Assembly: GCF_000527135.1 (NCBI RefSeq)
Contig: NZ_AZUP01000001.1
Coordinates: 1,488,001-1,552,000 of the forward strand
Length of the DNA stretch: 64,000 nt
From: Methyloversatilis discipulorum
Lineage (GTDB): Bacteria > Pseudomonadota > Gammaproteobacteria > Burkholderiales > Rhodocyclaceae
Direction of reading: 5' to 3'
Shown: positions 1 to 64,000 of the stretch, piece after piece
Numbering within the stretch: position 1 is the stretch's first letter
How the letters are laid out: each line of letters begins with the position of its first letter
Program-made: the position numbers and the translations under genes
Notes under the pieces: model-generated
Told to the model about the DNA's origin: nothing
The model's input: only the letters and a program-made list of their open reading frames with translations
Database searches by the model: none

Positions 1-962
1 GCCGCGAGGCGGTGCGCGCCATCCTGGAACGGACCGACCCGCGCCTGTTCGTCGTCGTCGGCCCCTGCTCGATGCACGACCCGCAGGCCTGCATGGACTA
101 CGCACGCCGACTGCGCGCCCTGTCGGACGAACTGTCGCCGACGCTGCTGCTGGTGATGCGCGTGTATTTCGAGAAGCCGCGCACCGCGGTCGGCTGGAAG
201 GGGTACATCAACGACCCCTTCATGGACGACAGCTTCCAGATCGAGGAAGGCATGCGCCTGGCGCGCCGCTTCCTGCTCGACGTCGCCGAACTGGGGCTGC
301 CGGCGGCGACCGAGGCACTGGACCCGATCTCGCCGCAATATCTGGGCGACCTGATCTCATGGACGGCGATCGGCGCGCGCACGTCCGAGTCGCAGACGCA
401 CCGGGAAATGTCGAGCGGGCTGTCGACGCCGGTCGGCTTCAAGAACGCCACCGACGGCGACCTCGACGCGGCGATCAACGGCATCATTTCCGCCTCGCGC
501 CCGCACAGCTTTCTCGGCATCAACCGCTACGGCCGCTCCAGCATCATCCGCACGCGCGGCAACCCGCACGGCCACATGGTGCTGCGCGGTGGCGCGGGCC
601 GGCCGAACTATGATTCGGTCAGCATCGCGCTGGCCGAACAGGCGCTGATCAAGGCCGGCCTGCCGCCCAATATCGTGGTCGATTGTTCGCACGCCAACTC
701 GTTCAAGAAGCCCGAGATGCAGCCGCTGGTGCTGGCCGACGTGGCGGGGCAGATCCGCGACGGCAACCGCTCCATCGTCGGCGTCATGATCGAAAGTCAT
801 CTCGAAGCAGGCAACCAGCCGATTCCGAAGGATCTGTCGCAGTTGCGCTATGGCTGTTCGGTCACCGATGGATGCGTGGACTGGGCCACCACCGAGCGCA
901 TGCTGCGCGAACTGGCCGCCACCGCAGGCCCGGCACTGAAGCGCCGGATGGCTGCCGGCTGA
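1..962 (+). CDS. aroG: 3-deoxy-7-phosphoheptulonate synthase (DAHP synthase), 5'-truncated by the window edge
   Basis: Class I DAHP synthase, which condenses phosphoenolpyruvate and erythrose 4-phosphate in the first step of the shikimate pathway in the cytoplasm. The reading frame is open to the left edge (first full codon at 3), so the N-terminus, including part of the feedback-inhibition region, is missing. Visible signatures are VVVGPCSMHDP, MRVYFEKPRTAVGWKG, GARTSESQTHRE, PVGFKNATDGD, VVDCSHANSFKK and VGVMIESHLEAGNQ. These line up along the whole remaining length with E. coli AroG/AroF/AroH. The GTG at 12 is internal, not a start. Which feedback class (Phe, Tyr or Trp sensitive) it belongs to cannot be told here. 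It converges with the response regulator ending at 970, only 7 bp away. Confidence 0.93.
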   Translation, partial: REAVRAILERTDPRLFVVVGPCSMHDPQACMDYARRLRALSDELSPTLLLVMRVYFEKPRTAVGWKGYINDPFMDDSFQIEEGMRLARRFLLDVAELGLPAATEALDPISPQYLGDLISWTAIGARTSESQTHREMSSGLSTPVGFKNATDGDLDAAINGIISASRPHSFLGINRYGRSSIIRTRGNPHGHMVLRGGAGRPNYDSVSIALAEQALIKAGLPPNIVVDCSHANSFKKPEMQPLVLADVAGQIRDGNRSIVGVMIESHLEAGNQPIPKDLSQLRYGCSVTDGCVDWATTERMLRELAATAGPALKRRMAAG

Positions 963-969
963 GGCCTGC

Positions 970-1770
970 TCAGGCGGTGTGCCGCAGCGCGCCCTTCAGC
1001 AGTGTGCGTATGGTGGCTGGCTCGAAGGGCTTGTCGCAGATGCCGGACACGCCGGCCTGCTCCACGGCGGCCAGGCGCCCCATGTCGGATTCGCTGGTCA
1101 CCATCAGGATGGGCACGGAAGCCTGCCAGCTTTGCTGGCGCACGTACTCGACCAGCGCCTGTCCGTCCATCTCCGGCATGTTGTAGTCGGTCACCACCAG
1201 ATCGAACAGGGTCTGCTCCAGCAACTTCACCGCTTCGCTGCCATCGCCAGCCTCGACGATGTCGCTGAGCCCCATGTTCTCCAGCACGCGGCGCATGAAG
1301 CGGCGCGCATTGCCGCTGTCATCGACCAGCAGCACGCGCAGCGATTCGTAGTCGATGTCTTCATCGGGCGATGCATCGTCGGCGAGAAAATCGAGCGTAG
1401 CCGCCAGTACCCGCTGCAGTTGGGCGCTGCTGAAGGGCTTGGGCAGGATGCCGCAGACGCCGGACTGGCGCACCGCGTCGAGCGCCTGCGGCCGGGTTTC
1501 GCTGGACACCAGCACGAAGGCGACATGCTGCAGTTCGGGCGTGTTGCGCATGGCCTGGACCAGGCCGGTGCCATCGCCATCCGGCAGGTAGAGCGCGCTG
1601 ATGACCACGTCGGGCACCTTGGCCTGCATCGCCGCCAGCGCCGACTGAACACCCTCGGCTTCGCGCATCTGCATGATGCCGACCGCCGCCGCGCGCTCGC
1701 GGATGATCCTGTTCTGCGTCGGGGAAGGTTCGACCAGCAGCACGTCGAGATTGAACAGGTCAGGCGTCAT
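970..1770 (-). CDS. Response regulator with two receiver domains, first one degenerate
   Basis: A 266-residue protein made only of two CheY-like receiver domains (about 8-125 and 145-262) joined by an acidic linker (DDASPDEDID), with no output domain. The second receiver is canonical: DD at 150-151, phosphoacceptor D195 in VVTDYNMPEMDG, TSE switch region and the KPF lysine. The first is not: the acidic pair is replaced by VEPS, and the position matching the phosphoacceptor Asp is Ala59 (VVISALYLPDGDG), although the KPF lysine is kept. So only the second half should accept phosphate; the first may act as a dimerisation or binding module. No kinase gene lies beside it. The start ATG at 1770 is the first good one. 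Its partner is unknown. Confidence 0.85.
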   Translation of the reverse strand: MTPDLFNLDVLLVEPSPTQNRIIRERAAAVGIMQMREAEGVQSALAAMQAKVPDVVISALYLPDGDGTGLVQAMRNTPELQHVAFVLVSSETRPQALDAVRQSGVCGILPKPFSSAQLQRVLAATLDFLADDASPDEDIDYESLRVLLVDDSGNARRFMRRVLENMGLSDIVEAGDGSEAVKLLEQTLFDLVVTDYNMPEMDGQALVEYVRQQSWQASVPILMVTSESDMGRLAAVEQAGVSGICDKPFEPATIRTLLKGALRHTA

Positions 1771-1936
1771 GGGCGTGGCCCGCAGGATGTGGTGCTGTAC
1801 TTGACGGCACCATCGCGCTGCAACATGAGCAGCGCTTCGTCACGCACTCGACCTGCCGACGCGCCTCGCCGCCGCATTTCGGCGTGAGGCCCCCGTCCGG
1901 CGTCGGCTGCGATGCCGGCATTACGGTGCGACAGGC

Positions 1937-1965
1937 AAAAAAAACGGCCCGCAATCGCGGGCCGT
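1937..1965 (-). terminator. Rho-independent terminator downstream of acnB
   Basis: Read on the minus strand, the arms ACGGCCCGC and GCGGGCCGT flank a short loop and are followed by a run of eight T. It sits about 25 bp past the acnB stop codon at 1991. The rest of the 1771-1990 gap shows no gene. Confidence 0.85.
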
Positions 1966-1990
1966 CTTCACTGCGTGCTGCGAACGACGA

Positions 1991-4582
1991 TCAGACCGTC
2001 ACTTCCTTCGCGGTCTCCGCGTACTCTTCGATCTGGTCGAAGTTCATGTACTTGTAGACCTTGTCGGCGTCCTTGGTGACGACGCCGATTTCCGCCAGAT
2101 ACTCCTCGCGCGTCGGGATGCGGCCCAGCTTCGAGCAGATCGCCGACAGTTCGGCCGAGCCGAGGAACACATTGGTGTTCTTGCCCAGACGGTTCGGGAA
2201 GTTGCGGGTCGAGGTCGACATCGCGGTGCTGCCTTCCTTGATCTGCGCCTGGTTACCCATGCACAGCGAGCAGCCCGGCATTTCCATGCGGGCACCCGCA
2301 CCGCCGAGGGTGGCGTAATAGCCTTCCTTGGTCAGCTCGGAGGCGTCCATCTTGGTCGGCGGAGCGATCCACAGGCGCACCGGAATGTCCTTCTTGCCTT
2401 CCAGCAGCTTGCCGGCGGCGCGGAAGTGGCCGATGTTGGTCATGCACGAGCCGATGAACACTTCGTCGATCTTCGTGCCGCTGACTTCGGACATGAACTT
2501 GGCATCATCCGGATCGTTCGGGCAGCAGACGATGGGTTCCTTGATGTCGGCGAGATCGATCTCGATCACGGCCGCGTACTCGGCGTCCTTGTCCGCTTCC
2601 AGCAGTTGCGGGTCGGCCAGCCAGGCTTCGACCGACTTGATGCGACGCTCCAGCGTGCGGGCATCCTGGTAGCCGTTGGCGATCATGTTCTTCATCAGAA
2701 CGATGTTCGAGCGCAGGTATTCCTGCACCGGCTCCTTGTTCAGCTTGATCGTGCAGCCGGCAGCGGAACGCTCGGCCGACGCGTCCGACAGTTCGAACGC
2801 CTGTTCGACCTTCAGATCCGGCAGACCTTCGATCTCCAGGATGCGGCCGGAGAAGATGTTCTTCTTGCCCTGCTTGGCAACGGTCAGCAGACCGGCCTTG
2901 ATCGCGTACAGCGGAATCGCATGCACCAGATCGCGCAGCGTAACGCCCGGCTGCATCGTGCCCTTGAAGCGCACCAGCACCGATTCCGGCATGTCCAGCG
3001 GCATCACGCCGGTGGCGGCGCCGAACGCGACCAGGCCGGAACCGGCCGGGAAGGAAATGCCGATCGGGAAACGGGTGTGCGAGTCGCCGCCGGTGCCGAC
3101 GGTATCCGGCAGCAGCAGGCGGTTCAGCCAGGAATGGATCACGCCGTCACCCGGACGCAGCGCAACGCCGCCGCGGTTCGAAATGAAGGTCGGCAGTTCG
3201 CGGTGCATCTTCACGTCCACCGGCTTCGGATAGGCGGCGGTGTGGCAGAAGGACTGCATGACGAGGTCGGCCGAGAAGCCGAGGCAGGCCAGATCCTTCA
3301 GTTCGTCACGGGTCATCGGGCCGGTGGTGTCCTGCGAGCCGACCGTGGTCATCTTCGGTTCGCAGTAGGTGCCCGGGCGGATGCCCTTGCCTTCCGGCAG
3401 GCCACAGGCGCGGCCGACCATCTTCTGCGCCAGCGTGTAGCCCTTGCCGGTATCGACCGGCGCCTTCGGCAGACGGAACAGCGTCGACGCGCCCAGGCCG
3501 AGGAAGTCGCGCGCCTTGGCAGTCAGCGAACGGCCGATGATCAGGTTGATGCGGCCGCCGGCGCGCACTTCGTCCAGCAGCACTTCGCTCTTGAGTGCGA
3601 ATTCAGCGACCGTCTCGCCGTTACGGACGATCTTGCCGTCGTACGGCAGCACGTCGATCACGTCGCCCATTTCCAGCTTCGACACATCGACTTCGATCGG
3701 CAGCGAGCCGGAGTCTTCCTGCGTGTTGAAGAAGATCGGGGCGATCTTGCCGCCCAGCGTAACGCCGCCGAAGCGCTTGTTCGGCACGAAGGGGATGTCC
3801 TGGCCGGTGGCCCAGATGACCGAGTTGGTCGCCGACTTGCGCGACGAGCCGGTGCCGACCACGTCGCCGACATAGGCTACGAGGTGACCCTTCTTCTTCA
3901 GGTCCTCGATGAACTGCATCGGACCGCGCTTGCCATCTTCTTCCGGCTTGAAGGCCGCATCCGGGCGGGTGTTCTTCAGCATCGCCAGGTAGTGCATAGG
4001 GATGTCCGGACGGGTGGTCGCGTCCGGCGCCGGCGACAGGTCGTCGGTATTGGTTTCGCCCGGCACCTTGAACACTGTGACGGTGATGGACTTCGGCACT
4101 TCCGGACGGCTGGTGAACCACTCGGCGTCGGCCCAGGACTGCACGACTTCCTTGGCCTTGGCATTGCCGGCCTTCGCCTTCTCGGCGACGTCGTGGAAGA
4201 AGTCGAACATCAGCAGCGTCTTCTTCAGACCTTCGGCGGCGACACCGGCGACTTCGGCGTCGTCCAGCAGGTCGATCAGCGGCTTCACGTTGTAGCCGCC
4301 CACCATGGTGCCCAGCAGTTCGGTGGCCTTCGCCTTGGAAATCAGTGCGACCTTGACGTCACCGTGCGCCACGGCGGCCAGGAAGGAGGCCTTCACCTTG
4401 GCGGCGTCGTCCACGCCCGGCGGCACGCGATGGGTCAGCAGGTCGAGCAGGAAGGCTTCTTCGCCGGCGGGCGGGTTCTTGATCAGCTCGATCAGTTCAG
4501 CAGTCTGCTTCGCATCGAGGGCGAGCGGCGGGATGCCGAGCGCGGCGCGTTCGGCGGCATGGGCACGGTAAGCTTCAAGCAC
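1991..4582 (-). CDS. acnB: Bifunctional aconitate hydratase 2 / 2-methylisocitrate dehydratase
   Basis: AcnB interconverts citrate and isocitrate via cis-aconitate in the TCA and glyoxylate cycles, and can also act on 2-methylcitrate products. The start is GTG at 4582, with GGAGG seven bases upstream. This gives 863 residues, against 865 in E. coli AcnB, and begins [19 protein letters not shown] after the initiator as in that family. The frame is open to 4762 but that extension is not family-like. The N-terminal HEAT-like and swivel domains come first, which is the AcnB order. The [4Fe-4S] ligand cysteines lie in [10 protein letters not shown] and [11 protein letters not shown]. AcnB proteins can bind mRNA when the cluster is lost; nothing here tests that. 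A promoter and candidate operator lie about 200 bp upstream. Confidence 0.96.
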
Positions 4583-4782
4583 GGTGAGTCCTCCGGTAGA
4601 CGGGTATACCGCATCATAGAACGACACACGCTTCCGATGGTGCGTCGCACGAAGACGCGGACTGAAAAGCCGCGGCTTGCACCGAAACGGCATCGAAAAA
4701 GTGCTTTCTAATCTGCACCTTGGCGACGACCGCAACCTTGCATGGCGCAGCGCAAAACCCACTGCGCGCGAAGGCGGTTCAA

Positions 4783-4796
4783 GTCTTATATATGAT
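4783..4796. promoter_or_regulatory. Candidate operator overlapping the acnB -10
   Basis: GTCTTATATATGAT matches 11 of 14 bases of the perfect inverted repeat GTCTTATACAAGAC found beside the aceA promoter at 58745-58758. It overlaps the predicted acnB -10, where a repressor would block RNA polymerase. The link is inferred from similarity and position only. Confidence 0.4.
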
Positions 4797-4820
4797 ATCT
4801 TTTATTCGATTTAAAGCCAA
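4792..4820 (-). promoter_or_regulatory. Predicted sigma-70 promoter of acnB
   Basis: On the minus strand, -35 TTGGCT (4820-4815) and -10 TATCAT (4797-4792) are 17 bp apart. Transcription would start near 4785, leaving a leader of about 200 nt before the GTG at 4582. Confidence 0.5.
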
Positions 4821-4904
4821 GCCGCCTGCCGCACTGCAGCGCAGTCGCTTGGCTATACTGCGCGCCCCTGCTCCAGCGCTTCGCGGTCCGACTCACGGCT
4901 CGTC

Positions 4905-5930
4905 ATGATTGCCCCTGCCCTCCCCGACGCCGACCTGCGCGATCTGAACACGCTGCACCTGCCCGCCCGCGCGGCAAGGCTGCAGCCGGTGGACGACGCG
5001 GCCGATCTGCCGGCGCTGACCGAGGCGCTGCTGCAGCGCGGCGAGCGCATCCTGGTTCTGGGCGGCGGCAGCAATATCGTGTTCGCGGCCGACTTTCCGG
5101 GCACCGTGCTGCAGATGCGCACACGCGGCATCGAAGTGCTGGCGCGCGACGGCGACACGGTGCGTGTCGCAGTCGCGGCGGGCGAGAACTGGCACGACTG
5201 GGTCAGTCACGCACTCGACCACGGCTGGCACGGGCTGGAGAACCTCGCGCTCATTCCCGGCACCGTCGGTGCCGCGCCGGTCCAGAACATCGGCGCCTAC
5301 GGTGTCGAACTGGTGAACCGGCTGGACAGTGTCAACGCCTGGGACATGCAGGACCGTCGCTGGCTGCAACTGACGGCTGCCGACTGCGCGATGAGCTACC
5401 GCGACAGCGTGTTCAAGCACCGGCTGGCCGGCCGCGCCATCATCACCCGCGTCGTATTCCGGCTGAGCACGCGGCCCGAGGTGCGTGCGGATTACGCTGA
5501 CCTGCAGCGCGAACTGACGGCGCGCGGAGTCACCAGTCCGACCCCGCGCGACGTGTTCGACGCCGTGTGCGCGGTGCGCCGCGCCAAGCTGCCTGACCCG
5601 GCGGTGATCGGCAACGCTGGCAGCTTCTTCCGCAATCCGGTGCTGCCCGCGGACGAAGCCGGCCGCCTGCTCGCCGCCCACCCGGACGCCCCGCACTACG
5701 CTGCGACCGACGGCTCGGTGAAATTCGCCGCTGCCTGGTTCATCGACCGCTGCGGCTGGAAGGGCACGCGGCGCGGCGATGCCGGTGTGCACGACAGGCA
5801 GGCACTGGTGCTGGTGAATCACGGCCAGGCGACCGCCGACCAGTTGATGAAGCTGGCCGCGGACATACAGGCCAGCGTGCGCGAGCGATTCGGCGTCGAT
5901 ATCGAACCGGAACCGGTTATCGTCGGCTGA
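4905..5930 (+). CDS. murB: UDP-N-acetylenolpyruvoylglucosamine reductase
   Basis: MurB reduces UDP-GlcNAc-enolpyruvate to UDP-MurNAc with NADPH and FAD, an early cytoplasmic step of peptidoglycan synthesis. The 341-residue length fits the longer, type I (E. coli-like) MurB. FAD-binding motifs are LVLGGGSNIVF and LIPGTVGAAPVQNIGAYGVE. The proton-donor Ser lies in GNAGSFFRNPV, and the C-terminal Glu in DIEPEPVIVG. Unlike many bacteria, it is not in a mur/fts cluster here; it sits alone, divergent from acnB. The ATG at 4905 is used; the ribosome binding site is weak. Confidence 0.96.
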   Translation: MIAPALPDADLRDLNTLHLPARAARLQPVDDAADLPALTEALLQRGERILVLGGGSNIVFAADFPGTVLQMRTRGIEVLARDGDTVRVAVAAGENWHDWVSHALDHGWHGLENLALIPGTVGAAPVQNIGAYGVELVNRLDSVNAWDMQDRRWLQLTAADCAMSYRDSVFKHRLAGRAIITRVVFRLSTRPEVRADYADLQRELTARGVTSPTPRDVFDAVCAVRRAKLPDPAVIGNAGSFFRNPVLPADEAGRLLAAHPDAPHYAATDGSVKFAAAWFIDRCGWKGTRRGDAGVHDRQALVLVNHGQATADQLMKLAADIQASVRERFGVDIEPEPVIVG

Positions 5931-5950
5931 CCTTCCGCTCAGGCCACCAT

Positions 5951-5970
5951 CCCGAGCAAGCTCGCTCCAC
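5951..5970 (-). repeat. REP-like palindrome
   Basis: Read on the minus strand it begins GTGGAGCGAGCTTGCTCGGG, a small hairpin of the same layout as the GTGGGAG-type REP sequences of Pseudomonas. It lies in the convergent gap between murB and the YkgJ-type gene. Related elements occur at 29826-29847 and 29889-29910. Confidence 0.5.
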
Positions 5971-6004
5971 CGGGGAATCGGCCTTTCGGGGAATCCGGTA
6001 TCCG

Positions 6005-6313
6005 TCAGGCCGATTCAGCCAAGCCATGCCGGCGCCGCGCTCGCACACAGGCATCCGACCCCGCTTCGAATTCGCGGCACGGATCGGGCCGCTCGTCGTA
6101 GATTAAACAGCTCACCTGCTCGCCGATGCAGCCGCGCAGCGCACGGCAGCGCGGCGGCGTGTGGTCGGTGCCACGCATGCGGGCGATTGATCCGTTCAGT
6201 TCGTCGTACAGGCCCTCGGGCACGCGCCCGCCCTGCGCCTCGCCGTCCGACGGATGGAAATCGACGCGGAAAGTAGCGCAGCAGGCGCCGCATTCGACAC
6301 AGTTGTAGTCCAT
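6005..6313 (-). CDS. YkgJ-family cysteine cluster protein
   Basis: A 102-residue cytoplasmic protein of the YkgJ-type CxxCxxCC family, thought to bind a metal or Fe-S cluster; the family's function is not settled. The N-terminal motif CVECGACC (residues 5-12), then C-R-A-L-R-G-C, CLIYDERPDPCREF and a final Cys give the usual eight-cysteine spacing. The family's C-terminal signature 'Y..RP..CR.F' is clear. The start ATG at 6313 puts the first Cys at residue 5, as is normal. It converges on murB and is divergent from the small secreted protein gene at 6608, so there is no operon partner to suggest a role. Confidence 0.85.
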   Translation of the reverse strand: MDYNCVECGACCATFRVDFHPSDGEAQGGRVPEGLYDELNGSIARMRGTDHTPPRCRALRGCIGEQVSCLIYDERPDPCREFEAGSDACVRARRRHGLAESA

Positions 6314-6607
6314 GAAGCTCCGGATAGGTGTGGATCGCGCGCCTCGCGCCGATCTGATGTTCCGACATTGTCCGACAGCGCGACCGACAACGACAGGGCG
6401 CGGCGTATGCCGCCCCGGCAGCGCGATCGCGCCGGGAACACCGGCACATCATCGGTGACCGGAGCCGCCCGGCTTCCTACACGCATTGGCAGGGCGCCTA
6501 CAGCGGCTACCCTCCTGCCGACAGCCGGCCAGGCCGCCAGCGTCGACAATGCAGTCCATGGATGCCGATCCCGGTATCCGCTATCCACGCTATCCAAGGA
6601 GACTGCA

Positions 6608-6994
6608 ATGACCGTCCTCAAGACCTTCGTTACCGCCGCCTTCGTAATCACATCCGCCGGCGCGATGGCCGAAACCACCTATCCGACCGAGCACATGAAC
6701 GACACGGTTGAATCCCTGCCTGCTGGCAGCCAGGGCGCAATGACGACCGACGCGGTCGATGCTCGCAACGCGGTAACCGCCCGCCCGACGCCAGTGGCGC
6801 CCGCCGCTGCGGCCGACCCGCTGTACCGCAGCGACAACTACCCGAACGACACCGGCTGGCATCGCGCTGCCGCGGCGCAGCAGGCGCGCGGCGGCAATCC
6901 GGAACAGGCGTGGGCCGAAATCACCCAGCGCCCGAGCCCGATCGCACCGGCGGCGCCGGCTGATCCGGACTTCGTGCCTTTCCACGTGAACTGA
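6608..6994 (+). CDS. Small secreted protein with duplicated Pro/Ala-rich segment, function unknown
   Basis: I do not recognise this 128-residue protein. Residues 1-21 form a clear Sec signal peptide (hydrophobic core, AMA cleavage site), so it should be periplasmic. The mature part has a near-repeat: RPTPVAPAAAADP at 59-71 and RPSPIAPAAPADP at 108-120, each in a low-complexity Ala/Pro stretch. Between them is a segment rich in Asp, Asn and Tyr (LYRSDNYPNDTGWHR). There is no Cys after the signal. AAGGAG at 6596-6601 fixes the ATG at 6608; the frame is open upstream but has no signal-like start there. A 12-bp perfect stem-loop follows the gene. It is probably a lineage-specific envelope protein. 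Confidence 0.7.
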   Translation: MTVLKTFVTAAFVITSAGAMAETTYPTEHMNDTVESLPAGSQGAMTTDAVDARNAVTARPTPVAPAAAADPLYRSDNYPNDTGWHRAAAAQQARGGNPEQAWAEITQRPSPIAPAAPADPDFVPFHVN

Positions 6995-7029
6995 TGACAC
7001 GCCAGCGGCCGCGAAAGATGCGGTCGCGC

Positions 7030-7060
7030 ACGGGCGGATCGCTGCCGGCGATCCGCCCGT
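7030..7060. terminator. Strong stem-loop between convergent genes, possible terminator
   Basis: A perfect 12-bp stem, ACGGGCGGATCG (7030-7041) with CGATCCGCCCGT (7049-7060), and a 7-nt loop. It lies between the stop codons of the small secreted protein gene and the TrmB-like gene. No T-run follows on either strand, so it may be a transcript-end hairpin rather than a classical intrinsic terminator. Confidence 0.45.
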
Positions 7061-7065
7061 TGTCG

Positions 7066-7725
7066 TCAACCCACATGCACACCACAGCGGTACAGGGCGT
7101 GCCCGCTCGCCAGATACTTCCGTTCGAAGGGCGTGATCGGCGTCGACGGAACATGCTCATCGACGCGGGCGTCGATGCCCGCGATCAGCTTGACCGCCTG
7201 CGCGAACTCTTCGACGTAGACGCGCCAGTTGCTGCGGCACTCGATGACGCCGCCCAGCGCGAGCACCAGAGGGAACACCGGATGCGCCGGCCAGCGCCGC
7301 GCCAGTTGCCCGATCTTGGGCCAGGGGTTGGGGTAGAGCATGTACTGATGCGTCGGTCGATATCCGCCCTCGTAGAGGAGGCGCCAGACGTCGGCCATGT
7401 CCGCGCGCAACAGCAGCGCGTTCGATGGCAATGCCGGTGCACGCGACAGGCGGTCGGCCGACTGGTCGACGCCGAGCACGAAGTGATCGGAAAAAAGCTC
7501 GGCCAGATGCAGTGTGCTCTCGCCGACGCCACAGCAGCTGTCGACGATGAGGGGCGCGCCCGGCACGCAGACGGCCGCGAAGCGCGCGAACGCCTCCGCA
7601 CTGTAGGGGGCGACCGGTTTGCGGTAGTCCTGTCCGCGGCGGCGTTCGATCAGCACCGCCAGCTGTTCGTGCGGCCCGGTCTGCGTGCTCACCGGCACGC
7701 GCGAACGGCCGGGCAGCTCGGTCAC
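7066..7725 (-). CDS. TrmB-like SAM-dependent methyltransferase, last gene of the glycan operon
   Basis: Related to tRNA (guanine-N7)-methyltransferase TrmB. Motif I is LIVDSCCGVGESTLHLAEL, followed by VLGVDQS. The TrmB signature appears as YPNPWPK, and the C-terminal TrmB-like end as TPITPFERKYLASGH. One change stands out: the usual PDPW, whose Asp is part of the active site in TrmB, is PNPW. Motif I (CCGVG) is also atypical. So it may be a divergent paralogue not acting on tRNA G46. I place the start at GTG 7725, which overlaps the TGA of the upstream gene (GTGA), giving 219 residues; an ATG at 7767 would extend it by 14 into that gene. It ends a six-gene minus-strand operon of surface glycan genes. 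Confidence 0.75.
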   Translation of the reverse strand: MTELPGRSRVPVSTQTGPHEQLAVLIERRRGQDYRKPVAPYSAEAFARFAAVCVPGAPLIVDSCCGVGESTLHLAELFSDHFVLGVDQSADRLSRAPALPSNALLLRADMADVWRLLYEGGYRPTHQYMLYPNPWPKIGQLARRWPAHPVFPLVLALGGVIECRSNWRVYVEEFAQAVKLIAGIDARVDEHVPSTPITPFERKYLASGHALYRCGVHVG

Positions 7726-8366
7726 GACAGGTAGCGCCGCCCGGTCTGGCTGATCCACACCGACCACGCCAGTATCATCGGATGCGCCATTTCCAGGCCT
7801 TCCTCGAAAGCGGCCGAATAGAGCTTGGTCAGTGGGCCCAGTTCGATGCCGTAATCGACCGACAGCACGGCCGGCAGGCGATCGATCAGCTTGCCTACTA
7901 CCACCAGCGCAGTACCCGCCATCAGCCAGGCGCCGGACCGCGAACGCCAGCCGCCCTGCAGGAACAGGAAGCGCGCGATCACGAGCCCGGCGTACAGCAC
8001 GAGTGCCACCAGAAAGATGGCGATCGCGCCGCAGATCAGCTTCTCCTCGAAGGGACGCGCCGCGTCACGGTAGAAGCTGTTCTTCAGAAAGCTCTCGCCG
8101 GTGAACAGCTTGTGCCAGTCGGCCTCGCGCGCGGCAAACGCCAGGCACAGCAAGGCGAAGGCCCAGGCGCGCGCGCCCAGCGGGCGGATGCGCAACAGCA
8201 CGATGACCGCCGTACCCAGCCAGCCGGCGATCGACAACTGCTCGAATGGCCCCACTTCGGAGAAGGTCCAGTGGAAAGCCTGCTCGTTCAGCGCAATCGG
8301 CAGCAAAGCAAGCAGCAGCGAGTAGGCAATCAGCAGCCACACGATGCGGCGGTCAGTCGTCGTCAT
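7722..8366 (-). CDS. Integral membrane protein of unknown function
   Basis: A 214-residue protein with about six hydrophobic helices: near residues 8-27, 43-60, 66-82, 110-135, 145-162 and a weaker C-terminal one. I do not recognise a named family. A conserved-looking soluble segment, FAAREADWHKLFTGESFLKNSFYRD, sits in the middle, and another, RLPAVLSVDYGIELGP, near the C-terminus; both carry charged residues next to membrane helices. It starts 13 bp after the GT4 gene and overlaps the TrmB-like gene by 4 bp, so it is very likely cotranscribed with the glycan genes. A role in surface glycan handling is possible only by context. Confidence 0.7.
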   Translation of the reverse strand: MTTTDRRIVWLLIAYSLLLALLPIALNEQAFHWTFSEVGPFEQLSIAGWLGTAVIVLLRIRPLGARAWAFALLCLAFAAREADWHKLFTGESFLKNSFYRDAARPFEEKLICGAIAIFLVALVLYAGLVIARFLFLQGGWRSRSGAWLMAGTALVVVGKLIDRLPAVLSVDYGIELGPLTKLYSAAFEEGLEMAHPMILAWSVWISQTGRRYLS

Positions 8367-8379
8367 GTCGTATCCGTAT

Positions 8380-9465
8380 TCAGTTGCGTGATATCAGCCG
8401 GCGATAGACGGCGAGGTTGCCCTCGACCATCGCATCCACCGAAAACTCCGCCAGTATGCGTGCGCGGCCGGCCTCGCCAAAGCGGCGACGCAGTCTGGCA
8501 TCGTCGAGCAGACGTGCCAGCGCCGCGGTCAGCGCGGCCACGTCGCCGGGCGGAATCAGCAGTCCGCTGACGCCGTCGGCCACCGCCTCCGGCAGTCCGC
8601 CGGTGCGTGAGGTGACGATGGGCACCGCGGCGGCCGAAGCCTGCAGCAGCGATACGCCCAGCCCTTCCATGTCAGCCGGATGAGCGAGGATGTCCAGCCC
8701 GCCCAGCCAGCGTGGCAGGTCGGTACGGAAACCGGCGAAGCGGATCACCTCCGCCAACCCCCGCTCCGCCACCTCGGCTTCCAGTTCCTCGCGCAGCGGC
8801 CCCTGCCCGAAGAAGATCACCCGGACATCCGGATGGCTCGCATGCAGTGCGGCCGTCGCCTCGATCATGTAGCGATGGCCCTTGCGGGCGATCAGCTGGG
8901 CCACCACACCGATCACGCGCGCATTGTCCGGCAGGCCGAACTCGCGGCGGAAGGCGACGCCATCCACCGGTTCGAGGTAGGGGGCGGCATCGACCGCACT
9001 GCGCACGCAGCTCACCCGCTGCGGGGCCAGCCCCTCGGACAGCAGCACCTCGCGTATGCCTTCGGAAATGGTGATCACGTGGTCGTACAGGCGGTACTTC
9101 AGCGCGACCAGCCAGCGCGGCTCCGGGTTGTCGACGCGGCGCGACAGCACGCAGCGGGTGCCCGTCAGCTTCGCGGCAATGCCGCCCCACAGGTCGGCGC
9201 CGCGCCGGCTGTGCAGATGCACGATGTCGGGCCGCTCGGCGCGGATCAGACGCGCCAGACGCAGCGTCATGCCGGCGTCGGCATCGCCGCCCATCTTCAT
9301 CTCGACCACCTGCGCATGGCCGGCGCACGCAGCGGCAATGCCGGCACCCGGCGGGCAGGCCAGCACATTGGCCACACCGCGTCGCGCCAGTCCCTCGACG
9401 ATGTAGGCGACCTGGCGCGCACCGCCGTAGTAGTGCTTGCCGGCTTCGACGTGCAGCACCTTCAT
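8380..9465 (-). CDS. Glycosyltransferase family 4 protein
   Basis: A 361-residue GT-B glycosyltransferase that should add a sugar to a lipid- or LPS-linked acceptor at the inner face of the cytoplasmic membrane. The N-terminal acceptor domain starts MKVLHVEAGKHYYGGARQV, the GT4 glycine-rich opening. The linker IGVVAQLIARKGHRYMIEA and the donor-binding element HPADMEGLGVSLLQASAAA (the E-x7-E region) are typical of the Glycos_transf_1 domain. The ATG at 9465 overlaps the TGA of the GT9 gene (ATGA), which fixes the start; an upstream GT9 frame continues but is not coding here. The sugar is unknown; PimB/WaaG-like members use GDP-mannose or UDP-glucose. Confidence 0.9.
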   Translation of the reverse strand: MKVLHVEAGKHYYGGARQVAYIVEGLARRGVANVLACPPGAGIAAACAGHAQVVEMKMGGDADAGMTLRLARLIRAERPDIVHLHSRRGADLWGGIAAKLTGTRCVLSRRVDNPEPRWLVALKYRLYDHVITISEGIREVLLSEGLAPQRVSCVRSAVDAAPYLEPVDGVAFRREFGLPDNARVIGVVAQLIARKGHRYMIEATAALHASHPDVRVIFFGQGPLREELEAEVAERGLAEVIRFAGFRTDLPRWLGGLDILAHPADMEGLGVSLLQASAAAVPIVTSRTGGLPEAVADGVSGLLIPPGDVAALTAALARLLDDARLRRRFGEAGRARILAEFSVDAMVEGNLAVYRRLISRN

Positions 9466-10496
9466 GCCGCGAGCGCCTTTGCCGTTTCGTCCAGCACCCG
9501 GTCCGGCGTGATGTCGCGCAGGCAGGTATAGGCGCCGCCGCAGGTCGGCCGGCGCTTGCACGGCGAACACTGCAGGCCCAGCCAGATCACGCGCGCGTTG
9601 GCGCGACCGGTATTCGTATAGGGACAGGTCGAACCGAAGATCGCCACGGTGGGCGTCGCGAAGGCGATGCCCATGTGCGTCAGTCCGGTATCGACGCCGA
9701 CCAGCAGGCCGGCGCCACGCACCAGCGCGGCCGCTTCCGGCAGCTTCGTGCGGCCGACCAGATTGACCAGCCCCGGCGCGCCGGCAGCGATGCGTGCCGC
9801 CGCCTCGGCGTCGGCCGGTCCGCCGAGCAGGACCGGGGTCAATCCCTTCTGCGCGGCGAGCTTGGGCGCCAGCGTCTGCCAGGCATCCTCGAACCAGTGC
9901 TTCTGCGGCCGCGTCGTGAACGCAGCGAACACGGCGTAGCGGCCTGGCGTCAGCCCATGCTCCGCCAGCAACGCCTGCGCGCGGACGTCCGCGTCCGCGG
10001 ATACGTGCAGTGTCGGCAGGAAATCTCCCGTGTCCAGACCGAGCTGTTCAGCCAGATGCAGGTATTCGGACGAAATGCGCGCGATGTCGCCGCCGCGCGG
10101 CACCACGCGCGTCATCAACCACTGGCTCCCCTCGCGCGAACCGAGACCGATGCGTGTGCGCGCACCGGCCAGCCAGGCAAGAAAGCCGCTTTTCAGCAGG
10201 CCCTGCAGGTCGAGCACGGTATCGAAGCGATGGCTGCGCAGTTCGGCGCGCAGGGCCCTCACCCGCCGCCACAGCTCACCGTAGCGGCGTTCGCGCCACA
10301 GCCGCGTCCACTCTGCCTTCGGCCACAGGATGCGGGCATCGATGTTCGGGTCGTGCGCGATCAACGCGTCGATGCCGGGCTCGACCAGCCAGGCGATGCA
10401 GGCGTCCGGATGCGTCCGCCTGATCGCCGCCGCCAGCGGCGACGCGAACACCACGTCGCCGATGGCCGAGGTGCGGACGATGAGAATGCGCTTCAA
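9462..10496 (-). CDS. Glycosyltransferase family 9 (heptosyltransferase-type)
   Basis: ADP-heptose:LPS heptosyltransferase-like enzyme, 344 residues. It opens KRILIVRTSAIGDVVFASPLA, the GT9 hallmark. Further motifs are DTVLDLQGLLKSG, the donor-site LVGRTKLPEAAALVRGAGLLVGVDTGLTHMG and FGSTCPYTNTG. Like WaaC/WaaF it should build the LPS inner core. A C-terminal Cys-rich stretch (QCSPCKRRPTCGGAYTCL) is also usual in this branch. I take the start as TTG 10496, because it overlaps the upstream TGA (TTGA) like the other junctions of this operon and has GAGG upstream; ATG 10523 would add nine residues. WaaC versus WaaF cannot be decided by eye. Confidence 0.9.
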   Translation of the reverse strand: MKRILIVRTSAIGDVVFASPLAAAIRRTHPDACIAWLVEPGIDALIAHDPNIDARILWPKAEWTRLWRERRYGELWRRVRALRAELRSHRFDTVLDLQGLLKSGFLAWLAGARTRIGLGSREGSQWLMTRVVPRGGDIARISSEYLHLAEQLGLDTGDFLPTLHVSADADVRAQALLAEHGLTPGRYAVFAAFTTRPQKHWFEDAWQTLAPKLAAQKGLTPVLLGGPADAEAAARIAAGAPGLVNLVGRTKLPEAAALVRGAGLLVGVDTGLTHMGIAFATPTVAIFGSTCPYTNTGRANARVIWLGLQCSPCKRRPTCGGAYTCLRDITPDRVLDETAKALAA

Positions 10497-11716
10497 GCCG
10501 GCCGCCCTCGCACGCCGCACCATGACGCCGCAGTGAATAGCACGAACATGAGGGTGGTGTTGGACCGCATCAGATAGGACTCGAACAGGCAGATGACGAT
10601 GAACAGCAGCGGCAACGCCTTTCGCACGCGTTCCCTTCCATCTGCCGGCGCACCGAGAAACCAGGGCAGCAGCAGCACGGCAGCCAGCGCAAGAGCACCC
10701 AGCGTACCGGCAGCCGTGAGGACGTAGAGATAGTGATTGTGCGGGTTCCAGGCAGGCTTCCACTTTGGCGTGTGGCGGGCGTTCATTTCCCGATAGGCCT
10801 CGCGCGTATCGCCAAGGCCGACGCCGACCAGCGGGTGCTCGGCGAACACGCGCCACGCGTTCGCGGCATATACGATGCGCTGGCTGACCGACGCTTTCGG
10901 CAACTCTTCGTAACGGACAACTTCGTCGAACGCGCGGTCCACTCGCAAGCGAAAGTAGTCGTTGCCATAGTACCCGCCGAACACGATGCCGCTGACCAGC
11001 GCGGCCGCCACGCCCGCCGCCAGCATGGGCCGGCGGACAAGGCGCTGGAACGCGAGCATGGTGAGCAACGCGAGGAAACCGACCAGACCGGCCCGGCCAC
11101 CCGAAATCAGGAGGTTGAACACGGTGGCTGCGAACAGCGCTGCGTAGGTCAGCCGGGCACGCAGTGAAGTCAGCTCGAACAGCAGGCGGTGCGCCGACAG
11201 ATAGCCGGCCAGTGCCAGCGCCGGCGTATAAAGAATTCGATCGACGAACGGCGCCGTGTCGTCGGCCCCCTTGTCGACACGTATGCCGTCCGGCAACTCG
11301 GGCCATACGTGCAACTGAGCCCAGTTGTAGAAAGTCAGCAGCTCGCACATCGTCACCGACAGCAGGAAGGCGCTGACGTAGCGGGCGAAGTGCCCACGCT
11401 GTGCGACGCTCAGATACAGCGGAAACAGCAGGAACAGGTACTGCCGGCCAAGCAGCCGCCGCCCCCATGACAGGTCGTCCGACCACAGCAGCGAGAGGGC
11501 GAACACGGCGAAGTAGGCGACGAAGGCCCACACCAGCGGCTCGGCAGCCAAGGCACGCAGTTTCTGCCCGAGGCGCCCCTCGATCAGCCAGAGAACCAGA
11601 ATCAGCACGGTGAGCCAGTACGCTGGCGCGACCGTCACCGGAATCATGAAGAACACGCCCGCCAGCAGCCATGAATTGATCGCGGGTATGCGCGTGCGGA
11701 AATCGGCGAAAGTCAT
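10493..11716 (-). CDS. O-antigen ligase / Wzy polymerase family membrane protein
   Basis: A 407-residue protein with about ten to twelve membrane helices and a large central periplasmic loop, the WaaL/Wzy layout. The Wzy_C-type segment includes FNLLISGGRAGLVGFLALL, then RVFAEHPLVGVGLGDTREAY and the NPHNHYLYVLTAAGTLGA region. The H in the last motif and the R of the SGGRAG motif are those linked to ligase function in WaaL. It would transfer undecaprenyl-linked O-antigen to lipid A-core, or polymerise repeat units. The neighbours (core transferases) favour the ligase reading. The start ATG 11716 overlaps the upstream stop (ATGA). Confidence 0.85.
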   Translation of the reverse strand: MTFADFRTRIPAINSWLLAGVFFMIPVTVAPAYWLTVLILVLWLIEGRLGQKLRALAAEPLVWAFVAYFAVFALSLLWSDDLSWGRRLLGRQYLFLLFPLYLSVAQRGHFARYVSAFLLSVTMCELLTFYNWAQLHVWPELPDGIRVDKGADDTAPFVDRILYTPALALAGYLSAHRLLFELTSLRARLTYAALFAATVFNLLISGGRAGLVGFLALLTMLAFQRLVRRPMLAAGVAAALVSGIVFGGYYGNDYFRLRVDRAFDEVVRYEELPKASVSQRIVYAANAWRVFAEHPLVGVGLGDTREAYREMNARHTPKWKPAWNPHNHYLYVLTAAGTLGALALAAVLLLPWFLGAPADGRERVRKALPLLFIVICLFESYLMRSNTTLMFVLFTAASWCGVRGRPA

Positions 11717-12744
11717 TCGATCTCCACACCGCACTGCTCGAAGGTTGTCCTCATGTCCTTCCGTTCATCCGGTGTCTTGAAGTTCAGCGCCGGCCAGCCG
11801 AAAGCGCGCACGCGCACTGCCGGAGGATAGATCTGCCGCGCGATCAGCAGCGCGGTCGAGCGTACGCCAACGACGGCGGCGTAGGGCGTGCGCGCCATAT
11901 GAACCTCCAGTGCGCAGTCCGGCTCGATCAGCCGGTAGTCGGGATGACGCAGCTCGTGCGCGGCGTCCTTCGGGTGCGCCTTGTAATCGATATCGGTGAT
12001 GCCCTGCTCCGCCAGCCAGTCGCGTATGCGCGCGGTGGTCGCCGTCAGATCGGCAGCGCTCATCAACCCGAAGCCGGTCAGCGGCTGCCCCACCACCAGC
12101 GCGCGCCGCCCAGTGTCGTCAGCAGCCGGCGTCGGCGCATCGACCAGCGGCGGCAACACCGCCACCTTGTCGGCCGGATACTCGTGCGGCAACCCCGGCA
12201 GCACGTAGATGCGGTCGCAGAAGGGCGCATCCGAACCGATGCGGTCACCGGAAAAACAGGTGTAGCGCAGCTCCGGCGCGAACAGGCTGCGCAGCAGCCG
12301 CAGGCGCTGCGCCAGTCTTTTCGTGAGGCTGAGCGGATAACGGCGAATCGAGATCAGGCCGTCTGGCAGGATGCGCGCGTGCATTTCGCGCGCGCCGACG
12401 GCGCGCGGCAGGGCGTGCAGGAAATAGTTGATCGCCTCGGTATCGAACACCGCGCTGTGGACGATCAGGCGCTCGCACTGCCCGACCAGCCCGCTCACCA
12501 GACCGATGTTGGCGCGCAGTCGCCGATGCCGGCCAAAAGCGCCGGGCAGCGGCTCCCAGCGCGGCCACGGCATATAGGTACACGCGTCCCACTCGGCCGG
12601 ATCGACGGCCGACTTCATGCCCGGCTTGTACCAGACCAGCACCTGCCGTGCGCCGGGCTCGAACGCCTGCGCAATGCGCCTGGCGGCAAGGTACTGCAGC
12701 GGCGAGGCGACGAAATAGACGGCGACGGTACGGGAATCGGACAT
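11713..12744 (-). CDS. Sialyltransferase/polysialyltransferase-like protein, first gene of the glycan operon
   Basis: A 343-residue soluble protein with no signal peptide. It shows features reminiscent of bacterial sialyltransferases of the GT52/GT38 type. The opening VAVYFVASPLQYLAARRIA is the usual 'SPLQ' start. A PDG stands in the region of the acidic D/E-D/E-G motif (ARILPDGLISI). There is an HP motif in DIDYKAHPKDAAHEL, and a Ser-Thr pair in GVRSTALLIARQ. The first acidic residue of the D/E-D/E-G motif is Pro here, so donor specificity (CMP-sialic acid or another CMP-sugar) is open. No CMP-sialate synthesis gene lies in the window. The ATG at 12744 follows a divergent gap; the frame is open further upstream but that part is non-coding. 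It begins the operon and overlaps the ligase gene. Confidence 0.6.
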   Translation of the reverse strand: MSDSRTVAVYFVASPLQYLAARRIAQAFEPGARQVLVWYKPGMKSAVDPAEWDACTYMPWPRWEPLPGAFGRHRRLRANIGLVSGLVGQCERLIVHSAVFDTEAINYFLHALPRAVGAREMHARILPDGLISIRRYPLSLTKRLAQRLRLLRSLFAPELRYTCFSGDRIGSDAPFCDRIYVLPGLPHEYPADKVAVLPPLVDAPTPAADDTGRRALVVGQPLTGFGLMSAADLTATTARIRDWLAEQGITDIDYKAHPKDAAHELRHPDYRLIEPDCALEVHMARTPYAAVVGVRSTALLIARQIYPPAVRVRAFGWPALNFKTPDERKDMRTTFEQCGVEIE

Positions 12745-12969
12745 GCCGGACGGCGGTGTGGGAAATTTGCGAAGGCGTGATGTTACTTGTTTGAGCAGGT
12801 GGACGTGATGTCCGCACCACTCCGCGCCTGCGCCGGCGGCGAAGCAGGCATCTTCCACCCGCTGCGCCGGGAACGGCGCCCCGCCCCCTGTCCAGCCCTG
12901 CCTTTGGCGCGCAGTTGCTGCCACCCTGCATGCGTGCGGCATTGCACGGCAAATGAGGAAGGAGACGGA

Positions 12970-14145
12970 ATGACGATGAAACATCTGTGGCGCAGCCTTG
13001 TACTGAGCCTGGCGGTAGCGGCCTCCGGCAGTGCGTGGGCGCAGTCCGCCCATGAGCGCTTCGAGGCGTCGGTGAAGACCGCCGTTGCGCCGCTGGTCGA
13101 CGGCGCAGTCACCGGCATGAAGGTGCTCTACCTTGGCGCGGAACACAGCCCGTGGCTGGACAGCGGCTTTCCGGTGAAGGCCGGCGACCGGGTGACCGTA
13201 CTGCTGCAGGGCCGGGTATGGCTGTCGCGTCACTACGACATTTCGCTCGAAGCGCCGCTCCAGTTATGGCGTCGCATCGGCGAAAATGGAGCGATCTCGC
13301 GCGGCCTCGACGCCACCGACACCTTCACCGTCGCGGAAAGCGGCACCGTGCAGTTGAAGAACCTGCCCACCCGCTGGCTCGACGCCAAGGGCCGCTACCA
13401 AGGTGAGGCGCCGCCCGCCAGCCCCGACGCCGGCGGCGGCATCAGCGTGGCGCTGATCCGCTGGGCGCCGGACGCCGACGTCGCGGCCACACTCGCGGCA
13501 CTGGCCCTGCAGCCGGCTGCGCCCGACTGGGCGGCGCCGGCCCTGGCCCGTCTGCAGTCGCCACCTGCGGCGCCCGAGGGCTGGCAGTACCTGTGGGAAC
13601 TGGGCCCGGCGGAAATCTTCCGCGAGGTCCACGCTGACGACGACGGCGGCCCGAGGCGCCGCATGCACACGCACACGCGCAACGACGTCGCCATCCTGCA
13701 AAAGCCGGCCGAGGTCGCGCTGACACCGGACACCGAGCTCAAGTGGTCGTGGCGCGTAAACCAGCTGCCGGGCAAACAGGCCGAGAACAGCGTGATCACG
13801 CACGACTACATCAGCATCGCCGTCGAGTTCGACAATGGTCAGGACCTGACCTATCTGTGGAGCAGCACGCTGCCAGTCGGCGAAACCTTCCGCTGCCCGC
13901 TGCCCGGCTGGAAGGACCGCGAAACCCACGTGGTGGCGCGCTCGGGCAATGCTGATCTCGGGCGCTGGCTGAACGAGTCGCGCAATGTGCTGCAGGACTA
14001 CGCGAAGGCGGTCGGCGGGCCACCGCCACAACGCATCGTGCGCGTGTGGCTGATCGCCAACAGCGTGTTCGGACGTGGCGAAGGCCGCGCCCAGTTCGGC
14101 GACATCCGCATCGGCGCCAACGGCAGCGACCTCGCCGTCTGGTAG
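12970..14145 (+). CDS. DUF3047-domain secreted protein
   Basis: A 391-residue periplasmic protein with a signal peptide (residues 1-27, cleavage near AWAQ). The C-terminal half carries the DUF3047 signature: LKWSWRVNQLPGKQAENSVITHDYISIAVEF, then TYLWSSTLPVGETF, HVVARSGNADLGRWLNESRNVLQDY and the ending VRVWLIANSV...AQFGDIRI. The N-terminal half (LGAEHSPWLDSGFPVKAGDRVTVLLQGRVWLS) looks like a second beta-rich domain similar to LecA/PA-IL-type sheets, and makes the protein longer than typical DUF3047 proteins. The function is not known. AAGGAG just upstream of ATG 12970 fixes the start. It converges on the chlorite dismutase-like gene, with 25 bp between stops. Confidence 0.8.
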   Translation: MTMKHLWRSLVLSLAVAASGSAWAQSAHERFEASVKTAVAPLVDGAVTGMKVLYLGAEHSPWLDSGFPVKAGDRVTVLLQGRVWLSRHYDISLEAPLQLWRRIGENGAISRGLDATDTFTVAESGTVQLKNLPTRWLDAKGRYQGEAPPASPDAGGGISVALIRWAPDADVAATLAALALQPAAPDWAAPALARLQSPPAAPEGWQYLWELGPAEIFREVHADDDGGPRRRMHTHTRNDVAILQKPAEVALTPDTELKWSWRVNQLPGKQAENSVITHDYISIAVEFDNGQDLTYLWSSTLPVGETFRCPLPGWKDRETHVVARSGNADLGRWLNESRNVLQDYAKAVGGPPPQRIVRVWLIANSVFGRGEGRAQFGDIRIGANGSDLAVW

Positions 14146-14170
14146 TACCGCGTGCAGCGGGCCGGCGGAC

Positions 14171-14734
14171 TCAGTTCTCCGGCCCCATATCCACCCGCGC
14201 CCGCACCTCGAACTCGCGCTCGACGTAGGCCCACTCGGGCGACGCCCGCAGCACGTCCAGCAGCGCGTCGAACTCTGCTTCGTGTTCCGGCGCGAATTCG
14301 AACCAGGTCAGGAAATCAAAAGGCTCGTCCGGCGACAGGTCGCGGCAGTGATGCAGCCGGCGCGCCACCGCCGGCAACACGCGCAGACCATGCGCGATGT
14401 GGTGCGACTGCTCTTCCATGATGGCGCGCCGCTCGTCCTGCGCCAGCGCCCACCAGGCCGCCGACTTGCGGATCGGGATCAGCACCGCACAGGCTGCGCT
14501 GCTGCGACCGAGCGGCGGCGAGGCAGCGGTCAGCGTCTGTTTCTCGTCGCGGGTGACGTAGCGCTCATTGCTCGTGATGCCGCGCAGCGACCACAGGCCG
14601 CTGCCCGCCGCATCGCCGGCGATGCGGTCGAGGCGTGGCGCCTCGGCCAGCGCTTCGCCGATGACGGCGCGTACTTCGGTAATGCGCCAGGGGCCGTCGG
14701 CACCGGCGGCGAAAGTCCATAGGCGTTCTGTCAT
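14171..14734 (-). CDS. cld: Chlorite dismutase-like haem protein, short dimeric type
   Basis: At 187 residues this matches the short, dimeric clade of chlorite dismutases (Nitrobacter-type), which split chlorite to chloride and O2. Key motifs are LIPIRKSAAWW, EEQSHHIAHGL with the proximal haem His (H112 by alignment) and LPAVARRLHHCRDL with the distal Arg (R125), followed by EPFDFLTWFEFAP. Keeping the distal Arg argues for real chlorite activity rather than the coproheme decarboxylase role of HemQ, which lacks it. No perchlorate or chlorate reductase gene is in the window, so it may detoxify chlorite made by other organisms. No signal peptide. Start ATG 14734; two in-frame starts further upstream are less likely. 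Confidence 0.88.
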   Translation of the reverse strand: MTERLWTFAAGADGPWRITEVRAVIGEALAEAPRLDRIAGDAAGSGLWSLRGITSNERYVTRDEKQTLTAASPPLGRSSAACAVLIPIRKSAAWWALAQDERRAIMEEQSHHIAHGLRVLPAVARRLHHCRDLSPDEPFDFLTWFEFAPEHEAEFDALLDVLRASPEWAYVEREFEVRARVDMGPEN

Positions 14735-15078
14735 GGCTGACTCCGGTCTGGGTGGACGATCAGGCTGAGAGGCGACCGTCGCCCGGTTCTGCATGCATCA
14801 GCCATGCCCGCCTGGCACTGGCCTTGCACCGTGCAACGGGTCGCCGCATGCGCGATGGCGGAGAAATTCGCCGCCCGAATGCACCACATCGGTGCGGAAA
14901 CGGCTTACCGACGCGGCAAACCGCCTTGCCCCGTAGGCGCTGCCGCGACGCCCCATCGTGCAATCGCAGCCAGACGACACGACCGGATTCCGGACGCCGC
15001 ACTCCGGATACCGGACTCCCGACGCCACCCGCGCACCCGGCGACTGCCCGCCCTGCGCACCCGTTCAGGACCGCCACC
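14735..15078. other. Divergent cld/porin intergenic region
   Basis: 344 bp without a convincing gene. Small open frames on both strands are GC-driven. Near 14990-15030 a short CCGGA-type motif recurs several times in an imperfect tandem. No clear sigma-70 promoter was found by eye. Confidence 0.5.
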
Positions 15079-16236
15079 ATGACCTTCCGCCGCTTCACGC
15101 GTCTGCGATGGACGCCGCCCTTTCGCCACGCGCTGCTCGCCAGCGCAGCCCTGCTCTGCGCCGGAGCAGCCGATGCCCAGATGACCTTGCAGGGCCCGGG
15201 CGACAGTTCGCTGACGCTCGGCCTGTGGCTGCGTGCCTCCTACGTCAATGCCGAAGAGGCGCGTCCGGCCGGCGGCAGTGCGCACGACAGCGGCTTCACG
15301 ATGGATTCGGTCCGTCTGCTGTCGTCGGCGCAATTCACTCGTCGCATCGGCGCCACGATCACCTTCGAACGGCCGCCGGCGAAGGACATGCAGCTGCTCG
15401 ACGCCATCCTGCAGTTCGAACTGGCGGAAGGTCTGAACCTGTGGGCCGGCCGGCTGGTGCCGCCGACCGACCGCTCGAACATGGCGGGCAACCAGTTCGC
15501 CAACGTGTGGGGCTACCCCTTCGTGTCGCTCTATCCGAACGCCTTTACCGGCCGCGACGACGGCGTGCTGCTGTGGGGCAATCTGTACGCCGACCGGCTG
15601 CTCTACAGCGTCGGCGTGTTCGAGGGCAAGAACCGCGGCGGCGGTCTGTCGAACGCGTCGAACAATCCGCTGTTCGCCGCCCGCTTCGCCTGGAGCTTCC
15701 TCGATCCGGAACCCGGCTACTACGGCACCAGCACCTACTACGGCGACAAGGAGGTGTTCACGCTGGGCGCCGCCTTCATGAGCCAGAAGGACGGCGTGGG
15801 TCTGGCCGGCGCGCGCGGCGACTACCGCGCCTGGAACCTCGACGCGCTGTACGAGACCCGCCTGCGCTCCGGTGGCGTGCTCACGGTCGAGGCTGCCTGG
15901 TACGACTACGACACCGACGGCGTGGCCGACGTGGCGCCCGCCGACCCGCTCTGTTCGCGGGTGAGCAACTGCGGTGGCGCCTTGCAGGCGGACGCCGCAC
16001 TGCTCACCGTCGGCTACCTGATTCCGCACGCGCTGGGCCCTGGCCGCTTCCAGCCTTATGTACGCTTCCAGCGCCTCGATCCGGACGCCGGCGCACGCGC
16101 CGAACAGTGGGACGTCGGCACCAACTACGTCATCTCCGGACACAAGGCGCGCCTCACCGCGGTGTATTCGAGTGCGAAGAGCGAGGGCGCGGCCTCGCTC
16201 GACCGCTTCGTGCTCGGCCTGCAACTGCTGTACTAG
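15079..16236 (+). CDS. Outer-membrane porin, FmdC-like paralogue 1
   Basis: A 385-residue outer-membrane beta-barrel with a signal peptide (cleavage near ADAQ, residues 31-35) and a C-terminal Tyr (LQLLY), the usual end residue for outer-membrane assembly. It is clearly homologous to the porin at 27638, sharing VPPTDRSNMAG, NAFTGRDDG, LLWGN, GDYRAWN(L/I)DALYET, WYDYDTDGV and NCGG. That second copy sits directly after formamidase, as FmdC does in Methylophilus, so amides or urea are plausible solutes for this one too. AGGA upstream of ATG 15079. Ends 7 bp before the convergent response regulator gene. Confidence 0.85.
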   Translation: MTFRRFTRLRWTPPFRHALLASAALLCAGAADAQMTLQGPGDSSLTLGLWLRASYVNAEEARPAGGSAHDSGFTMDSVRLLSSAQFTRRIGATITFERPPAKDMQLLDAILQFELAEGLNLWAGRLVPPTDRSNMAGNQFANVWGYPFVSLYPNAFTGRDDGVLLWGNLYADRLLYSVGVFEGKNRGGGLSNASNNPLFAARFAWSFLDPEPGYYGTSTYYGDKEVFTLGAAFMSQKDGVGLAGARGDYRAWNLDALYETRLRSGGVLTVEAAWYDYDTDGVADVAPADPLCSRVSNCGGALQADAALLTVGYLIPHALGPGRFQPYVRFQRLDPDAGARAEQWDVGTNYVISGHKARLTAVYSSAKSEGAASLDRFVLGLQLLY

Positions 16237-16243
16237 GGCCGGT

Positions 16244-17146
16244 TCAGTCGCTGGACGCGCGCATCGCCAGCGCGGCGGCAGCGGCGCGGGTTTCGACGCC
16301 GAGCTTTTCGTAGATGTGCTCCAGGTGCTTGTTAACAGTGCGCGGGCTCATGCCGAGGATGTCGCCGATGTCGCGGTTGGTCTTGCCCTTGGCCAGCCAG
16401 GACAGCACTTCGGCCTCGCGCGGCGTCAGCTGGGCGCCGGCGATGCGGGTGCTCGATTCGCCGCGCTTTCTGACGTCGAGCAGCAGCATGTGTTCGCCCA
16501 GCCCCACCGCGCCCAGGCTGCGCGCATACAGCGCCTGATCGCCCTGCTCGCGCAGCAGGCGCGCGTCGGCGGCGGGATCCGCCGTGAGGCCGGCCGGGTC
16601 ACCCAGCCAGTCGGCGGTCGAGTTCGCCGCGGGGTCGATGCCGAACTGGCCCAGGCACTCCGCCGCACGCGGCGAACGCCAGGCGACACGACCCAGCGCA
16701 TCGACCACCAGCACGCCGAGGCCAGCCACGTCCACCGCCTGGCGGGCGATGCGCACCGCGCGCGCGTTGCGCACGTGGGCGGTCAGCCGCGCCAGCACCT
16801 CTTCAACGCGCAAGGGCTTGACCACGTAGTCGGTGCCGCCGGCGGTGAAACCTTCGACCACCTCGGCGGTGCCCGACAGGCCGGTCATGAAGATGACCGG
16901 CACATGAGTCAGCCCCGGCTCCTCACGGATGCGGCGGCAGGTTTCGAAGCCGGACAGGCCGGGCATCACCGCGTCGAGCAGGATGGCGTCCGGCACCACC
17001 CATTCGAGACGGGCCAGCGCCGACGCGCCGTCGTGCGCGATCAGCACGGTGTAGCCGGCCTGCGACAGCGCGTCGCACAGGAAGCCGAGCGAGTCAGGCG
17101 CGTCGTCGACGACGAGCACGACCGGTTGATGGAATTCAGAGAGCAT
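16244..17146 (-). CDS. LuxR-family two-component response regulator of the amide locus
   Basis: A 300-residue regulator: receiver domain at 8-125 (acidic pair DD at 14-15, phosphoacceptor D58 in AILLDAVMPGLSG, Lys in VKPLRVEE), a middle PAS-like segment at about 135-215, and a LuxR/NarL helix-turn-helix at about 238-298 (LTPREAEVLSWLAKGKTNRDIGDILG). Its ATG at 17146 lies inside the end of the hybrid kinase gene (11-bp overlap), so the two are translationally coupled and presumably a cognate pair. The likely target is the divergent ABC transporter/formamidase operon; an inverted repeat at 20753-20770 is a candidate site. Targets and signal are inferred from position. Confidence 0.88.
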   Translation of the reverse strand: MLSEFHQPVVLVVDDAPDSLGFLCDALSQAGYTVLIAHDGASALARLEWVVPDAILLDAVMPGLSGFETCRRIREEPGLTHVPVIFMTGLSGTAEVVEGFTAGGTDYVVKPLRVEEVLARLTAHVRNARAVRIARQAVDVAGLGVLVVDALGRVAWRSPRAAECLGQFGIDPAANSTADWLGDPAGLTADPAADARLLREQGDQALYARSLGAVGLGEHMLLLDVRKRGESSTRIAGAQLTPREAEVLSWLAKGKTNRDIGDILGMSPRTVNKHLEHIYEKLGVETRAAAAALAMRASSD

Positions 17147-20100
17147 GGGCGTCGCGTTGTAATAGTTGTGTGAAGCGTATGAGGTCGAAGCCGTCGACCA
17201 GCGCGCGCAGGCGACGGCAGTCTTCGCGCGCGGCGTCGGACCGTTCGGAAATCGCGTCCAGCAGCGTAGCGATGCCATTGACGTGACCCAGCCGCGACAG
17301 GCGCAGCAGCGCCGCGCGTTCTTCGTCGTCGAGCGCGGCCAGCGGCGCGTCGGCGGCCGGCTCGGCCTTCGGCGGCGCGGCGTCGGCCGGTTCGTCGACG
17401 TGCCAGGTGAGGTCCAGCGCCTCGCGCAACTGGTCGAGCAGTTCGGATTCCATCACCGGCTTGGGCACGAAACCGGCGCAGCCAGCGGTGCGCAGCAGCT
17501 CGCTGCGGTTCTCGAACACATTGGCCGACACCATCAGCACCGGTATCGGCGCGCCGTCGAATTCGCGCAGCCGGCGTGCGGTTTCCCAGCCGTCCATGCC
17601 GTCCATATTGATGTCCAGCAGCACCACGTCCGGGCGCACGCGGGCGACGCAGTCCAGCGCCTCGCGGCCGCTGGCCGCCTCGTCCACGTCGAAACCGAGC
17701 GGCGCCAGCATGCCGGTCAGCATGTGACGCTGGGTGGCGTCGTCGTCGACCAGCAGCACGCGCATGCGCGGACCTTCGTAGCCGATCACGGTGCGCATCG
17801 AGCGCGTCTGCGTCGGCACCGACAGGTATTCGGGCAGGTAAAGCCGCAGGCGGAAGGTCGAGCCGCGGCCGACCTCGCTCTCCAGCGTCAGTTCGCCGCC
17901 CATCAGCGAGGTGAGCATGCGGGTGATGCTCAAGCCCAGGCCGGTGCCCGGCTCGGCGATGACGCGGCCGCTGGCGCTGCGCTCGAACGGCATGAAGATG
18001 CGCGCGTGGTCGTCCGCCGCGATGCCGGGGCCGGTGTCGGCGATTTCGAAGCGCGCCACTTCCATCCGGTAATCGATGCGCAGCAGCACCTCGCCCTGCT
18101 CGGTGAACTTGACCGCGTTCGCCAGCAGGTTGATCAGCACCTGGCGCAGCCGCTTGGCATCGACGCGCACGTAGTCGGGCAGCCGGCCGGTCGTTTCGAT
18201 GCGGAACTGCAAGCCCTTGCGCGCCGCCTGCGGCTCGAACATCTTGGCCAGATCGTCCAGCAATTCGCGCAGCGGCATCGGCGCCGGGTCCAGCCTGAGC
18301 TTGCCGGCTTCGATGCGCGCCAGGTCGAGCAGACCGTCGATCAGGCCCAGCAGATGTTCGCCGCTGCGCAGGATGGTGCCCAGCGCGCGCTTCTGCGTGT
18401 CGTCGCTGCCGCCCTTGCCGGCGCTGCCGCTCTCCCGCAGCAGGATCTGCGCGTAACCGAGAATGCTGTTCAGCGGCGTGCGCAGTTCGTGGCTGATGCC
18501 GGTCACGTAGCGCGTCTTGGCGAGGTTGGCAGATTCGGCCGCATCCTTGGCCTTCTGCAGCGCGAGATCGGTTTTGCGGTGGGCATCGATTTCGCGCATC
18601 AGCAGCTGGTTCTGCCGGTTCGATTCGTCCTGCGCCAGCCGCCGGCTTTCCGAGCCAAGCACTATCCACCAGGCGCATACCGCGCACAGCAGCACCAGCA
18701 GCGCGAAGGTTTTCGACAGCGTGAGCTGCAGGCTGTCGCGCGCCGCCGGGTAGAGGCCGCTGACGATGGCTTCCTGATAGAACACGACGCCGAAGATGAC
18801 CGCCAGCAGCACGGTGAGCGACAGGAACACGACCAGGAAATGGCCGACGCGGAAGTTCACCCGTCGCGCCAGCTGCACCGGAAGGATGGCGTTCAGGAAG
18901 GCGTGCAGCTGGTCGGCAGCACTGGCGTCGGTCTTGCAGCGGTCGTGGCAGCGCGATTCGAGCGTGCAGCACAGCGAACAGATGGGCTGGCCGTAGGCCG
19001 GGCAGTAAGCCATGTCCTCGGACTCGAAGCTGTTTTCGCAGACGTGGCAGGTTACCGTCTGGCCCGGCCGCCACTGCGTGGCACTGCGCCGCGCGAGGTA
19101 GTAGCGGCCGCGCGTGGCGAGCGCGATCAATGGCGCGGTGACGAAGGCGGTGGCCAGCGATATGAAGGGCGAGAAGGCCTGCGCCATGTCGCCCATCCAG
19201 CCGGTGTAGGCGAGTACCGATACGACGGTGGCGATCAGCATCGAGCCGAGACCGACCGGATTGATCTCGTACAGATGGGCGCGCTTGAACTCGATGTGCG
19301 ACGGCGACAGCCCAAGCGGCTTGTTCACGACCAGGTCGGCCACCAGCGCGCCGACCCAGGCGATGGCGAGATTGGCGTACAGGCCGAGCACGTGCTCCAG
19401 CGCCTCGAACACGCCGAGCAGCATCAGCAGCAGCGCGATCACCACGTTGAACACCAGCCACACGACTCGACCCGGATGGCTGTGCGTGAGGCGGGCGAAG
19501 AAATTGGACCAGGCGAGCGAGCCGGCGTAGGCATTGGTCACGTTGATTTTCAGCTGCGACACGATGACGAACAGCGCGGTCACCGCCAGCACCACGGCCG
19601 GCGAATCGAACACGTAGGCAAAGCCGGCCAGGTACATCTGCGTCGGTTCGACCGCGCGGTCCACCGGCACCATGGCCTGCAGCGCGAGGAAGGCGAGGAA
19701 AGCCCCGCCCAGCATCTTCACCATGCCCGGCACCACCCAGCCGGGGCCGGCAATCAGCACCGAGGCCCACCAGCGCACCCGGTTCTCGCGCGTCTTCTCC
19801 GGCAGGAAACGCAGGTAATCGACCTGCTCACCGATCTGCACCACCAGCGAGATCGCCACCGTCGAGGCGGCACCGAACATGATCCAGTCGAATTCGCTGC
19901 TGCCCGAGCTGCGGCCGCTTAGGCCGGTGAATTCGGAATACAGATGCGGCGCCTGCCACCACACCGCGAGGTAGGGCAGTGCCAGCAGCACGATCCACAG
20001 CGGCTGCGTCCACAGCTGTATGCGGCTGATCAGCGTGACGCCGTGGATCACCAGCGGAATCACCACCACCGAGCACAGCAGATAGCTCCACGCCAACGGC

Positions 20101-20543
20101 AGGCCGAAATACATCTCGAAGGCGAGCGCCATGATGGCCGCCTCGATGGCGAAGAAGATGAAGGTGAAGCTCGCGTACACCAGCGAGGTGATGGTCGAGC
20201 CGAGATAGCCGAAGCCGGCGCCGCGCGTCAGCAGGTCCATGTCCACGCCGTACTTGGCGGCGCAGTAGCTGATCGGCAGGCCGGTCAGGAAGGTGATCAG
20301 CCCGACCAGCAGGATGGCATACAGCGCGTTGGTGAAGCCGTAGTTCAGCGCGATGGCGCCGCCGATCGCCTCCAGCGCGAGGAAGGACACCGCGCCGAAG
20401 GCCGTGTTGGCGACCCGCCACTCCGACCACTTGCGGAAGCTGCGCGGCGTGTAGCGCAGCGCGTAGTCCTCGAGCGTCTCGTTGGCGACCCAGGTGTTGT
20501 AGTCGCGGCGGATCTTGAATATCTGGTGGGTGGCTTCGGACAT
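17136..20543 (-). CDS. NCS1-permease/hybrid sensor histidine kinase/receiver fusion
   Basis: An 1135-residue membrane sensor. Residues about 40-475 form twelve hydrophobic segments resembling NCS1 purine/cytosine permeases. Then comes a Cys/His-rich stretch at 499-536 (CHVC, CPAYGQPICSLCC, CHDRC) that looks like a zinc ribbon, two more membrane segments (about 567-590 and 610-630), a short coiled coil, and a kinase core: H-box TGISHELRTPLN with H685, N-box INLLANAVKFTE, G1 DTGPGIA, G2 GTGLGLS. A receiver domain follows (DD at 933-934, D977), then an 80-residue helical tail. The transporter-like half probably senses or carries an amide, urea or related solute. ATG 20543 gives the normal NCS1 start. 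The gene is divergent from the transporter operon and overlaps its response regulator gene. Confidence 0.9.
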   Translation of the reverse strand: MSEATHQIFKIRRDYNTWVANETLEDYALRYTPRSFRKWSEWRVANTAFGAVSFLALEAIGGAIALNYGFTNALYAILLVGLITFLTGLPISYCAAKYGVDMDLLTRGAGFGYLGSTITSLVYASFTFIFFAIEAAIMALAFEMYFGLPLAWSYLLCSVVVIPLVIHGVTLISRIQLWTQPLWIVLLALPYLAVWWQAPHLYSEFTGLSGRSSGSSEFDWIMFGAASTVAISLVVQIGEQVDYLRFLPEKTRENRVRWWASVLIAGPGWVVPGMVKMLGGAFLAFLALQAMVPVDRAVEPTQMYLAGFAYVFDSPAVVLAVTALFVIVSQLKINVTNAYAGSLAWSNFFARLTHSHPGRVVWLVFNVVIALLLMLLGVFEALEHVLGLYANLAIAWVGALVADLVVNKPLGLSPSHIEFKRAHLYEINPVGLGSMLIATVVSVLAYTGWMGDMAQAFSPFISLATAFVTAPLIALATRGRYYLARRSATQWRPGQTVTCHVCENSFESEDMAYCPAYGQPICSLCCTLESRCHDRCKTDASAADQLHAFLNAILPVQLARRVNFRVGHFLVVFLSLTVLLAVIFGVVFYQEAIVSGLYPAARDSLQLTLSKTFALLVLLCAVCAWWIVLGSESRRLAQDESNRQNQLLMREIDAHRKTDLALQKAKDAAESANLAKTRYVTGISHELRTPLNSILGYAQILLRESGSAGKGGSDDTQKRALGTILRSGEHLLGLIDGLLDLARIEAGKLRLDPAPMPLRELLDDLAKMFEPQAARKGLQFRIETTGRLPDYVRVDAKRLRQVLINLLANAVKFTEQGEVLLRIDYRMEVARFEIADTGPGIAADDHARIFMPFERSASGRVIAEPGTGLGLSITRMLTSLMGGELTLESEVGRGSTFRLRLYLPEYLSVPTQTRSMRTVIGYEGPRMRVLLVDDDATQRHMLTGMLAPLGFDVDEAASGREALDCVARVRPDVVLLDINMDGMDGWETARRLREFDGAPIPVLMVSANVFENRSELLRTAGCAGFVPKPVMESELLDQLREALDLTWHVDEPADAAPPKAEPAADAPLAALDDEERAALLRLSRLGHVNGIATLLDAISERSDAAREDCRRLRALVDGFDLIRFTQLLQRDAHAL

Positions 20544-20901
20544 CGGGGCAGGCGCTGACGCGATCGAGGCCACACCATGCAAGAAATGCTCCGGGCAGCG
20601 AAACCGCGCGCTGCCCGGAGCCCAAGTGCAGCTTCCCTCCACGCCGCGCACCCCGACGGTGCCCTCGGCAACATCCTGGTGCAGTGCGACAGCGCAGGAT
20701 TCCACCTTAGCACCGGCCCACCTCGATCGCGGGTGTTGCGCCGAGTACGCACATACGTCAATCGACGTATTCCGGCTACGCACCCCCGAACACTACTTTT
20801 CGCTCCGCAGCGAGCGATTGCGGTGCAGTGCACAAAACGATTCAACGGCCGCAAGCGGATCGCCTGAAGCTCCCCAACCCCTTCCGCTCAGGAGAAACGA
20901 T
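20544..20901. other. Divergent control region between the hybrid kinase and the ABC operon
   Basis: 358 bp with no convincing gene. It contains the 18-bp inverted repeat at 20753-20770 and the urtA Shine-Dalgarno AGGAGA at 20890-20895. Promoters for both directions must lie here, but none matches the sigma-70 consensus well by eye. Confidence 0.6.
20753..20770. promoter_or_regulatory. Perfect inverted repeat, candidate response-regulator operator
   Basis: ATACGTC (20753-20759) and GACGTAT (20764-20770) are exact inverted copies with a 4-bp centre (AATC). A TAC...GTA core is usual for LuxR/NarL-type regulators. It lies 132 bp before the urtA ATG. Assignment to the response regulator at 16244 is inferred. 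Confidence 0.5.
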
Positions 20902-22173
20902 ATGGCTGACAAGAAAGACACGATTCCGGCTCCGCTCACCGACGAACAACGTCGCAAGGTTCTGCTCGGCATGGCGGCTGCACCGGCGCTGATGGTGCCC
21001 GGCGTCAGCTTCGGCAACGCGCAGTTCCCGACAGCCAAGGTCAATACGACCAAGCTCGCGGTGACCGATACCGAAGTCATCGTGGGTCAGCTGCACTCCG
21101 CCACCGGCACGATGGCGATTTCGGAAACCGGCTCGATCCAGGCCGAACAGCTGGCGATCGACCAGATCAACGCGATGGGCGGCATCCTCGGTCGCAAGAT
21201 CAAGGTGATCAAGGAAGACGGCGCCTCCGACTGGCCGACCTTCGCCGAGAAGTCGAAAAAGCTGCTGGTGAACGACAAGGTGGCCTGCGTGTTCGGCTGC
21301 TGGACCTCGGCCTCGCGCAAGGCGGTGCTGCCGGTGTTCGAAAAGGAGAACGGCCTGCTCTACTACCCGACCTTCTACGAAGGCCTGGAGCAGTCGAAGA
21401 ACGTCATCTACACCGGCCAGGAAGCGACCCAGCAGATCATCTGGGGTCTCGACTGGGCGTCGAAGGAAAAGAAGGCCAAGACCTACTTCCTGGTCGGCTC
21501 GGACTACATCTGGCCGCGTACGTCGATGAAGATCGCGCGCAAGCACATCGAGTCGGTCGGCAAGCTCGGCAAGGTGGTCGGCGAGGAGTACTACCCGCTC
21601 GGCCACACCAACTTCAACTCGCTGATCAACAAGATCAAGGTCGCCAAGCCGGACTGCATCTTCGCAGCCGTGGTCGGTGGCTCCAACGTGGCCTTCTACA
21701 AGCAGCTGAAGGCGGCCGGCATCACCGGCGTCAAGCAGTTCCTGCTGACGCTGTCGGTGACCGAGGACGAAATGCTGGGCGTCGGCGGTGAAAACTTCGC
21801 CGGCTTCTACTCCTCGATGAAGTACTTCCAGTCGCTCGACAACGCCAACAACAAGGCTTTCGTCGAGGCCTTCAAGAAGGCCTACGGTCCGAAGTCGGTG
21901 ATCGGCGACGTAACCCAGGCCGGCTATCTCGGCCCCTGGCTGTGGAAGGCGGCGGTCGAGAAGGCGGGCAGCTTCGATGTCGACAAGGTGGTCGCCGCCT
22001 CGCCCGGCATCGAACTGAAGAGCGCGCCGGAAGGCTACGTGAAGGTCCATGAGAACCATCACCTGTGGTCCAAGGCGCGCATCGCGCAGGGCCAGCCGGA
22101 CGGCACTTTCAAGGTGGTCGCCGAATCGGCCGACCTGATCGAACCCAACCCCTTCCCCAAGGGCTACCAGTAA
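20902..22173 (+). CDS. urtA: Urea/short-chain amide ABC transporter substrate-binding protein
   Basis: A 423-residue periplasmic binding protein of the branched-chain amino acid type, specifically the UrtA/FmdD branch. The N-terminus has a twin-arginine-like signal (QRRKVLLGMAAAPALM), so Tat export is possible. Then follow IVGQLHSATGTMAISETG, GGILGRKI, FGCWTSASRKAVLPVFE, LLYYPTFYEG and EATQQIIWGLDW, all characteristic of urea-binding UrtA. In Methylophilus the homologous FmdD binds short-chain amides and urea. AGGAGA fixes the ATG at 20902. First gene of the operon that continues with two permeases, two ATPases, formamidase and an FmdB-like protein; the substrate may be formamide, acetamide or urea. 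Confidence 0.93.
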   Translation: MADKKDTIPAPLTDEQRRKVLLGMAAAPALMVPGVSFGNAQFPTAKVNTTKLAVTDTEVIVGQLHSATGTMAISETGSIQAEQLAIDQINAMGGILGRKIKVIKEDGASDWPTFAEKSKKLLVNDKVACVFGCWTSASRKAVLPVFEKENGLLYYPTFYEGLEQSKNVIYTGQEATQQIIWGLDWASKEKKAKTYFLVGSDYIWPRTSMKIARKHIESVGKLGKVVGEEYYPLGHTNFNSLINKIKVAKPDCIFAAVVGGSNVAFYKQLKAAGITGVKQFLLTLSVTEDEMLGVGGENFAGFYSSMKYFQSLDNANNKAFVEAFKKAYGPKSVIGDVTQAGYLGPWLWKAAVEKAGSFDVDKVVAASPGIELKSAPEGYVKVHENHHLWSKARIAQGQPDGTFKVVAESADLIEPNPFPKGYQ

Positions 22174-22184
22174 GACCCCGGCGT

Positions 22185-22247
22185 GCCGCCCCGGCGCAGA
22201 CCGGGCGGCGCGCCTCCTTTCCCTGCACGGCCGGGCAGTGCCCGGCC
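22185..22247 (+). promoter_or_regulatory. Two tandem stem-loops between urtA and urtB
   Basis: The first hairpin spans 22185-22209 (GCCGCC..GG paired with CC.GGGCGGC). The second spans 22229-22247 (GGCCGGGC, AGT loop, GCCCGGCC). Neither has a T-run. Hairpins after binding-protein genes often stabilise or shorten the transcript, so that the binding protein is made in excess over the permeases. Confidence 0.5.
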
Positions 22248-22266
22248 AACCGTCCGGAGGTCCGTC

Positions 22267-23181
22267 ATGTCATTCGACGAAATCTACAACATCGCCCTGA
22301 TGCAGGGCTTCGCCGGGCTGAGCCTGTTCTCAGTCCTGCTGCTGATGGGCCTCGGCCTCGCCATCATCTTCGGCCAGATGGGCGTGATCAACATGGCACA
22401 TGGCGAATTCATGACCATCGGCGCCTACACCATCTTCATGTTCTCCAGCCTGACCGAAACCTATGCACCCGGGCTGGTGCAAGCCTATTTCCCGATCGCC
22501 ATCGTTGCCGCCTTCTTCATCGCCTTCGCCTTCGGCTGGCTGACAGAGTGGGCGCTTATACGGCATCTGTACAAACGTCCGCTGGATACGCTGCTCGCCA
22601 CCTGGGGTCTGTCGCTCGGCATGCAGCAGGTGTTCCGCTCCACCTTCGGTCCGAAGGAAGTGAGCCCCACCCTGCCCGAGTGGCTGATGGGTTCGTGGGC
22701 GCCGTCCGAAGGGCTGGACATCCCGATCAATGGCCTGTTCGTGCTCGGCCTCACCGCCGTGGTGACCGGCGGCGTGCTGCTCGCGCTGTACAAGTCGCGC
22801 TGGGGTCTGCGTGTGCGCGCCACCGTCGCCAACCGCGCGATGGCCAACGCCACCGGCATCAACACCAAGCGCACCGACCGCCTCACCTTCGCCATCGGCT
22901 GCGGCATCGCCGGCGTGGCCGGCGCAGCCTTCACCACCATCGGCTCCACCGGTCCGACCTCCGGTTCGCTCTACATCGTCGATGCCTTCCTGGTGGTGAC
23001 CTTCGGCGGCGCGGCTTCGCTGCTCGGCACCGTGGCCTCGGCCTTCGGCATCGCCCAGACGCAGTCCATCGCCGAGTTCTTCCTGACCGGCTCGATGGCC
23101 AAGGTGCTCACGCTGCTGCTCATCGTGACCATCCTGATGATCCGTCCGCAGGGCCTCTTCGCTTCGAAGATCCGCCGCTGA
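22267..23181 (+). CDS. urtB: Urea/amide ABC transporter permease, UrtB-type
   Basis: A 304-residue inner-membrane permease of the LivH type with eight or more hydrophobic helices. Typical motifs are IFGQMGVINMAHGEFMTIGAY near the N-terminus, TWGLSLGMQQVFRSTFGPKEV, and the ATPase-coupling loop RWGLRVRATVANRAMANATGINT. The QVINMAHGE-like sequence and the RATVANR loop fit UrtB/FmdE. It follows urtA by 93 bp containing the hairpins. ATG 22267 is chosen because GGAGG lies just upstream and the protein then starts as in LivH-type permeases. Confidence 0.92.
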   Translation: MSFDEIYNIALMQGFAGLSLFSVLLLMGLGLAIIFGQMGVINMAHGEFMTIGAYTIFMFSSLTETYAPGLVQAYFPIAIVAAFFIAFAFGWLTEWALIRHLYKRPLDTLLATWGLSLGMQQVFRSTFGPKEVSPTLPEWLMGSWAPSEGLDIPINGLFVLGLTAVVTGGVLLALYKSRWGLRVRATVANRAMANATGINTKRTDRLTFAIGCGIAGVAGAAFTTIGSTGPTSGSLYIVDAFLVVTFGGAASLLGTVASAFGIAQTQSIAEFFLTGSMAKVLTLLLIVTILMIRPQGLFASKIRR

Positions 23182-23221
23182 ACGCGATCCGCACCGACTT
23201 CGCACCTTCCAGGAGATTCAC

Positions 23222-24415
23222 ATGGACGCATTCAAGAACTGGGTTGCACGAACCGGAATGGGGAGCGTGCTCATCCTCGCGCTCGTCATCATGGTCGTGT
23301 TCCCGCTGACGATGGACATCTTCCGTCTGAACCTCGTCGGCAAATACCTCACCTACGCCTTCGTCGCCGTCGGCCTGGTCATGCTGTGGGGCTACGGCGG
23401 CATCCTGAGCCTGGGCCAGGGCTGCTTCTTCGGCCTCGGCGGCTACATGATGGCGATGTTCCTGAAGCTCGAGGCATCCGATCCGGAATCGACCAAGATC
23501 CAGAGCACGCCGGGCATTCCGGACTTCATGGACTGGAACCAGATCACCGAGCTGCCGTTCTGGTGGGAGCCGTTCCACCACCTGCCGCTGGCGCTGATCG
23601 CGGTGGTCGTGGTGCCGATGCTGTTGGCGTTCATCATCAGCTTCGCCATGTTCAAGCGCCGGGTCGGTGGCGTGTATTTCGCCATCATCACGCAGGCGGT
23701 GGCGCTCATCCTGACCGTGCTCATCATCGGCCAGCAGGGCTACACCGGCGGTGTCAATGGCATCACCGACCTGAAGACCCTGCTCGGCTGGGACATCCGC
23801 GACGACTCGTCGAAGTACGTCCTGTACTTCGTCAATGCCGCGCTGCTGATCGGCGTCATCCTGCTCTGCCGCTGGATACAGATGTCCAAGCTCGGCACCC
23901 TGCTGCTGGCGATGCGCGACAAGGAAGACCGCGTGCGCTTCTCCGGCTACGACGTGGCGATGTTCAAGGTGTTCGTGTTCGTACTGGCGGCCGGCATCTC
24001 GGCCATCGGCGGCGCGATGTTCACGCTGCAGGTCGGCTTCATGTCGCCGTCCTTCGTCGGCATCGTGCCGTCGATCGAAATGGTCATCTTCGCCGCGGTC
24101 GGCGGTCGCATGTCGCTGGTCGGCGCGGTGTATGGCGCGCTGCTGGTCAATGCCGGCAAGACCTACTTCTCCGAGAGTGCGCCCGACCTCTGGCTGTTCC
24201 TGATGGCCGCGCTGTTCATCGGCGTCGTGCTCGCCTTCCCCAACGGTCTGGCCGGTCTGTACGAAAGCCACATCAAGCCCTGGTTCTCGCGCCGCAAGTC
24301 CGTCGCCAAGCCGGCTGCGTCCGCGGGCGAACCGCCGGCACCGCCCTCGGCCCCCACCAACAAGTCCGCACCGCCCGCCGCGCTGCCCGGCGGCGTACAG
24401 GGCCAGTCGGCCTGA
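23222..24415 (+). CDS. urtC: Urea/amide ABC transporter permease, UrtC-type
   Basis: A 397-residue LivM-type inner-membrane permease. It begins after AGGAG, and has about nine to ten hydrophobic helices. The family motif WGYGGILSLGQGCFFGLGGYMMAMFLKL is at the start of the channel domain, and ATPase coupling involves the loop LLLAMRDKEDRVRFSGYDV. An inserted segment after the first helices (EASDPESTKIQSTPGIPDFMDWNQ) is normal for UrtC/FmdF. The C-terminal ~40 residues are an unusual Ala/Pro/Ser-rich tail (KPAASAGEPPAPPSAPTNK) that looks disordered. It pairs with UrtB in the membrane. Confidence 0.92.
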   Translation: MDAFKNWVARTGMGSVLILALVIMVVFPLTMDIFRLNLVGKYLTYAFVAVGLVMLWGYGGILSLGQGCFFGLGGYMMAMFLKLEASDPESTKIQSTPGIPDFMDWNQITELPFWWEPFHHLPLALIAVVVVPMLLAFIISFAMFKRRVGGVYFAIITQAVALILTVLIIGQQGYTGGVNGITDLKTLLGWDIRDDSSKYVLYFVNAALLIGVILLCRWIQMSKLGTLLLAMRDKEDRVRFSGYDVAMFKVFVFVLAAGISAIGGAMFTLQVGFMSPSFVGIVPSIEMVIFAAVGGRMSLVGAVYGALLVNAGKTYFSESAPDLWLFLMAALFIGVVLAFPNGLAGLYESHIKPWFSRRKSVAKPAASAGEPPAPPSAPTNKSAPPAALPGGVQGQSA

Positions 24416-24443
24416 GCCGCGCCCGACCTGACAGGAGACCGAC

Positions 24444-25187
24444 ATGAGCAATACCGACTTCGTACTGGCGATCGAGGACCTGACCGTGTCCTTCGACGGC
24501 TTCAAGGCGATCGACGCGCTGACCCTCTACGTCGATCGCGGTGAGCTGCGCGTGATCATCGGCCCGAACGGCGCCGGCAAGACCACGCTGCTCGACCTGA
24601 TCTGCGGCAAGACCAAGGCCAGCGGCGGCAGCATCAAGTTCAAGAACGTGGAAATGACCAAGCTGCAGGAACACAAGATCGTGCGCGCCGGCATCGGCCG
24701 CAAGTTCCAGACGCCGTCGATCTACGAAAACCTTTCGGTGTTCAAGAACCTGGAAGTGTCCTTCCCGCGCGGCCGCAGCGTGCTCGGCGCGCTCGGCTTC
24801 CGCTGCACCGACGAGGTGAAGGCGCGCGTGCAGTCGGTGGCCGACGAGATCGGCCTCGGCGACGCACTCGACACCGAAGCCGGCCTGCTCAGCCACGGCC
24901 AGAAGCAGTGGCTGGAGATCGGCATGTTGCTGATGCAGGAGCCGGAGCTGCTGATGCTCGACGAACCGATCGCCGGCATGAGCGTGCGCGAACGCGAACT
25001 GACCGCCGAACTGCTGCAGCGCATCTGCAAGGGCCGCTCGGTGATCGTGATCGAGCACGACATGGATTTCGTCAAGCGCATCGCCCACAAGGTCACCGTC
25101 ATGCACCAGGGAAAGATCCTCGCCGAAGGATCGATGGACAAGGTGCAGAACGATCCCAAGGTCATCGACGTTTATCTGGGCCACTGA
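24444..25187 (+). CDS. urtD: Urea/amide ABC transporter ATP-binding protein, UrtD-type
   Basis: A 247-residue LivG-type ATPase. Walker A is GPNGAGKTTL, the signature region reads LSHGQKQWLEIGMLL and Walker B is LLMLDEPIAGMS, followed by the switch His in VIVIEHDMDFVKRIA. The signature LSHGQ instead of LSGGQ is characteristic of the UrtD subgroup. It powers import together with UrtE. GGAG precedes the ATG at 24444. Confidence 0.94.
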   Translation: MSNTDFVLAIEDLTVSFDGFKAIDALTLYVDRGELRVIIGPNGAGKTTLLDLICGKTKASGGSIKFKNVEMTKLQEHKIVRAGIGRKFQTPSIYENLSVFKNLEVSFPRGRSVLGALGFRCTDEVKARVQSVADEIGLGDALDTEAGLLSHGQKQWLEIGMLLMQEPELLMLDEPIAGMSVRERELTAELLQRICKGRSVIVIEHDMDFVKRIAHKVTVMHQGKILAEGSMDKVQNDPKVIDVYLGH

Positions 25188-25233
25188 GTCGGCAGCCCCG
25201 CCTACGCGCCAGTCACCGAGAAAGGACACCACC

Positions 25234-25923
25234 ATGCTGAACGTCAAGGACCTCCACGTCGCCTACGGGCAGAGCGAGGCACTGCACGGCATCTCGTTCG
25301 AAGCCAACGCCAACGAAACGGTCGCCATCATGGGCCGCAACGGCATGGGCAAGACCACGCTGTTCAAGTCGCTGATCGGCATCCTGCCGCTGAAGAGCGG
25401 CCAGATCGAAGTTGCCGGCAACGAAGTATCGAAGGACGAAAGCTACAAGCGCGTCGCCAAGGGCATCGCCTACGTGCCGCAGGGCCGGATGATTTTCCCG
25501 ACGCTCACGGTCGAGGAGAACATCCACACCGGCCTCGAAAATGCCAAGGTCAAGAAGGTGCCGGACGAGATCTACGCCCTCTTCCCGGTGCTGTGGGAAA
25601 TGCGCCGCCGCAAGGGCGGCAACCTGTCGGGTGGTCAGCAGCAACAGCTGGCCATCGCCCGCGCGCTGGTGACCGACCCCAAGGTGCTGCTGCTCGACGA
25701 GCCGACCGAAGGCATACAGCCCTCGATCATCAAGGACATCGCGCGCGCACTGAACGAAATCCGCAAGTTGCGCCAGATCACCATCGTCGTATCCGAGCAG
25801 GTGCTGAGCTTCGCGATGGACGTGGCCGACCGCCTGTTCGTCATCGAAGGCGGCCGCCTGGTCCATGAAAGCACCCGCGCGGAAACCGATACCGCGCACA
25901 TCAAGCAGTTCCTGTCCGTCTGA
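25234..25923 (+). CDS. urtE: Urea/amide ABC transporter ATP-binding protein, UrtE-type
   Basis: A 229-residue LivF-type ATPase and the second nucleotide-binding subunit. Walker A is GRNGMGKTTL, signature NLSGGQQQQLAIARAL, Walker B LLLDEPTEGIQPS, and the switch residue is Gln (VVSEQVLSF) rather than His, which is normal for LivF/UrtE. The family motif YVPQGRMIFPTLTVEENI is present. The start ATG 25234 follows AAAGGA. Its stop lies 55 bp before the formamidase gene, continuing the operon. Confidence 0.94.
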   Translation: MLNVKDLHVAYGQSEALHGISFEANANETVAIMGRNGMGKTTLFKSLIGILPLKSGQIEVAGNEVSKDESYKRVAKGIAYVPQGRMIFPTLTVEENIHTGLENAKVKKVPDEIYALFPVLWEMRRRKGGNLSGGQQQQLAIARALVTDPKVLLLDEPTEGIQPSIIKDIARALNEIRKLRQITIVVSEQVLSFAMDVADRLFVIEGGRLVHESTRAETDTAHIKQFLSV

Positions 25924-25978
25924 CCCCGCCCACCGCCGCAACACCGCCCCAACGCCCCTTCCACCCAAGGAGATCAAC

Positions 25979-27208
25979 ATGGCAGAGACCCTGATCAAGG
26001 TAGACCTGAAGCAGTCGCCGTATGAGAACGACATGGTGCATAACCGCTGGCACCCGGACATCCCCATTGTCGCGTGGGTGAAGCCGGGCGACGACTTCAA
26101 GATCGAAACCTACGACTGGACCGGCGGCTACATCCAGAACAACGACAGCGCCGACGACGTGCGCGACGTCGACCTGACCACGGTGCACTTCCTGTCCGGC
26201 CCGATCGGCGTCGAAGGCTGCGAGCCGGGCGACTTGCTGGTGGTCGACATCCTCGACATCGGCGCCAAGGAAGACAGCCTGTGGGGCTTCAACGGCTTCT
26301 TCTCGAAGAAGAACGGCGGCGGCTTCCTGACCGACCACTTCCCGCTGGCACAGAAGTCGATCTGGGACATCAAGGGCATGTTCACCGAGTCGCGCCACGT
26401 GCCGGGCGTCAAGTACGCCGGCCTGATCCACCCGGGCCTGATCGGTTGCCTGCCCGATCCCAAGCTGCTCGAAGAGTGGAACAAGCGCGAGATCGACTTC
26501 ATCAACACCGACCCCGAGCGCGTGCCGCCGCTGGGCTGCCCGCCCTGCGCGCCGACCGCGCACATGGGTCGCCTGAAGGGCGAGGCGCGCGACAAGGCGG
26601 CGATGGAAGGCGCACGCACCGTGCCGCCGCGCGAACACGGCGGCAACTGCGACATCAAGGATCTGTCGCGCGGCTCGCGCATCTACTTCCCGGTCTATGT
26701 GAAGGGCGGCGGCCTGTCGATGGGCGACCTGCACTTCTCGCAAGGCGACGGTGAAATCACCTTCTGCGGCGCCATCGAAATGGCCGGCTGGCTGCACCTG
26801 CGGGTGAACATCATCAAGGACGGCATGAAGAAGTACGCGGTCAAGAACCCGATCTTCAAGCCCAGCCCGATCACGCCCAAGTACGACGACTACCTCATCT
26901 TCGAAGGCATTTCGGTCGACGAACAGGGCAAGCAGCACTACCTCGACGTGCATGTGGCGTACCGCCAGGCCTGCCTGAACGCGATCGAGTACCTGAAGAA
27001 ATTCGGCTACTCGGGCGCCCAGGCCTACTCGATCCTCGGTACGGCGCCGGTGCAGGGCCACATCAGCGGCGTGGTCGACATTCCGAACGCCTGCGCGACG
27101 CTGTGGCTGCCGACCGACATCTTCGACTTCGACATCATGCCGACCGAAGCCGGTCCGCAGAAATTCCTCGACGGCAGCGTGCAGATGCCGATCTCGGAAG
27201 ACGTCTGA
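25979..27208 (+). CDS. fmdA: Formamidase
   Basis: A 409-residue cytoplasmic amidohydrolase of the acetamidase/formamidase family, which splits formamide to formate and ammonia. It aligns throughout with Methylophilus FmdA: RWHPDIPIVAWVKPGDDFKIETYDWTGG, VDLTTVHFLSGPIGVEG, GCPPCAPTAHMG, PPREHGGNCDIKDLSRGSRIYFPVYVKG and MGDLHFSQGDGEI. The usual length is about 405-410. AAGGAG at 25966-25971 fixes the ATG at 25979; the frame open from 25865 is an overrun into urtE. Placed after the transporter genes, it explains why a urea-type transporter is here: the imported solute is probably formamide, with urea as an alternative. No urease genes are in the window. Confidence 0.95.
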   Translation: MAETLIKVDLKQSPYENDMVHNRWHPDIPIVAWVKPGDDFKIETYDWTGGYIQNNDSADDVRDVDLTTVHFLSGPIGVEGCEPGDLLVVDILDIGAKEDSLWGFNGFFSKKNGGGFLTDHFPLAQKSIWDIKGMFTESRHVPGVKYAGLIHPGLIGCLPDPKLLEEWNKREIDFINTDPERVPPLGCPPCAPTAHMGRLKGEARDKAAMEGARTVPPREHGGNCDIKDLSRGSRIYFPVYVKGGGLSMGDLHFSQGDGEITFCGAIEMAGWLHLRVNIIKDGMKKYAVKNPIFKPSPITPKYDDYLIFEGISVDEQGKQHYLDVHVAYRQACLNAIEYLKKFGYSGAQAYSILGTAPVQGHISGVVDIPNACATLWLPTDIFDFDIMPTEAGPQKFLDGSVQMPISEDV

Positions 27209-27218
27209 GGACGCTGCC

Positions 27219-27548
27219 ATGCCGACCTACGACTTTCACTGCGAGGCGCATGGCAGCTTTTCCGCCATGCGCAGCATCGCGCAGCGGGATGCGCCCTGCC
27301 TCTGCCCGGCCTGCGGCCAGCCGGCCGCACGCCAGCTGATTTCGGCGCCGGCCTTCGCCGACATGCCGGGCCAGCTGCGCAGCGCGCACGCCACCAACGA
27401 ACGCGCACGCCACGAGCCCAAGCTGGCCAGCCGCACGCACGGCCCCGGCTGCTCGTGCTGCAGCGGCAAGCCCAGCAAGACCACGGCCGTCGCGCGCGAC
27501 GGCTCCAAGGCCTTCCCGACGAAACGCCCCTGGATGATCAGTCACTGA
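27219..27548 (+). CDS. fmdB: FmdB-family zinc ribbon protein
   Basis: A 109-residue small protein starting MPTYDFHCEAHGSF, the FmdB/CxxC_CXXC_SSSS opening. Here the first Cys pair is C-x2-H (CEAHG) rather than the usual CEACG, while the second pair CPACG is intact. A basic linker (HATNERARHEPKL) leads to a C-terminal CSCC. The homologue in Methylophilus was named a regulator of the formamidase operon, but the function of the family is not proven. The gene starts 10 bp after fmdA, so it is translated from the same transcript. Confidence 0.85.
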   Translation: MPTYDFHCEAHGSFSAMRSIAQRDAPCLCPACGQPAARQLISAPAFADMPGQLRSAHATNERARHEPKLASRTHGPGCSCCSGKPSKTTAVARDGSKAFPTKRPWMISH

Positions 27549-27637
27549 TCGCCCGGTCCGCCCCATTTGCAGTCCGTCATTGCAGTCCGCTCTTTGAACC
27601 TCGCACCTTGAACCTCAACAACCGGGAGTCCAGCACC

Positions 27638-28774
27638 ATGAAAAACATCACCAAGAACCGTCTGCGCAAAGCCAGTGCTCTTGCCGTCGCGCTCGCCGCC
27701 TGCGGCAGCGCGAACGCGGGCGTCACCGTTGCCGGTCCCGGCGAAAGCTATCTGACGCTCAGCCTGTGGGCGCGCACCTCCTACACCAACGCCGAAGACG
27801 CGGCACCGAACGGCACCTCGCGTTCGAACGACTTCTCGGTGGATTCGGTCCGTATCATCACCAGCGGCAAGATCACCAAGAACATCGGCGGCATGATCAA
27901 CTTCGAGCGCCAGTCCGACGAGTCGATGCGCATCCTCGACGCGGTCGCCCAGTTCGAACTGACCGAAGGCGTGAATTTCTGGTTCGGCCGCATGCTGCCG
28001 CCGACCGACCGCGCCAACATGGCTGGCCCCTACTTCGCCAACGTGTGGGAATACCCGATGGTGTCGCAGTACCCGAACGCCTTCACCGGCCGCGACGACG
28101 GCGCGCTGCTGTGGGGTAACGTGCTCGGCGGCAAGCTGCTGTACTCGGTCGGCGCCTACCAGGGCAAGAACCGCGGCACCGGCCTGTCGAACGACTCGGA
28201 CGATCCGCTGTACGCCACCCGTATCGCCTACAGCTTCCTCGATCCGGAACTGGGCTACTACGGCACCAACAGCTATTTCGGCAGCAAGGAAATCTTCACC
28301 GTCGGCATGGCCTACCAGATGCAGAAGAACGGTGTCGGCACCGCACTCGCCCGCGGCGACTACCGCGCATGGAACATCGACGCGCTGTACGAAACCAAGC
28401 TCGCCAGCGGCGGCGTGATGACGCTGGAAGGCGCCTGGTACGACTACGACACCGACGGCGTGACCGACGTGACGGCCGGCAACATCCTCTGCACCAATGT
28501 GAACAACTGCGGCGGCGCACAGGCCGGCGACGCCTGGCTGCTGACCGCCGCCTACCTGATCCCGACCAAGATCGGCATCGGCCAGTTCCAGCCCTACACC
28601 CGCTACCAGAAGTTCAACGCCGACACCGGCGGCGACACCAAGCAGTGGGACTTCGGCCTGACCTATGTGATGGCCGGCCACAACGCACGCATCACCGCGG
28701 TGTACTCCGACATGGAAAACGCCGCCGGTACCGACACCGACAAGTTCGTGCTCGGCGTGCAGCTGATGTACTGA
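27638..28774 (+). CDS. Outer-membrane porin FmdC-like, paralogue 2
   Basis: A 378-residue outer-membrane barrel with a signal peptide (cleavage near ANAG) and a C-terminal Tyr (VQLMY). It should let amides cross the outer membrane. It belongs to the same family as the 15079 porin, with VAGPGESYLTLSLWARTSYTNAED near the N-terminus against the other's LQGPGDSSLTLGLWLRASYVNAEE. It follows fmdB by 89 bp and ends in an intrinsic terminator, so it is the last gene of the operon. In Methylophilus, fmdC lies upstream of fmdA; here it is downstream. Confidence 0.87.
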   Translation: MKNITKNRLRKASALAVALAACGSANAGVTVAGPGESYLTLSLWARTSYTNAEDAAPNGTSRSNDFSVDSVRIITSGKITKNIGGMINFERQSDESMRILDAVAQFELTEGVNFWFGRMLPPTDRANMAGPYFANVWEYPMVSQYPNAFTGRDDGALLWGNVLGGKLLYSVGAYQGKNRGTGLSNDSDDPLYATRIAYSFLDPELGYYGTNSYFGSKEIFTVGMAYQMQKNGVGTALARGDYRAWNIDALYETKLASGGVMTLEGAWYDYDTDGVTDVTAGNILCTNVNNCGGAQAGDAWLLTAAYLIPTKIGIGQFQPYTRYQKFNADTGGDTKQWDFGLTYVMAGHNARITAVYSDMENAAGTDTDKFVLGVQLMY

Positions 28775-28820
28775 TCCACCTCGACCCACCGGCGCGCAGG
28801 GCGCCGGGCCGGTCGATTCC

Positions 28821-28847
28821 AGGGCACGCTGCGGCGTGCCCTTTTTT
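28821..28847 (+). terminator. Rho-independent terminator of the amide operon
   Basis: Arms AGGGCACGC and GCGTGCCCT (loop TGCG) are followed by six T. It lies 47 bp past the porin stop codon and closes the urtA-porin operon. Confidence 0.85.
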
Positions 28848-28934
28848 GCGTCCATGCGACACCGGTCACCGCGACGGGCAGCAACGATGCGCCGCGTCAC
28901 CGCCCTGTCACACGGATGGGCTTGAATCGGCGGC

Positions 28935-29750
28935 GTGAATGCTCCCGATCCTCTCGTTCGGCGCGTGCGCGCCATCTTCCTGTCGGACATCCACCTTGGT
29001 ACACGTGGATGCCAGGCCGAGGCGCTGCTCGATTTCCTGCGCCACCACGAATCCGACTACCTCTACCTCGTGGGCGACATCATCGACTTCTGGGCGATGA
29101 GCCGCTCCATACACTGGACGCCGTCGCAGAACACCGTCGTGCAGAAGATCCTGCGCCGCGCGCGCAAGGGCACCCAGGTCATCTTCATCCCGGGCAATCA
29201 CGACGAGGCGCTGCGTGAATACACCGGCACCGTGTTCGGCGACATCGAACTGCAGCGTGAGTACATCCATCAGGCTGCCGACGGTCGCCGTTACTGGCTC
29301 GTGCATGGCGACGACTTCGATCAGGTCACGCGCCACCACCGCTGGGTCGCCCTGCTCGGTGACGTCGCCTACAACCTGCTGGTCAGCATCAACTCGCGGC
29401 TGTCCTGGCTGCGCCGCACGCTGGGCATCGCCGGCTACTGGTCGCTGGCCGGCTATGCCAAGCGCAAGGTGAAGAGCGCGGTCAGCTTCATCTACGACTT
29501 CGAGGATTCGGTCATGCACGAGGCGCGCACGCGCGGCGTCGATGGCGTGATCTGCGGTCACATCCACGCGGTGTCGTTGCGCGAGGTGCAGGGGCTCACC
29601 TACATGAACTGCGGCGACTGGGTGGACAGCTGCACCGCCATCGTCGAACACGCCGACGGCCGCTTCGCCATCGTCGACTGGGGGCAGGAACTGCGCGCCG
29701 CCGGACCGCGCACGGCGCTGGCAGTGGAGGAAGAGACGGCCGAGGCCTGA
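28935..29750 (+). CDS. UDP-2,3-diacylglucosamine diphosphatase-like metallophosphoesterase
   Basis: A 271-residue calcineurin-type phosphoesterase of the LpxH2 kind, expected to act on a nucleotide-linked lipid such as UDP-2,3-diacylglucosamine in lipid A synthesis. Metal-binding motifs are complete: DIHLG (18-22), GDIIDFW, GNHDE, HGDDFD and GHIH. The segment after GDIIDFW and the basic helix near WLRRTLGIAGYW fit this group more than general phosphatases. The start is a GTG at 28935 (MNAPDPLVRRVRAIFLSDIH); no ATG in frame is nearer. Substrate is inferred; a true LpxH may lie elsewhere in the genome. Confidence 0.82.
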   Translation: MNAPDPLVRRVRAIFLSDIHLGTRGCQAEALLDFLRHHESDYLYLVGDIIDFWAMSRSIHWTPSQNTVVQKILRRARKGTQVIFIPGNHDEALREYTGTVFGDIELQREYIHQAADGRRYWLVHGDDFDQVTRHHRWVALLGDVAYNLLVSINSRLSWLRRTLGIAGYWSLAGYAKRKVKSAVSFIYDFEDSVMHEARTRGVDGVICGHIHAVSLREVQGLTYMNCGDWVDSCTAIVEHADGRFAIVDWGQELRAAGPRTALAVEEETAEA

Positions 29751-29825
29751 GCCCTCAGGAGGATGGCGGCCATTGCGGCCGACAGCCTCTGAGCCGATCG
29801 CGGCGCACTGCCCACCGCCGCAGTC

Positions 29826-29847
29826 GGGGTCAGAAGACCCCTCCCAC
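29826..29847 (-). repeat. REP-like palindrome, inverted partner of 29889
   Basis: The stem GGGGTC (29826-29831) and GACCCC (29836-29841) are joined by an AGAA loop. The minus-strand reading begins GTGGGAG, the same seven bases that start the plus-strand element at 29889. The two face each other like a BIME pair. Confidence 0.5.
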
Positions 29848-29888
29848 AGATTCCTCGCTCCGGCCGCGGGTCGGACACGCCCCCCCTA

Positions 29889-29910
29889 GTGGGAGCGGCC
29901 TTGGCCGCGA
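29889..29910 (+). repeat. REP-like palindrome
   Basis: It starts GTGGGAG, followed by the palindrome GCGGCCTTGGCCGC. It matches the pattern of REP elements in Pseudomonas and related genera. It lies in the convergent gap between the LpxH-like gene and hmp. Confidence 0.55.
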
Positions 29911-29927
29911 CGGACCGCAGACTTCGA

Positions 29928-31109
29928 TCAGCCGTCCAGTGCAGCCGCCGGTCCGAAGAACTCGTAATGGGTCTGTGCAGCCGGCACGCCCAGTTCGGAC
30001 AGGTGCTTCTTCACCCGCGCCATGAAAGGCCTGGGGCCGAGGAAGTAGGCGTCCAGCGCCGACGGTTGCGGCAGCCAGCGTTCGAGGAGCAGACGCTCGA
30101 TGAAGCCCTCGGCGTGCGCCTGGTCGCCGTCGCGCGGTTCGCTGTACACATAGAAGCGCTTCAGCTTCGGGTGCCGCTGGGCCAGTGCTTCGACGTGGTC
30201 GCGGAAGGCGTGCACGCCACCGTGACGCGCGCAGTGGATGAAGTGCACTTCGCGGCCTTGGTCCAGCGCCGCTTCCATCATCGGCAGCGCTGGCGTGATG
30301 CCGACGCCGGCGGTGATCAGCGCCACCGGACGGTCGGATGCACGCAGCGTGAAATCGCCGGCCGGCGGAAACAGGTCGAGCACATCGCCTTCGTTCACCG
30401 CCTCGTGCAGGTGTCCGGACACCCGGCCGCCCGCCTCGCGCTTGACGCTGATGCGGTAGTCGCGACCGTTGGCGGCGGCCGACAGCGAGTAGTTGCGGCG
30501 CATTTCCTGGCCGTCGATGGTCACCCGCAGGCCGATGTACTCGCCCGGCGCGTGGCGCAGCACCGGCCGGCCATCGACCGGTTCGAGATGGAAGGAGGTT
30601 ATTTCGTCGCTCTCGCGCACCTTGCGTGCGACGCGGAAGGCGCGCGCACCGCGCCAGCCGCCGTCGGCCTGCGCGTGGTCGGCATAGACCGACTCCTCGG
30701 CGCCGATCAGCAGGTCGGCCAGCTGACCGTAGGCCGCGGCCCAGGCGTCGATCACCGCGTCGGTCGCGATCTCGGCGCCCAGCACCTCGCGGATGGCGCG
30801 CAGCAGGCAGCCGCCGACGACGGGGTAATGCTCGGGCAGCACCTGCAGCGACACGTGCTTCTGCACGATCTGCCCGACCAGCGGGCCGAGGGCTTCCAGG
30901 CGGTCGATGTTCTTCGCGTACATCAGCACGCCGTTGGCGAGCGCCCGCGGCTGGTCGCCGCTGGCCTGGTGCGCCTGGTTGAACAGCGGGCGCACCTCCG
31001 GATGTTCGCTCAGCATGATGCGGTAGAAGTGCGTGGTCAGCGCTTCGCCGCCGCTTTCCAGCAGCGGCACGGTGGCCTTGATGACGGCTCGGTGTTCCGG
31101 GCTCAGCAT
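29928..31109 (-). CDS. hmp: Flavohaemoprotein, nitric oxide dioxygenase
   Basis: A 393-residue flavohaemoglobin that oxidises NO to nitrate with O2 and NADH. The globin domain (about 1-137) carries the proximal haem His in VQKHVSL and the distal LTTHFYRIML region. The FAD domain has RNYSLS (about 205), and the NAD domain GVGITPALPM and YFLGPRPFM. Length is the usual for Hmp (396 in E. coli). AGGAGA lies just upstream of ATG 31109. Upstream are a sigma-54-type promoter and NorR-type sites, and norR itself is divergent, so the gene is predicted to be induced by NO through NorR. Confidence 0.95.
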   Translation of the reverse strand: MLSPEHRAVIKATVPLLESGGEALTTHFYRIMLSEHPEVRPLFNQAHQASGDQPRALANGVLMYAKNIDRLEALGPLVGQIVQKHVSLQVLPEHYPVVGGCLLRAIREVLGAEIATDAVIDAWAAAYGQLADLLIGAEESVYADHAQADGGWRGARAFRVARKVRESDEITSFHLEPVDGRPVLRHAPGEYIGLRVTIDGQEMRRNYSLSAAANGRDYRISVKREAGGRVSGHLHEAVNEGDVLDLFPPAGDFTLRASDRPVALITAGVGITPALPMMEAALDQGREVHFIHCARHGGVHAFRDHVEALAQRHPKLKRFYVYSEPRDGDQAHAEGFIERLLLERWLPQPSALDAYFLGPRPFMARVKKHLSELGVPAAQTHYEFFGPAAALDG

Positions 31110-31176
31110 GGTTTTCTCCTGACAGTGAATGAAACGCCGGCGCGAAAGTCCCGTGACGCGCGGGCACCCACGCCCT

Positions 31177-31192
31177 ATCAAGCGCCGTGCCA
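31177..31192 (-). promoter_or_regulatory. Sigma-54 (-24/-12) promoter of hmp
   Basis: Minus-strand TGGCACG-N4-TTGAT, one base off the TGGCACG-N4-TTGC(A/T) consensus (A for C). The start would fall near 31165, giving a leader of about 55 nt. Confidence 0.6.
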
Positions 31193-31234
31193 TCGAACGG
31201 CTGCTTTCAGATCAGTCACTTGCAGCATCATCGA

Positions 31235-31270
31235 GTTGAAACGACTACACTTCGTTCGAGTCACTTCGAC
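31235..31270. promoter_or_regulatory. NorR-type enhancer sites upstream of hmp
   Basis: Three GT-N7-AC motifs: GTTGAAACGAC (31235-31245), GTTCGAGTCAC (31254-31264) and GTCACTTCGAC (31260-31270), the last two overlapping. They lie about 43-78 bp beyond the -24 element, a typical distance for an enhancer-binding activator. E. coli NorR also uses three sites. Confidence 0.55.
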
Positions 31271-31284
31271 AACACCGCGTCACA

Positions 31285-32838
31285 ATGACCACACACCCTC
31301 TGCTGTCCGCACTGATTCCGCTGGTCGACGACCTGTCGCGCGACCTGCCGGCGCAGGAGCGCTATCGCCGCCTGCTGCAGGCACTGCGCGAACTGCTGCC
31401 CTGCGACGCCACCGCGCTGCTGCGGCTGGACGGCGACCGTCTGGTGCCGCTGGCGATAGACGGCCTGAGCCCTGACACGCTGGGCCGTCACTTCCTGATC
31501 GCCGAGCACCCGCGCCTCGCTGCGTTGCTCGAACGCAGTGAACCGACCCGCTTCGCCGCCGACTGCCCGCTGCCCGATCCGTACGACGGTCTGATACAGG
31601 GCCACGGCGCACATCTGGAAGTACACGACTGCCTGGGCTGCCCGCTCTACCTCGACGAACAGCCTTGGGGCGTACTGACACTTGACGCGCTCGACCCGGC
31701 GCGCTTCGCCGGCGCCGACCTCGACATGCTGGCCGGCTTCGCCAGCCTGGCCGCGGCCACCGTCAAGGCCGCGCAGCGCATCGACACGCTGGCGCGCCGG
31801 GCCGAGAACGAGGAACTGCGCGCCGAGGCCTACCGCGAAGCGGCCGGCGCCAGCCCGGCGGGCAGTGGCGACATGGTCGGCCACAGCGCGGCGCACCGGC
31901 GACTGCTGAAGGAGATCGAACTGGTCGGCGGCAGCGAGCTCACCGTGCTCATTCACGGCGAAACCGGCGTCGGCAAGGAACTGGTGGCACGCGCGCTGCA
32001 CGCCGCATCGGCCCGCGCGGCGCGACCGCTGGTCAGCCTGAACTGCGCCGCGCTGCCCGACAACCTGGTCGAAAGCGAACTGTTCGGCCACGTGCGCGGC
32101 GCCTTTTCCGGTGCGTTGACCGAGCGCCGCGGCAAGTTCGCGCTGGCCGATGGCGGCACGCTCTTCCTCGACGAGATCGGCGAACTGCCGCTGGCGGCCC
32201 AGGCCAAGCTGCTGCGCGTGCTGCAGGGTGGCCAGCTGCAGCGCATCGGCGCCGAGCAGGAGGTCCATGTAGACGTGCGGGTGATCGCCGCCACCAACCG
32301 CGATCTGGCCGAGGAAGTGCGCGCCGGCCGCTTCCGCGCCGACCTCTATCACCGGCTGGGCGTCTATCCGCTGCACGTGCCGCCGCTGCGCGAGCGCGGT
32401 CGCGACGTGCTGCTGCTGGCCGGCCGCTTCCTCGAACAGAACCGCGCCCGCCTCGGTCTGCGCGGCCTGCGCCTTGCCCCGGACGCCCAGGCCGCCCTGC
32501 TCGCCCACGACTGGCCGGGCAATGTGCGCGAACTGGAACACCTGATCAGCCGCGCCGCGCTGAAGGCGCTGGCCGGCAGTCACGAGCGCCCGCGCATCGT
32601 CACGCTGGACGCCGCCCACCTCGAACTGTCGCCGCCCTCACCTCCCGAAGAGGCGGCGCCGGTCAGCGATCCGACTGGCCCGGTCGGCGACCTGCGCAGC
32701 GCGGTCGACCGCCTCCAGCGCGAAGCGATCGCCGCCGCGCTGGAGCGCACCCGTCACAACTGGGCGGCCGCCGCACGCGAACTGGGGCTGGACCGCGCCA
32801 ACCTGCAGCGGCTGGCGAAACGTCTCGGCCTGCGCTGA
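31285..32838 (+). CDS. norR: NO-responsive sigma-54-dependent activator NorR
   Basis: A 517-residue enhancer-binding protein. Its GAF domain (about 1-175) has the NorR motif DPYDGLI, part of the non-haem iron NO sensor. The AAA+ domain (about 190-425) contains Walker [10 protein letters not shown], the sigma-54 contact loop as GAFSGA (the usual GAFTGA has Thr), Walker [15 protein letters not shown] and the switch region [12 protein letters not shown]. The Fis-type helix-turn-helix closes the protein ([25 protein letters not shown]). Divergent from hmp; the three GT-N7-AC sites lie between. No norVW (flavorubredoxin) gene is beside it. Confidence 0.94.
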
Positions 32839-32902
32839 CGCGCCGCATCTTGACCCGTGCATCAAAAGAAACGAATATTCTCTGTGTGCAACACGCACAC
32901 CG

Positions 32903-32960
32903 CCAGCGGGACGACCCGCGCGGCGTTTCATGCGACGGGGACGGCCCCGATATCCGGAGT
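32903..32960 (+). promoter_or_regulatory. Guanidine-II (mini-ykkC) riboswitch
   Basis: Two hairpins with ACGR loops: GCGGG-ACGA-CCCGC (32906-32919) and CGGGG-ACGG-CCCCG (32936-32949), separated by 16 nt. Immediately after is the Shine-Dalgarno GGAG (32956-32959) of the guanidinium exporter gene. This is the full guanidine-II aptamer layout, expected to turn on translation when guanidinium binds. Confidence 0.9.
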
Positions 32961-32967
32961 TGAGCTC

Positions 32968-33285
32968 ATGTCGTGGACCATCCTCGTGATCGCCGGCCTG
33001 TTCGAATGCGCCTGGGCGATCGGCCTCAAATACACCGACGGTTTCAGCCGTTTCTGGCCTTCGGCCTTCACCGTCGTGACGATGATCATCAGCGTCGTGC
33101 TGCTCGGCATCGCCATGCGCAACCTGCCGGTCGGCACCGCCTACGCAGTGTGGACAGGCATCGGCGCGGTCGGCACCGTCATCCTCGGCATCGTGCTGTT
33201 CAGCGAGCCGGCGAACGCGGCGCGACTGGTCTGTGTCGGCCTCATCGTGGCCGGCATTCTCGGTCTCAAGCTGACTTCGGCCTGA
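32968..33285 (+). CDS. gdx: Guanidinium exporter of the SMR family (Gdx, formerly SugE)
   Basis: A 105-residue four-helix inner-membrane antiporter (helices near 4-22, 30-50, 58-77, 84-102) that exchanges guanidinium for protons as a dual-topology dimer. The residues that distinguish Gdx from EmrE are present: the essential E13 with W16, and S42, Y59 and W62 (TAYAVWTG). The riboswitch in front confirms guanidinium as the substrate. The ATG at 32968 is eight bases after GGAG. Older annotations call this a quaternary ammonium efflux protein. Confidence 0.95.
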
Positions 33286-33325
33286 CAGTCAGGGCGGGCG
33301 CGGCAGCCGCGCACTTGTGCCGGCT

Positions 33326-33356
33326 GCCCGCTATCGGCGAAAATCGCGGGCTTTCG
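33326..33356 (+). terminator. Weak intrinsic terminator after gdx
   Basis: GCCCGC (33326-33331) pairs with GCGGGC (33346-33351) over a 14-nt loop, followed by TTTCGCTTTT. The stem is short and the T-tract broken, so strength is uncertain. Confidence 0.35.
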
Positions 33357-33403
33357 CTTTTGCTGCGCACACTTGCGTGCGCGGTCCACCTTTCGAGCCC
33401 ATC

Positions 33404-34903
33404 ATGACCGACCACGCCGCACTGCCTGCCGACGACGACAACCACATCATCGCGGAGCGGCGCGAGAAACTGCGCCAGTGGCGTGAAGCCGGCGGCGCCT
33501 ACCCGAACGACTTCCAGCGCACGCATTACGCCGGCGAAATCACCGCCCAGCATGCGACGGCCACCGCCGAGGCACTGGAAGCACATCCCGAGCGCGTACA
33601 ACTTGCCGGCCGCATCATGCTCAAGCGCGTGATGGGCAAGGCCAGCTTCGCCACCATCCAGGACATGTCGGGGCGCATCCAGCTCTACGTGACCAATGAC
33701 GGCGTCGGCGAAGAGGTGCATGGCGCCTTCAAGCACTGGGATCTGGGCGACATCGTCGGCTGTTCCGGCACGCTGTTCCGCACCCGCACCGGCGAACTGA
33801 CGGTGAAGTGCGACGCCATCCGCCTGCTGTCCAAGGCGCTGCGTCCGCTGCCGGAGAAATTCCACGGCCTGTCGGACCAGGAAGCGAAGTACCGCTACCG
33901 CTACCTCGACCTCATCACCAACGACGACTCGCGCGCCACCTTCGTCGCGCGCAGCCGCATGATGAGCGCCATCCGCGCCGAAATGACGCGCCAGGGCTTC
34001 CTCGAGGTCGAAACGCCGATGATGCACCCCATCCCTGGCGGCGCTGCGGCCAAGCCCTTCAAGACCCACCACAACGCGCTCGACATGGAACTGTTCCTGC
34101 GCATCGCGCCCGAGCTCTACCTGAAGCGACTGGTGGTCGGCGGTTTCGAGAAGGTGTTCGAGGTCAACCGCAATTTCCGCAACGAAGGCATCAGCCCGCG
34201 CCACAATCCCGAATTCACGATGATGGAGTTCTATCAGGCCTATGCCGACTACCGGCAGCTGATGGACTACACCGAATACCTGCTGCGCCACTGCGCCGAA
34301 CAGGCGCTGGGCACGACCAAGTTCATGTACCAGGGCCGCGAGCTGGACCTGGGCCAGCCCTTCCACCGGCTCACCATCGTCGAGGCCATTCGCAAGTACA
34401 ACCCGCAGTACACCGAAGAGCAGCTGGCCGACGAGGCCTTCGTGAAGCAGGCCATCGTGACCCACGGCGAAAAGGTGAAGCCGGGCGGCCTCGGCTCGCT
34501 GCAGCTGCAGCTGTTCGAAGCCTGCGCCGAAGCGCAGCTGTGGGAACCGACCTTCATCATCGACTACCCGGCCGAGGTGAGCCCGCTGGCGCGCCGTTCG
34601 GACGCGCAGCCGGACATCACCGAGCGCTTCGAGCTGTTCATCGTCGGCCGCGAGATCGCGAATGGCTTCTCTGAGCTGAACGACCCGGAAGACCAAGCGG
34701 CCCGCTTCCTCGAACAGGCCAAAGCCAAGGACGCTGGCGACGAAGAAGCGATGTATTTCGACGCCGATTACATCCGCGCGCTCGAGCACGGCCTGCCGCC
34801 GACCGGCGGCTGCGGCATCGGCATCGACCGCCTGGTCATGCTGCTGACCGACTCGGCCAATATCCGCGACGTGATCCTGTTCCCGCAGATGCGGCGCGAG
34901 TAA
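33404..34903 (+). CDS. lysS: Lysyl-tRNA synthetase, class II
   Basis: A 499-residue class II LysRS that charges tRNA-Lys. The N-terminal OB-fold (about 50-155, [23 protein letters not shown]) binds the anticodon. Class II motif 2 is [23 protein letters not shown] and motif 3 [16 protein letters not shown]. Length fits LysS (505 in E. coli). The ATG at 33404 is preferred over an upstream frame extension of 29 residues, since [23 protein letters not shown] fits the family start. Confidence 0.97.
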
Positions 34904-34930
34904 GCGTCCGGCCCGGATACGGCCCACGAT

Positions 34931-34978
34931 GAACGCCGATCGAACCGATGCCCGCGGCGCCGGTCCTGATCGGCGTTC
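34931..34978 (+). terminator. Long inverted repeat after lysS, possible terminator
   Basis: GAACGCCGATC (34931-34941) and GATCGGCGTTC (34968-34978) are perfect 11-bp inverted copies around a 26-nt loop, followed by CGCTTTCC. It lies between lysS and mnmC. The T-tract is weak. Confidence 0.4.
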
Positions 34979-34998
34979 CGCTTTCCAGTGACCGCACC

Positions 34999-36861
34999 AT
35001 GTCCCGACCTCTTCAGCCCCTGGTTCCCGCGCCGCTCGAATTCGCCGACGATGGCACGCCGCGCTCGGCCGCCTACGACGACGTCTATCACTCGTCGGAC
35101 GGCGCTCTGGCGCAGGCGCAGCACGTGTTTCTCGCCGGCAACGGTCTGCCCGACCGCTGGGCCGGACGCGAACGCTTCGTCGTGCTGGAGACCGGTTTCG
35201 GCCTCGGCCTGAACTTTCTCGCCACCTGGCGCGCCTGGCGCGACAGCCCAGAGCGCTGCGCACGACTGCACTTCGTATCGGTCGAGAAACACCCGTTCGC
35301 GCAGTACGACCTGTCCATTGCGTACCAGCGCCTGCTGCCGCCTGACATGGCCGAGATGGCGCAGAAGCTGGTCGAGCGCTGGCCGCTGGCGGTGCGCGGG
35401 CTGCACCGCATCGAGTTCGACGCCGGTCGCGTCATCCTGACGCTGGGTCTGGGCGACGCCGACACGCTGCTGCCGCAACTGACCCTGCGCGCCAACGCGA
35501 TCTATCTGGATGGCTTCTCGCCGGCGAAGAATCCCGAACTGTGGTCGCCCCACATATGTAAACAGCTGTCGCGCCTCGCCGCCGCGGATGCCACGCTGGC
35601 CACCTGGAGCGTCGCCTCCGGCGTGCGCGACGCGCTGGCCGGCGCCGGCTTCGTTACGGAAAAGCAGACCGGCTTCGGGCCGAAGCGCCACATGCTGACC
35701 GGCCGTCTGCACCCGGGCGCGCAGGCGGCCGCACTGCGCCATCGGCCTGAGCCGGCGGCGCCGAAGCGGGTGGCGGTGATCGGCGCCGGCCTCGCCGGCT
35801 GCGCCGTCGCCGAGCGACTGGCCGCGCGTGACGTCGAAGTGGTGCTGATCGAGCGCCACGCAGCCCCCGCGCAGGAAGCGTCGGGCAATGCGGCGGGCGT
35901 GCTGCGACCGATGATTGCCCGCGACGACAGCGTGATCGCGCGTTTTTCCCGTGCCGCCTTCCTGCACGCCTCGACCCACATGAGGCGGCTGGCCGGCGAA
36001 GGTCGGCCGCTGAAGTGGGGCCCGACCGGCGTGATGCAGATCGCCCACGACGCCGAACACGAGCGCCTGCAGCGCGAGGTGTGCGAAACCGGCGCGCTGC
36101 CGCAGGCGCTGGTGCGCTACCTGTCCGACTGGGAAATGACGCGCCGCATCGGCTATCCGGTCGCACTCGGCGGCTGGTGGTTCCCGCGCGGCGCCTGGGT
36201 GAATCCGGCCAGCCTGTGCGACGCCAATCTCGAGCGCGGCGGTGCGGCGGTGAGCCGGCTGATGTCCACCGAAGCACTGTCCCTGACCCGCGACAGCGAC
36301 CACTGGTCGGTAGGCACCGCTGCCGGCACGCTGATCGACGCCGACGCCGTGGTACTGGCCAACGCGGCGGACGCCTGCGCACTGGCGCCGTTCGCGCTGC
36401 CGCTGACGCGCGTGCGCGGCCAGGTGACACGGCTGCCGCGCAACCTGCTGCCCAATCTGCACGTAACGGTGTGCCGCGAGGGCTACATCTGCCCGACGCC
36501 GGACGGCGATCTCAATCTCGGTGCCAGCTTCGACATCGGTGACGCCGACACTTCCGTGCGCGAGGACAGTCACGCCGGCAACCTGGCCCGCCTCGAACGC
36601 CTGCTGCCCGAGGCCTGCACGCCGCCGCACGCTGCAACACTGGTCGGTCGCACTTCGTTTCGGACTGCAACACCTGACCGTCTGCCGTTGATCGGTGAAA
36701 CCGGCGGCCTGCAGTTGCTGACCGGCCTCGGTGCGCGCGGCCTGGTGTGGAATGCGCTCGGCGCAGAGCTCCTCGCAGCAAGGCTTTGCGGCGATCCGCT
36801 GCCGCTCGAACGGGATCTCGCTCAAGCGCTGAGCCCGTCCCGCTTCGCGCCGGACGATTGA
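34999..36861 (+). CDS. mnmC: Bifunctional tRNA mnm5s2U34 methyltransferase / cmnm5s2U34 oxidoreductase
   Basis: A 620-residue two-domain enzyme acting on the wobble uridine of several tRNAs. The N-terminal methyltransferase domain (about 1-240) has DVYHSSDGALAQAQHVFL and the SAM motif ETGFGLGLNFLATW, then YLDGFSPAKNPELWS. The C-terminal FAD domain (about 255-600) begins RVAVIGAGLAGCAVAERLA and contains EASGNAAGVLRPMI, and VGRTSFRTATPDRLPLIG near the end. The domain order and length match E. coli MnmC (668). ATG 34999 is chosen since MSRPLQPLVPAPLEFADDGTPRS is family-like; a start at 34948 would add 17 residues. Confidence 0.95.
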   Translation: MSRPLQPLVPAPLEFADDGTPRSAAYDDVYHSSDGALAQAQHVFLAGNGLPDRWAGRERFVVLETGFGLGLNFLATWRAWRDSPERCARLHFVSVEKHPFAQYDLSIAYQRLLPPDMAEMAQKLVERWPLAVRGLHRIEFDAGRVILTLGLGDADTLLPQLTLRANAIYLDGFSPAKNPELWSPHICKQLSRLAAADATLATWSVASGVRDALAGAGFVTEKQTGFGPKRHMLTGRLHPGAQAAALRHRPEPAAPKRVAVIGAGLAGCAVAERLAARDVEVVLIERHAAPAQEASGNAAGVLRPMIARDDSVIARFSRAAFLHASTHMRRLAGEGRPLKWGPTGVMQIAHDAEHERLQREVCETGALPQALVRYLSDWEMTRRIGYPVALGGWWFPRGAWVNPASLCDANLERGGAAVSRLMSTEALSLTRDSDHWSVGTAAGTLIDADAVVLANAADACALAPFALPLTRVRGQVTRLPRNLLPNLHVTVCREGYICPTPDGDLNLGASFDIGDADTSVREDSHAGNLARLERLLPEACTPPHAATLVGRTSFRTATPDRLPLIGETGGLQLLTGLGARGLVWNALGAELLAARLCGDPLPLERDLAQALSPSRFAPDD

Positions 36862-36899
36862 CCGAAATCAACCGTTGCGGGAAAAATTTCACGCAGCGG

Positions 36900-36926
36900 T
36901 GAAGCTTTCCGGGCGGCAGCCGTAAA
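36900..36926 (+). promoter_or_regulatory. Predicted sigma-28 (flagellar) promoter of the PAS chemoreceptor gene
   Basis: TGAAGCTT (36900-36907), an 11-bp gap, then GCCGTAAA (36919-36926). This fits the FliA consensus TAAAGTTT-N11-GCCGATAA at 6 of 8 bases in each box with exact spacing. It sits about 97 bp before the start codon. Confidence 0.45.
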
Positions 36927-37022
36927 CCGCTTCATGCCCCCGGAAATGCGTGACCGTTCGTCTTGCTTGCATGAAGCCCGACAGTCCTTTCCGGGAGGGA
37001 TCACGCCACCTGGAGAGTCGCC

Positions 37023-38612
37023 GTGAAAATAAATCTGCCGGTAACGCAGAAAGAAGTCTTCCTTGAGCCCGGGAAACCCATCGTCACCAAAACCGACCTG
37101 AAGGGCGCCATCACCTACGCCAATGAGTCCTTCATCAGCATCAGCGGCTTCAGCCGCGAAGAGCTGGTCGGCCACAATCACAATGTCGTGCGGCATCCAG
37201 ACATGCCGCCCGAAGCTTTCGAAGACCTTTGGCTCACCATCAAGGCCGGTCAGCCGTGGCGCGGTCTGGTCAAGAACCGCTCGAAGAACGGCGACCACTA
37301 CTGGGTCGAAGCCTTCGTCACGCCAATCACCGTCGATGGCCGTACGGTCGGTTACCAGTCGGTGCGCAACGCGCCCAAGCGCGAGGAAGTCGCCGCCGCC
37401 GAAACGCTCTACCGCGCCGTCCGCGACAAGACGGCGAAATTCCCGCGTACGCCGATCAGCAAGCCAAAACTGGGCCTTGCCGGCCGTGTCTGGCTCGGTG
37501 CCGGCGTGACGTCAGCGCTGGCGCTGGCCGGCGGCGCCGTCGGCGGAGCATGGGGCCTGGGTCTGTCCGGCGTCGCCGCCGCTGTGGCACTGGGCACGGC
37601 CGCCTGGCAGAACAGCACGGTCGCCGGCCGCCTCGACAGCCTGCACCGCACCCTGCTGGAACTGGACGAAGGCAAGCTGGCCAAGCAGATCGAAGCGCCG
37701 CCGGGGCCGCTGCGCCCGCTGTTCGTCGCGATGGAAGTGATGCGCATCCACCTGCGCGCAATGTTCGCTGACGTACTGGTCAATGCGCGCGAGGTCGATG
37801 ATCGCTCGAAGGAACTGGACGAGGCGATGCGCGCGCTGATCAAGGCCACCGGTGCCCAGGGCGAGAACGTGATGCAGGTCGCCGCGGCGATGGAAGAAAT
37901 GAGCGTGTCGATCAACGAGGTGTCGAGCAACACGGATCGTGGCCTGGAGGCGGTCAAGCGCACCGAACACAGTGCGCAGGACGCGATGAAGACGATGGAA
38001 GCGGGCATCGCCAGCAGTCATCGCGTGGTCGGCGTGGTGACGCAGTCGCAGGAACGCATTGCCGAGGTGAACGCGTCGGTCGAGAAGATCCGCGAGGTGT
38101 CGCAGGTGATCAACGACATCGCCGAACAGACCAATCTGCTGGCGCTGAACGCGGCGATCGAAGCCGCCCGCGCCGGCGAACAGGGCCGCGGCTTCGCGGT
38201 GGTGGCCGACGAGGTGCGCAAGCTGGCCGAACGCACCCGCACCAGCACCAAGGACATCGGCTCGGCGGTGACCGACATCATCCAGCTGGCCGGTTCGGCG
38301 GTGGATACGATGAGCGCCACGGCTGGCGAGGTGGCCCGTTCGACGAGCGAAATCGAGGCCAGCAGCGCCGGCCTGCAGGGCATCTGGGACGCCAGCCGCG
38401 AAGCTGCCAACTACTCCGAGGAAATCACCCAGATGCTGCGCCAGCAGTCGCTCGCCTCGCACGAGGTGGCGTGCAGCATGGAACGCATTTCGAGCACGGT
38501 GGAACAGACCAACTCGAGCGTGCAGTCGGTTGGCGAGGCCGCCACCCGTCTGCACTCGACGTCGAGCGAACTGCGCGAACTGGTGAAACACCTGGAACAG
38601 GCGCTGCACTGA
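37023..38612 (+). CDS. PAS-domain methyl-accepting chemotaxis protein (Aer-like)
   Basis: A 529-residue chemoreceptor with no periplasmic domain. The N-terminal PAS domain (about 10-125: [43 protein letters not shown]) is typical of Aer-type redox/energy sensors that bind FAD. Two closely spaced hydrophobic segments lie at about 158-200. The signalling tip is [38 protein letters not shown]. The C-terminus lacks a CheR-docking pentapeptide. The start is GTG 37023 after GGAG. A predicted sigma-28 promoter precedes it, consistent with co-expression with flagellar genes. Confidence 0.92.
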
Positions 38613-38683
38613 TACGGACAGCCGCCGTGCCGATCAGGCCCGGCGGCTTCCGCAATCGCGCACTTCCGATGAGCCTCCCCCTT

Positions 38684-38721
38684 GGCGACAGCGCCCGCCC
38701 GCGGCGGAGCTGTCGCCTTTT
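38684..38721 (+). terminator. Probable terminator of the PAS chemoreceptor gene
   Basis: GGCGACAGC (38684-38692) pairs with GCTGTCGCC (38709-38717), followed by TTTT. It lies about 70 bp past the stop codon at 38612. Confidence 0.6.
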
Positions 38722-38742
38722 CACATCTGCCGGACGGCCCTC

Positions 38743-40779
38743 TCAGGCACGCACCGCGTGGGTCGCCCCGGTCAGCCCCTTGAGCACGTCGGCCACGCCA
38801 CGCGTGTGCCCCGCCACACCGGCGGTTTCGCTGCTGTAGGTGTCGATGGTTTCGAGCACCTGGGTCAGACCGGATACGCCGGTCGATTGCGCTTCTATCA
38901 TCTGCGCCACACGCACGATCTCAGCCGCCAGCGCGGAAATGTCCTTGCCGATCACACCGGCGCTGTTGCGCGACTTCTCGGCCAGCATGCGCACCTCGTC
39001 GGCCACCACCGCGAAACCGCGACCGGCTTCGCCGGCGCGGGCGGCCTCGATGGCGGCGTTCAGCGCCAGCAGATTGGTCTGATCGGCGATCTGCTGGATC
39101 ATTTCGACCACACGCTGGATGCGGTCGCTGGCGTGCGACAGGTCGCGCGCACTGCTGCCCACTTCGTTCGCCTGCCCGGCCAGCGTATCGACGGTACGCA
39201 CCGCCGTCTGGATGACGCCCTGCTGGTCGCTCAAGCGCGTCGTCAGCTCACCCACCGAGCCGTAAAGATCGTTGGCACAGGCTTCGAGCTGGCTCGCGGT
39301 CGCCTCGCGCGTGCGCTGGGCGTCGAGCATGATTTCGCCGAGGTGGTTCAGGTCGCGTACCACCGGCACCATGCTGGGGTCGACGTTGCCCGGATCGAGC
39401 CGGCTGCCGAAGTTGCCGGCGCGGTAATCGCTGATCTGCTGCACCATCACGCGCGACATGCCGGCCAGCTTGGCGTTCTGCCGGCGCAGGAAGAAGGCCT
39501 TGAACTCGCCGTAATGGGCGACGAAGTTGTCGACGTACTCATCGCGGAACACCTCGCCCTGCTGCAGCCGGAAGAAGAACACGGCGGTCAGCGTCTGGTT
39601 CAGGTTCAGACCGAGGATTTCGCCGAAGGTCGAGAAACCGGCGACGTCGATGCCGCTGAACACGCGGTCCAGCCCGCTCAGTTCGGCGCCGTTGTAGAGC
39701 CGGCGCAGCACGCAGTCGTTGAACATGCCTGCCAGCGGCTGGCCCGGCTTGTTCGACATGAAGGCGCGGAAGTCGCGCTCCGTGGTGGCGGCGAACGGCG
39801 TACGCCGCACCAGCACCAGCTCCTCGCCCGGCGCCACGTCGCAGTAGAAGTCGACGCGATCGTGATCGAAATCCAGCGTCGCGACCGAGCGCACGAACAG
39901 TTCGCCATTGACGCGGATGGCGAAGGAGTGGCTGTCGAGCTTGGCCGACAGCTGGCTGCGCTCGCAGCCGAAAGTCCTGCACAGCGCGTCGATCAGTGAC
40001 ACTGCGCGGCCGTCCTCGTCGATCACCAGATTCACCTGGCGACGCTCGACCGACGCGCTGAAGATCTGGAAGCGGGTCTGCGTGGCTTCGAAGTTCTGGC
40101 TCTTGAACACGCCGAAACGCACTTGCGGCGCCATCTTCAGGAAGGTGACCAGCACGTGGTTGTTGAGCCGGCGGTTGCCGTCGTGCAGCCAGGTGTCCTT
40201 GAAGTCGAGCTTGCCGCCGGCCGAACCACCGACGAACAGACAGGGAAAGCGGCCGGCTTCGTACAGCGCTTCCATGAAGAAGGATTCGGAATTCGACAGG
40301 CCGTCGAACAGTACATAGGCAAAGGTGTCGCGGTGATCGATGTCCATCGCCACCTGCGCGCCCTGGATGCTGCGCACGAGACGCTCGATGCGCTCGCGGT
40401 AGTCCATCACGCGACCGTTCTGCCGCAGGTCCTCGCTGGCCAGAGGAATCGCCACCACCTGCGCCTGGCCGATCACGCTGCGGTCGAACAGTTGCAGCAC
40501 GACGCGGTCGCGTCCGTCCGACGCGGCACAGTACAGCGATGAGCCGGCGGCGCTGCACAGTTCGCCGGCGGTGGTGCTCAGGGTCAGCGCAACGCCTGGA
40601 AACCGGGCCTTGATGGCCTGTGCGACGCGGTCGATGTCGACGTCCGGCGCAACGTATCCGCTGACGAACGAGGGCGTGCTGCGTACCGCAGCAAGGCGCG
40701 ATTCCAACTCGCCCAACCGCGTCTGCAGCGTTTCGATGCCTGCGCGCCCGTTCTGTGACTGGCGTCCGAATAGTTTCAT
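38743..40779 (-). CDS. Methyl-accepting chemotaxis protein with FIST sensor domain
   Basis: A 678-residue soluble chemoreceptor. The N-terminal part carries a FIST domain (about 40-240: [41 protein letters not shown]) and FIST_C (about 250-400: [23 protein letters not shown]). These bind small ligands, perhaps amino acids. There are no obvious membrane helices, so it senses inside the cell. The C-terminal signalling domain has the tip [38 protein letters not shown]. The ATG at 40779 follows GGGAGAGA; a start 30 bp upstream is less likely. A weak sigma-28-like sequence (TAAAG, 40861-40857) lies about 75 bp upstream. Confidence 0.9.
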
Positions 40780-40982
40780 CTCTCTCTCCCTGAGTTCCCG
40801 ATCGGCCACGCGGTGGCGCGTCGATCAGCGTTAACCAACGGGAGCGACCCACTGGACTTTATGGTTGAGAAACGAAAATTTTCCAGGCGTGTTCAATCTC
40901 TGGACACTTTTTCTTCAATGAACACATGGGTTTAACGAAGTCGGACATGGTGCGGGGCAGCACGACGGCCACCGCGGGCAGA

Positions 40983-41945
40983 TCAATCGACCAGGCCGAG
41001 CACACGGTCGGCCAGCGCGTTGGCGCTGTCGAAGGCATCCTCGATGCGCTCGCCCAGACAGCCGTCGGAGGCATAGCCAAGCCTGCTGTCGGCGTCCCAC
41101 AGACAGGGACGGCCGAGTGGCCGGATCACGCGGGCGTAGCGCCAACGATGCGCGCAGCGATGAACCGGCATCGCCGCACAGCCGGTCGCGGCTGCGAAAG
41201 CCTCGAGCAGCAAGGCTTCGATCTCCTCCGGTGAGCACTCGAGATGGTCCTGCGACCACTGCGCATCGGCGTGCACCACCCAGCACTCCTGCGCGGAGTC
41301 GCGCTGCGGTTTGCTGCTGTCACGCGCCGCCCAGTTCAGTGCGCCGCCGGCGTCGAAGCGCAGGCAGTCGTCAGCGCCGATGCGCTCTGCGAACGACAGC
41401 ATCAGCGTCCAGCAAGGCGCATAGCGGATGTCCTGCATGGCGTCGATGAAGGGCTTGATGTCCATGCCGGCGCAGCGCTCGAACAGTCCCGCCGCCTGCG
41501 GCGCCGGCAAGGTCACCAGCACCGCGTCGAAACAGTCGGCCAGCATGCCGGCCTCGCCCGCCAGCCACCAGCCGAGGCGGTCCGCCCCCATGCCGGTGAT
41601 GGCGATCTGCGAACGGATCTCGGCGCCCCACAGCAGGCGCGGCGCCAGCGCATTCATGCCGGGCACGCCCACCCAGCGCGGATCGCCGTCGATCGCAGCT
41701 GCGGGCCACTGCGCGATGACGCCGGCGCGCTGCCAGTCGGCGAGGCGCCCCTGCAGCGCCTCGCCGCGCACCGACATGAACTGCGCACCGTGATCGAAGC
41801 GCAGCCGGCCGGCCGCGCGCGTGGCCATGCGACCACCTGCTGCACGGCCCTTGTCGAACACCTGGACCGAGCGCCCGGCGTCGATCAGGCGCCGCGCGAG
41901 CGTGCATCCCGCCATGCCCGCTCCGATTACCGCAATGTTGTGCAT
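40983..41945 (-). CDS. Renalase-like FAD-dependent oxidoreductase
   Basis: A 320-residue flavoprotein opening with IAVIGAGMAGCTLARRLIDAG, the FAD Rossmann motif, then VFDKGRAAGGRMATR and FDHGAQFMSVR. The C-terminal motif WRYARVIRPLGRPCLWD and ERIEDAFDSANALADRVL complete the family pattern. Bacterial renalase-like enzymes can oxidise aberrant dihydronicotinamide isomers, but whether this one does is unknown. Start ATG 41945; the frame opens 54 bp further upstream without family-like sequence. It is divergent from the ATP-grasp gene. Confidence 0.85.
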   Translation of the reverse strand: MHNIAVIGAGMAGCTLARRLIDAGRSVQVFDKGRAAGGRMATRAAGRLRFDHGAQFMSVRGEALQGRLADWQRAGVIAQWPAAAIDGDPRWVGVPGMNALAPRLLWGAEIRSQIAITGMGADRLGWWLAGEAGMLADCFDAVLVTLPAPQAAGLFERCAGMDIKPFIDAMQDIRYAPCWTLMLSFAERIGADDCLRFDAGGALNWAARDSSKPQRDSAQECWVVHADAQWSQDHLECSPEEIEALLLEAFAAATGCAAMPVHRCAHRWRYARVIRPLGRPCLWDADSRLGYASDGCLGERIEDAFDSANALADRVLGLVD

Positions 41946-42100
41946 TGTTGCTGTCCCTCTATTTATCAGTGCATCACCTGCGAGTGCGGAGCGGATCATG
42001 CAAGGTCTGTGCTAGGGTCTGCTCTCACCTGATTCGCACGCCACGATCCGGAAGCGCGTGCGCGAATGGCCAAGCGCCGCGCACCACGACAGCAACACCG

Positions 42101-44551
42101 ATGCCCCGCCAACTGCTCGAGCACTACCCGCAAACCGGACCGCGCTACGACGAACTGCTGTCCGCCCCGTGGACACTGCGCCCGCACTGGCGCGCGCTGT
42201 TCGACACCCTGGTGCGTGCCCGCCCGGAACAGATGCAGGAAAGACTGGCGTCGGTACGCCGGCAGATCCGCGAGAACGGCGTCACCTACAACGTCTATGC
42301 CGATCCGCGCGGCGTCGAGCGCCCATGGGAGCTGGACGTCCTTCCGCTGGTCATCCCACCCGATGAGTGGACGCAGATTTCCGCCGCGATCGCGCAGCGC
42401 GCAAGGCTGCTCAACCTCATTCTGCAGGACGTGTATGGGCCGCAGCAGATGCTGGCTGAGGGCCTGCTGCCGCCCGCGCTGGTCTACGGTCACGCCGGCT
42501 TCCTCAGACCCTGTCACGGGCTGAAGGTGCCGGGCGACATCCACCTTCACCTGTACGCGGCCGATCTCGCGCGTTCGCCCGACGGCGGCTGGTGGGTGCT
42601 CGCCGATCGCACGCAGGCGCCGTCCGGCGCCGGCTATTCGCTGGAGAACCGGCTGGTCATTTCGCGCGTGTTCTCGGAGCAGTTCCGCGACCTGCACGTC
42701 GAGCACCTGGCGAGCTTCTTCGCGACGCTGCGCGACACGCTGGCGCAACACGCACCCGAGGGTGACGGTCCGCCGCTGACCGTGCTGCTGACGCCCGGCC
42801 CCTACAACGAAACCTATTTCGAGCACGCCTATCTGGCGCGCTACCTCGGCTTTCCACTGGTCGAGGGTTCGGACCTGCTGGTGCGCGACGGCAAGGTGTG
42901 GCTCAAGCACCTGTCCGGCCTACGCCGCGTGCACGCCGTGCTGCGCCGTCTCGACGACGACTTCTGCGACCCGCTCGAACTGCGCGCCGATTCCGCGCTC
43001 GGCGTGCCCGGCCTGGTCGACGCAGCGCGACGCGGCAATGTGCTGATCGCCAACGCGCTCGGCTCCAACCTGCTGGAGACCGGCGCCCTGCTCGGCTTCC
43101 TGCCGCGGCTGTGCGAGCGACTGCTCGGCGAGCCGCTGGCCATGCCCTCGCTCGCCACCTGGTGGTGCGGCGAGGAGGCGGCGCTGGAAGACGCCATCGC
43201 CCGCCTCGACACGCTGGTGATCAAGCCGGCCTTCCCCCAGCTCCGCATCGATTCGGTGTTCGGCGCCGACCTCGACCGCAAGTCGCGCGCCGCGCTGATC
43301 GCGAAAATGCGCGCGCGACCGCACCACTACGTCGCCCAGGAACTGGTGCAGCTGTCGCAGGCGCCGGTGTGGGACACACAGCACCCGCGCCGGCTGGCGG
43401 CGCGCGCGGTCGGCCTGCGCGTATTCGCCTGTGCTTCGCCCGAGGGCTATGCCGTGATGCCGGGCGGACTCGCCCGCGTGGCGTCCGAGCGCGACGCGCG
43501 GGTGATCGCGATGCAGCGCGGCGGTTCGAGCAAGGACACCTGGGTGCTGACGCACGGCACGGTGAACACCTTCAGCCTGCTGCGCCGCTCGGTGTCACCG
43601 GCCGAGCTGGTGCGTGCCGGCAGCAATCTGTCCAGCCGCGTGGTGGAGAACCTGTTCTGGTTCGGCCGCTACTGCGAACGCTGCGACAACGGCGCGCGAC
43701 TGCTGCGCGCAACCATCGGCCAGCACATCGAACTGGACGACATACGCGGCCACGCGCTGACCGCGCTGTGTCAGCACAACGGCCTGCTACCCGCCGAGCT
43801 GGCTGACGACATCGGCGCTGCGTTGCGTGCCGCCGCACTCGACCCGGCGGCACCGGGGTCGCTGGCCGGCGGTCTGCACCAGTTGTCGACCGTTGCGTTC
43901 AACCTGCGCGAGCGGATGTCGCTCGACAACTGGCGGGTGATCAGCCGGCTGACCGACGAGCTGAGCGCCGCCCAGCCGAGCGAGCCGGGCGAGGTGCTGG
44001 AGCGGCTGGACCGCTGCGTGCAGGCGATGATGACGCTGTCCGGATTCGCGCTCGACGGCATGACGCGCGACCAGGGCTGGCGCTTTCTGTCGATGGGCCG
44101 CCGAATCGAGCGGCTGCAGTTCATGTGTGCCGTGCTGCGCCACGCGCTGGCGGCGGCCGGCGACGCGCCGGACTGGCTGCTCGAACTGGCGGACAGCACC
44201 ATCACCTACCGCTCGCGCTACATGACGCGGCCGCAGTGGCTGCCGGTACTGGATCTGCTGGTGTGCGACGAGACGAACCCGCGCTCGGTCGCCTATCAGG
44301 CGCTCGGCCTGACCGACTATCTGGCGCGGCTCGCCGCCCAGTTCGGCGCGCTGGAGCCGGCCGCATTGTCCGACGCGGTGGCCGAACTGCTGTCGCTGCG
44401 GCCCGAGGCCGACCTGCACACCGGCTCGACCCGGCTCGACACCCTGCTCGAACGGCTGGGCAGCGCCGCCTACGCGCTGTCGGAACAGCTCGGGCTGCGT
44501 TTCTTCAGTCACTCGGACAGCATGTGGACGGGTACCGAGGAGCGCCGATGA
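42101..44551 (+). CDS. Circularly permuted ATP-grasp / alpha-E fusion protein
   Basis: An 816-residue protein. The N-terminal half (about 60-470) is a circularly permuted ATP-grasp ligase: RENGVTYNVYADPRGVERPWELDVLPL, GFLRPCHGL, LTPGPYNETYFEHAYLARYLGFPLVEGSDL, PAFPQLRIDSVFG. The C-terminal half (about 500-810) is an all-helical alpha-E domain: SNLSSRVVENLFWFGRYCERCDN. In many bacteria these are two genes; here they are fused. Together with a transglutaminase they are thought to make or modify a peptide-type product, but the reaction is unknown. It overlaps the next gene by 4 bp (ATGA). ATG 42101 is chosen; upstream frame is unlikely coding. Confidence 0.9.
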   Translation: MPRQLLEHYPQTGPRYDELLSAPWTLRPHWRALFDTLVRARPEQMQERLASVRRQIRENGVTYNVYADPRGVERPWELDVLPLVIPPDEWTQISAAIAQRARLLNLILQDVYGPQQMLAEGLLPPALVYGHAGFLRPCHGLKVPGDIHLHLYAADLARSPDGGWWVLADRTQAPSGAGYSLENRLVISRVFSEQFRDLHVEHLASFFATLRDTLAQHAPEGDGPPLTVLLTPGPYNETYFEHAYLARYLGFPLVEGSDLLVRDGKVWLKHLSGLRRVHAVLRRLDDDFCDPLELRADSALGVPGLVDAARRGNVLIANALGSNLLETGALLGFLPRLCERLLGEPLAMPSLATWWCGEEAALEDAIARLDTLVIKPAFPQLRIDSVFGADLDRKSRAALIAKMRARPHHYVAQELVQLSQAPVWDTQHPRRLAARAVGLRVFACASPEGYAVMPGGLARVASERDARVIAMQRGGSSKDTWVLTHGTVNTFSLLRRSVSPAELVRAGSNLSSRVVENLFWFGRYCERCDNGARLLRATIGQHIELDDIRGHALTALCQHNGLLPAELADDIGAALRAAALDPAAPGSLAGGLHQLSTVAFNLRERMSLDNWRVISRLTDELSAAQPSEPGEVLERLDRCVQAMMTLSGFALDGMTRDQGWRFLSMGRRIERLQFMCAVLRHALAAAGDAPDWLLELADSTITYRSRYMTRPQWLPVLDLLVCDETNPRSVAYQALGLTDYLARLAAQFGALEPAALSDAVAELLSLRPEADLHTGSTRLDTLLERLGSAAYALSEQLGLRFFSHSDSMWTGTEERR

Positions 44552-45486
44552 CGCAGGTCCGCTATCACGTGCTGCACGAAACGCACTACCGCTACGCCTG
44601 GCCGGTGTCGATGTCGCGCCAGCTGCTGCATCTGACGCCACGCGAGACGCCGCGTCAGACGACGCTCGCGCACCGGGTCGACATCACGCCGGTGCCGGCC
44701 GAGCGCGAACGCCGGACGGACTATTTCGGCAATCGGGTCGAGCACATTTCGGTCGGCGCCGCGCATGAAGAACTGGCGGTGCTCGCCACCTCGACGGTCG
44801 ACGTGACGCGCATCGGCGACGCACCGAGGCCGCAGTCGCCCGCCTGGGAACACGTGCGCGACCGCCTTCACCAGGTCGGGCCGGCGCCGCTGCTCGAGCC
44901 CTGTCAGTACCTGTACGCCAGCCCGCACATCGAACCGCTGGCCGCACTGGCGCGTTATGCCCGGCTCGACTTCCACCGCGACCGGCCGCTGTTCGACGCC
45001 GCCTGTGCGCTGATGCGGCGCATCCATCGCGATTTCGAATTCGACCCCGAAGCCACCACCGTGAGCACGCCGCTGGAAACACTGCTCAAGCAGCGACGCG
45101 GCGTCTGTCAGGACTTCGCCCACTTCATGATCGGCTGCCTGCGCTCGCTCGGCCTGCCGGCACGCTATGTCAGCGGCTATCTGCTGACACAGCCGCCGCC
45201 CGGCCAACCGCGCCTGATCGGCGCCGACGCCTCGCACGCCTGGGTGTCGGTGTTCTGTCCGGGCGCCGGCTGGCTCGATTTCGACCCGACCAACTGCGTG
45301 CAGCCCGATGACCAGCACATCACGGTCGCCTGGGGGCGCGATTTCAGCGACGTCACGCCGATGCGCGGCGTCATCCTCGGCGGCGGCGAGCACGTGGTCG
45401 AGGTGCGCGTCACCGTGATGCCGGAGGACGATGCCCGGCCCGTCCGCACCTGCGCCAAGGCAGCGCAGCCCCTTGAACCGGAATGA
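44548..45486 (+). CDS. Transglutaminase-like protein of the ATP-grasp/alpha-E system
   Basis: A 312-residue cytoplasmic protein with an N-terminal Bact_transglu_N domain ([27 protein letters not shown]) and a transglutaminase core (about 150-260). The catalytic Cys lies in [12 protein letters not shown], the His in ASHAWVSVF and the Asp in WLDFDPTN. Such proteins usually hydrolyse or cross-link peptide bonds. The start overlaps the stop of the fusion gene, so both are translationally coupled. A good promoter for rpmE overlaps its last codons. Confidence 0.9.
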
Positions 45487-45501
45487 AAATCCGTCCATAA
45501 T
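45473..45501 (+). promoter_or_regulatory. Predicted sigma-70 promoter of rpmE
   Basis: -35 TTGAAC (45473-45478), a 17-bp spacer, -10 CATAAT (45496-45501). The -35 lies inside the last codons of the transglutaminase gene. Transcription would begin near 45508, giving a leader of about 105 nt. Confidence 0.6.
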
Positions 45502-45613
45502 CCGCGTTTTTCCTCCGCGGGTACCGTCTGCACAGCCGTCAGGCTCAGCCGACCCGGGGTTCGATGATCCGCACGAGGCCGCCCGCCTTCGAGCGCTTGA
45601 GAAAGAAACCAGC

Positions 45614-45826
45614 ATGAAAGAAGGCATTCACCCCAAATACGAAGTCGTCGCAGTGACCTGCTCCTGCGGCAACAACTTCGAAACCCGTTCGACGATGGGC
45701 AAGCCGCTGCACATTGAAGTGTGTGCCTCGTGCCACCCGTTCTACACCGGCAAGCAGAAGATCGTCGACACCGCTGGTCGCGTCGAGCGCTTCCGCCAGA
45801 AGTACGCAAACGTGCCGCGCAGCTGA
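45614..45826 (+). CDS. rpmE: 50S ribosomal protein L31, zinc-binding type
   Basis: A 70-residue ribosomal protein, L31 type A, beginning [12 protein letters not shown]. Four cysteines at 16, 18, 37 and 40 (CSCG and CASC) bind zinc, so this is the C+ form; a zinc-free paralogue (ykgM) might exist elsewhere. ATG 45614 follows a purine-rich sequence (GAGAAAGAAA). A terminator follows. Confidence 0.97.
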
Positions 45827-45846
45827 TTCCAGCCCAGCGCCGCAGC

Positions 45847-45875
45847 AAAAAGGCAGCCAATGGCTGCCTTTTTTG
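45847..45875 (+). terminator. Rho-independent terminator of rpmE
   Basis: AGGCAGCCA and TGGCTGCCT form the stem, preceded by A5 and followed by T6. The A-run makes it potentially bidirectional. Confidence 0.85.
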
Positions 45876-45963
45876 TTTCTGCACTTGCCGGATACACCGC
45901 CGCCCACCCCACGCGCTGCGGAGTCCCCATAAAATCCGGGCCACTGTTCACTGATCGTCGTCG

Positions 45964-47625
45964 ATGTCATCTCCTTCGCAGTCCTACCTGGCCCGCCGTC
46001 CGCTGATCGGCGACCCACCCGAAACCGGATTCGTGATCGCGCTGTGCCTGGTCTATCTGCTGACCGGCCTGTTCGGCCGCGATCCGTGGAAGGGCGATGA
46101 CGCGCTGAACATCGGCGTGGCGCTGGGCTTCGCCCGCGAGGGCGGCTGGCTGATCCCGCAGCTGGCCGGCCAGCTGTGGCTGGACAGCCCACCGCTGTTT
46201 CACTGGCTGGCTTCGCTGACAGGTCAGGCGGCGGAATGGGTCGGCATCAGTTTCGCCGACGGCGCGCGTCTCGCCAGCGCCTTCTTTCTCGCACTGTGGC
46301 TGCTCGGCAGCGCCGGCGCCGCACGCGAACTGTACGGCGCACCAGCGGCGCGCATCGCCCCGCTGATCGGCATCGCCAGCATCGGCGCCGTCACCCACCT
46401 GCATGACGCGCAATCGTCGACCACGCTGCTGGCTGCACTCGGACTGGGCATGTGGTCGCTCGCGCTGATCGCGCGACGACCGCTGCAGGGCGCGCTGGTG
46501 CTGATCGTCGCGCTGGCCATCTCCGGCCTCGGCACCGGCCTGTGGCTGACCGCCGTGCTGCTGCTGACCGCCGCCACCATGCCGCTGCTGCCGGTATGGC
46601 GCACGGTAGCCACCTCGGCGCTGCGCATGAGTGCGCTGCCGCTGGCGATGGCGGTCGGCACATTGCTCGCCGCCAGCTGGCTGATCGCACTGCAGCTGGA
46701 AAGGCCCGAGCTGGCCGCACGCGTCTGGGCCGATGACCTGCAGCGACTGCTGCCGGATGCCGACCTGCTTGCCGGCGGCGCAGGCAGCTGGGTCAAGGTG
46801 CTCGCCTGGTACGCCTGGCCGGCACTGCCTGTCGCCGGCTGGGCCCTGTGGCAGCGCCGCGAACAGTGGCGCTCGCCGGTGCTCACGCTGCCGCTGATCG
46901 TGCTCGTGCTGCTGTTCCTGCAACTCGCTGGCGAAGGTGCGGCCCGCAACCAGCGGGCACTTCCCTTGCTGGCACCGCTGGTCGTGCTGGGCAGCGCCGG
47001 CCTGCCCCGGCTCCGCCGGGGTGCCGCGAACGCACTCGACTGGTTCGGTGTCATGACCTTTTCACTGCTGAGCCTCATCATATGGCTCGGCTGGATCGCC
47101 ATGACGACAGGCTGGCCCGAGCGACTGGCGCGCACCTTCGCGCGACTGGAACCCGGATTCGAAATGTCGATATCCTTGCCGGCACTGATACCGGCGATCG
47201 TCATCAGTGCCGCCTGGATATGGCTGCTGTGGCGTTCGCCACGAACACCGACACGCGGGGCCGTCAGCTGGGGCTGCGGCATGGTATTGATATGGTTTCT
47301 CGTCAGCAGCCTGTGGCTACCGTGGATCGATTACGGTCGCAGCTACCGCGACGTGGCGCGGATGATCGGCGAGCACCTGCCGGCACAGCATGGCTGCGTT
47401 GCCTTCACTGGCCTGCAGGACAGCCAGCGCGCGGCGTTCTACTACTTCCTCGATCTGAAGCCGTTGAACATCGCGGGTCGATCGGGGCAGCAATGCGATC
47501 TGCTGCTGGCCTACCATGGCCGGGGCGGCAAGCCGCCGTCGCTGGACGGAAGCTGGACATTGAAGTGGGAAGGCCGCCGGCCCGGCGACCGGCACGAGCG
47601 CTTCCTGCTGTACGCAAGACACTGA
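45964..47625 (+). CDS. ArnT/GT39-like membrane glycosyltransferase
   Basis: A 553-residue inner-membrane protein with about eleven hydrophobic helices. The N-terminal part, FGRDPWKGDDALNIGVALGFAREGGWLIPQLAGQLWLDSPPLFHWL, matches the PMT/ArnT family, in which the acidic pair (GDD) is catalytic. Such enzymes transfer a sugar from a polyprenyl phosphate to lipid A or another acceptor in the periplasm. The last ~110 residues form a soluble periplasmic domain (IDYGRSYRDVARMIGEHLP...). The acceptor and sugar are unknown. Start ATG 45964. It lies 30 bp before pgi, so it may share its transcript. Confidence 0.8.
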   Translation: MSSPSQSYLARRPLIGDPPETGFVIALCLVYLLTGLFGRDPWKGDDALNIGVALGFAREGGWLIPQLAGQLWLDSPPLFHWLASLTGQAAEWVGISFADGARLASAFFLALWLLGSAGAARELYGAPAARIAPLIGIASIGAVTHLHDAQSSTTLLAALGLGMWSLALIARRPLQGALVLIVALAISGLGTGLWLTAVLLLTAATMPLLPVWRTVATSALRMSALPLAMAVGTLLAASWLIALQLERPELAARVWADDLQRLLPDADLLAGGAGSWVKVLAWYAWPALPVAGWALWQRREQWRSPVLTLPLIVLVLLFLQLAGEGAARNQRALPLLAPLVVLGSAGLPRLRRGAANALDWFGVMTFSLLSLIIWLGWIAMTTGWPERLARTFARLEPGFEMSISLPALIPAIVISAAWIWLLWRSPRTPTRGAVSWGCGMVLIWFLVSSLWLPWIDYGRSYRDVARMIGEHLPAQHGCVAFTGLQDSQRAAFYYFLDLKPLNIAGRSGQQCDLLLAYHGRGGKPPSLDGSWTLKWEGRRPGDRHERFLLYARH

Positions 47626-47655
47626 AACGAAGGGTGACCCGAGGCGCCGGATGAC

Positions 47656-49248
47656 ATGAACCTGTTGATGCAGACCTCCGCCTGGCCCGCACTGCGATCG
47701 AAAGCGATCCAGCTGTCGCGCGTACACCTGCGCAACTTCTTCGAGCAGGATCCCGACCGTTTTGCGCGTTTTTCGCTGCGTTACGACGGCTGGCTGCTCG
47801 ACTACTCGAAGCAGCGCGTCGACGGCGAAACGATGGCGATGCTGATGGATCTGGTCAGTGCGCTCGACCTGCCGCGCGGCATCCGCGCCCTGGCGGCCGG
47901 CGACCAGATCAATTTCACCGAGCGCCGCGCCGCACTTCACATGGCGCTGCGCGCCCGCGACGGCGCGCACGCCGACGTCGTACGCGACTGCCGCGCTTCG
48001 CTCGAACACTGGGTGCGGCTGATCCGCAACCGCGAGTTGCTCGGCGCAACCGGCCAGACCATTACCCACATCATCAACCTGGGCATCGGCGGCTCCGACC
48101 TCGGGCCGCGCCTGGCGATGGAGGCGCTGGAGCCGCAGATCAACGGCCCGGTGGTGAAGTTCGTCGCCAATCTCGATCCGGCCGCCCTCGACCTCGCGCT
48201 GCGCGACTGCAAACCGGCGCACACCGCCTTCGTCATTTCGTCGAAGAGCTTCACCACCCAGGAAACGCTGGCCAACGCGCAGGTCGCGATGAAGTGGCTG
48301 GCCGACGGCCTGGGCACGGCCGGCGTCGGCCAGCACCTGTTCGCCGTCACCAACCGCCCGGCGGCCGCACAGGAACTGGGCGTGCCGGCGCAGCGCTGCC
48401 TTTTCCTGCCGGAATGGGTCGGCGGACGCTATTCCGTCTGGTCGTCGATCTCGCTGCCGCTGGCCTGCGCCATCGGCATGCAGGCCTTCGGCGAAATGCT
48501 CGACGGCGCACGCGACATGGACGAACACTTCACGCGCGCGCCGATGAACGCCAACCTGCCGGTGCTGTTCGGCCTGATCGACTTCTGGAACGCCAGCGGC
48601 ATGGGTCTGGAGACGCTCGCGGTACTGCCCTACAGCCACCTGCTGCGCAGTCTGCCGTCCTACCTGCAGCAGCTCGAGATGGAAAGCAATGGCAAGCGCT
48701 GCACCTCGACCGGCGAACTGAGCCGGGCGCCTACCTCGCCGGTGGTGTGGGGCGGCTCCGGCATCGTCGGCCAGCACGCTTACCACCAGCAGCTCTACCA
48801 GGGCACGCGGATGATGCCGATGCACTTCATCGTGCCGCGCGTGGCGCGCGACGAGCGCAGCCGCATGGTTCAGCTCAATGCGCTGGCGCAGAGCGCCGCG
48901 CTGATGCGCGGCAAGACGCGCGACGAGGCGATGGATGAACTGAAGCGCAGCGGTCTGTCCGAGCAGGAGGCCACCCGACTCGCGCCGCACGTCGCCTGCC
49001 CCGGCAACCAGCCGAGTACCACGCTGCTGATGCCGGAATTGACACCACGCACGCTGGGCCAGCTGATCGCGCTGTACGAGCACAAGGTGTTCGTGCAAGG
49101 CTGGCTGCTCGGCATCAACAGCTTCGATCAGTACGGTGTCGAGTACGGAAAGCAGATGGCGCGCGCGCTGGCGTCGGGCCGACTGCCGCCGGATGCCGAC
49201 GCATCGACCCGCGGCCTGTTCGAGGCGCTCGATCACCCGGACGCATGA
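47656..49248 (+). CDS. pgi: Glucose-6-phosphate isomerase
   Basis: A 530-residue cytoplasmic enzyme interconverting glucose 6-phosphate and fructose 6-phosphate. Signature motifs: LGIGGSDLGPRLAMEAL, VISSKSFTTQETLANA, the PROSITE-type stretch PEWVGGRYSVWSSISLPLA, ESNGKR, WGGSGIVGQHAYHQQLYQG and a catalytic Lys region GINSFDQYGVEYGKQ. Length is within the usual 540-550. The start ATG 47656 is in place. It overlaps the TPR gene by 4 bp. Confidence 0.97.
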   Translation: MNLLMQTSAWPALRSKAIQLSRVHLRNFFEQDPDRFARFSLRYDGWLLDYSKQRVDGETMAMLMDLVSALDLPRGIRALAAGDQINFTERRAALHMALRARDGAHADVVRDCRASLEHWVRLIRNRELLGATGQTITHIINLGIGGSDLGPRLAMEALEPQINGPVVKFVANLDPAALDLALRDCKPAHTAFVISSKSFTTQETLANAQVAMKWLADGLGTAGVGQHLFAVTNRPAAAQELGVPAQRCLFLPEWVGGRYSVWSSISLPLACAIGMQAFGEMLDGARDMDEHFTRAPMNANLPVLFGLIDFWNASGMGLETLAVLPYSHLLRSLPSYLQQLEMESNGKRCTSTGELSRAPTSPVVWGGSGIVGQHAYHQQLYQGTRMMPMHFIVPRVARDERSRMVQLNALAQSAALMRGKTRDEAMDELKRSGLSEQEATRLAPHVACPGNQPSTTLLMPELTPRTLGQLIALYEHKVFVQGWLLGINSFDQYGVEYGKQMARALASGRLPPDADASTRGLFEALDHPDA

Positions 49249-49814
49249 GCGCAGCGCTGGGGCCGGCGATCAATTACGCCGCCGGTCAGCTGTGGGCCCT
49301 TCTGCGGCTGAACACGCGGGCCATCGCCGCCTTGCGCCGCTGCACCGCGCTCGATCCGGCGCACCTGGCCGCCTGGCGCATGATCGGTTTCCTCTGCCAG
49401 CAGGACGAGAGCCGGAGCGACGAGGCCCTGCTCGCCTTCGGGCGGGCGGTAGAACTGGCACCGGACGACGCCATCAGCCGCTACAACTTCGGCTTCCTGC
49501 TGCATCGCCAGGGCGAGTTCGAGCGCGCGCTGGCGCAGATGACGGCCGCAGTGCGCCTGCGCCCCGCTCTCGATCAGGCCTGGTATGGCTGCGGCCTGCT
49601 GCTGAGCGAACTGGGTCGACCGCAGGAGGCGATCGTCGCGTTAAGACGGGCGGTCGAGCTGCAACCTTTCAACGGCAGCACGAGCTACGCGCTGTGTCAG
49701 GCGTGCCGGGCCGTCGGTGACGAAGAAGGCCTGCTCGCCGAGTACCGGCGCATCGGGCAGTACGACCCGCGCACTGCCCGCAGATTGGCCCAGGAACTGG
49801 GGCTGCCCGATTGA
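49245..49814 (+). CDS. Tetratricopeptide-repeat protein
   Basis: A 189-residue cytoplasmic protein of about four TPR units (for example ALLAFGRAVELAPDDAISRYNFGFLLHRQGEFERALAQMTAAVRL split over residues 60-105 and EAIVALRRAVELQPFN). No signal peptide or enzymatic domain is visible, so it likely mediates protein contacts. The ATG overlaps the pgi stop codon (ATGA), implying coupled translation, but a role in sugar metabolism is not indicated. It ends 9 bp before the convergent pdxH stop. Confidence 0.85.
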   Translation: MSAALGPAINYAAGQLWALLRLNTRAIAALRRCTALDPAHLAAWRMIGFLCQQDESRSDEALLAFGRAVELAPDDAISRYNFGFLLHRQGEFERALAQMTAAVRLRPALDQAWYGCGLLLSELGRPQEAIVALRRAVELQPFNGSTSYALCQACRAVGDEEGLLAEYRRIGQYDPRTARRLAQELGLPD

Positions 49815-49823
49815 AGCCGTGTT

Positions 49824-50456
49824 TCAGGGTGCCAGCCGGACACGCGTCCAGTCGGCGCCCTGGCGGCGATAGAGCAGACGGTCGTGCAGGCGGTCGCTGC
49901 GCCCTTGCCAGAATTCGATCGCATCCGGATGCAGCCGGTAGCCGCCCCAGTTCTCCGGGCGCGGCGGCGCCGAGCCGAAGCGCTCCTCGAATTCGCGCAC
50001 ACGCCTGACCAGCGATTCGCGACTGGGAATTTCCCGACTCTGCGGCGACGCCCAGGCCCCCAGCCGGTTGCCCACCGGCCGCAGCGAGTAGTAGGCGTCA
50101 GACTCTTCCGCGCTCACCTTGCTCACCGTGCCCTCGATCCGGATCTGCCGCTCCAGCGCCGCCCAGAACAGCAGCAGACTGGCGTGCGGATTGGTCTCCA
50201 GCTCGGCGCCCTTGCGGCTGTCGTAATTGGTGAAGAACACGAAGCCATCCTCGCCATAGCCACGCAGCAGCACGATGCGCGCACTGGGTCGCCCGTCAGC
50301 GCCGACCGTGGCCAGCGTCATCGCATTCGGGTCGCGCTCGACCACGCGGCCGGCTTCGGCAAACCAGAAGCGGAACTGGTCGAGCGGATTGTCGGCCGCT
50401 TCAGTCTCGTCGAGCGAACCGCTGGTGTAGTCGATGCGGTGATGTATCGGGTCCAT
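49824..50456 (-). CDS. pdxH: Pyridoxamine 5'-phosphate oxidase
   Basis: A 210-residue FMN enzyme oxidising pyridoxamine or pyridoxine 5'-phosphate to pyridoxal 5'-phosphate. Motifs are [42 protein letters not shown] (FMN binding), [19 protein letters not shown] and the C-terminal signature [18 protein letters not shown]. Start ATG 50456 follows AGGAGA. The gene lies 14 bp after the DUF192 gene, at the end of a minus-strand operon starting with aceK. Confidence 0.96.
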
Positions 50457-50470
50457 GGTGTCTCCTTTCC

Positions 50471-50905
50471 TCATTCCGGCGCGGGCGCGCGTTCGATTCC
50501 GGCGATGCGGGTGCCGGCCTGAAGCTTGCGCGCGGCAAACCAGCCGATATTGGTCTCCAGCGCATAGCGCGCCGGTCGCTCGGCGCAATGCGATGTGTCG
50601 GTCTGCGGCTGCATGTCCGCAATGTTGATGATGTGGCCCTTGTCGTCGATGAAGGCCACGCTGAGCGGAATCAGCGTATTGCGCATCCACATGCAATGCT
50701 TGGCCGCCCGGGTGAACACGAAGAGCATGCCGGCATCGGACGGCATCTCGGTCCGGTGCATCAGGCCGGTCATGCGCGCGGCGTTGGTGTGCGCGACTTC
50801 GGCCTTGATGCGATACATGCCCACGCCGAGTTCGAGCGTGGGCATGTCGGCGCAGGCACTCAGTGCGCTCAGCGCGAGCAGGCTGCAGAGTAGCGATTTC
50901 TTCAT
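50471..50905 (-). CDS. DUF192 lipoprotein
   Basis: A 144-residue predicted lipoprotein: lipobox LSAC with Cys18, followed by Ala and Asp (CADMP). Asp at position +2 (A-D) is not exactly the inner-membrane retention signal, so its destination is open. The DUF192 domain (about 30-138) contains [39 protein letters not shown] and [20 protein letters not shown]192 proteins are widespread and of unknown function. Placed between the rluE-like gene and pdxH on the minus strand. Confidence 0.85.
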
Positions 50906-50968
50906 GACAGGCAGAACATCCCGATGGTGAATGATGAATGATGCGCGCCGACGACTTCTTGATCGATG

Positions 50969-51556
50969 TCAGCCCGCATCGGACTTCAGGCGTGCTTGCC
51001 GGCCGGTGAGCAGGCTCGCGTCGACGTCCCGCCATTGACCGGGCTGCAGCGAACCGAGTTGCCACGGACCGATGGCGACGCGTATCAGGCGCAGCGTCGG
51101 ATGGCCGATGGCCGCCGTCATCCGGCGCACCTGCCGGTTGCGGCCCTCGCTGATGCCGATTTCCAGCCAGCAGGTCGGTACCGACAGCCGATGGCGCACT
51201 GGTGGATCGCGCGGCCACAGATCGGCCGGCTCGGCAATGCGCTCGACCGTACAGGGCCGGGTCGGGCCATCCTTCAGCTGCAGCCCGCCGCGCATCCTGT
51301 CGAGCGCCGCCTCGCCCGGTTCGCGCTCGACCTGCACCCGGTAACGCTTGACCAGCTTGTGCTTCGGATCGGTGATGCGGTGCTGCAGGGCGCCGTCGTC
51401 GGTCAGCAGCAGCAGGCCCTCGCTGTCGGTATCCAGACGCCCGGCCGGGTACACGTCTGGCACGTCGACGTGGTCAGCCAGCGTCGGGTGCCTGCCATCC
51501 GGCGAAAACTGGCAGATCACGCCATAGGGCTTGTTCAGCAGGATCAGACGGCTCAC
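50969..51556 (-). CDS. rluE: 23S rRNA pseudouridine synthase, RluE-like
   Basis: A 195-residue RsuA-family pseudouridine synthase without the N-terminal S4 domain, the arrangement of RluE (23S rRNA U2457). It starts [18 protein letters not shown], with catalytic Asp in [20 protein letters not shown], then KRYRVQVE and the C-terminal [23 protein letters not shown] use GTG 51556, which overlaps the aceK TGA (GTGA); the frame is open upstream but that part overlaps aceK. It is the second gene of the aceK operon. Confidence 0.9.
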
Positions 51557-53331
51557 GCACTGGCCACCGGCCGCCCCTGCAGGTGGCCGAAGCGACGCGC
51601 GAAGCGCAGTTCCTCCGGGTAGGGGAAGAAGTCCTGGATGTGGCCTTCGCGGATGCGCTGCTGCGTCTCCTGCCAGAACTTCACATCCAGCAGATCGCGG
51701 TGATACTTCAGGAAGGCCGCACGCACCTTGGGCGTCGACAGCAGGAAGGTGGCGAACTCCTCGGGGAAGATGTCGTTGCGCTGCACCGAGTACCACACCT
51801 CACCGGACATCTCATACTCCGGGCTGGGCGCCGGCGGGATGCGGCGGAAATTGCAGTCGGTCAGGAACTCGATCTCGTCGTAGTCGTAGAACACGACGCG
51901 ACCGTAGCGGGTGACGCCGAAGTTCTTCCACAGCAGATCGCCCGGGAAGATGTTGGCGACCGCCAGTTCGCGGATCGCGTTGCCGTACTCGTACACCGCG
52001 TGGTCGATCTGCTCCTCGTTTGCCGTTTCCAGGAAGATGTTGAGCGGAATCATCCGCCGCTCGATATAACAGTGGCGGATGACCAGCGTGTCGCCATCGC
52101 GCTCGATCATCGACGGCGCCAGCTGGTCCAGCTGTTCCAGCAACTCCGGCGAGAAACGGTGCGCCGGCAGCGCGATGTCCGAATACTCGATGGTGTCGGC
52201 CATGCGGCCCACGCGGTCCACCTGCTTCACCATCAGGAACTTTCTCTTCACCGTCGCGCGGTCGGTGTCCTTCGAGCTGCCGAACTTGTCCTTGATGATC
52301 TTGAACACGTAGGGATAGGACGGAAGCATGAACACCAGCATGACCAGACCGCGGATGCCCGGCGCCTCGACGAAGTTGTCGTTCGAGTGACGCAGATGGT
52401 TGATCAGGTCGCGGAAGAACATCGTCTTGCCCTGCTTGCCCAGCCCCATCATCGTGTAGATCTCGGAGCGCGGCTTCTTCGGCATCAGCGTGCGCAGGAA
52501 ATGCACGTTGGCCGACGGCACCTGCATGTCGGCCATGAAGTAGGCGCGCGACAGCGAGAACATGACGCTGACGCGCCAGGGCTCCAGCAGGATGGTGTCG
52601 AGGAAGAGCCCACCCTTGCGGTCGTGCAGCACGGTGACCATGAACGGGTACTCGAGGTGACCGTTGATCGCCTTGCCGATCACGTAGGCCGCCTTGTTGC
52701 GGTAGTAGGCGGAGTTCAGCACCTGGATCTGCAGATTGGCCTCACGCGCCGGCCAGTCACCGCCAACATGTTCGAGCGCGGCGCGCATGATGTAGTCGAC
52801 GTCGCGGTCGAGGTCGGTGAAATGACGCTGCCAGTCGAAGTCGATGAAGATCTGCTTCACCGCGGCGCGCAGACCGGTCTGGTTCGGGTAATAGCTGCGC
52901 CAGGTCGGCGGAGAACTCTCGATCAGTTCGGTCGAGATGGCCGGACGCACGAAGATGAAGTCGTTGTGGAAGTACTTGCGATGCAGGATCTTCGTCGTGA
53001 CCGAATTGAAGAAGGTTTCGGCCAGTTCCGGTTGCCGGTGGTTCACCAGCAGGCCGATGTAGAGCAGCTTCACCTGCTGCCAGGTGTTGTCGTCCAGCGA
53101 GTCGGCGTGGAACTCGTTGTGCAGCCGGTCCACGCACTCGCGCACACGGTCGTCGTAGTACTGGATGCGCTCGCGGATGCAGCGCTGCTGCCCCGGCCAG
53201 TCCGCCTGTTCGAACCGTTGCTTGGCCGTACCGCTGACGGCACGGAACAGCGTGTAGTGCTTGTCGAAGCCGTCAATCAGCGCCTGTGCGATGGCCAGCG
53301 CAACCTGGTTCTGCCCGGCAGGAAGATTCAT
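51553..53331 (-). CDS. aceK: Isocitrate dehydrogenase kinase/phosphatase
   Basis: A 592-residue bifunctional enzyme that phosphorylates and dephosphorylates isocitrate dehydrogenase, shutting the TCA branch to let isocitrate enter the glyoxylate shunt. Length is close to 578 in E. coli. Typical motifs are [21 protein letters not shown]-like ([20 protein letters not shown]), [18 protein letters not shown]-like ([17 protein letters not shown]) with the ATP-site Lys, [26 protein letters not shown] with the catalytic Asp and the metal site. It is divergent from icd, its substrate, which is unlike E. coli, where it sits in aceBAK. Confidence 0.96.
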   Translation of the reverse strand: [592 protein letters not shown]

Positions 53332-53436
53332 GGCAAGTCCGCTCGTATCGTCAAGCGCGGGATTCTAATGGGCGCGCGCACGCCGCGGTGCGGAACACGC
53401 CGCCGACAGGAATGTCGCATCATTTCTCGATTGGGG

Positions 53437-53442
53437 GATAAT
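53437..53442 (+). promoter_or_regulatory. Candidate -10 of icd
   Basis: GATAAT about 71 bp upstream of the icd ATG, in the icd/aceK divergent gap. The -35 position 17-18 bp away (around 53413-53419) is poor, so an activator may be needed. Confidence 0.35.
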
Positions 53443-53513
53443 CGCGGGAGCCCGCCGGCGGCAACACCGTCACAGGGCCAATAACCAGACAACACACCAA
53501 GGAGCTGGATGGC

Positions 53514-54758
53514 ATGAGTACCACTCACATCAAGATTCCCGCCGAGGGGACAAAAATCGTTGCCGGCCAGCCGATGCCGGACAATCCCATCATCCCCTTC
53601 ATCGAAGGCGATGGCATCGGCGTGGACATCACGCCGGTAATGAAGGACGTCGTCGATGCAGCCGTGGCCAAGGCCTACGGCGGCAAGCGCAAGATCACCT
53701 GGATGGAGGTCTACGCTGGCGAGAAGGCCACCCGCATGTACGGCCCGGACGTCTGGCTGCCGGAAGACACGCTGGCCGCGCTGAAGGAATACGTCGTTTC
53801 GATCAAGGGCCCGATGACGACGCCGGTCGGCGGCGGCATCCGTTCGCTTAACGTTGCGCTGCGCCAGGAGCTTGACCTCTACGTCTGCCTGCGCCCGGTA
53901 CGCTACTTCAAGGGCGTGCCCAGCCCGGTCAAGCAGCCGGACCTGATCGACATGGTCATCTTCCGCGAGAACACCGAAGACATCTACGCTGGCATCGAAT
54001 GGCAGGCTGAATCGGACAACGCGCGCAAGGTGATCAAGTTCCTGCGCGACGAAATGGGCGTCAAGAAGATCCGCTTCCCGGAGACCTCGGCCATCGGCAT
54101 CAAGCCGGTGTCGCGCGAAGGTTCGGAACGCTTGATCCGCAAAGCCCTGCAGTACGCCGTGGACAACGACCGCAAGTCGGTCACGCTGGTGCACAAGGGC
54201 AACATCATGAAGTTCACCGAAGGCGGCTTCCGTGACTTCGGTTATGCATTGGCGCAGAACGAGTTCGGCGCCGAGCCGATCGACGGCGGACCGTGGTGCA
54301 AGTTCAAGAACCCGAACACCGGCCGCGACATCATCGTCAAGGACGCCATCGCCGACGCCTTCCTGCAGCAGATCCTGCTGCGTCCGGCCGACTACGACGT
54401 GATCGCCACGCTGAACCTGAACGGCGACTACATCTCCGACGCGCTGGCGGCACAGGTCGGCGGCATCGGCATCGCCCCGGGCGCCAACATTTCCGACGCC
54501 TATGCAGTGTTCGAAGCCACCCACGGCACGGCACCGAAATACGCCGGCCTGGACAAGGTGAATCCGGGATCGCTCATCCTGTCGGCCGAAATGATGCTGC
54601 GTCACATGGGCTGGCTGGAAGCGGCCGACCTCATCATCGCGTCGATGGAACGCGCCATCGGCGACAAGCAGGTCACCTACGACTTTGCCCGCCTGATGGA
54701 CGGCGCGAACGAAGTGTCGTGCTCGGAATTCGGGCGCGCGATGATCGCTCGCATGTAA
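53514..54758 (+). CDS. icd: NADP-dependent isocitrate dehydrogenase
   Basis: A 414-residue E. coli-type Icd, converting isocitrate to 2-oxoglutarate. The AceK phosphorylation site is kept: Ser in [13 protein letters not shown] (equivalent to Ser113). Other motifs are [54 protein letters not shown] and the NADP-binding [17 protein letters not shown] (Lys and Tyr of the NADP type). AGGAG precedes ATG 53514. Having a phosphorylatable Icd beside aceK shows the switch is functional here. Confidence 0.97.
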
Positions 54759-54797
54759 AGGTGGCCGCGGGCGTCGCAGGACGCCCTGCTGCACAAA

Positions 54798-54827
54798 CAA
54801 AAAACCCGGCTTGCGCCGGGTTTTTTG
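54798..54827. terminator. Bidirectional intrinsic terminator between icd and the cold-shock gene
   Basis: AAAAAACCCGGC (from 54798) with GCCGGGTTTTTT (ending 54826) around a TTGC loop. The A-run and T-run serve both the icd transcript and the convergent csp transcript. Confidence 0.85.
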
Positions 54828-54850
54828 CTTTCCGAATCCTCAGGACCGGA

Positions 54851-55054
54851 TTAAGCAGCCTGGATGTTCGCGGCCTGCTTGCCCTTGGGTCCTTGGGTCA
54901 CGTCGAACGTCACCTTCTGGCCTTCCTTCAGGGTCTTGAAACCACCCATCTGGATCGCCGAGAAATGAGCGAACAGATCTTCGCTGCCATCATCCGGCGT
55001 GATGAAGCCGTAACCCTTGGAATCGTTGAACCACTTAACAGTACCAGTTGCCAT
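54851..55054 (-). CDS. csp: Cold-shock protein
   Basis: A 67-residue single cold-shock domain protein, [23 protein letters not shown], with RNP1 (KGYGFI) and RNP2-like (DLFAHFSA) motifs, an RNA chaperone. Length is close to E. coli CspA (70). A predicted promoter about 160 bp upstream implies a long 5' leader, a hallmark of cold-regulated csp mRNAs. GAGG lies upstream of ATG 55054. Confidence 0.95.
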
Positions 55055-55452
55055 TGATCTTATCCTCTCAACCTCTCAAATGAGCCGAAGCTCCCGTACA
55101 TGTTTGTACTTCAAGTTCTGATGTTCTGACCCCGGGAACTACCGACCGCGCCGGAACTCGACAACGGTCTAGGACTGCGACCACTCGAGAGCTTGAACCA
55201 AACACAGAACGGCTTTTAGCCCAGATGAAGCAGGCGGTCAACACGTTTCCATGCTGCACCACGGCAGACTTTTGCGACGATTTTCCGCCCATCTTGGACA
55301 GCGTTCATCGAAGCGCCGAAAGCTGTCGGCGCACGCCTGCAGGAACACGTTGTCCAAAGAGGTGAACAGGTGTCGCGTCACGACATCAAAGAGCGGAAAA
55401 GCGGCACAGCTTCACGTGTTGCACACCCGATGTTTGTGATTAGAATGGGACC
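55055..55452. other. Divergent csp/clpS intergenic region with long csp leader
   Basis: About 400 bp. It contains the csp 5' leader (55055-55206, about 150 nt), its promoter, and the clpS upstream region; no gene beyond small shadow frames. The leader has several short stretches that could pair; no canonical E. coli cold box was recognised. Confidence 0.6.
55213..55241 (-). promoter_or_regulatory. Predicted csp promoter
   Basis: Minus-strand -35 TTGACC (55241-55236), 17-bp spacer, -10 TAAAAG (55218-55213). It gives a leader of about 150 nt. Confidence 0.5.
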
Positions 55453-55761
<309 letters not shown>

Positions 55762-55762
55762 A

Positions 55763-58033
<2,271 letters not shown>

Positions 58034-58053
58034 TAAGGCATCACTGTTCCAAC

Positions 58054-58084
58054 AGAGGCGGCCATAATGGCCGCCTCTTTTTTT
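58054..58084 (+). terminator. Rho-independent terminator of clpSA
   Basis: AGAGGCGGCC and GGCCGCCTCT form the stem around ATAAT, followed by a T-run of eight or more. Confidence 0.87.
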
Positions 58085-58118
58085 GCCTGTCACGCCTCCC
58101 GAAAAGAAAGGACGACTC

Positions 58119-58598
58119 ATGGACATCCACACCGCCGACCTATGTGACCAATTCGAAAGCGAACTGCGTATCTGCGCGCCGATGTTCCGCAGCTACGGCG
58201 GCCGAGCAGCCTTCGGTGGCCAGATCACGACGCTCAAGCTGTTCGAGGACAACGGTCTGGTTCGCAAGGCGCTGGAAGCACCGGGCGACGGGCGTGTACT
58301 CGTGGTCGATGGGGGTGGTTCGATGCGCCGCGCGCTGGTCGGCGACCAGATCGCCGCCCTGGCGGTGAAGAATGGCTGGGCCGGCATCGTCGTCTATGGC
58401 TGCATCCGCGACTCGGCGGCGATCGGAGAGATGGATATCGGTGTCTGCGCACTCGGCACTCATCCGCTGAAGACGGTCAAGCGCAACGAAGGCCAGGCCG
58501 ACCTCACCGTCAGCTTTGGCGGCATCGACTTCGTCCCCGGCCATTACCTTTATGCCGATGCCGATGGCGTCATCGTCTGCCCACGGTCGCTGATCTGA
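58119..58598 (+). CDS. rraA: RraA-family protein
   Basis: A 159-residue protein of the RraA / HMG aldolase family. It opens [41 protein letters not shown], then [40 protein letters not shown] with the GCxRD motif (Arg and Asp used by the aldolase). Short members like this are usually annotated as RNase E activity regulators, but many have 4-hydroxy-4-methyl-2-oxoglutarate or oxaloacetate decarboxylase activity, so the true role is open. AAGGA precedes ATG 58119; the frame from 58083 overruns the terminator. Confidence 0.85.
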
Positions 58599-58744
58599 GT
58601 GTGCGCGCGGCCGGCGTTCGCGGCCCGGTGTCGACAGCGCCTTTCGCAGCGCACAAGTTTCTGCAGATTTTTCTGCACTTTTTCACACACGCAACAGAGC
58701 AAACAAGACAAGCCTTTGTTTTATTTGAGAACACGACTTCTTAT

Positions 58745-58758
58745 GTCTTATACAAGAC
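58745..58758. promoter_or_regulatory. Candidate operator beside the aceA promoter
   Basis: GTCTTATACAAGAC, an inverted repeat (GTCTT and AAGAC arms with a TA-centred core) ending 4 bp upstream of the aceA -35. An 11/14 match overlaps the acnB -10 at 4783-4796. A GntR-type repressor is one possible binder; the regulator is not known. Confidence 0.5.
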
Positions 58759-58761
58759 CTC

Positions 58762-58790
58762 TTGTTGCTTTGCCAAAGCCTCTTTATACT
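58762..58790 (+). promoter_or_regulatory. Predicted sigma-70 promoter of aceA
   Basis: -35 TTGTTG (58762-58767), 17-bp spacer, -10 TATACT (58785-58790). The spacer contains the small palindrome CTTTGCCAAAG. The leader would be about 250 nt. Confidence 0.6.
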
Positions 58791-59044
58791 TGAGCCCGTC
58801 ACGATAGCCGCCCGGTTCCATTCATCGGTCGGCTTCCCGGGCGCCCGGTCTGCTTGCTGCCAACCGCTGCGACAGGCCCACGCGGGTTTCGTGGATCGGC
58901 CCGCATCGGTTCATCGGCCGAAGGATGCCCGGACCGCACGGTCCGGCATGGGTGTCAGCACCGTTTCAGGAAGCATTTCAAAGTCAGGGCTTACGGGTGG
59001 CGCAGGCTGCCTGTTCGGGTTGTTTTTTTCTTCGAGGACATGCA

Positions 59045-60343
59045 ATGAGCACGAAAGAACAGGAAATCGCCAAGATTCAGAAGGATTGGGACGAGAACCC
59101 CCGCTGGAAAGGCATCAAGCGCGGCTACACCGCCGAGGATGTCTATCGCCTGCGCGGCTCCTTCCCGGTCGAGTACACGCTGGCCCGCCGCGGTGCGGAA
59201 AAGCTGTGGGATCTGGTCAACAACGAGCCGTTCATCAACTGCCTGGGCGCGCTGACCGGTGGTCAGGCCATGCAGCAGGTGAAGGCCGGCGTCAAGGCGA
59301 TCTACCTGTCGGGCTGGCAAGTCGCTGCCGACAACAACTCGTACGAAGCGATGTACCCGGACCAGTCGCTGTACCCGGTTGACTCGGTTCCGACGGTCGT
59401 GAGCCGCATCAACAACAGCTTCAAGCGCGCTGACGAAATCCAGCACGCCAAGGGTGTTTACGCTGGCGACAAGGGCTACATCGACTATTTCGCCCCGATC
59501 GTGGCGGACGCAGAAGCCGGTTTTGGCGGCGTGCTGAACGCCCACGAACTGATGAAGGCGATGATCCGCGCGGGCGCCGCCGGCGTGCACTTCGAAGACC
59601 AGCTGGCCTCCGTGAAGAAGTGCGGTCACATGGGTGGCAAGGTGCTCGTGCCGACCCAGGAAGCCGTGCAGAAGCTGATCGCCGCCCGTCTGGCCGCCGA
59701 CGTCTACGGCGTCCCGACCCTGATCCTGGCCCGTACCGACGCTGAAGCCGCCGACCTGCTGACCAGCGACTGCGACCCGATCGACAAGCCCTTCGTCACC
59801 GGCGAGCGCACCGCCGAAGGCTTCTACAAGACCAAGAAGGGTCTGGAACAAGCCATCTCGCGCGGTCTGGCCTACGCCCCGTACGCTGACCTGATCTGGT
59901 GCGAGACCGGCACGCCTGACCTGGCTTTCGCCAAGGCTTTCGCCGACGCGATCCACGCCAAGTTCCCGGGCAAGATGCTGGCCTACAACTGCTCGCCGTC
60001 GTTCAACTGGAAGAAGAACCTCGACGACGCCACCATCGCCAAGTTCCAGCGCGAGCTGGGTGCGATGGGCTACAAGTACCAGTTCATCACCCTGGCCGGC
60101 ATCCACAACATGTGGTACCACATGTTCGATCTGGCCCAGGACTACGTGGCCCGCGGCATGTCCGCCTACGTGGAAAAGGTTCAGGAGCCGGAATTCGCGG
60201 CCCGCGACCGCGGCTACACCTTCGTGTCGCACCAGCAGGAAGTCGGCACCGGCTACTTCGACGACGTGACCACCACCATCCAGGGTGGCACTTCGTCGGT
60301 GACCGCGCTGACCGGTTCGACCGAAGAAGAGCAGTTCCACTGA
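59045..60343 (+). CDS. aceA: Isocitrate lyase
   Basis: A 432-residue enzyme splitting isocitrate to glyoxylate and succinate, first step of the glyoxylate shunt. Motifs: [26 protein letters not shown], the catalytic-loop [17 protein letters not shown] with the active Cys, and [13 protein letters not shown]. Length is as in E. coli (434). GAGG lies upstream of ATG 59045; the frame open from 58925 is leader. With aceB (61673), icd/aceK (51553-54758) and acnB it forms the isocitrate node. Confidence 0.97.
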
Positions 60344-60380
60344 GATGGACCGGGCCCGCAACAGCGGGTCTGCTGAACTG

Positions 60381-60415
60381 AAAAGGCCGCCCGGCTCTTG
60401 CCGGGCGGCCTTTTT
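60381..60415. terminator. Terminator between aceA and the LysR gene
   Basis: AAAAGGCCGCCCGGC and GCCGGGCGGCCTTTTT around a short loop. The A- and T-runs suit both the aceA transcript and the convergent LysR transcript. Confidence 0.87.
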
Positions 60416-60427
60416 GTTTCCTTTTTC

Positions 60428-61375
60428 TTAGTCCTCCGCCGGCTGCGGCAGATCGGGAATGAAAGTGCCGCCGGATTCCCAGTACGCCAGATCGCCGTAT
60501 GTGAGCTTCAGCAGATCGACGAAGAGCCGCACCCGCAAGGGCAGATGGCGACGTTGCGGAAACAGCGCATAGATGCCCATGGGCGGCGCCGCGAAATCGC
60601 CGAGCACTTCGACCAGCGCTCCGTTCGCCAGGTCCTCGCGCACTTCCCAATAGGAACGCCAGGCGAGCCCGAGCCCGCTCAGCGCCCAGTCCCGCAGCAC
60701 GGCGCCGTCGTTGCATTCGACCAGATGAGTGATGCGCAGCGTGATCGGCTCACCGTGCGCCATGAAGCTCCAGCCACGGGCCTGCGAGCGATTCGGCCCA
60801 AGGCCCAGGCAGCGATGCTGCAGCAGGTCATATGGATGCCCGGGTTTGCCGAATCGGGCGAGGTAATCCGGACTGGCGACGACGACGCGTCGCGTTTCGC
60901 CCAATTTGATACTGATCATGCTGGAATCGGGCAGGCTGCCGATACGCACCGCGCAGTCCACGTTTTCGTTCACCAGATCGACCATGCGGTCGGTCAGATC
61001 GAGCGAAATCTTGACCTCGGGATTCAGCGCCATAAAGCGCTTCACCAGTGGCGCCACGTGGCGCCGGCCGAAGCCGGCCGGCGCGCTGACGCGCAGCAGG
61101 CCGGTGGCCCTCGCACCGCCGGCGGTCACCGCGGCATCCGCGCTCGCCAGCTCGTTGAGAATGCGCTGGCAATCCTCCAGATAGGCGCTGCCTTCGTGCG
61201 TCAGCGTCAGCTTGCGCGTAGTGCGCAGCATCAATTTGACGCCCAGCCTCTCTTCCAGCGCATCCATGCGCCGTCCGATCACGGCCGGCTGCACGCCTTC
61301 GAGTTTCGCAACCGCCGAAAGACTGCCATGCGCCGCAACCGAAACGAAGGACTCTATCTCCTTGAAGCGATCCAT
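60428..61375 (-). CDS. LysR-family transcriptional regulator, divergent from aceB
   Basis: A 315-residue LysR regulator: N-terminal winged HTH (about 1-60, FVSVAAHGSLSAVAKLEGVQPAVIGRRMDALEERLG) and a ligand-binding domain with GLLRVSAPAGFGRRHVAP and DLTDRMVDLVNENVDCAVRIG, typical of the CrgA/DmlR-like group. It lies between aceA and aceB and is divergent from aceB, so it is a likely regulator of the glyoxylate genes, but neither target nor ligand is shown. ATG 61375 has little upstream Shine-Dalgarno. Confidence 0.9.
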   Translation of the reverse strand: MDRFKEIESFVSVAAHGSLSAVAKLEGVQPAVIGRRMDALEERLGVKLMLRTTRKLTLTHEGSAYLEDCQRILNELASADAAVTAGGARATGLLRVSAPAGFGRRHVAPLVKRFMALNPEVKISLDLTDRMVDLVNENVDCAVRIGSLPDSSMISIKLGETRRVVVASPDYLARFGKPGHPYDLLQHRCLGLGPNRSQARGWSFMAHGEPITLRITHLVECNDGAVLRDWALSGLGLAWRSYWEVREDLANGALVEVLGDFAAPPMGIYALFPQRRHLPLRVRLFVDLLKLTYGDLAYWESGGTFIPDLPQPAED

Positions 61376-61405
61376 TTTGTACTAAAAGTAAAAGATAAAT
61401 GTACT

Positions 61406-61436
61406 TAAGGAAAGCTTAACGGATGCATAAGGAAAG
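61406..61436. promoter_or_regulatory. Direct repeats TAAGGAAAG in the LysR/aceB gap
   Basis: TAAGGAAAG at 61406-61414 and again at 61428-61436, 22 bp apart (two DNA turns). The divergent placement next to a LysR gene suggests binding sites; inferred only. Confidence 0.35.
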
Positions 61437-61672
61437 TCTAGTATTTGTGCAGATGCAGCAATTCATGCCGGGCACAACCTGGTCTGATGCATCGGACGTT
61501 AGACCCCGGTCCTCCCGTCCGCACCGTGCGCAACCCGCCCGCTGCGGCACACCCGCCCGACGACGGCACCACCGCCGCCGATCGGGTGTGAGGGACGGCC
61601 AACCTGTCCGGAGCACGGAGCACGAACGCTCACGTCATACCGGCTCTCGAACCGTTATCGGAGCGCACGCAC

Positions 61673-63295
<1,623 letters not shown>

Positions 63296-63319
63296 GCCTA
63301 CCCCCTCGCAGCATCACGG

Positions 63320-63346
63320 ACGGCGCCTCAAAAGGGCGCCGTTTTT
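63320..63346 (+). terminator. Rho-independent terminator of aceB
   Basis: ACGGCGCC(T) and (G)GCGCCGT pair around TCAAAAG, followed by five T. It lies about 25 bp past the aceB stop. Confidence 0.82.
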
Positions 63347-63395
63347 CGTTGTGGAAGATCGTCGCATCGCCCCGTCCGTCGCGGCACGACGGACG

Positions 63396-63421
63396 AAAAA
63401 AAGCCCGCTCTGCGGCGGGCC
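63396..63421 (-). terminator. Rho-independent terminator of the cytochrome c gene
   Basis: On the minus strand, GCCCGC and GCGGGC arms around a 6-nt loop are followed by seven T. It lies 40 bp past the cytochrome stop at 63461. Confidence 0.82.
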
Positions 63422-63460
63422 CTCATCGGGCGGGACGATCAGCGATCGTCCGGACCGGGA

Positions 63461-63841
63461 TTACTCCATCGGGGTGACCTTGCCCGGGGCAATCTTGCCG
63501 TCCGAGCGACCCTTCAGGTACGAATACAGGCTATCGATCTTCTCACCCTTCAGGAAAGGATGCGGAGGCATGCCGCGATCGGCGTGAGTGCCATCGACGA
63601 CGATGCCGACGAACTCTTCCTTCGTGTACTTCTTCAGGCCCTCGATCAGCGACGGACCAACCATGCCTTCCTGGTTCGCGCCATGGCAACGCTCACAGGC
63701 GGCCGAACGCCACGTCTTCCAGCCCATCAGGGTCTTGGCGTCCACCTTGTTGCCCTCGGCAACCTTGTACGGTGCTTCCTGCGCCATCGCGGTCGAAGCC
63801 AGCGCGGCCAGCACGACGGTTGCCAGATGTTTGCGAATCAC
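63461..63841 (-). CDS. Single-haem class I cytochrome c
   Basis: A 126-residue periplasmic electron carrier with a signal peptide (cleavage near AMAQ, residue 21). The haem-binding CERCH is at about residues 49-53, after a Trp-rich helix (GWKTWRSAACERCHGANQEG). The distal Met ligand is probably in DRGMPPHPFL. The arrangement resembles cytochromes that serve PQQ-dependent alcohol dehydrogenases in methylotrophs, but no dehydrogenase gene is in the window. The start is GTG 63841 with GAGGAG eight bases upstream. The remaining 159 bp to the right edge show no gene. Confidence 0.88.
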   Translation of the reverse strand: MIRKHLATVVLAALASTAMAQEAPYKVAEGNKVDAKTLMGWKTWRSAACERCHGANQEGMVGPSLIEGLKKYTKEEFVGIVVDGTHADRGMPPHPFLKGEKIDSLYSYLKGRSDGKIAPGKVTPME

Positions 63842-64000
63842 AATCAGCTCTCCTCAATTGATTGGTGGGTGTTGCAGTGGAAAAAAACGATCTTCCGGTC
63901 AAAAGGATTACATGACCTGCGTTGGACCGGGAATAAGTGTCGGCTTATGGCTGGCGCTTTCCTGAACTCGTAAGCTTACCGCGGCACTTCCATTAAAAAA

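Follow-up and report, generated by a model that had tools for sequence, protein, structure and literature searches.

The window, a 64,000-nucleotide stretch of Methyloversatilis discipulorum DNA, contains a hybrid sensor kinase gene with a permease-like input half, a response regulator gene overlapping its end and, in the divergent direction, a urt-fmd operon. The following features are referred to below, with coordinates of the window.

15079..16236, plus strand: second porin, 60% identical to the operon porin, convergent with the regulator gene
16244..17146, minus strand: response regulator, receiver and LuxR-type HTH, 300 aa; 11-bp overlap with the kinase gene (17136-17146)
17136..20543, minus strand: hybrid sensor kinase with predicted NCS1-fold input, 1135 aa (translation, Pfam, structure models)
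17427..18518, minus strand: HisKA, HATPase_c and receiver, residues 676-1039, with H685 and receiver motif LLDINM from 975
18669..18854, minus strand: two extra predicted helices, residues 564 to ~625 (564-594 and 599-659 in the model)
18936..19049, minus strand: eight-cysteine segment, residues 499-536 (C499, C502, C514, C522, C525, C526, C532, C536)
19113..20423, minus strand: predicted NCS1-fold permease domain, residues 41-477
20579..20592, minus strand: sigma54-like element GGAGCATTTCTTGC, ending 35 bp before the sensor start
20754..20769, no strand: predicted regulator-binding operator, palindrome TACGTCAATCGACGTA, ending 133 bp before the urtA start
20902..22173, plus strand: urtA-type substrate-binding protein, TIGR03407 above cut-off
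22267..23181, plus strand: urtB permease, NCBIfam above cut-off
23222..24415, plus strand: urtC permease, NCBIfam above cut-off
24444..25187, plus strand: urtD ATPase, NCBIfam above cut-off
25234..25923, plus strand: urtE ATPase, NCBIfam above cut-off
25979..27208, plus strand: fmdA formamidase, NF045496 with 772.7 bits (cut-off 500), also found by Pfam
27219..27548, plus strand: FmdB-family zinc-ribbon protein (RPWMISH), NCBIfam above cut-off
27638..28774, plus strand: operon porin, FmdC-like by position, porin_ExtI match under its cut-off

The kinase gene runs from an ATG at 20543 to a stop at 17136, and the regulator ATG at 17146 lies inside its last codons, which confirms the 11-bp overlap proposed by a preceding sequence-only reading of this DNA. 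With Response_reg and GerE, the Pfam matches of the regulator are those of a LuxR/NarL-type protein. The same reading had described a divergent urt operon with formamidase, an FmdB-like protein and a porin. This was borne out by NCBIfam, with UrtABCDE and FmdA above curated cut-offs in a single orientation and the porin below its cut-off. The second porin marks the other end of the module, just outside the range 16244..28847 considered at first. An Rfam search of 14000-30000 of the window gave no match, an absence of little weight.

Also present as claimed earlier is the fusion of permease, cysteine cluster, kinase and receiver in one protein of 1135 residues. HisKA, HATPase_c and Response_reg were found by Pfam with their conserved motifs, identifying a hybrid histidine kinase, and the H-box histidine is H685, where HELRTPL starts. 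The paired helices between cysteine segment and kinase are taken as probably transmembrane from their hydrophobic sequence, and the second continues into the kinase part in the structure model. Pfam matches in the kinase at E values up to 0.1 are confined to these three families, with nothing listed for STAC, PAS or SLC5. Over the searched part (residues 1-640) the kinase is 100% identical to M. discipulorum proteins.

The NCS1 label stood at the level of the predicted fold, while PF02133 did not detect the permease half. Over residues 24-512 the predicted structure has the NCS1 variant of the LeuT fold, and the closest solved folds are those of the cytosine transporter CodB and the hydantoin transporter Mhp1, with 14-16% identity in structure alignments; SLC5 chains rank well under CodB. 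From these two transporters the sensor differs in its missing PF02133 match and in the added kinase and cysteine segment. A profile including the distant sequences L014, L015 and L018 matched CodB weakly (E 0.0032), and CodB was unlisted up to E 10 once these three were removed. L015, a 27% identical protein, passes PF02133; a standalone permease relative in locus L183 also fails it. The assignment to NCS1 rests on the predicted fold, the weak CodB profile match and the PF02133-positive L015.

All eight cysteines were kept in 123 of the 124 sequences compared, and pocket-side polar residues were identical in 124/124 rows, where the mapping of the pocket onto CodB and Mhp1 comes from the alignment of the weak profile match and is too approximate to single out a binding residue. 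The cysteine segment is predicted as short strands plus one helix (pLDDT ~56-75). Three truncated pieces (L186_17455, L195_3, L282_3322) and L290 were left out of the residue counts and of the tree described below.

For the genomic context of the sensor, as much as 9 kb of flanking DNA in either direction was searched in three genome draws by tblastn for UrtA-E, FmdA, AmiE and urease genes, with hand-set BLAST thresholds. Linkage to amide genes had been set beforehand as a test of the sequence-only reading, and the unlinked outcome was absent: at least one urt, fmd, amiE or urease gene was present at 47/52 loci of the order draw, 53/57 of the phylum draw and 6/14 of the class draw, the last being a small draw with truncated contigs and weak linkage. 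Restricted to loci of at least 17 kb, the counts were 40/44, 52/54 and 6/9. None of four controls, distant permease relatives without a kinase, had urea or amide genes; L196, standing in the place of L015, was the one checked against PF02133. Left out of the order-draw counts were the window's own locus, the fragment G552 and one of the two G091 pieces, the second. The class-draw counts likewise exclude the window's locus, and also G091, which already figures in the order draw, with G103 serving as a control. Genomes already fetched and weak matches, three of them used as controls, were left out of the phylum draw. FmdA was found at 30/52, 33/57 and 4/14 loci of the order, phylum and class draws, and urease alpha at 19/52, 8/57 and 1/14. 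The divergent layout of sensor and urtA seen in the window recurs at 19, 32 and 3 loci, respectively. Automatic clustering of the 80 nearest GTDB loci, with a crude choice of ORFs, gave UrtA in at least 60 and FmdA in at least 35. The deep-branching fusions L176, L180, L190 and L193 have no urea or amide neighbours within the searched range.

The proposed tie of the sensor to amide operons therefore held as linkage and failed as a specificity, since many members adjoin urease genes. A quick tree built from 124 sensor domains, without a mixture model and with some long branches flagged, showed clustered context labels and at least six switches between amide and urease contexts, suggesting that a single type of sensor module works with amide and urea modules alike.

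As to the substrate of the importer in the window, urease alpha is encoded twice in the M. discipulorum genome, and one of these genes has a second urtA (61% identity to the first) at a distance of about 2 kb; no ordinary NCS1 permease was found in this genome with PF02133. Urea appears to be served by this second urtA, and the fmd-linked importer would thus most simply be an amide importer. An amide substrate was proposed in 2010 for the Bradyrhizobium cluster blr0968-0973 (PMC3098086), and amide import is likewise put forward for the similar cluster of P. veronii Yu15 (PMC13209695).

The region between sensor and urtA carries a perfect palindrome, TACGTC-N4-GACGTA, which is the sole perfect copy in the 4.3-Mb genome. 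Copies with two mismatches number 52, fewer than for a reversed control pattern (174), and at three mismatches the window has 15 matches versus a chance mean of 16. For the detection of conserved sites, 135 divergent sensor/urtA intergenic regions were reduced, according to length and the 8-mers they share, to a set of 91; gene starts in all operator, regulator-helix and promoter-site analyses were extrapolated from tblastn offsets. The top 4+4 dyad, TACG-N8-CGTA, occurred in 78 of the 91 regions (shuffles: mean 0.1, maximum 19 for any dyad), the exact core being missing from 13, and the full 16-mer with up to two mismatches in 76/91 versus 2/91 shuffled regions. Across the draws, 47/58 UrtA, 17/23 UrtA-like, 9/67 FmdA, 3/8 porin and 52/126 sensor genes have the core no more than 350 bp upstream, as against none of 114 response regulator, 30 UreA, 33 AmiE and 60 FmdB genes or of the 74-79 genes for each of UrtB-E.

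The palindrome also follows the presence of the sensor. For this check, another 29 loci of urtA type were cut out from genomes of the order. No core was found at the 14 from genomes without a detected sensor, one of them 80% identical to the urtA of the window, versus 8/15 from other sensor-bearing genomes, three of which match the full palindrome poorly; among the seven lacking the core (L304-L310) are urease-type loci. Site variants and recognition helices of the regulators agree as well. With TACGTC sites the helix reads VNKHLE, the N being present in 48/50 regulators, while with TACGC-N6-GCGTA sites it is mostly VDKHLE or VTKHLE (N in 2/7); for 16 of the 91 regions the locus held no HTH. 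This agreement follows ancestry and is accordingly supportive, not proof. The conserved palindrome suggests that the partner regulator switches on the import genes. Thereby, the earlier claim that the kinase/regulator system controls the operon gains support from a urtA-promoter site that tracks the sensor and from variants that track, with ancestry as a confounder, the recognition helix.

Upstream of the sensor itself, 32/91 regions have a sigma54-like GG-N8-TTGC whose end is 25-49 bp from the sensor start, versus 1-8 in other 25-bp bins and 0-3 in the urtA direction. For some members of the family, this makes it plausible that nitrogen status controls the sensor. Enrichment of NtrC sites was weak, with 15/91 regions in the urtA direction at up to two mismatches versus 5.6 in shuffled ones. 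In the accessible text on P. stutzeri A1501, an ntrC mutant used formamide and acetamide better than the wild type (PMC8443478), which argues against simple activation by NtrC. A sigma-70 scan of 20400-21000 gave nothing, which carries little weight. At 20588-20621, ahead of the sensor gene, a hairpin of 13 bp was discarded because, folded together with its leader, it is no stronger than shuffles (z -0.91).

Taken as a whole, the predicted NCS1-fold domain, the eight-cysteine segment, the two helices and the HisKA/HATPase/receiver part follow each other in one protein, with the LuxR-type regulator as the next gene. We read the locus as a two-component system that responds to short amides or urea, with a probability of roughly 0.7. 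Control of the operon by the LuxR-type regulator we regard as very likely; an amide or urea as ligand is strongly suggested by the neighbouring genes and likely, and the NCS1 pocket is probably the binding site. In the proposed course of events, a sigma54-type promoter would express sensor and regulator under nitrogen shortage. The pocket would bind a small carbonyl amide, here most likely formamide or another short amide, and in the urease-adjoining relatives most likely urea. A conformational change could then reach the kinase by way of the cysteine segment and the helix pair and alter phosphorylation of the regulator, which would bind TACGTC-N4-GACGTA and activate urtABCDE-fmdAB-porin, so that the amide would be imported and hydrolysed for nitrogen.

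The constancy of the cysteines, equal to that of the pocket, would also fit a cysteine segment that is the true sensor, of metal, redox state or by an iron-sulphur centre, with the permease half as an anchor or as a reporter of transport flux. We consider this unlikely: the segment is also kept in the kinase-less standalone permease of L183 and so belongs with the permease, and the pocket-side polar residues are as unvarying as stated above. Somewhat less probable still is a permease half that senses a product of purine or pyrimidine breakdown (uric acid, allantoin, hydantoin or cytosine), as other NCS1 proteins do, with urea and amides merely downstream products. The closest solved folds are indeed transporters of cytosine and hydantoin, and purine breakdown yields urea, which would account for the urease neighbours. 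Formamidase and Urt importers are, however, the commonest neighbours (FmdA in 30/52 and 33/57 loci), no purine-breakdown enzymes were noticed among the selected neighbours that were annotated, and standalone relatives are located in formamidase and urease clusters (L183, L194). That general nitrogen shortage is the signal and the palindrome only autoregulates the sensor gene is very unlikely, although a sigma54-like element precedes the sensor and the palindrome mostly lies within the shared divergent region. Against it, the median distance of the palindrome is 94.5 bp to urtA and 155.5 bp to the sensor, the distances to urtA being also less scattered, and the palindrome precedes Urt-like operons 4-6 kb from a sensor that has none before it (L156, L166, L168, L275-L278).

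Beside this preferred two-component reading stand several described systems. Methylophilus work on amide/urea transport is said to concern similar gene content. The gene content of urtABCDE-fmdA-fmdB-amiE in P. veronii Yu15, which grows on formamide and acetamide (PMC13209695), and of blr0968-0973 in Bradyrhizobium (PMC3098086) matches that of the window, and the excerpts of both sources describe neither a sensor nor an operator. A 2026 annotation of urt operon III in Ectopseudomonas guguanensis G3 places a LuxR-family regulator and a hybrid kinase beside urtABCDE (PMC13296017); in the excerpted text the permease nature, the family and an operator are unmentioned. Among transporter-fused kinases, CbrA (SLC5/SSS-STAC-PAS-kinase) and MxtR/CrbS likewise join a transporter domain of LeuT fold to a histidine kinase, MxtR has a receiver as well, and in Brucella melitensis the SSS hybrid kinase PrlS has a LuxR-type partner as here, all according to the sections available of one review (PMC7918813). 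Unlike CbrA, the sensor of the window has an NCS1 and not an SLC5 fold in the structure prediction, and the place of the STAC and PAS domains of CbrA is taken by the eight-cysteine segment and two helices; its linkage to urea/amide genes also sets it apart from CbrA and MxtR/CrbS. Ks-Amt5 resembles it as a nitrogen-nutrient transporter recruited as kinase input and differs by its Amt fold, with a LuxR partner and target operon undescribed in the part of the source at hand (PMC5764959). GrtK was rejected as a known relative, its input being PilS-like in the accessible portion of the report (PMC12918730). A word search for 'NCS1' found none in the CbrA preprint (PMC13022988) or the SSS review (PMC7918813), and in open-licence PubMed Central full text, to which the search was confined, neither an NCS1-kinase fusion nor the palindrome operator was found described. 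New are the urtA palindrome, its co-occurrence with the sensor, and the NCS1 fold, which joins the already known SLC5 and Amt folds among transporter-fused kinases.

For the distribution of the sensor, kinase residues 1-640 were used as query of a protein search with length limits that exclude plain permeases. At least 8000 proteins were found at E ≤ 0.001 (8000/8000 scored candidates, 120 of them listed), and in GTDB at least 579 of 599 candidate stretches encode relatives. The sensor domain was found in 13/13 genomes of the genus, 52/300 of the order draw, 15/276 of the class draw and 72/397 of the phylum draw, the last including about ten weak matches to other permeases. Chance or artefact as origin of the fusion was rejected, the fusion being present in all 13 genus genomes and the gene order kept across the phylum. 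The family has at least thousands of members overlooked by Pfam's NCS1 model. Its members are candidate receptors for the widespread nitrogen sources urea and short amides and come with a precise predicted operator, and a formamide- or urea-responsive promoter would have biotechnology use.

The kinase output part is, judged from sequences read by eye, swapped in some relatives. Short kinases without a receiver adjoin FmdA in L173, L245 and L253, HPt-like tails occur on L176 and L180 and PAS-like repeats in L193, and the neighbouring regulators vary, with REC-EAL at L173 and REC-HisKA-HATPase at L245. Without a kinase, the permease occurs in L183 as a standalone protein of 559 aa with all eight cysteines, immediately 5' of fmdA-fmdB-amiE and beside a full sensor, and in L194 as one of 540 aa with a decayed cysteine cluster, immediately 3' of ureG. 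We tentatively propose, at somewhat less than even odds, a very large unnamed amide/urea receptor family derived from NCS1 transporters, in which permease and eight-cysteine segment form a movable input module of hybrid, receiver-less and PAS- or HPt-bearing kinases. The module may also act alone as a probable urea/formamide permease in amide/urease clusters of acidophiles, the cysteine segment being a shared coupling or gating element, and regulator and palindrome would define a general amide/urea-import regulon. As pocket and cysteine segment are common to kinase-fused and standalone versions, the family could show a route from transporter to receptor. Homologues of standalone size at E 0.001 made up 5987 of 7999 candidates scored; among the best 120 listed, many bear the names of acidophiles (Acidithiobacillus and Acidihalobacter, for example), and a few are cut-off fusions. 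Some relatives among the matches listed already bear the database name 'purine-cytosine permease-like'.

The module, comprising the sensor kinase, its LuxR-type regulator and the divergent urtABCDE-fmdA operon, is bracketed by two porins that are 60% identical (window 15079-16236 and 27638-28774). Porin relatives are present in 8 of 124 sensor loci. A copy of the core (TACG-N8-CGTA) of the predicted operator palindrome lies about 200 bp before such a porin in L161 and L164, two loci cut from other genomes around relatives of the sensor permease domain. The following features are located at the sensor start and beyond the regulator:

20588-20621, minus strand: perfect 13-bp inverted repeat immediately before the sensor start
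14171-14794, minus strand: 207-aa protein downstream of the regulator

The inverted repeat and the sigma54-like element overlap at the upstream end of the latter. For the 207-aa protein, neither a Pfam (E up to 1e-5) nor an NCBIfam match (E up to 0.1) was obtained; its position is conserved in L020 (72%) and L032 (60%).

L032 also carries another complete sensor kinase (16783-20283), which has a regulator of its own and lies approximately 5 kb from the fmd-linked sensor. A second Urt-like ABC type (~40% identical) adjoins the sensor in L073, L090, L093, L267, L268 and others, with urease genes adjacent in several loci. Standalone NCS1-like permeases without kinase were found in two loci and are candidate urea/formamide transporters:

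L183, 11231-12910: within an fmdA-amiE cluster
L194, 8983-10605: within a urease cluster

Elsewhere in the window (38743-40809, minus strand), a chemoreceptor signalling domain is fused to a FIST domain in one protein.
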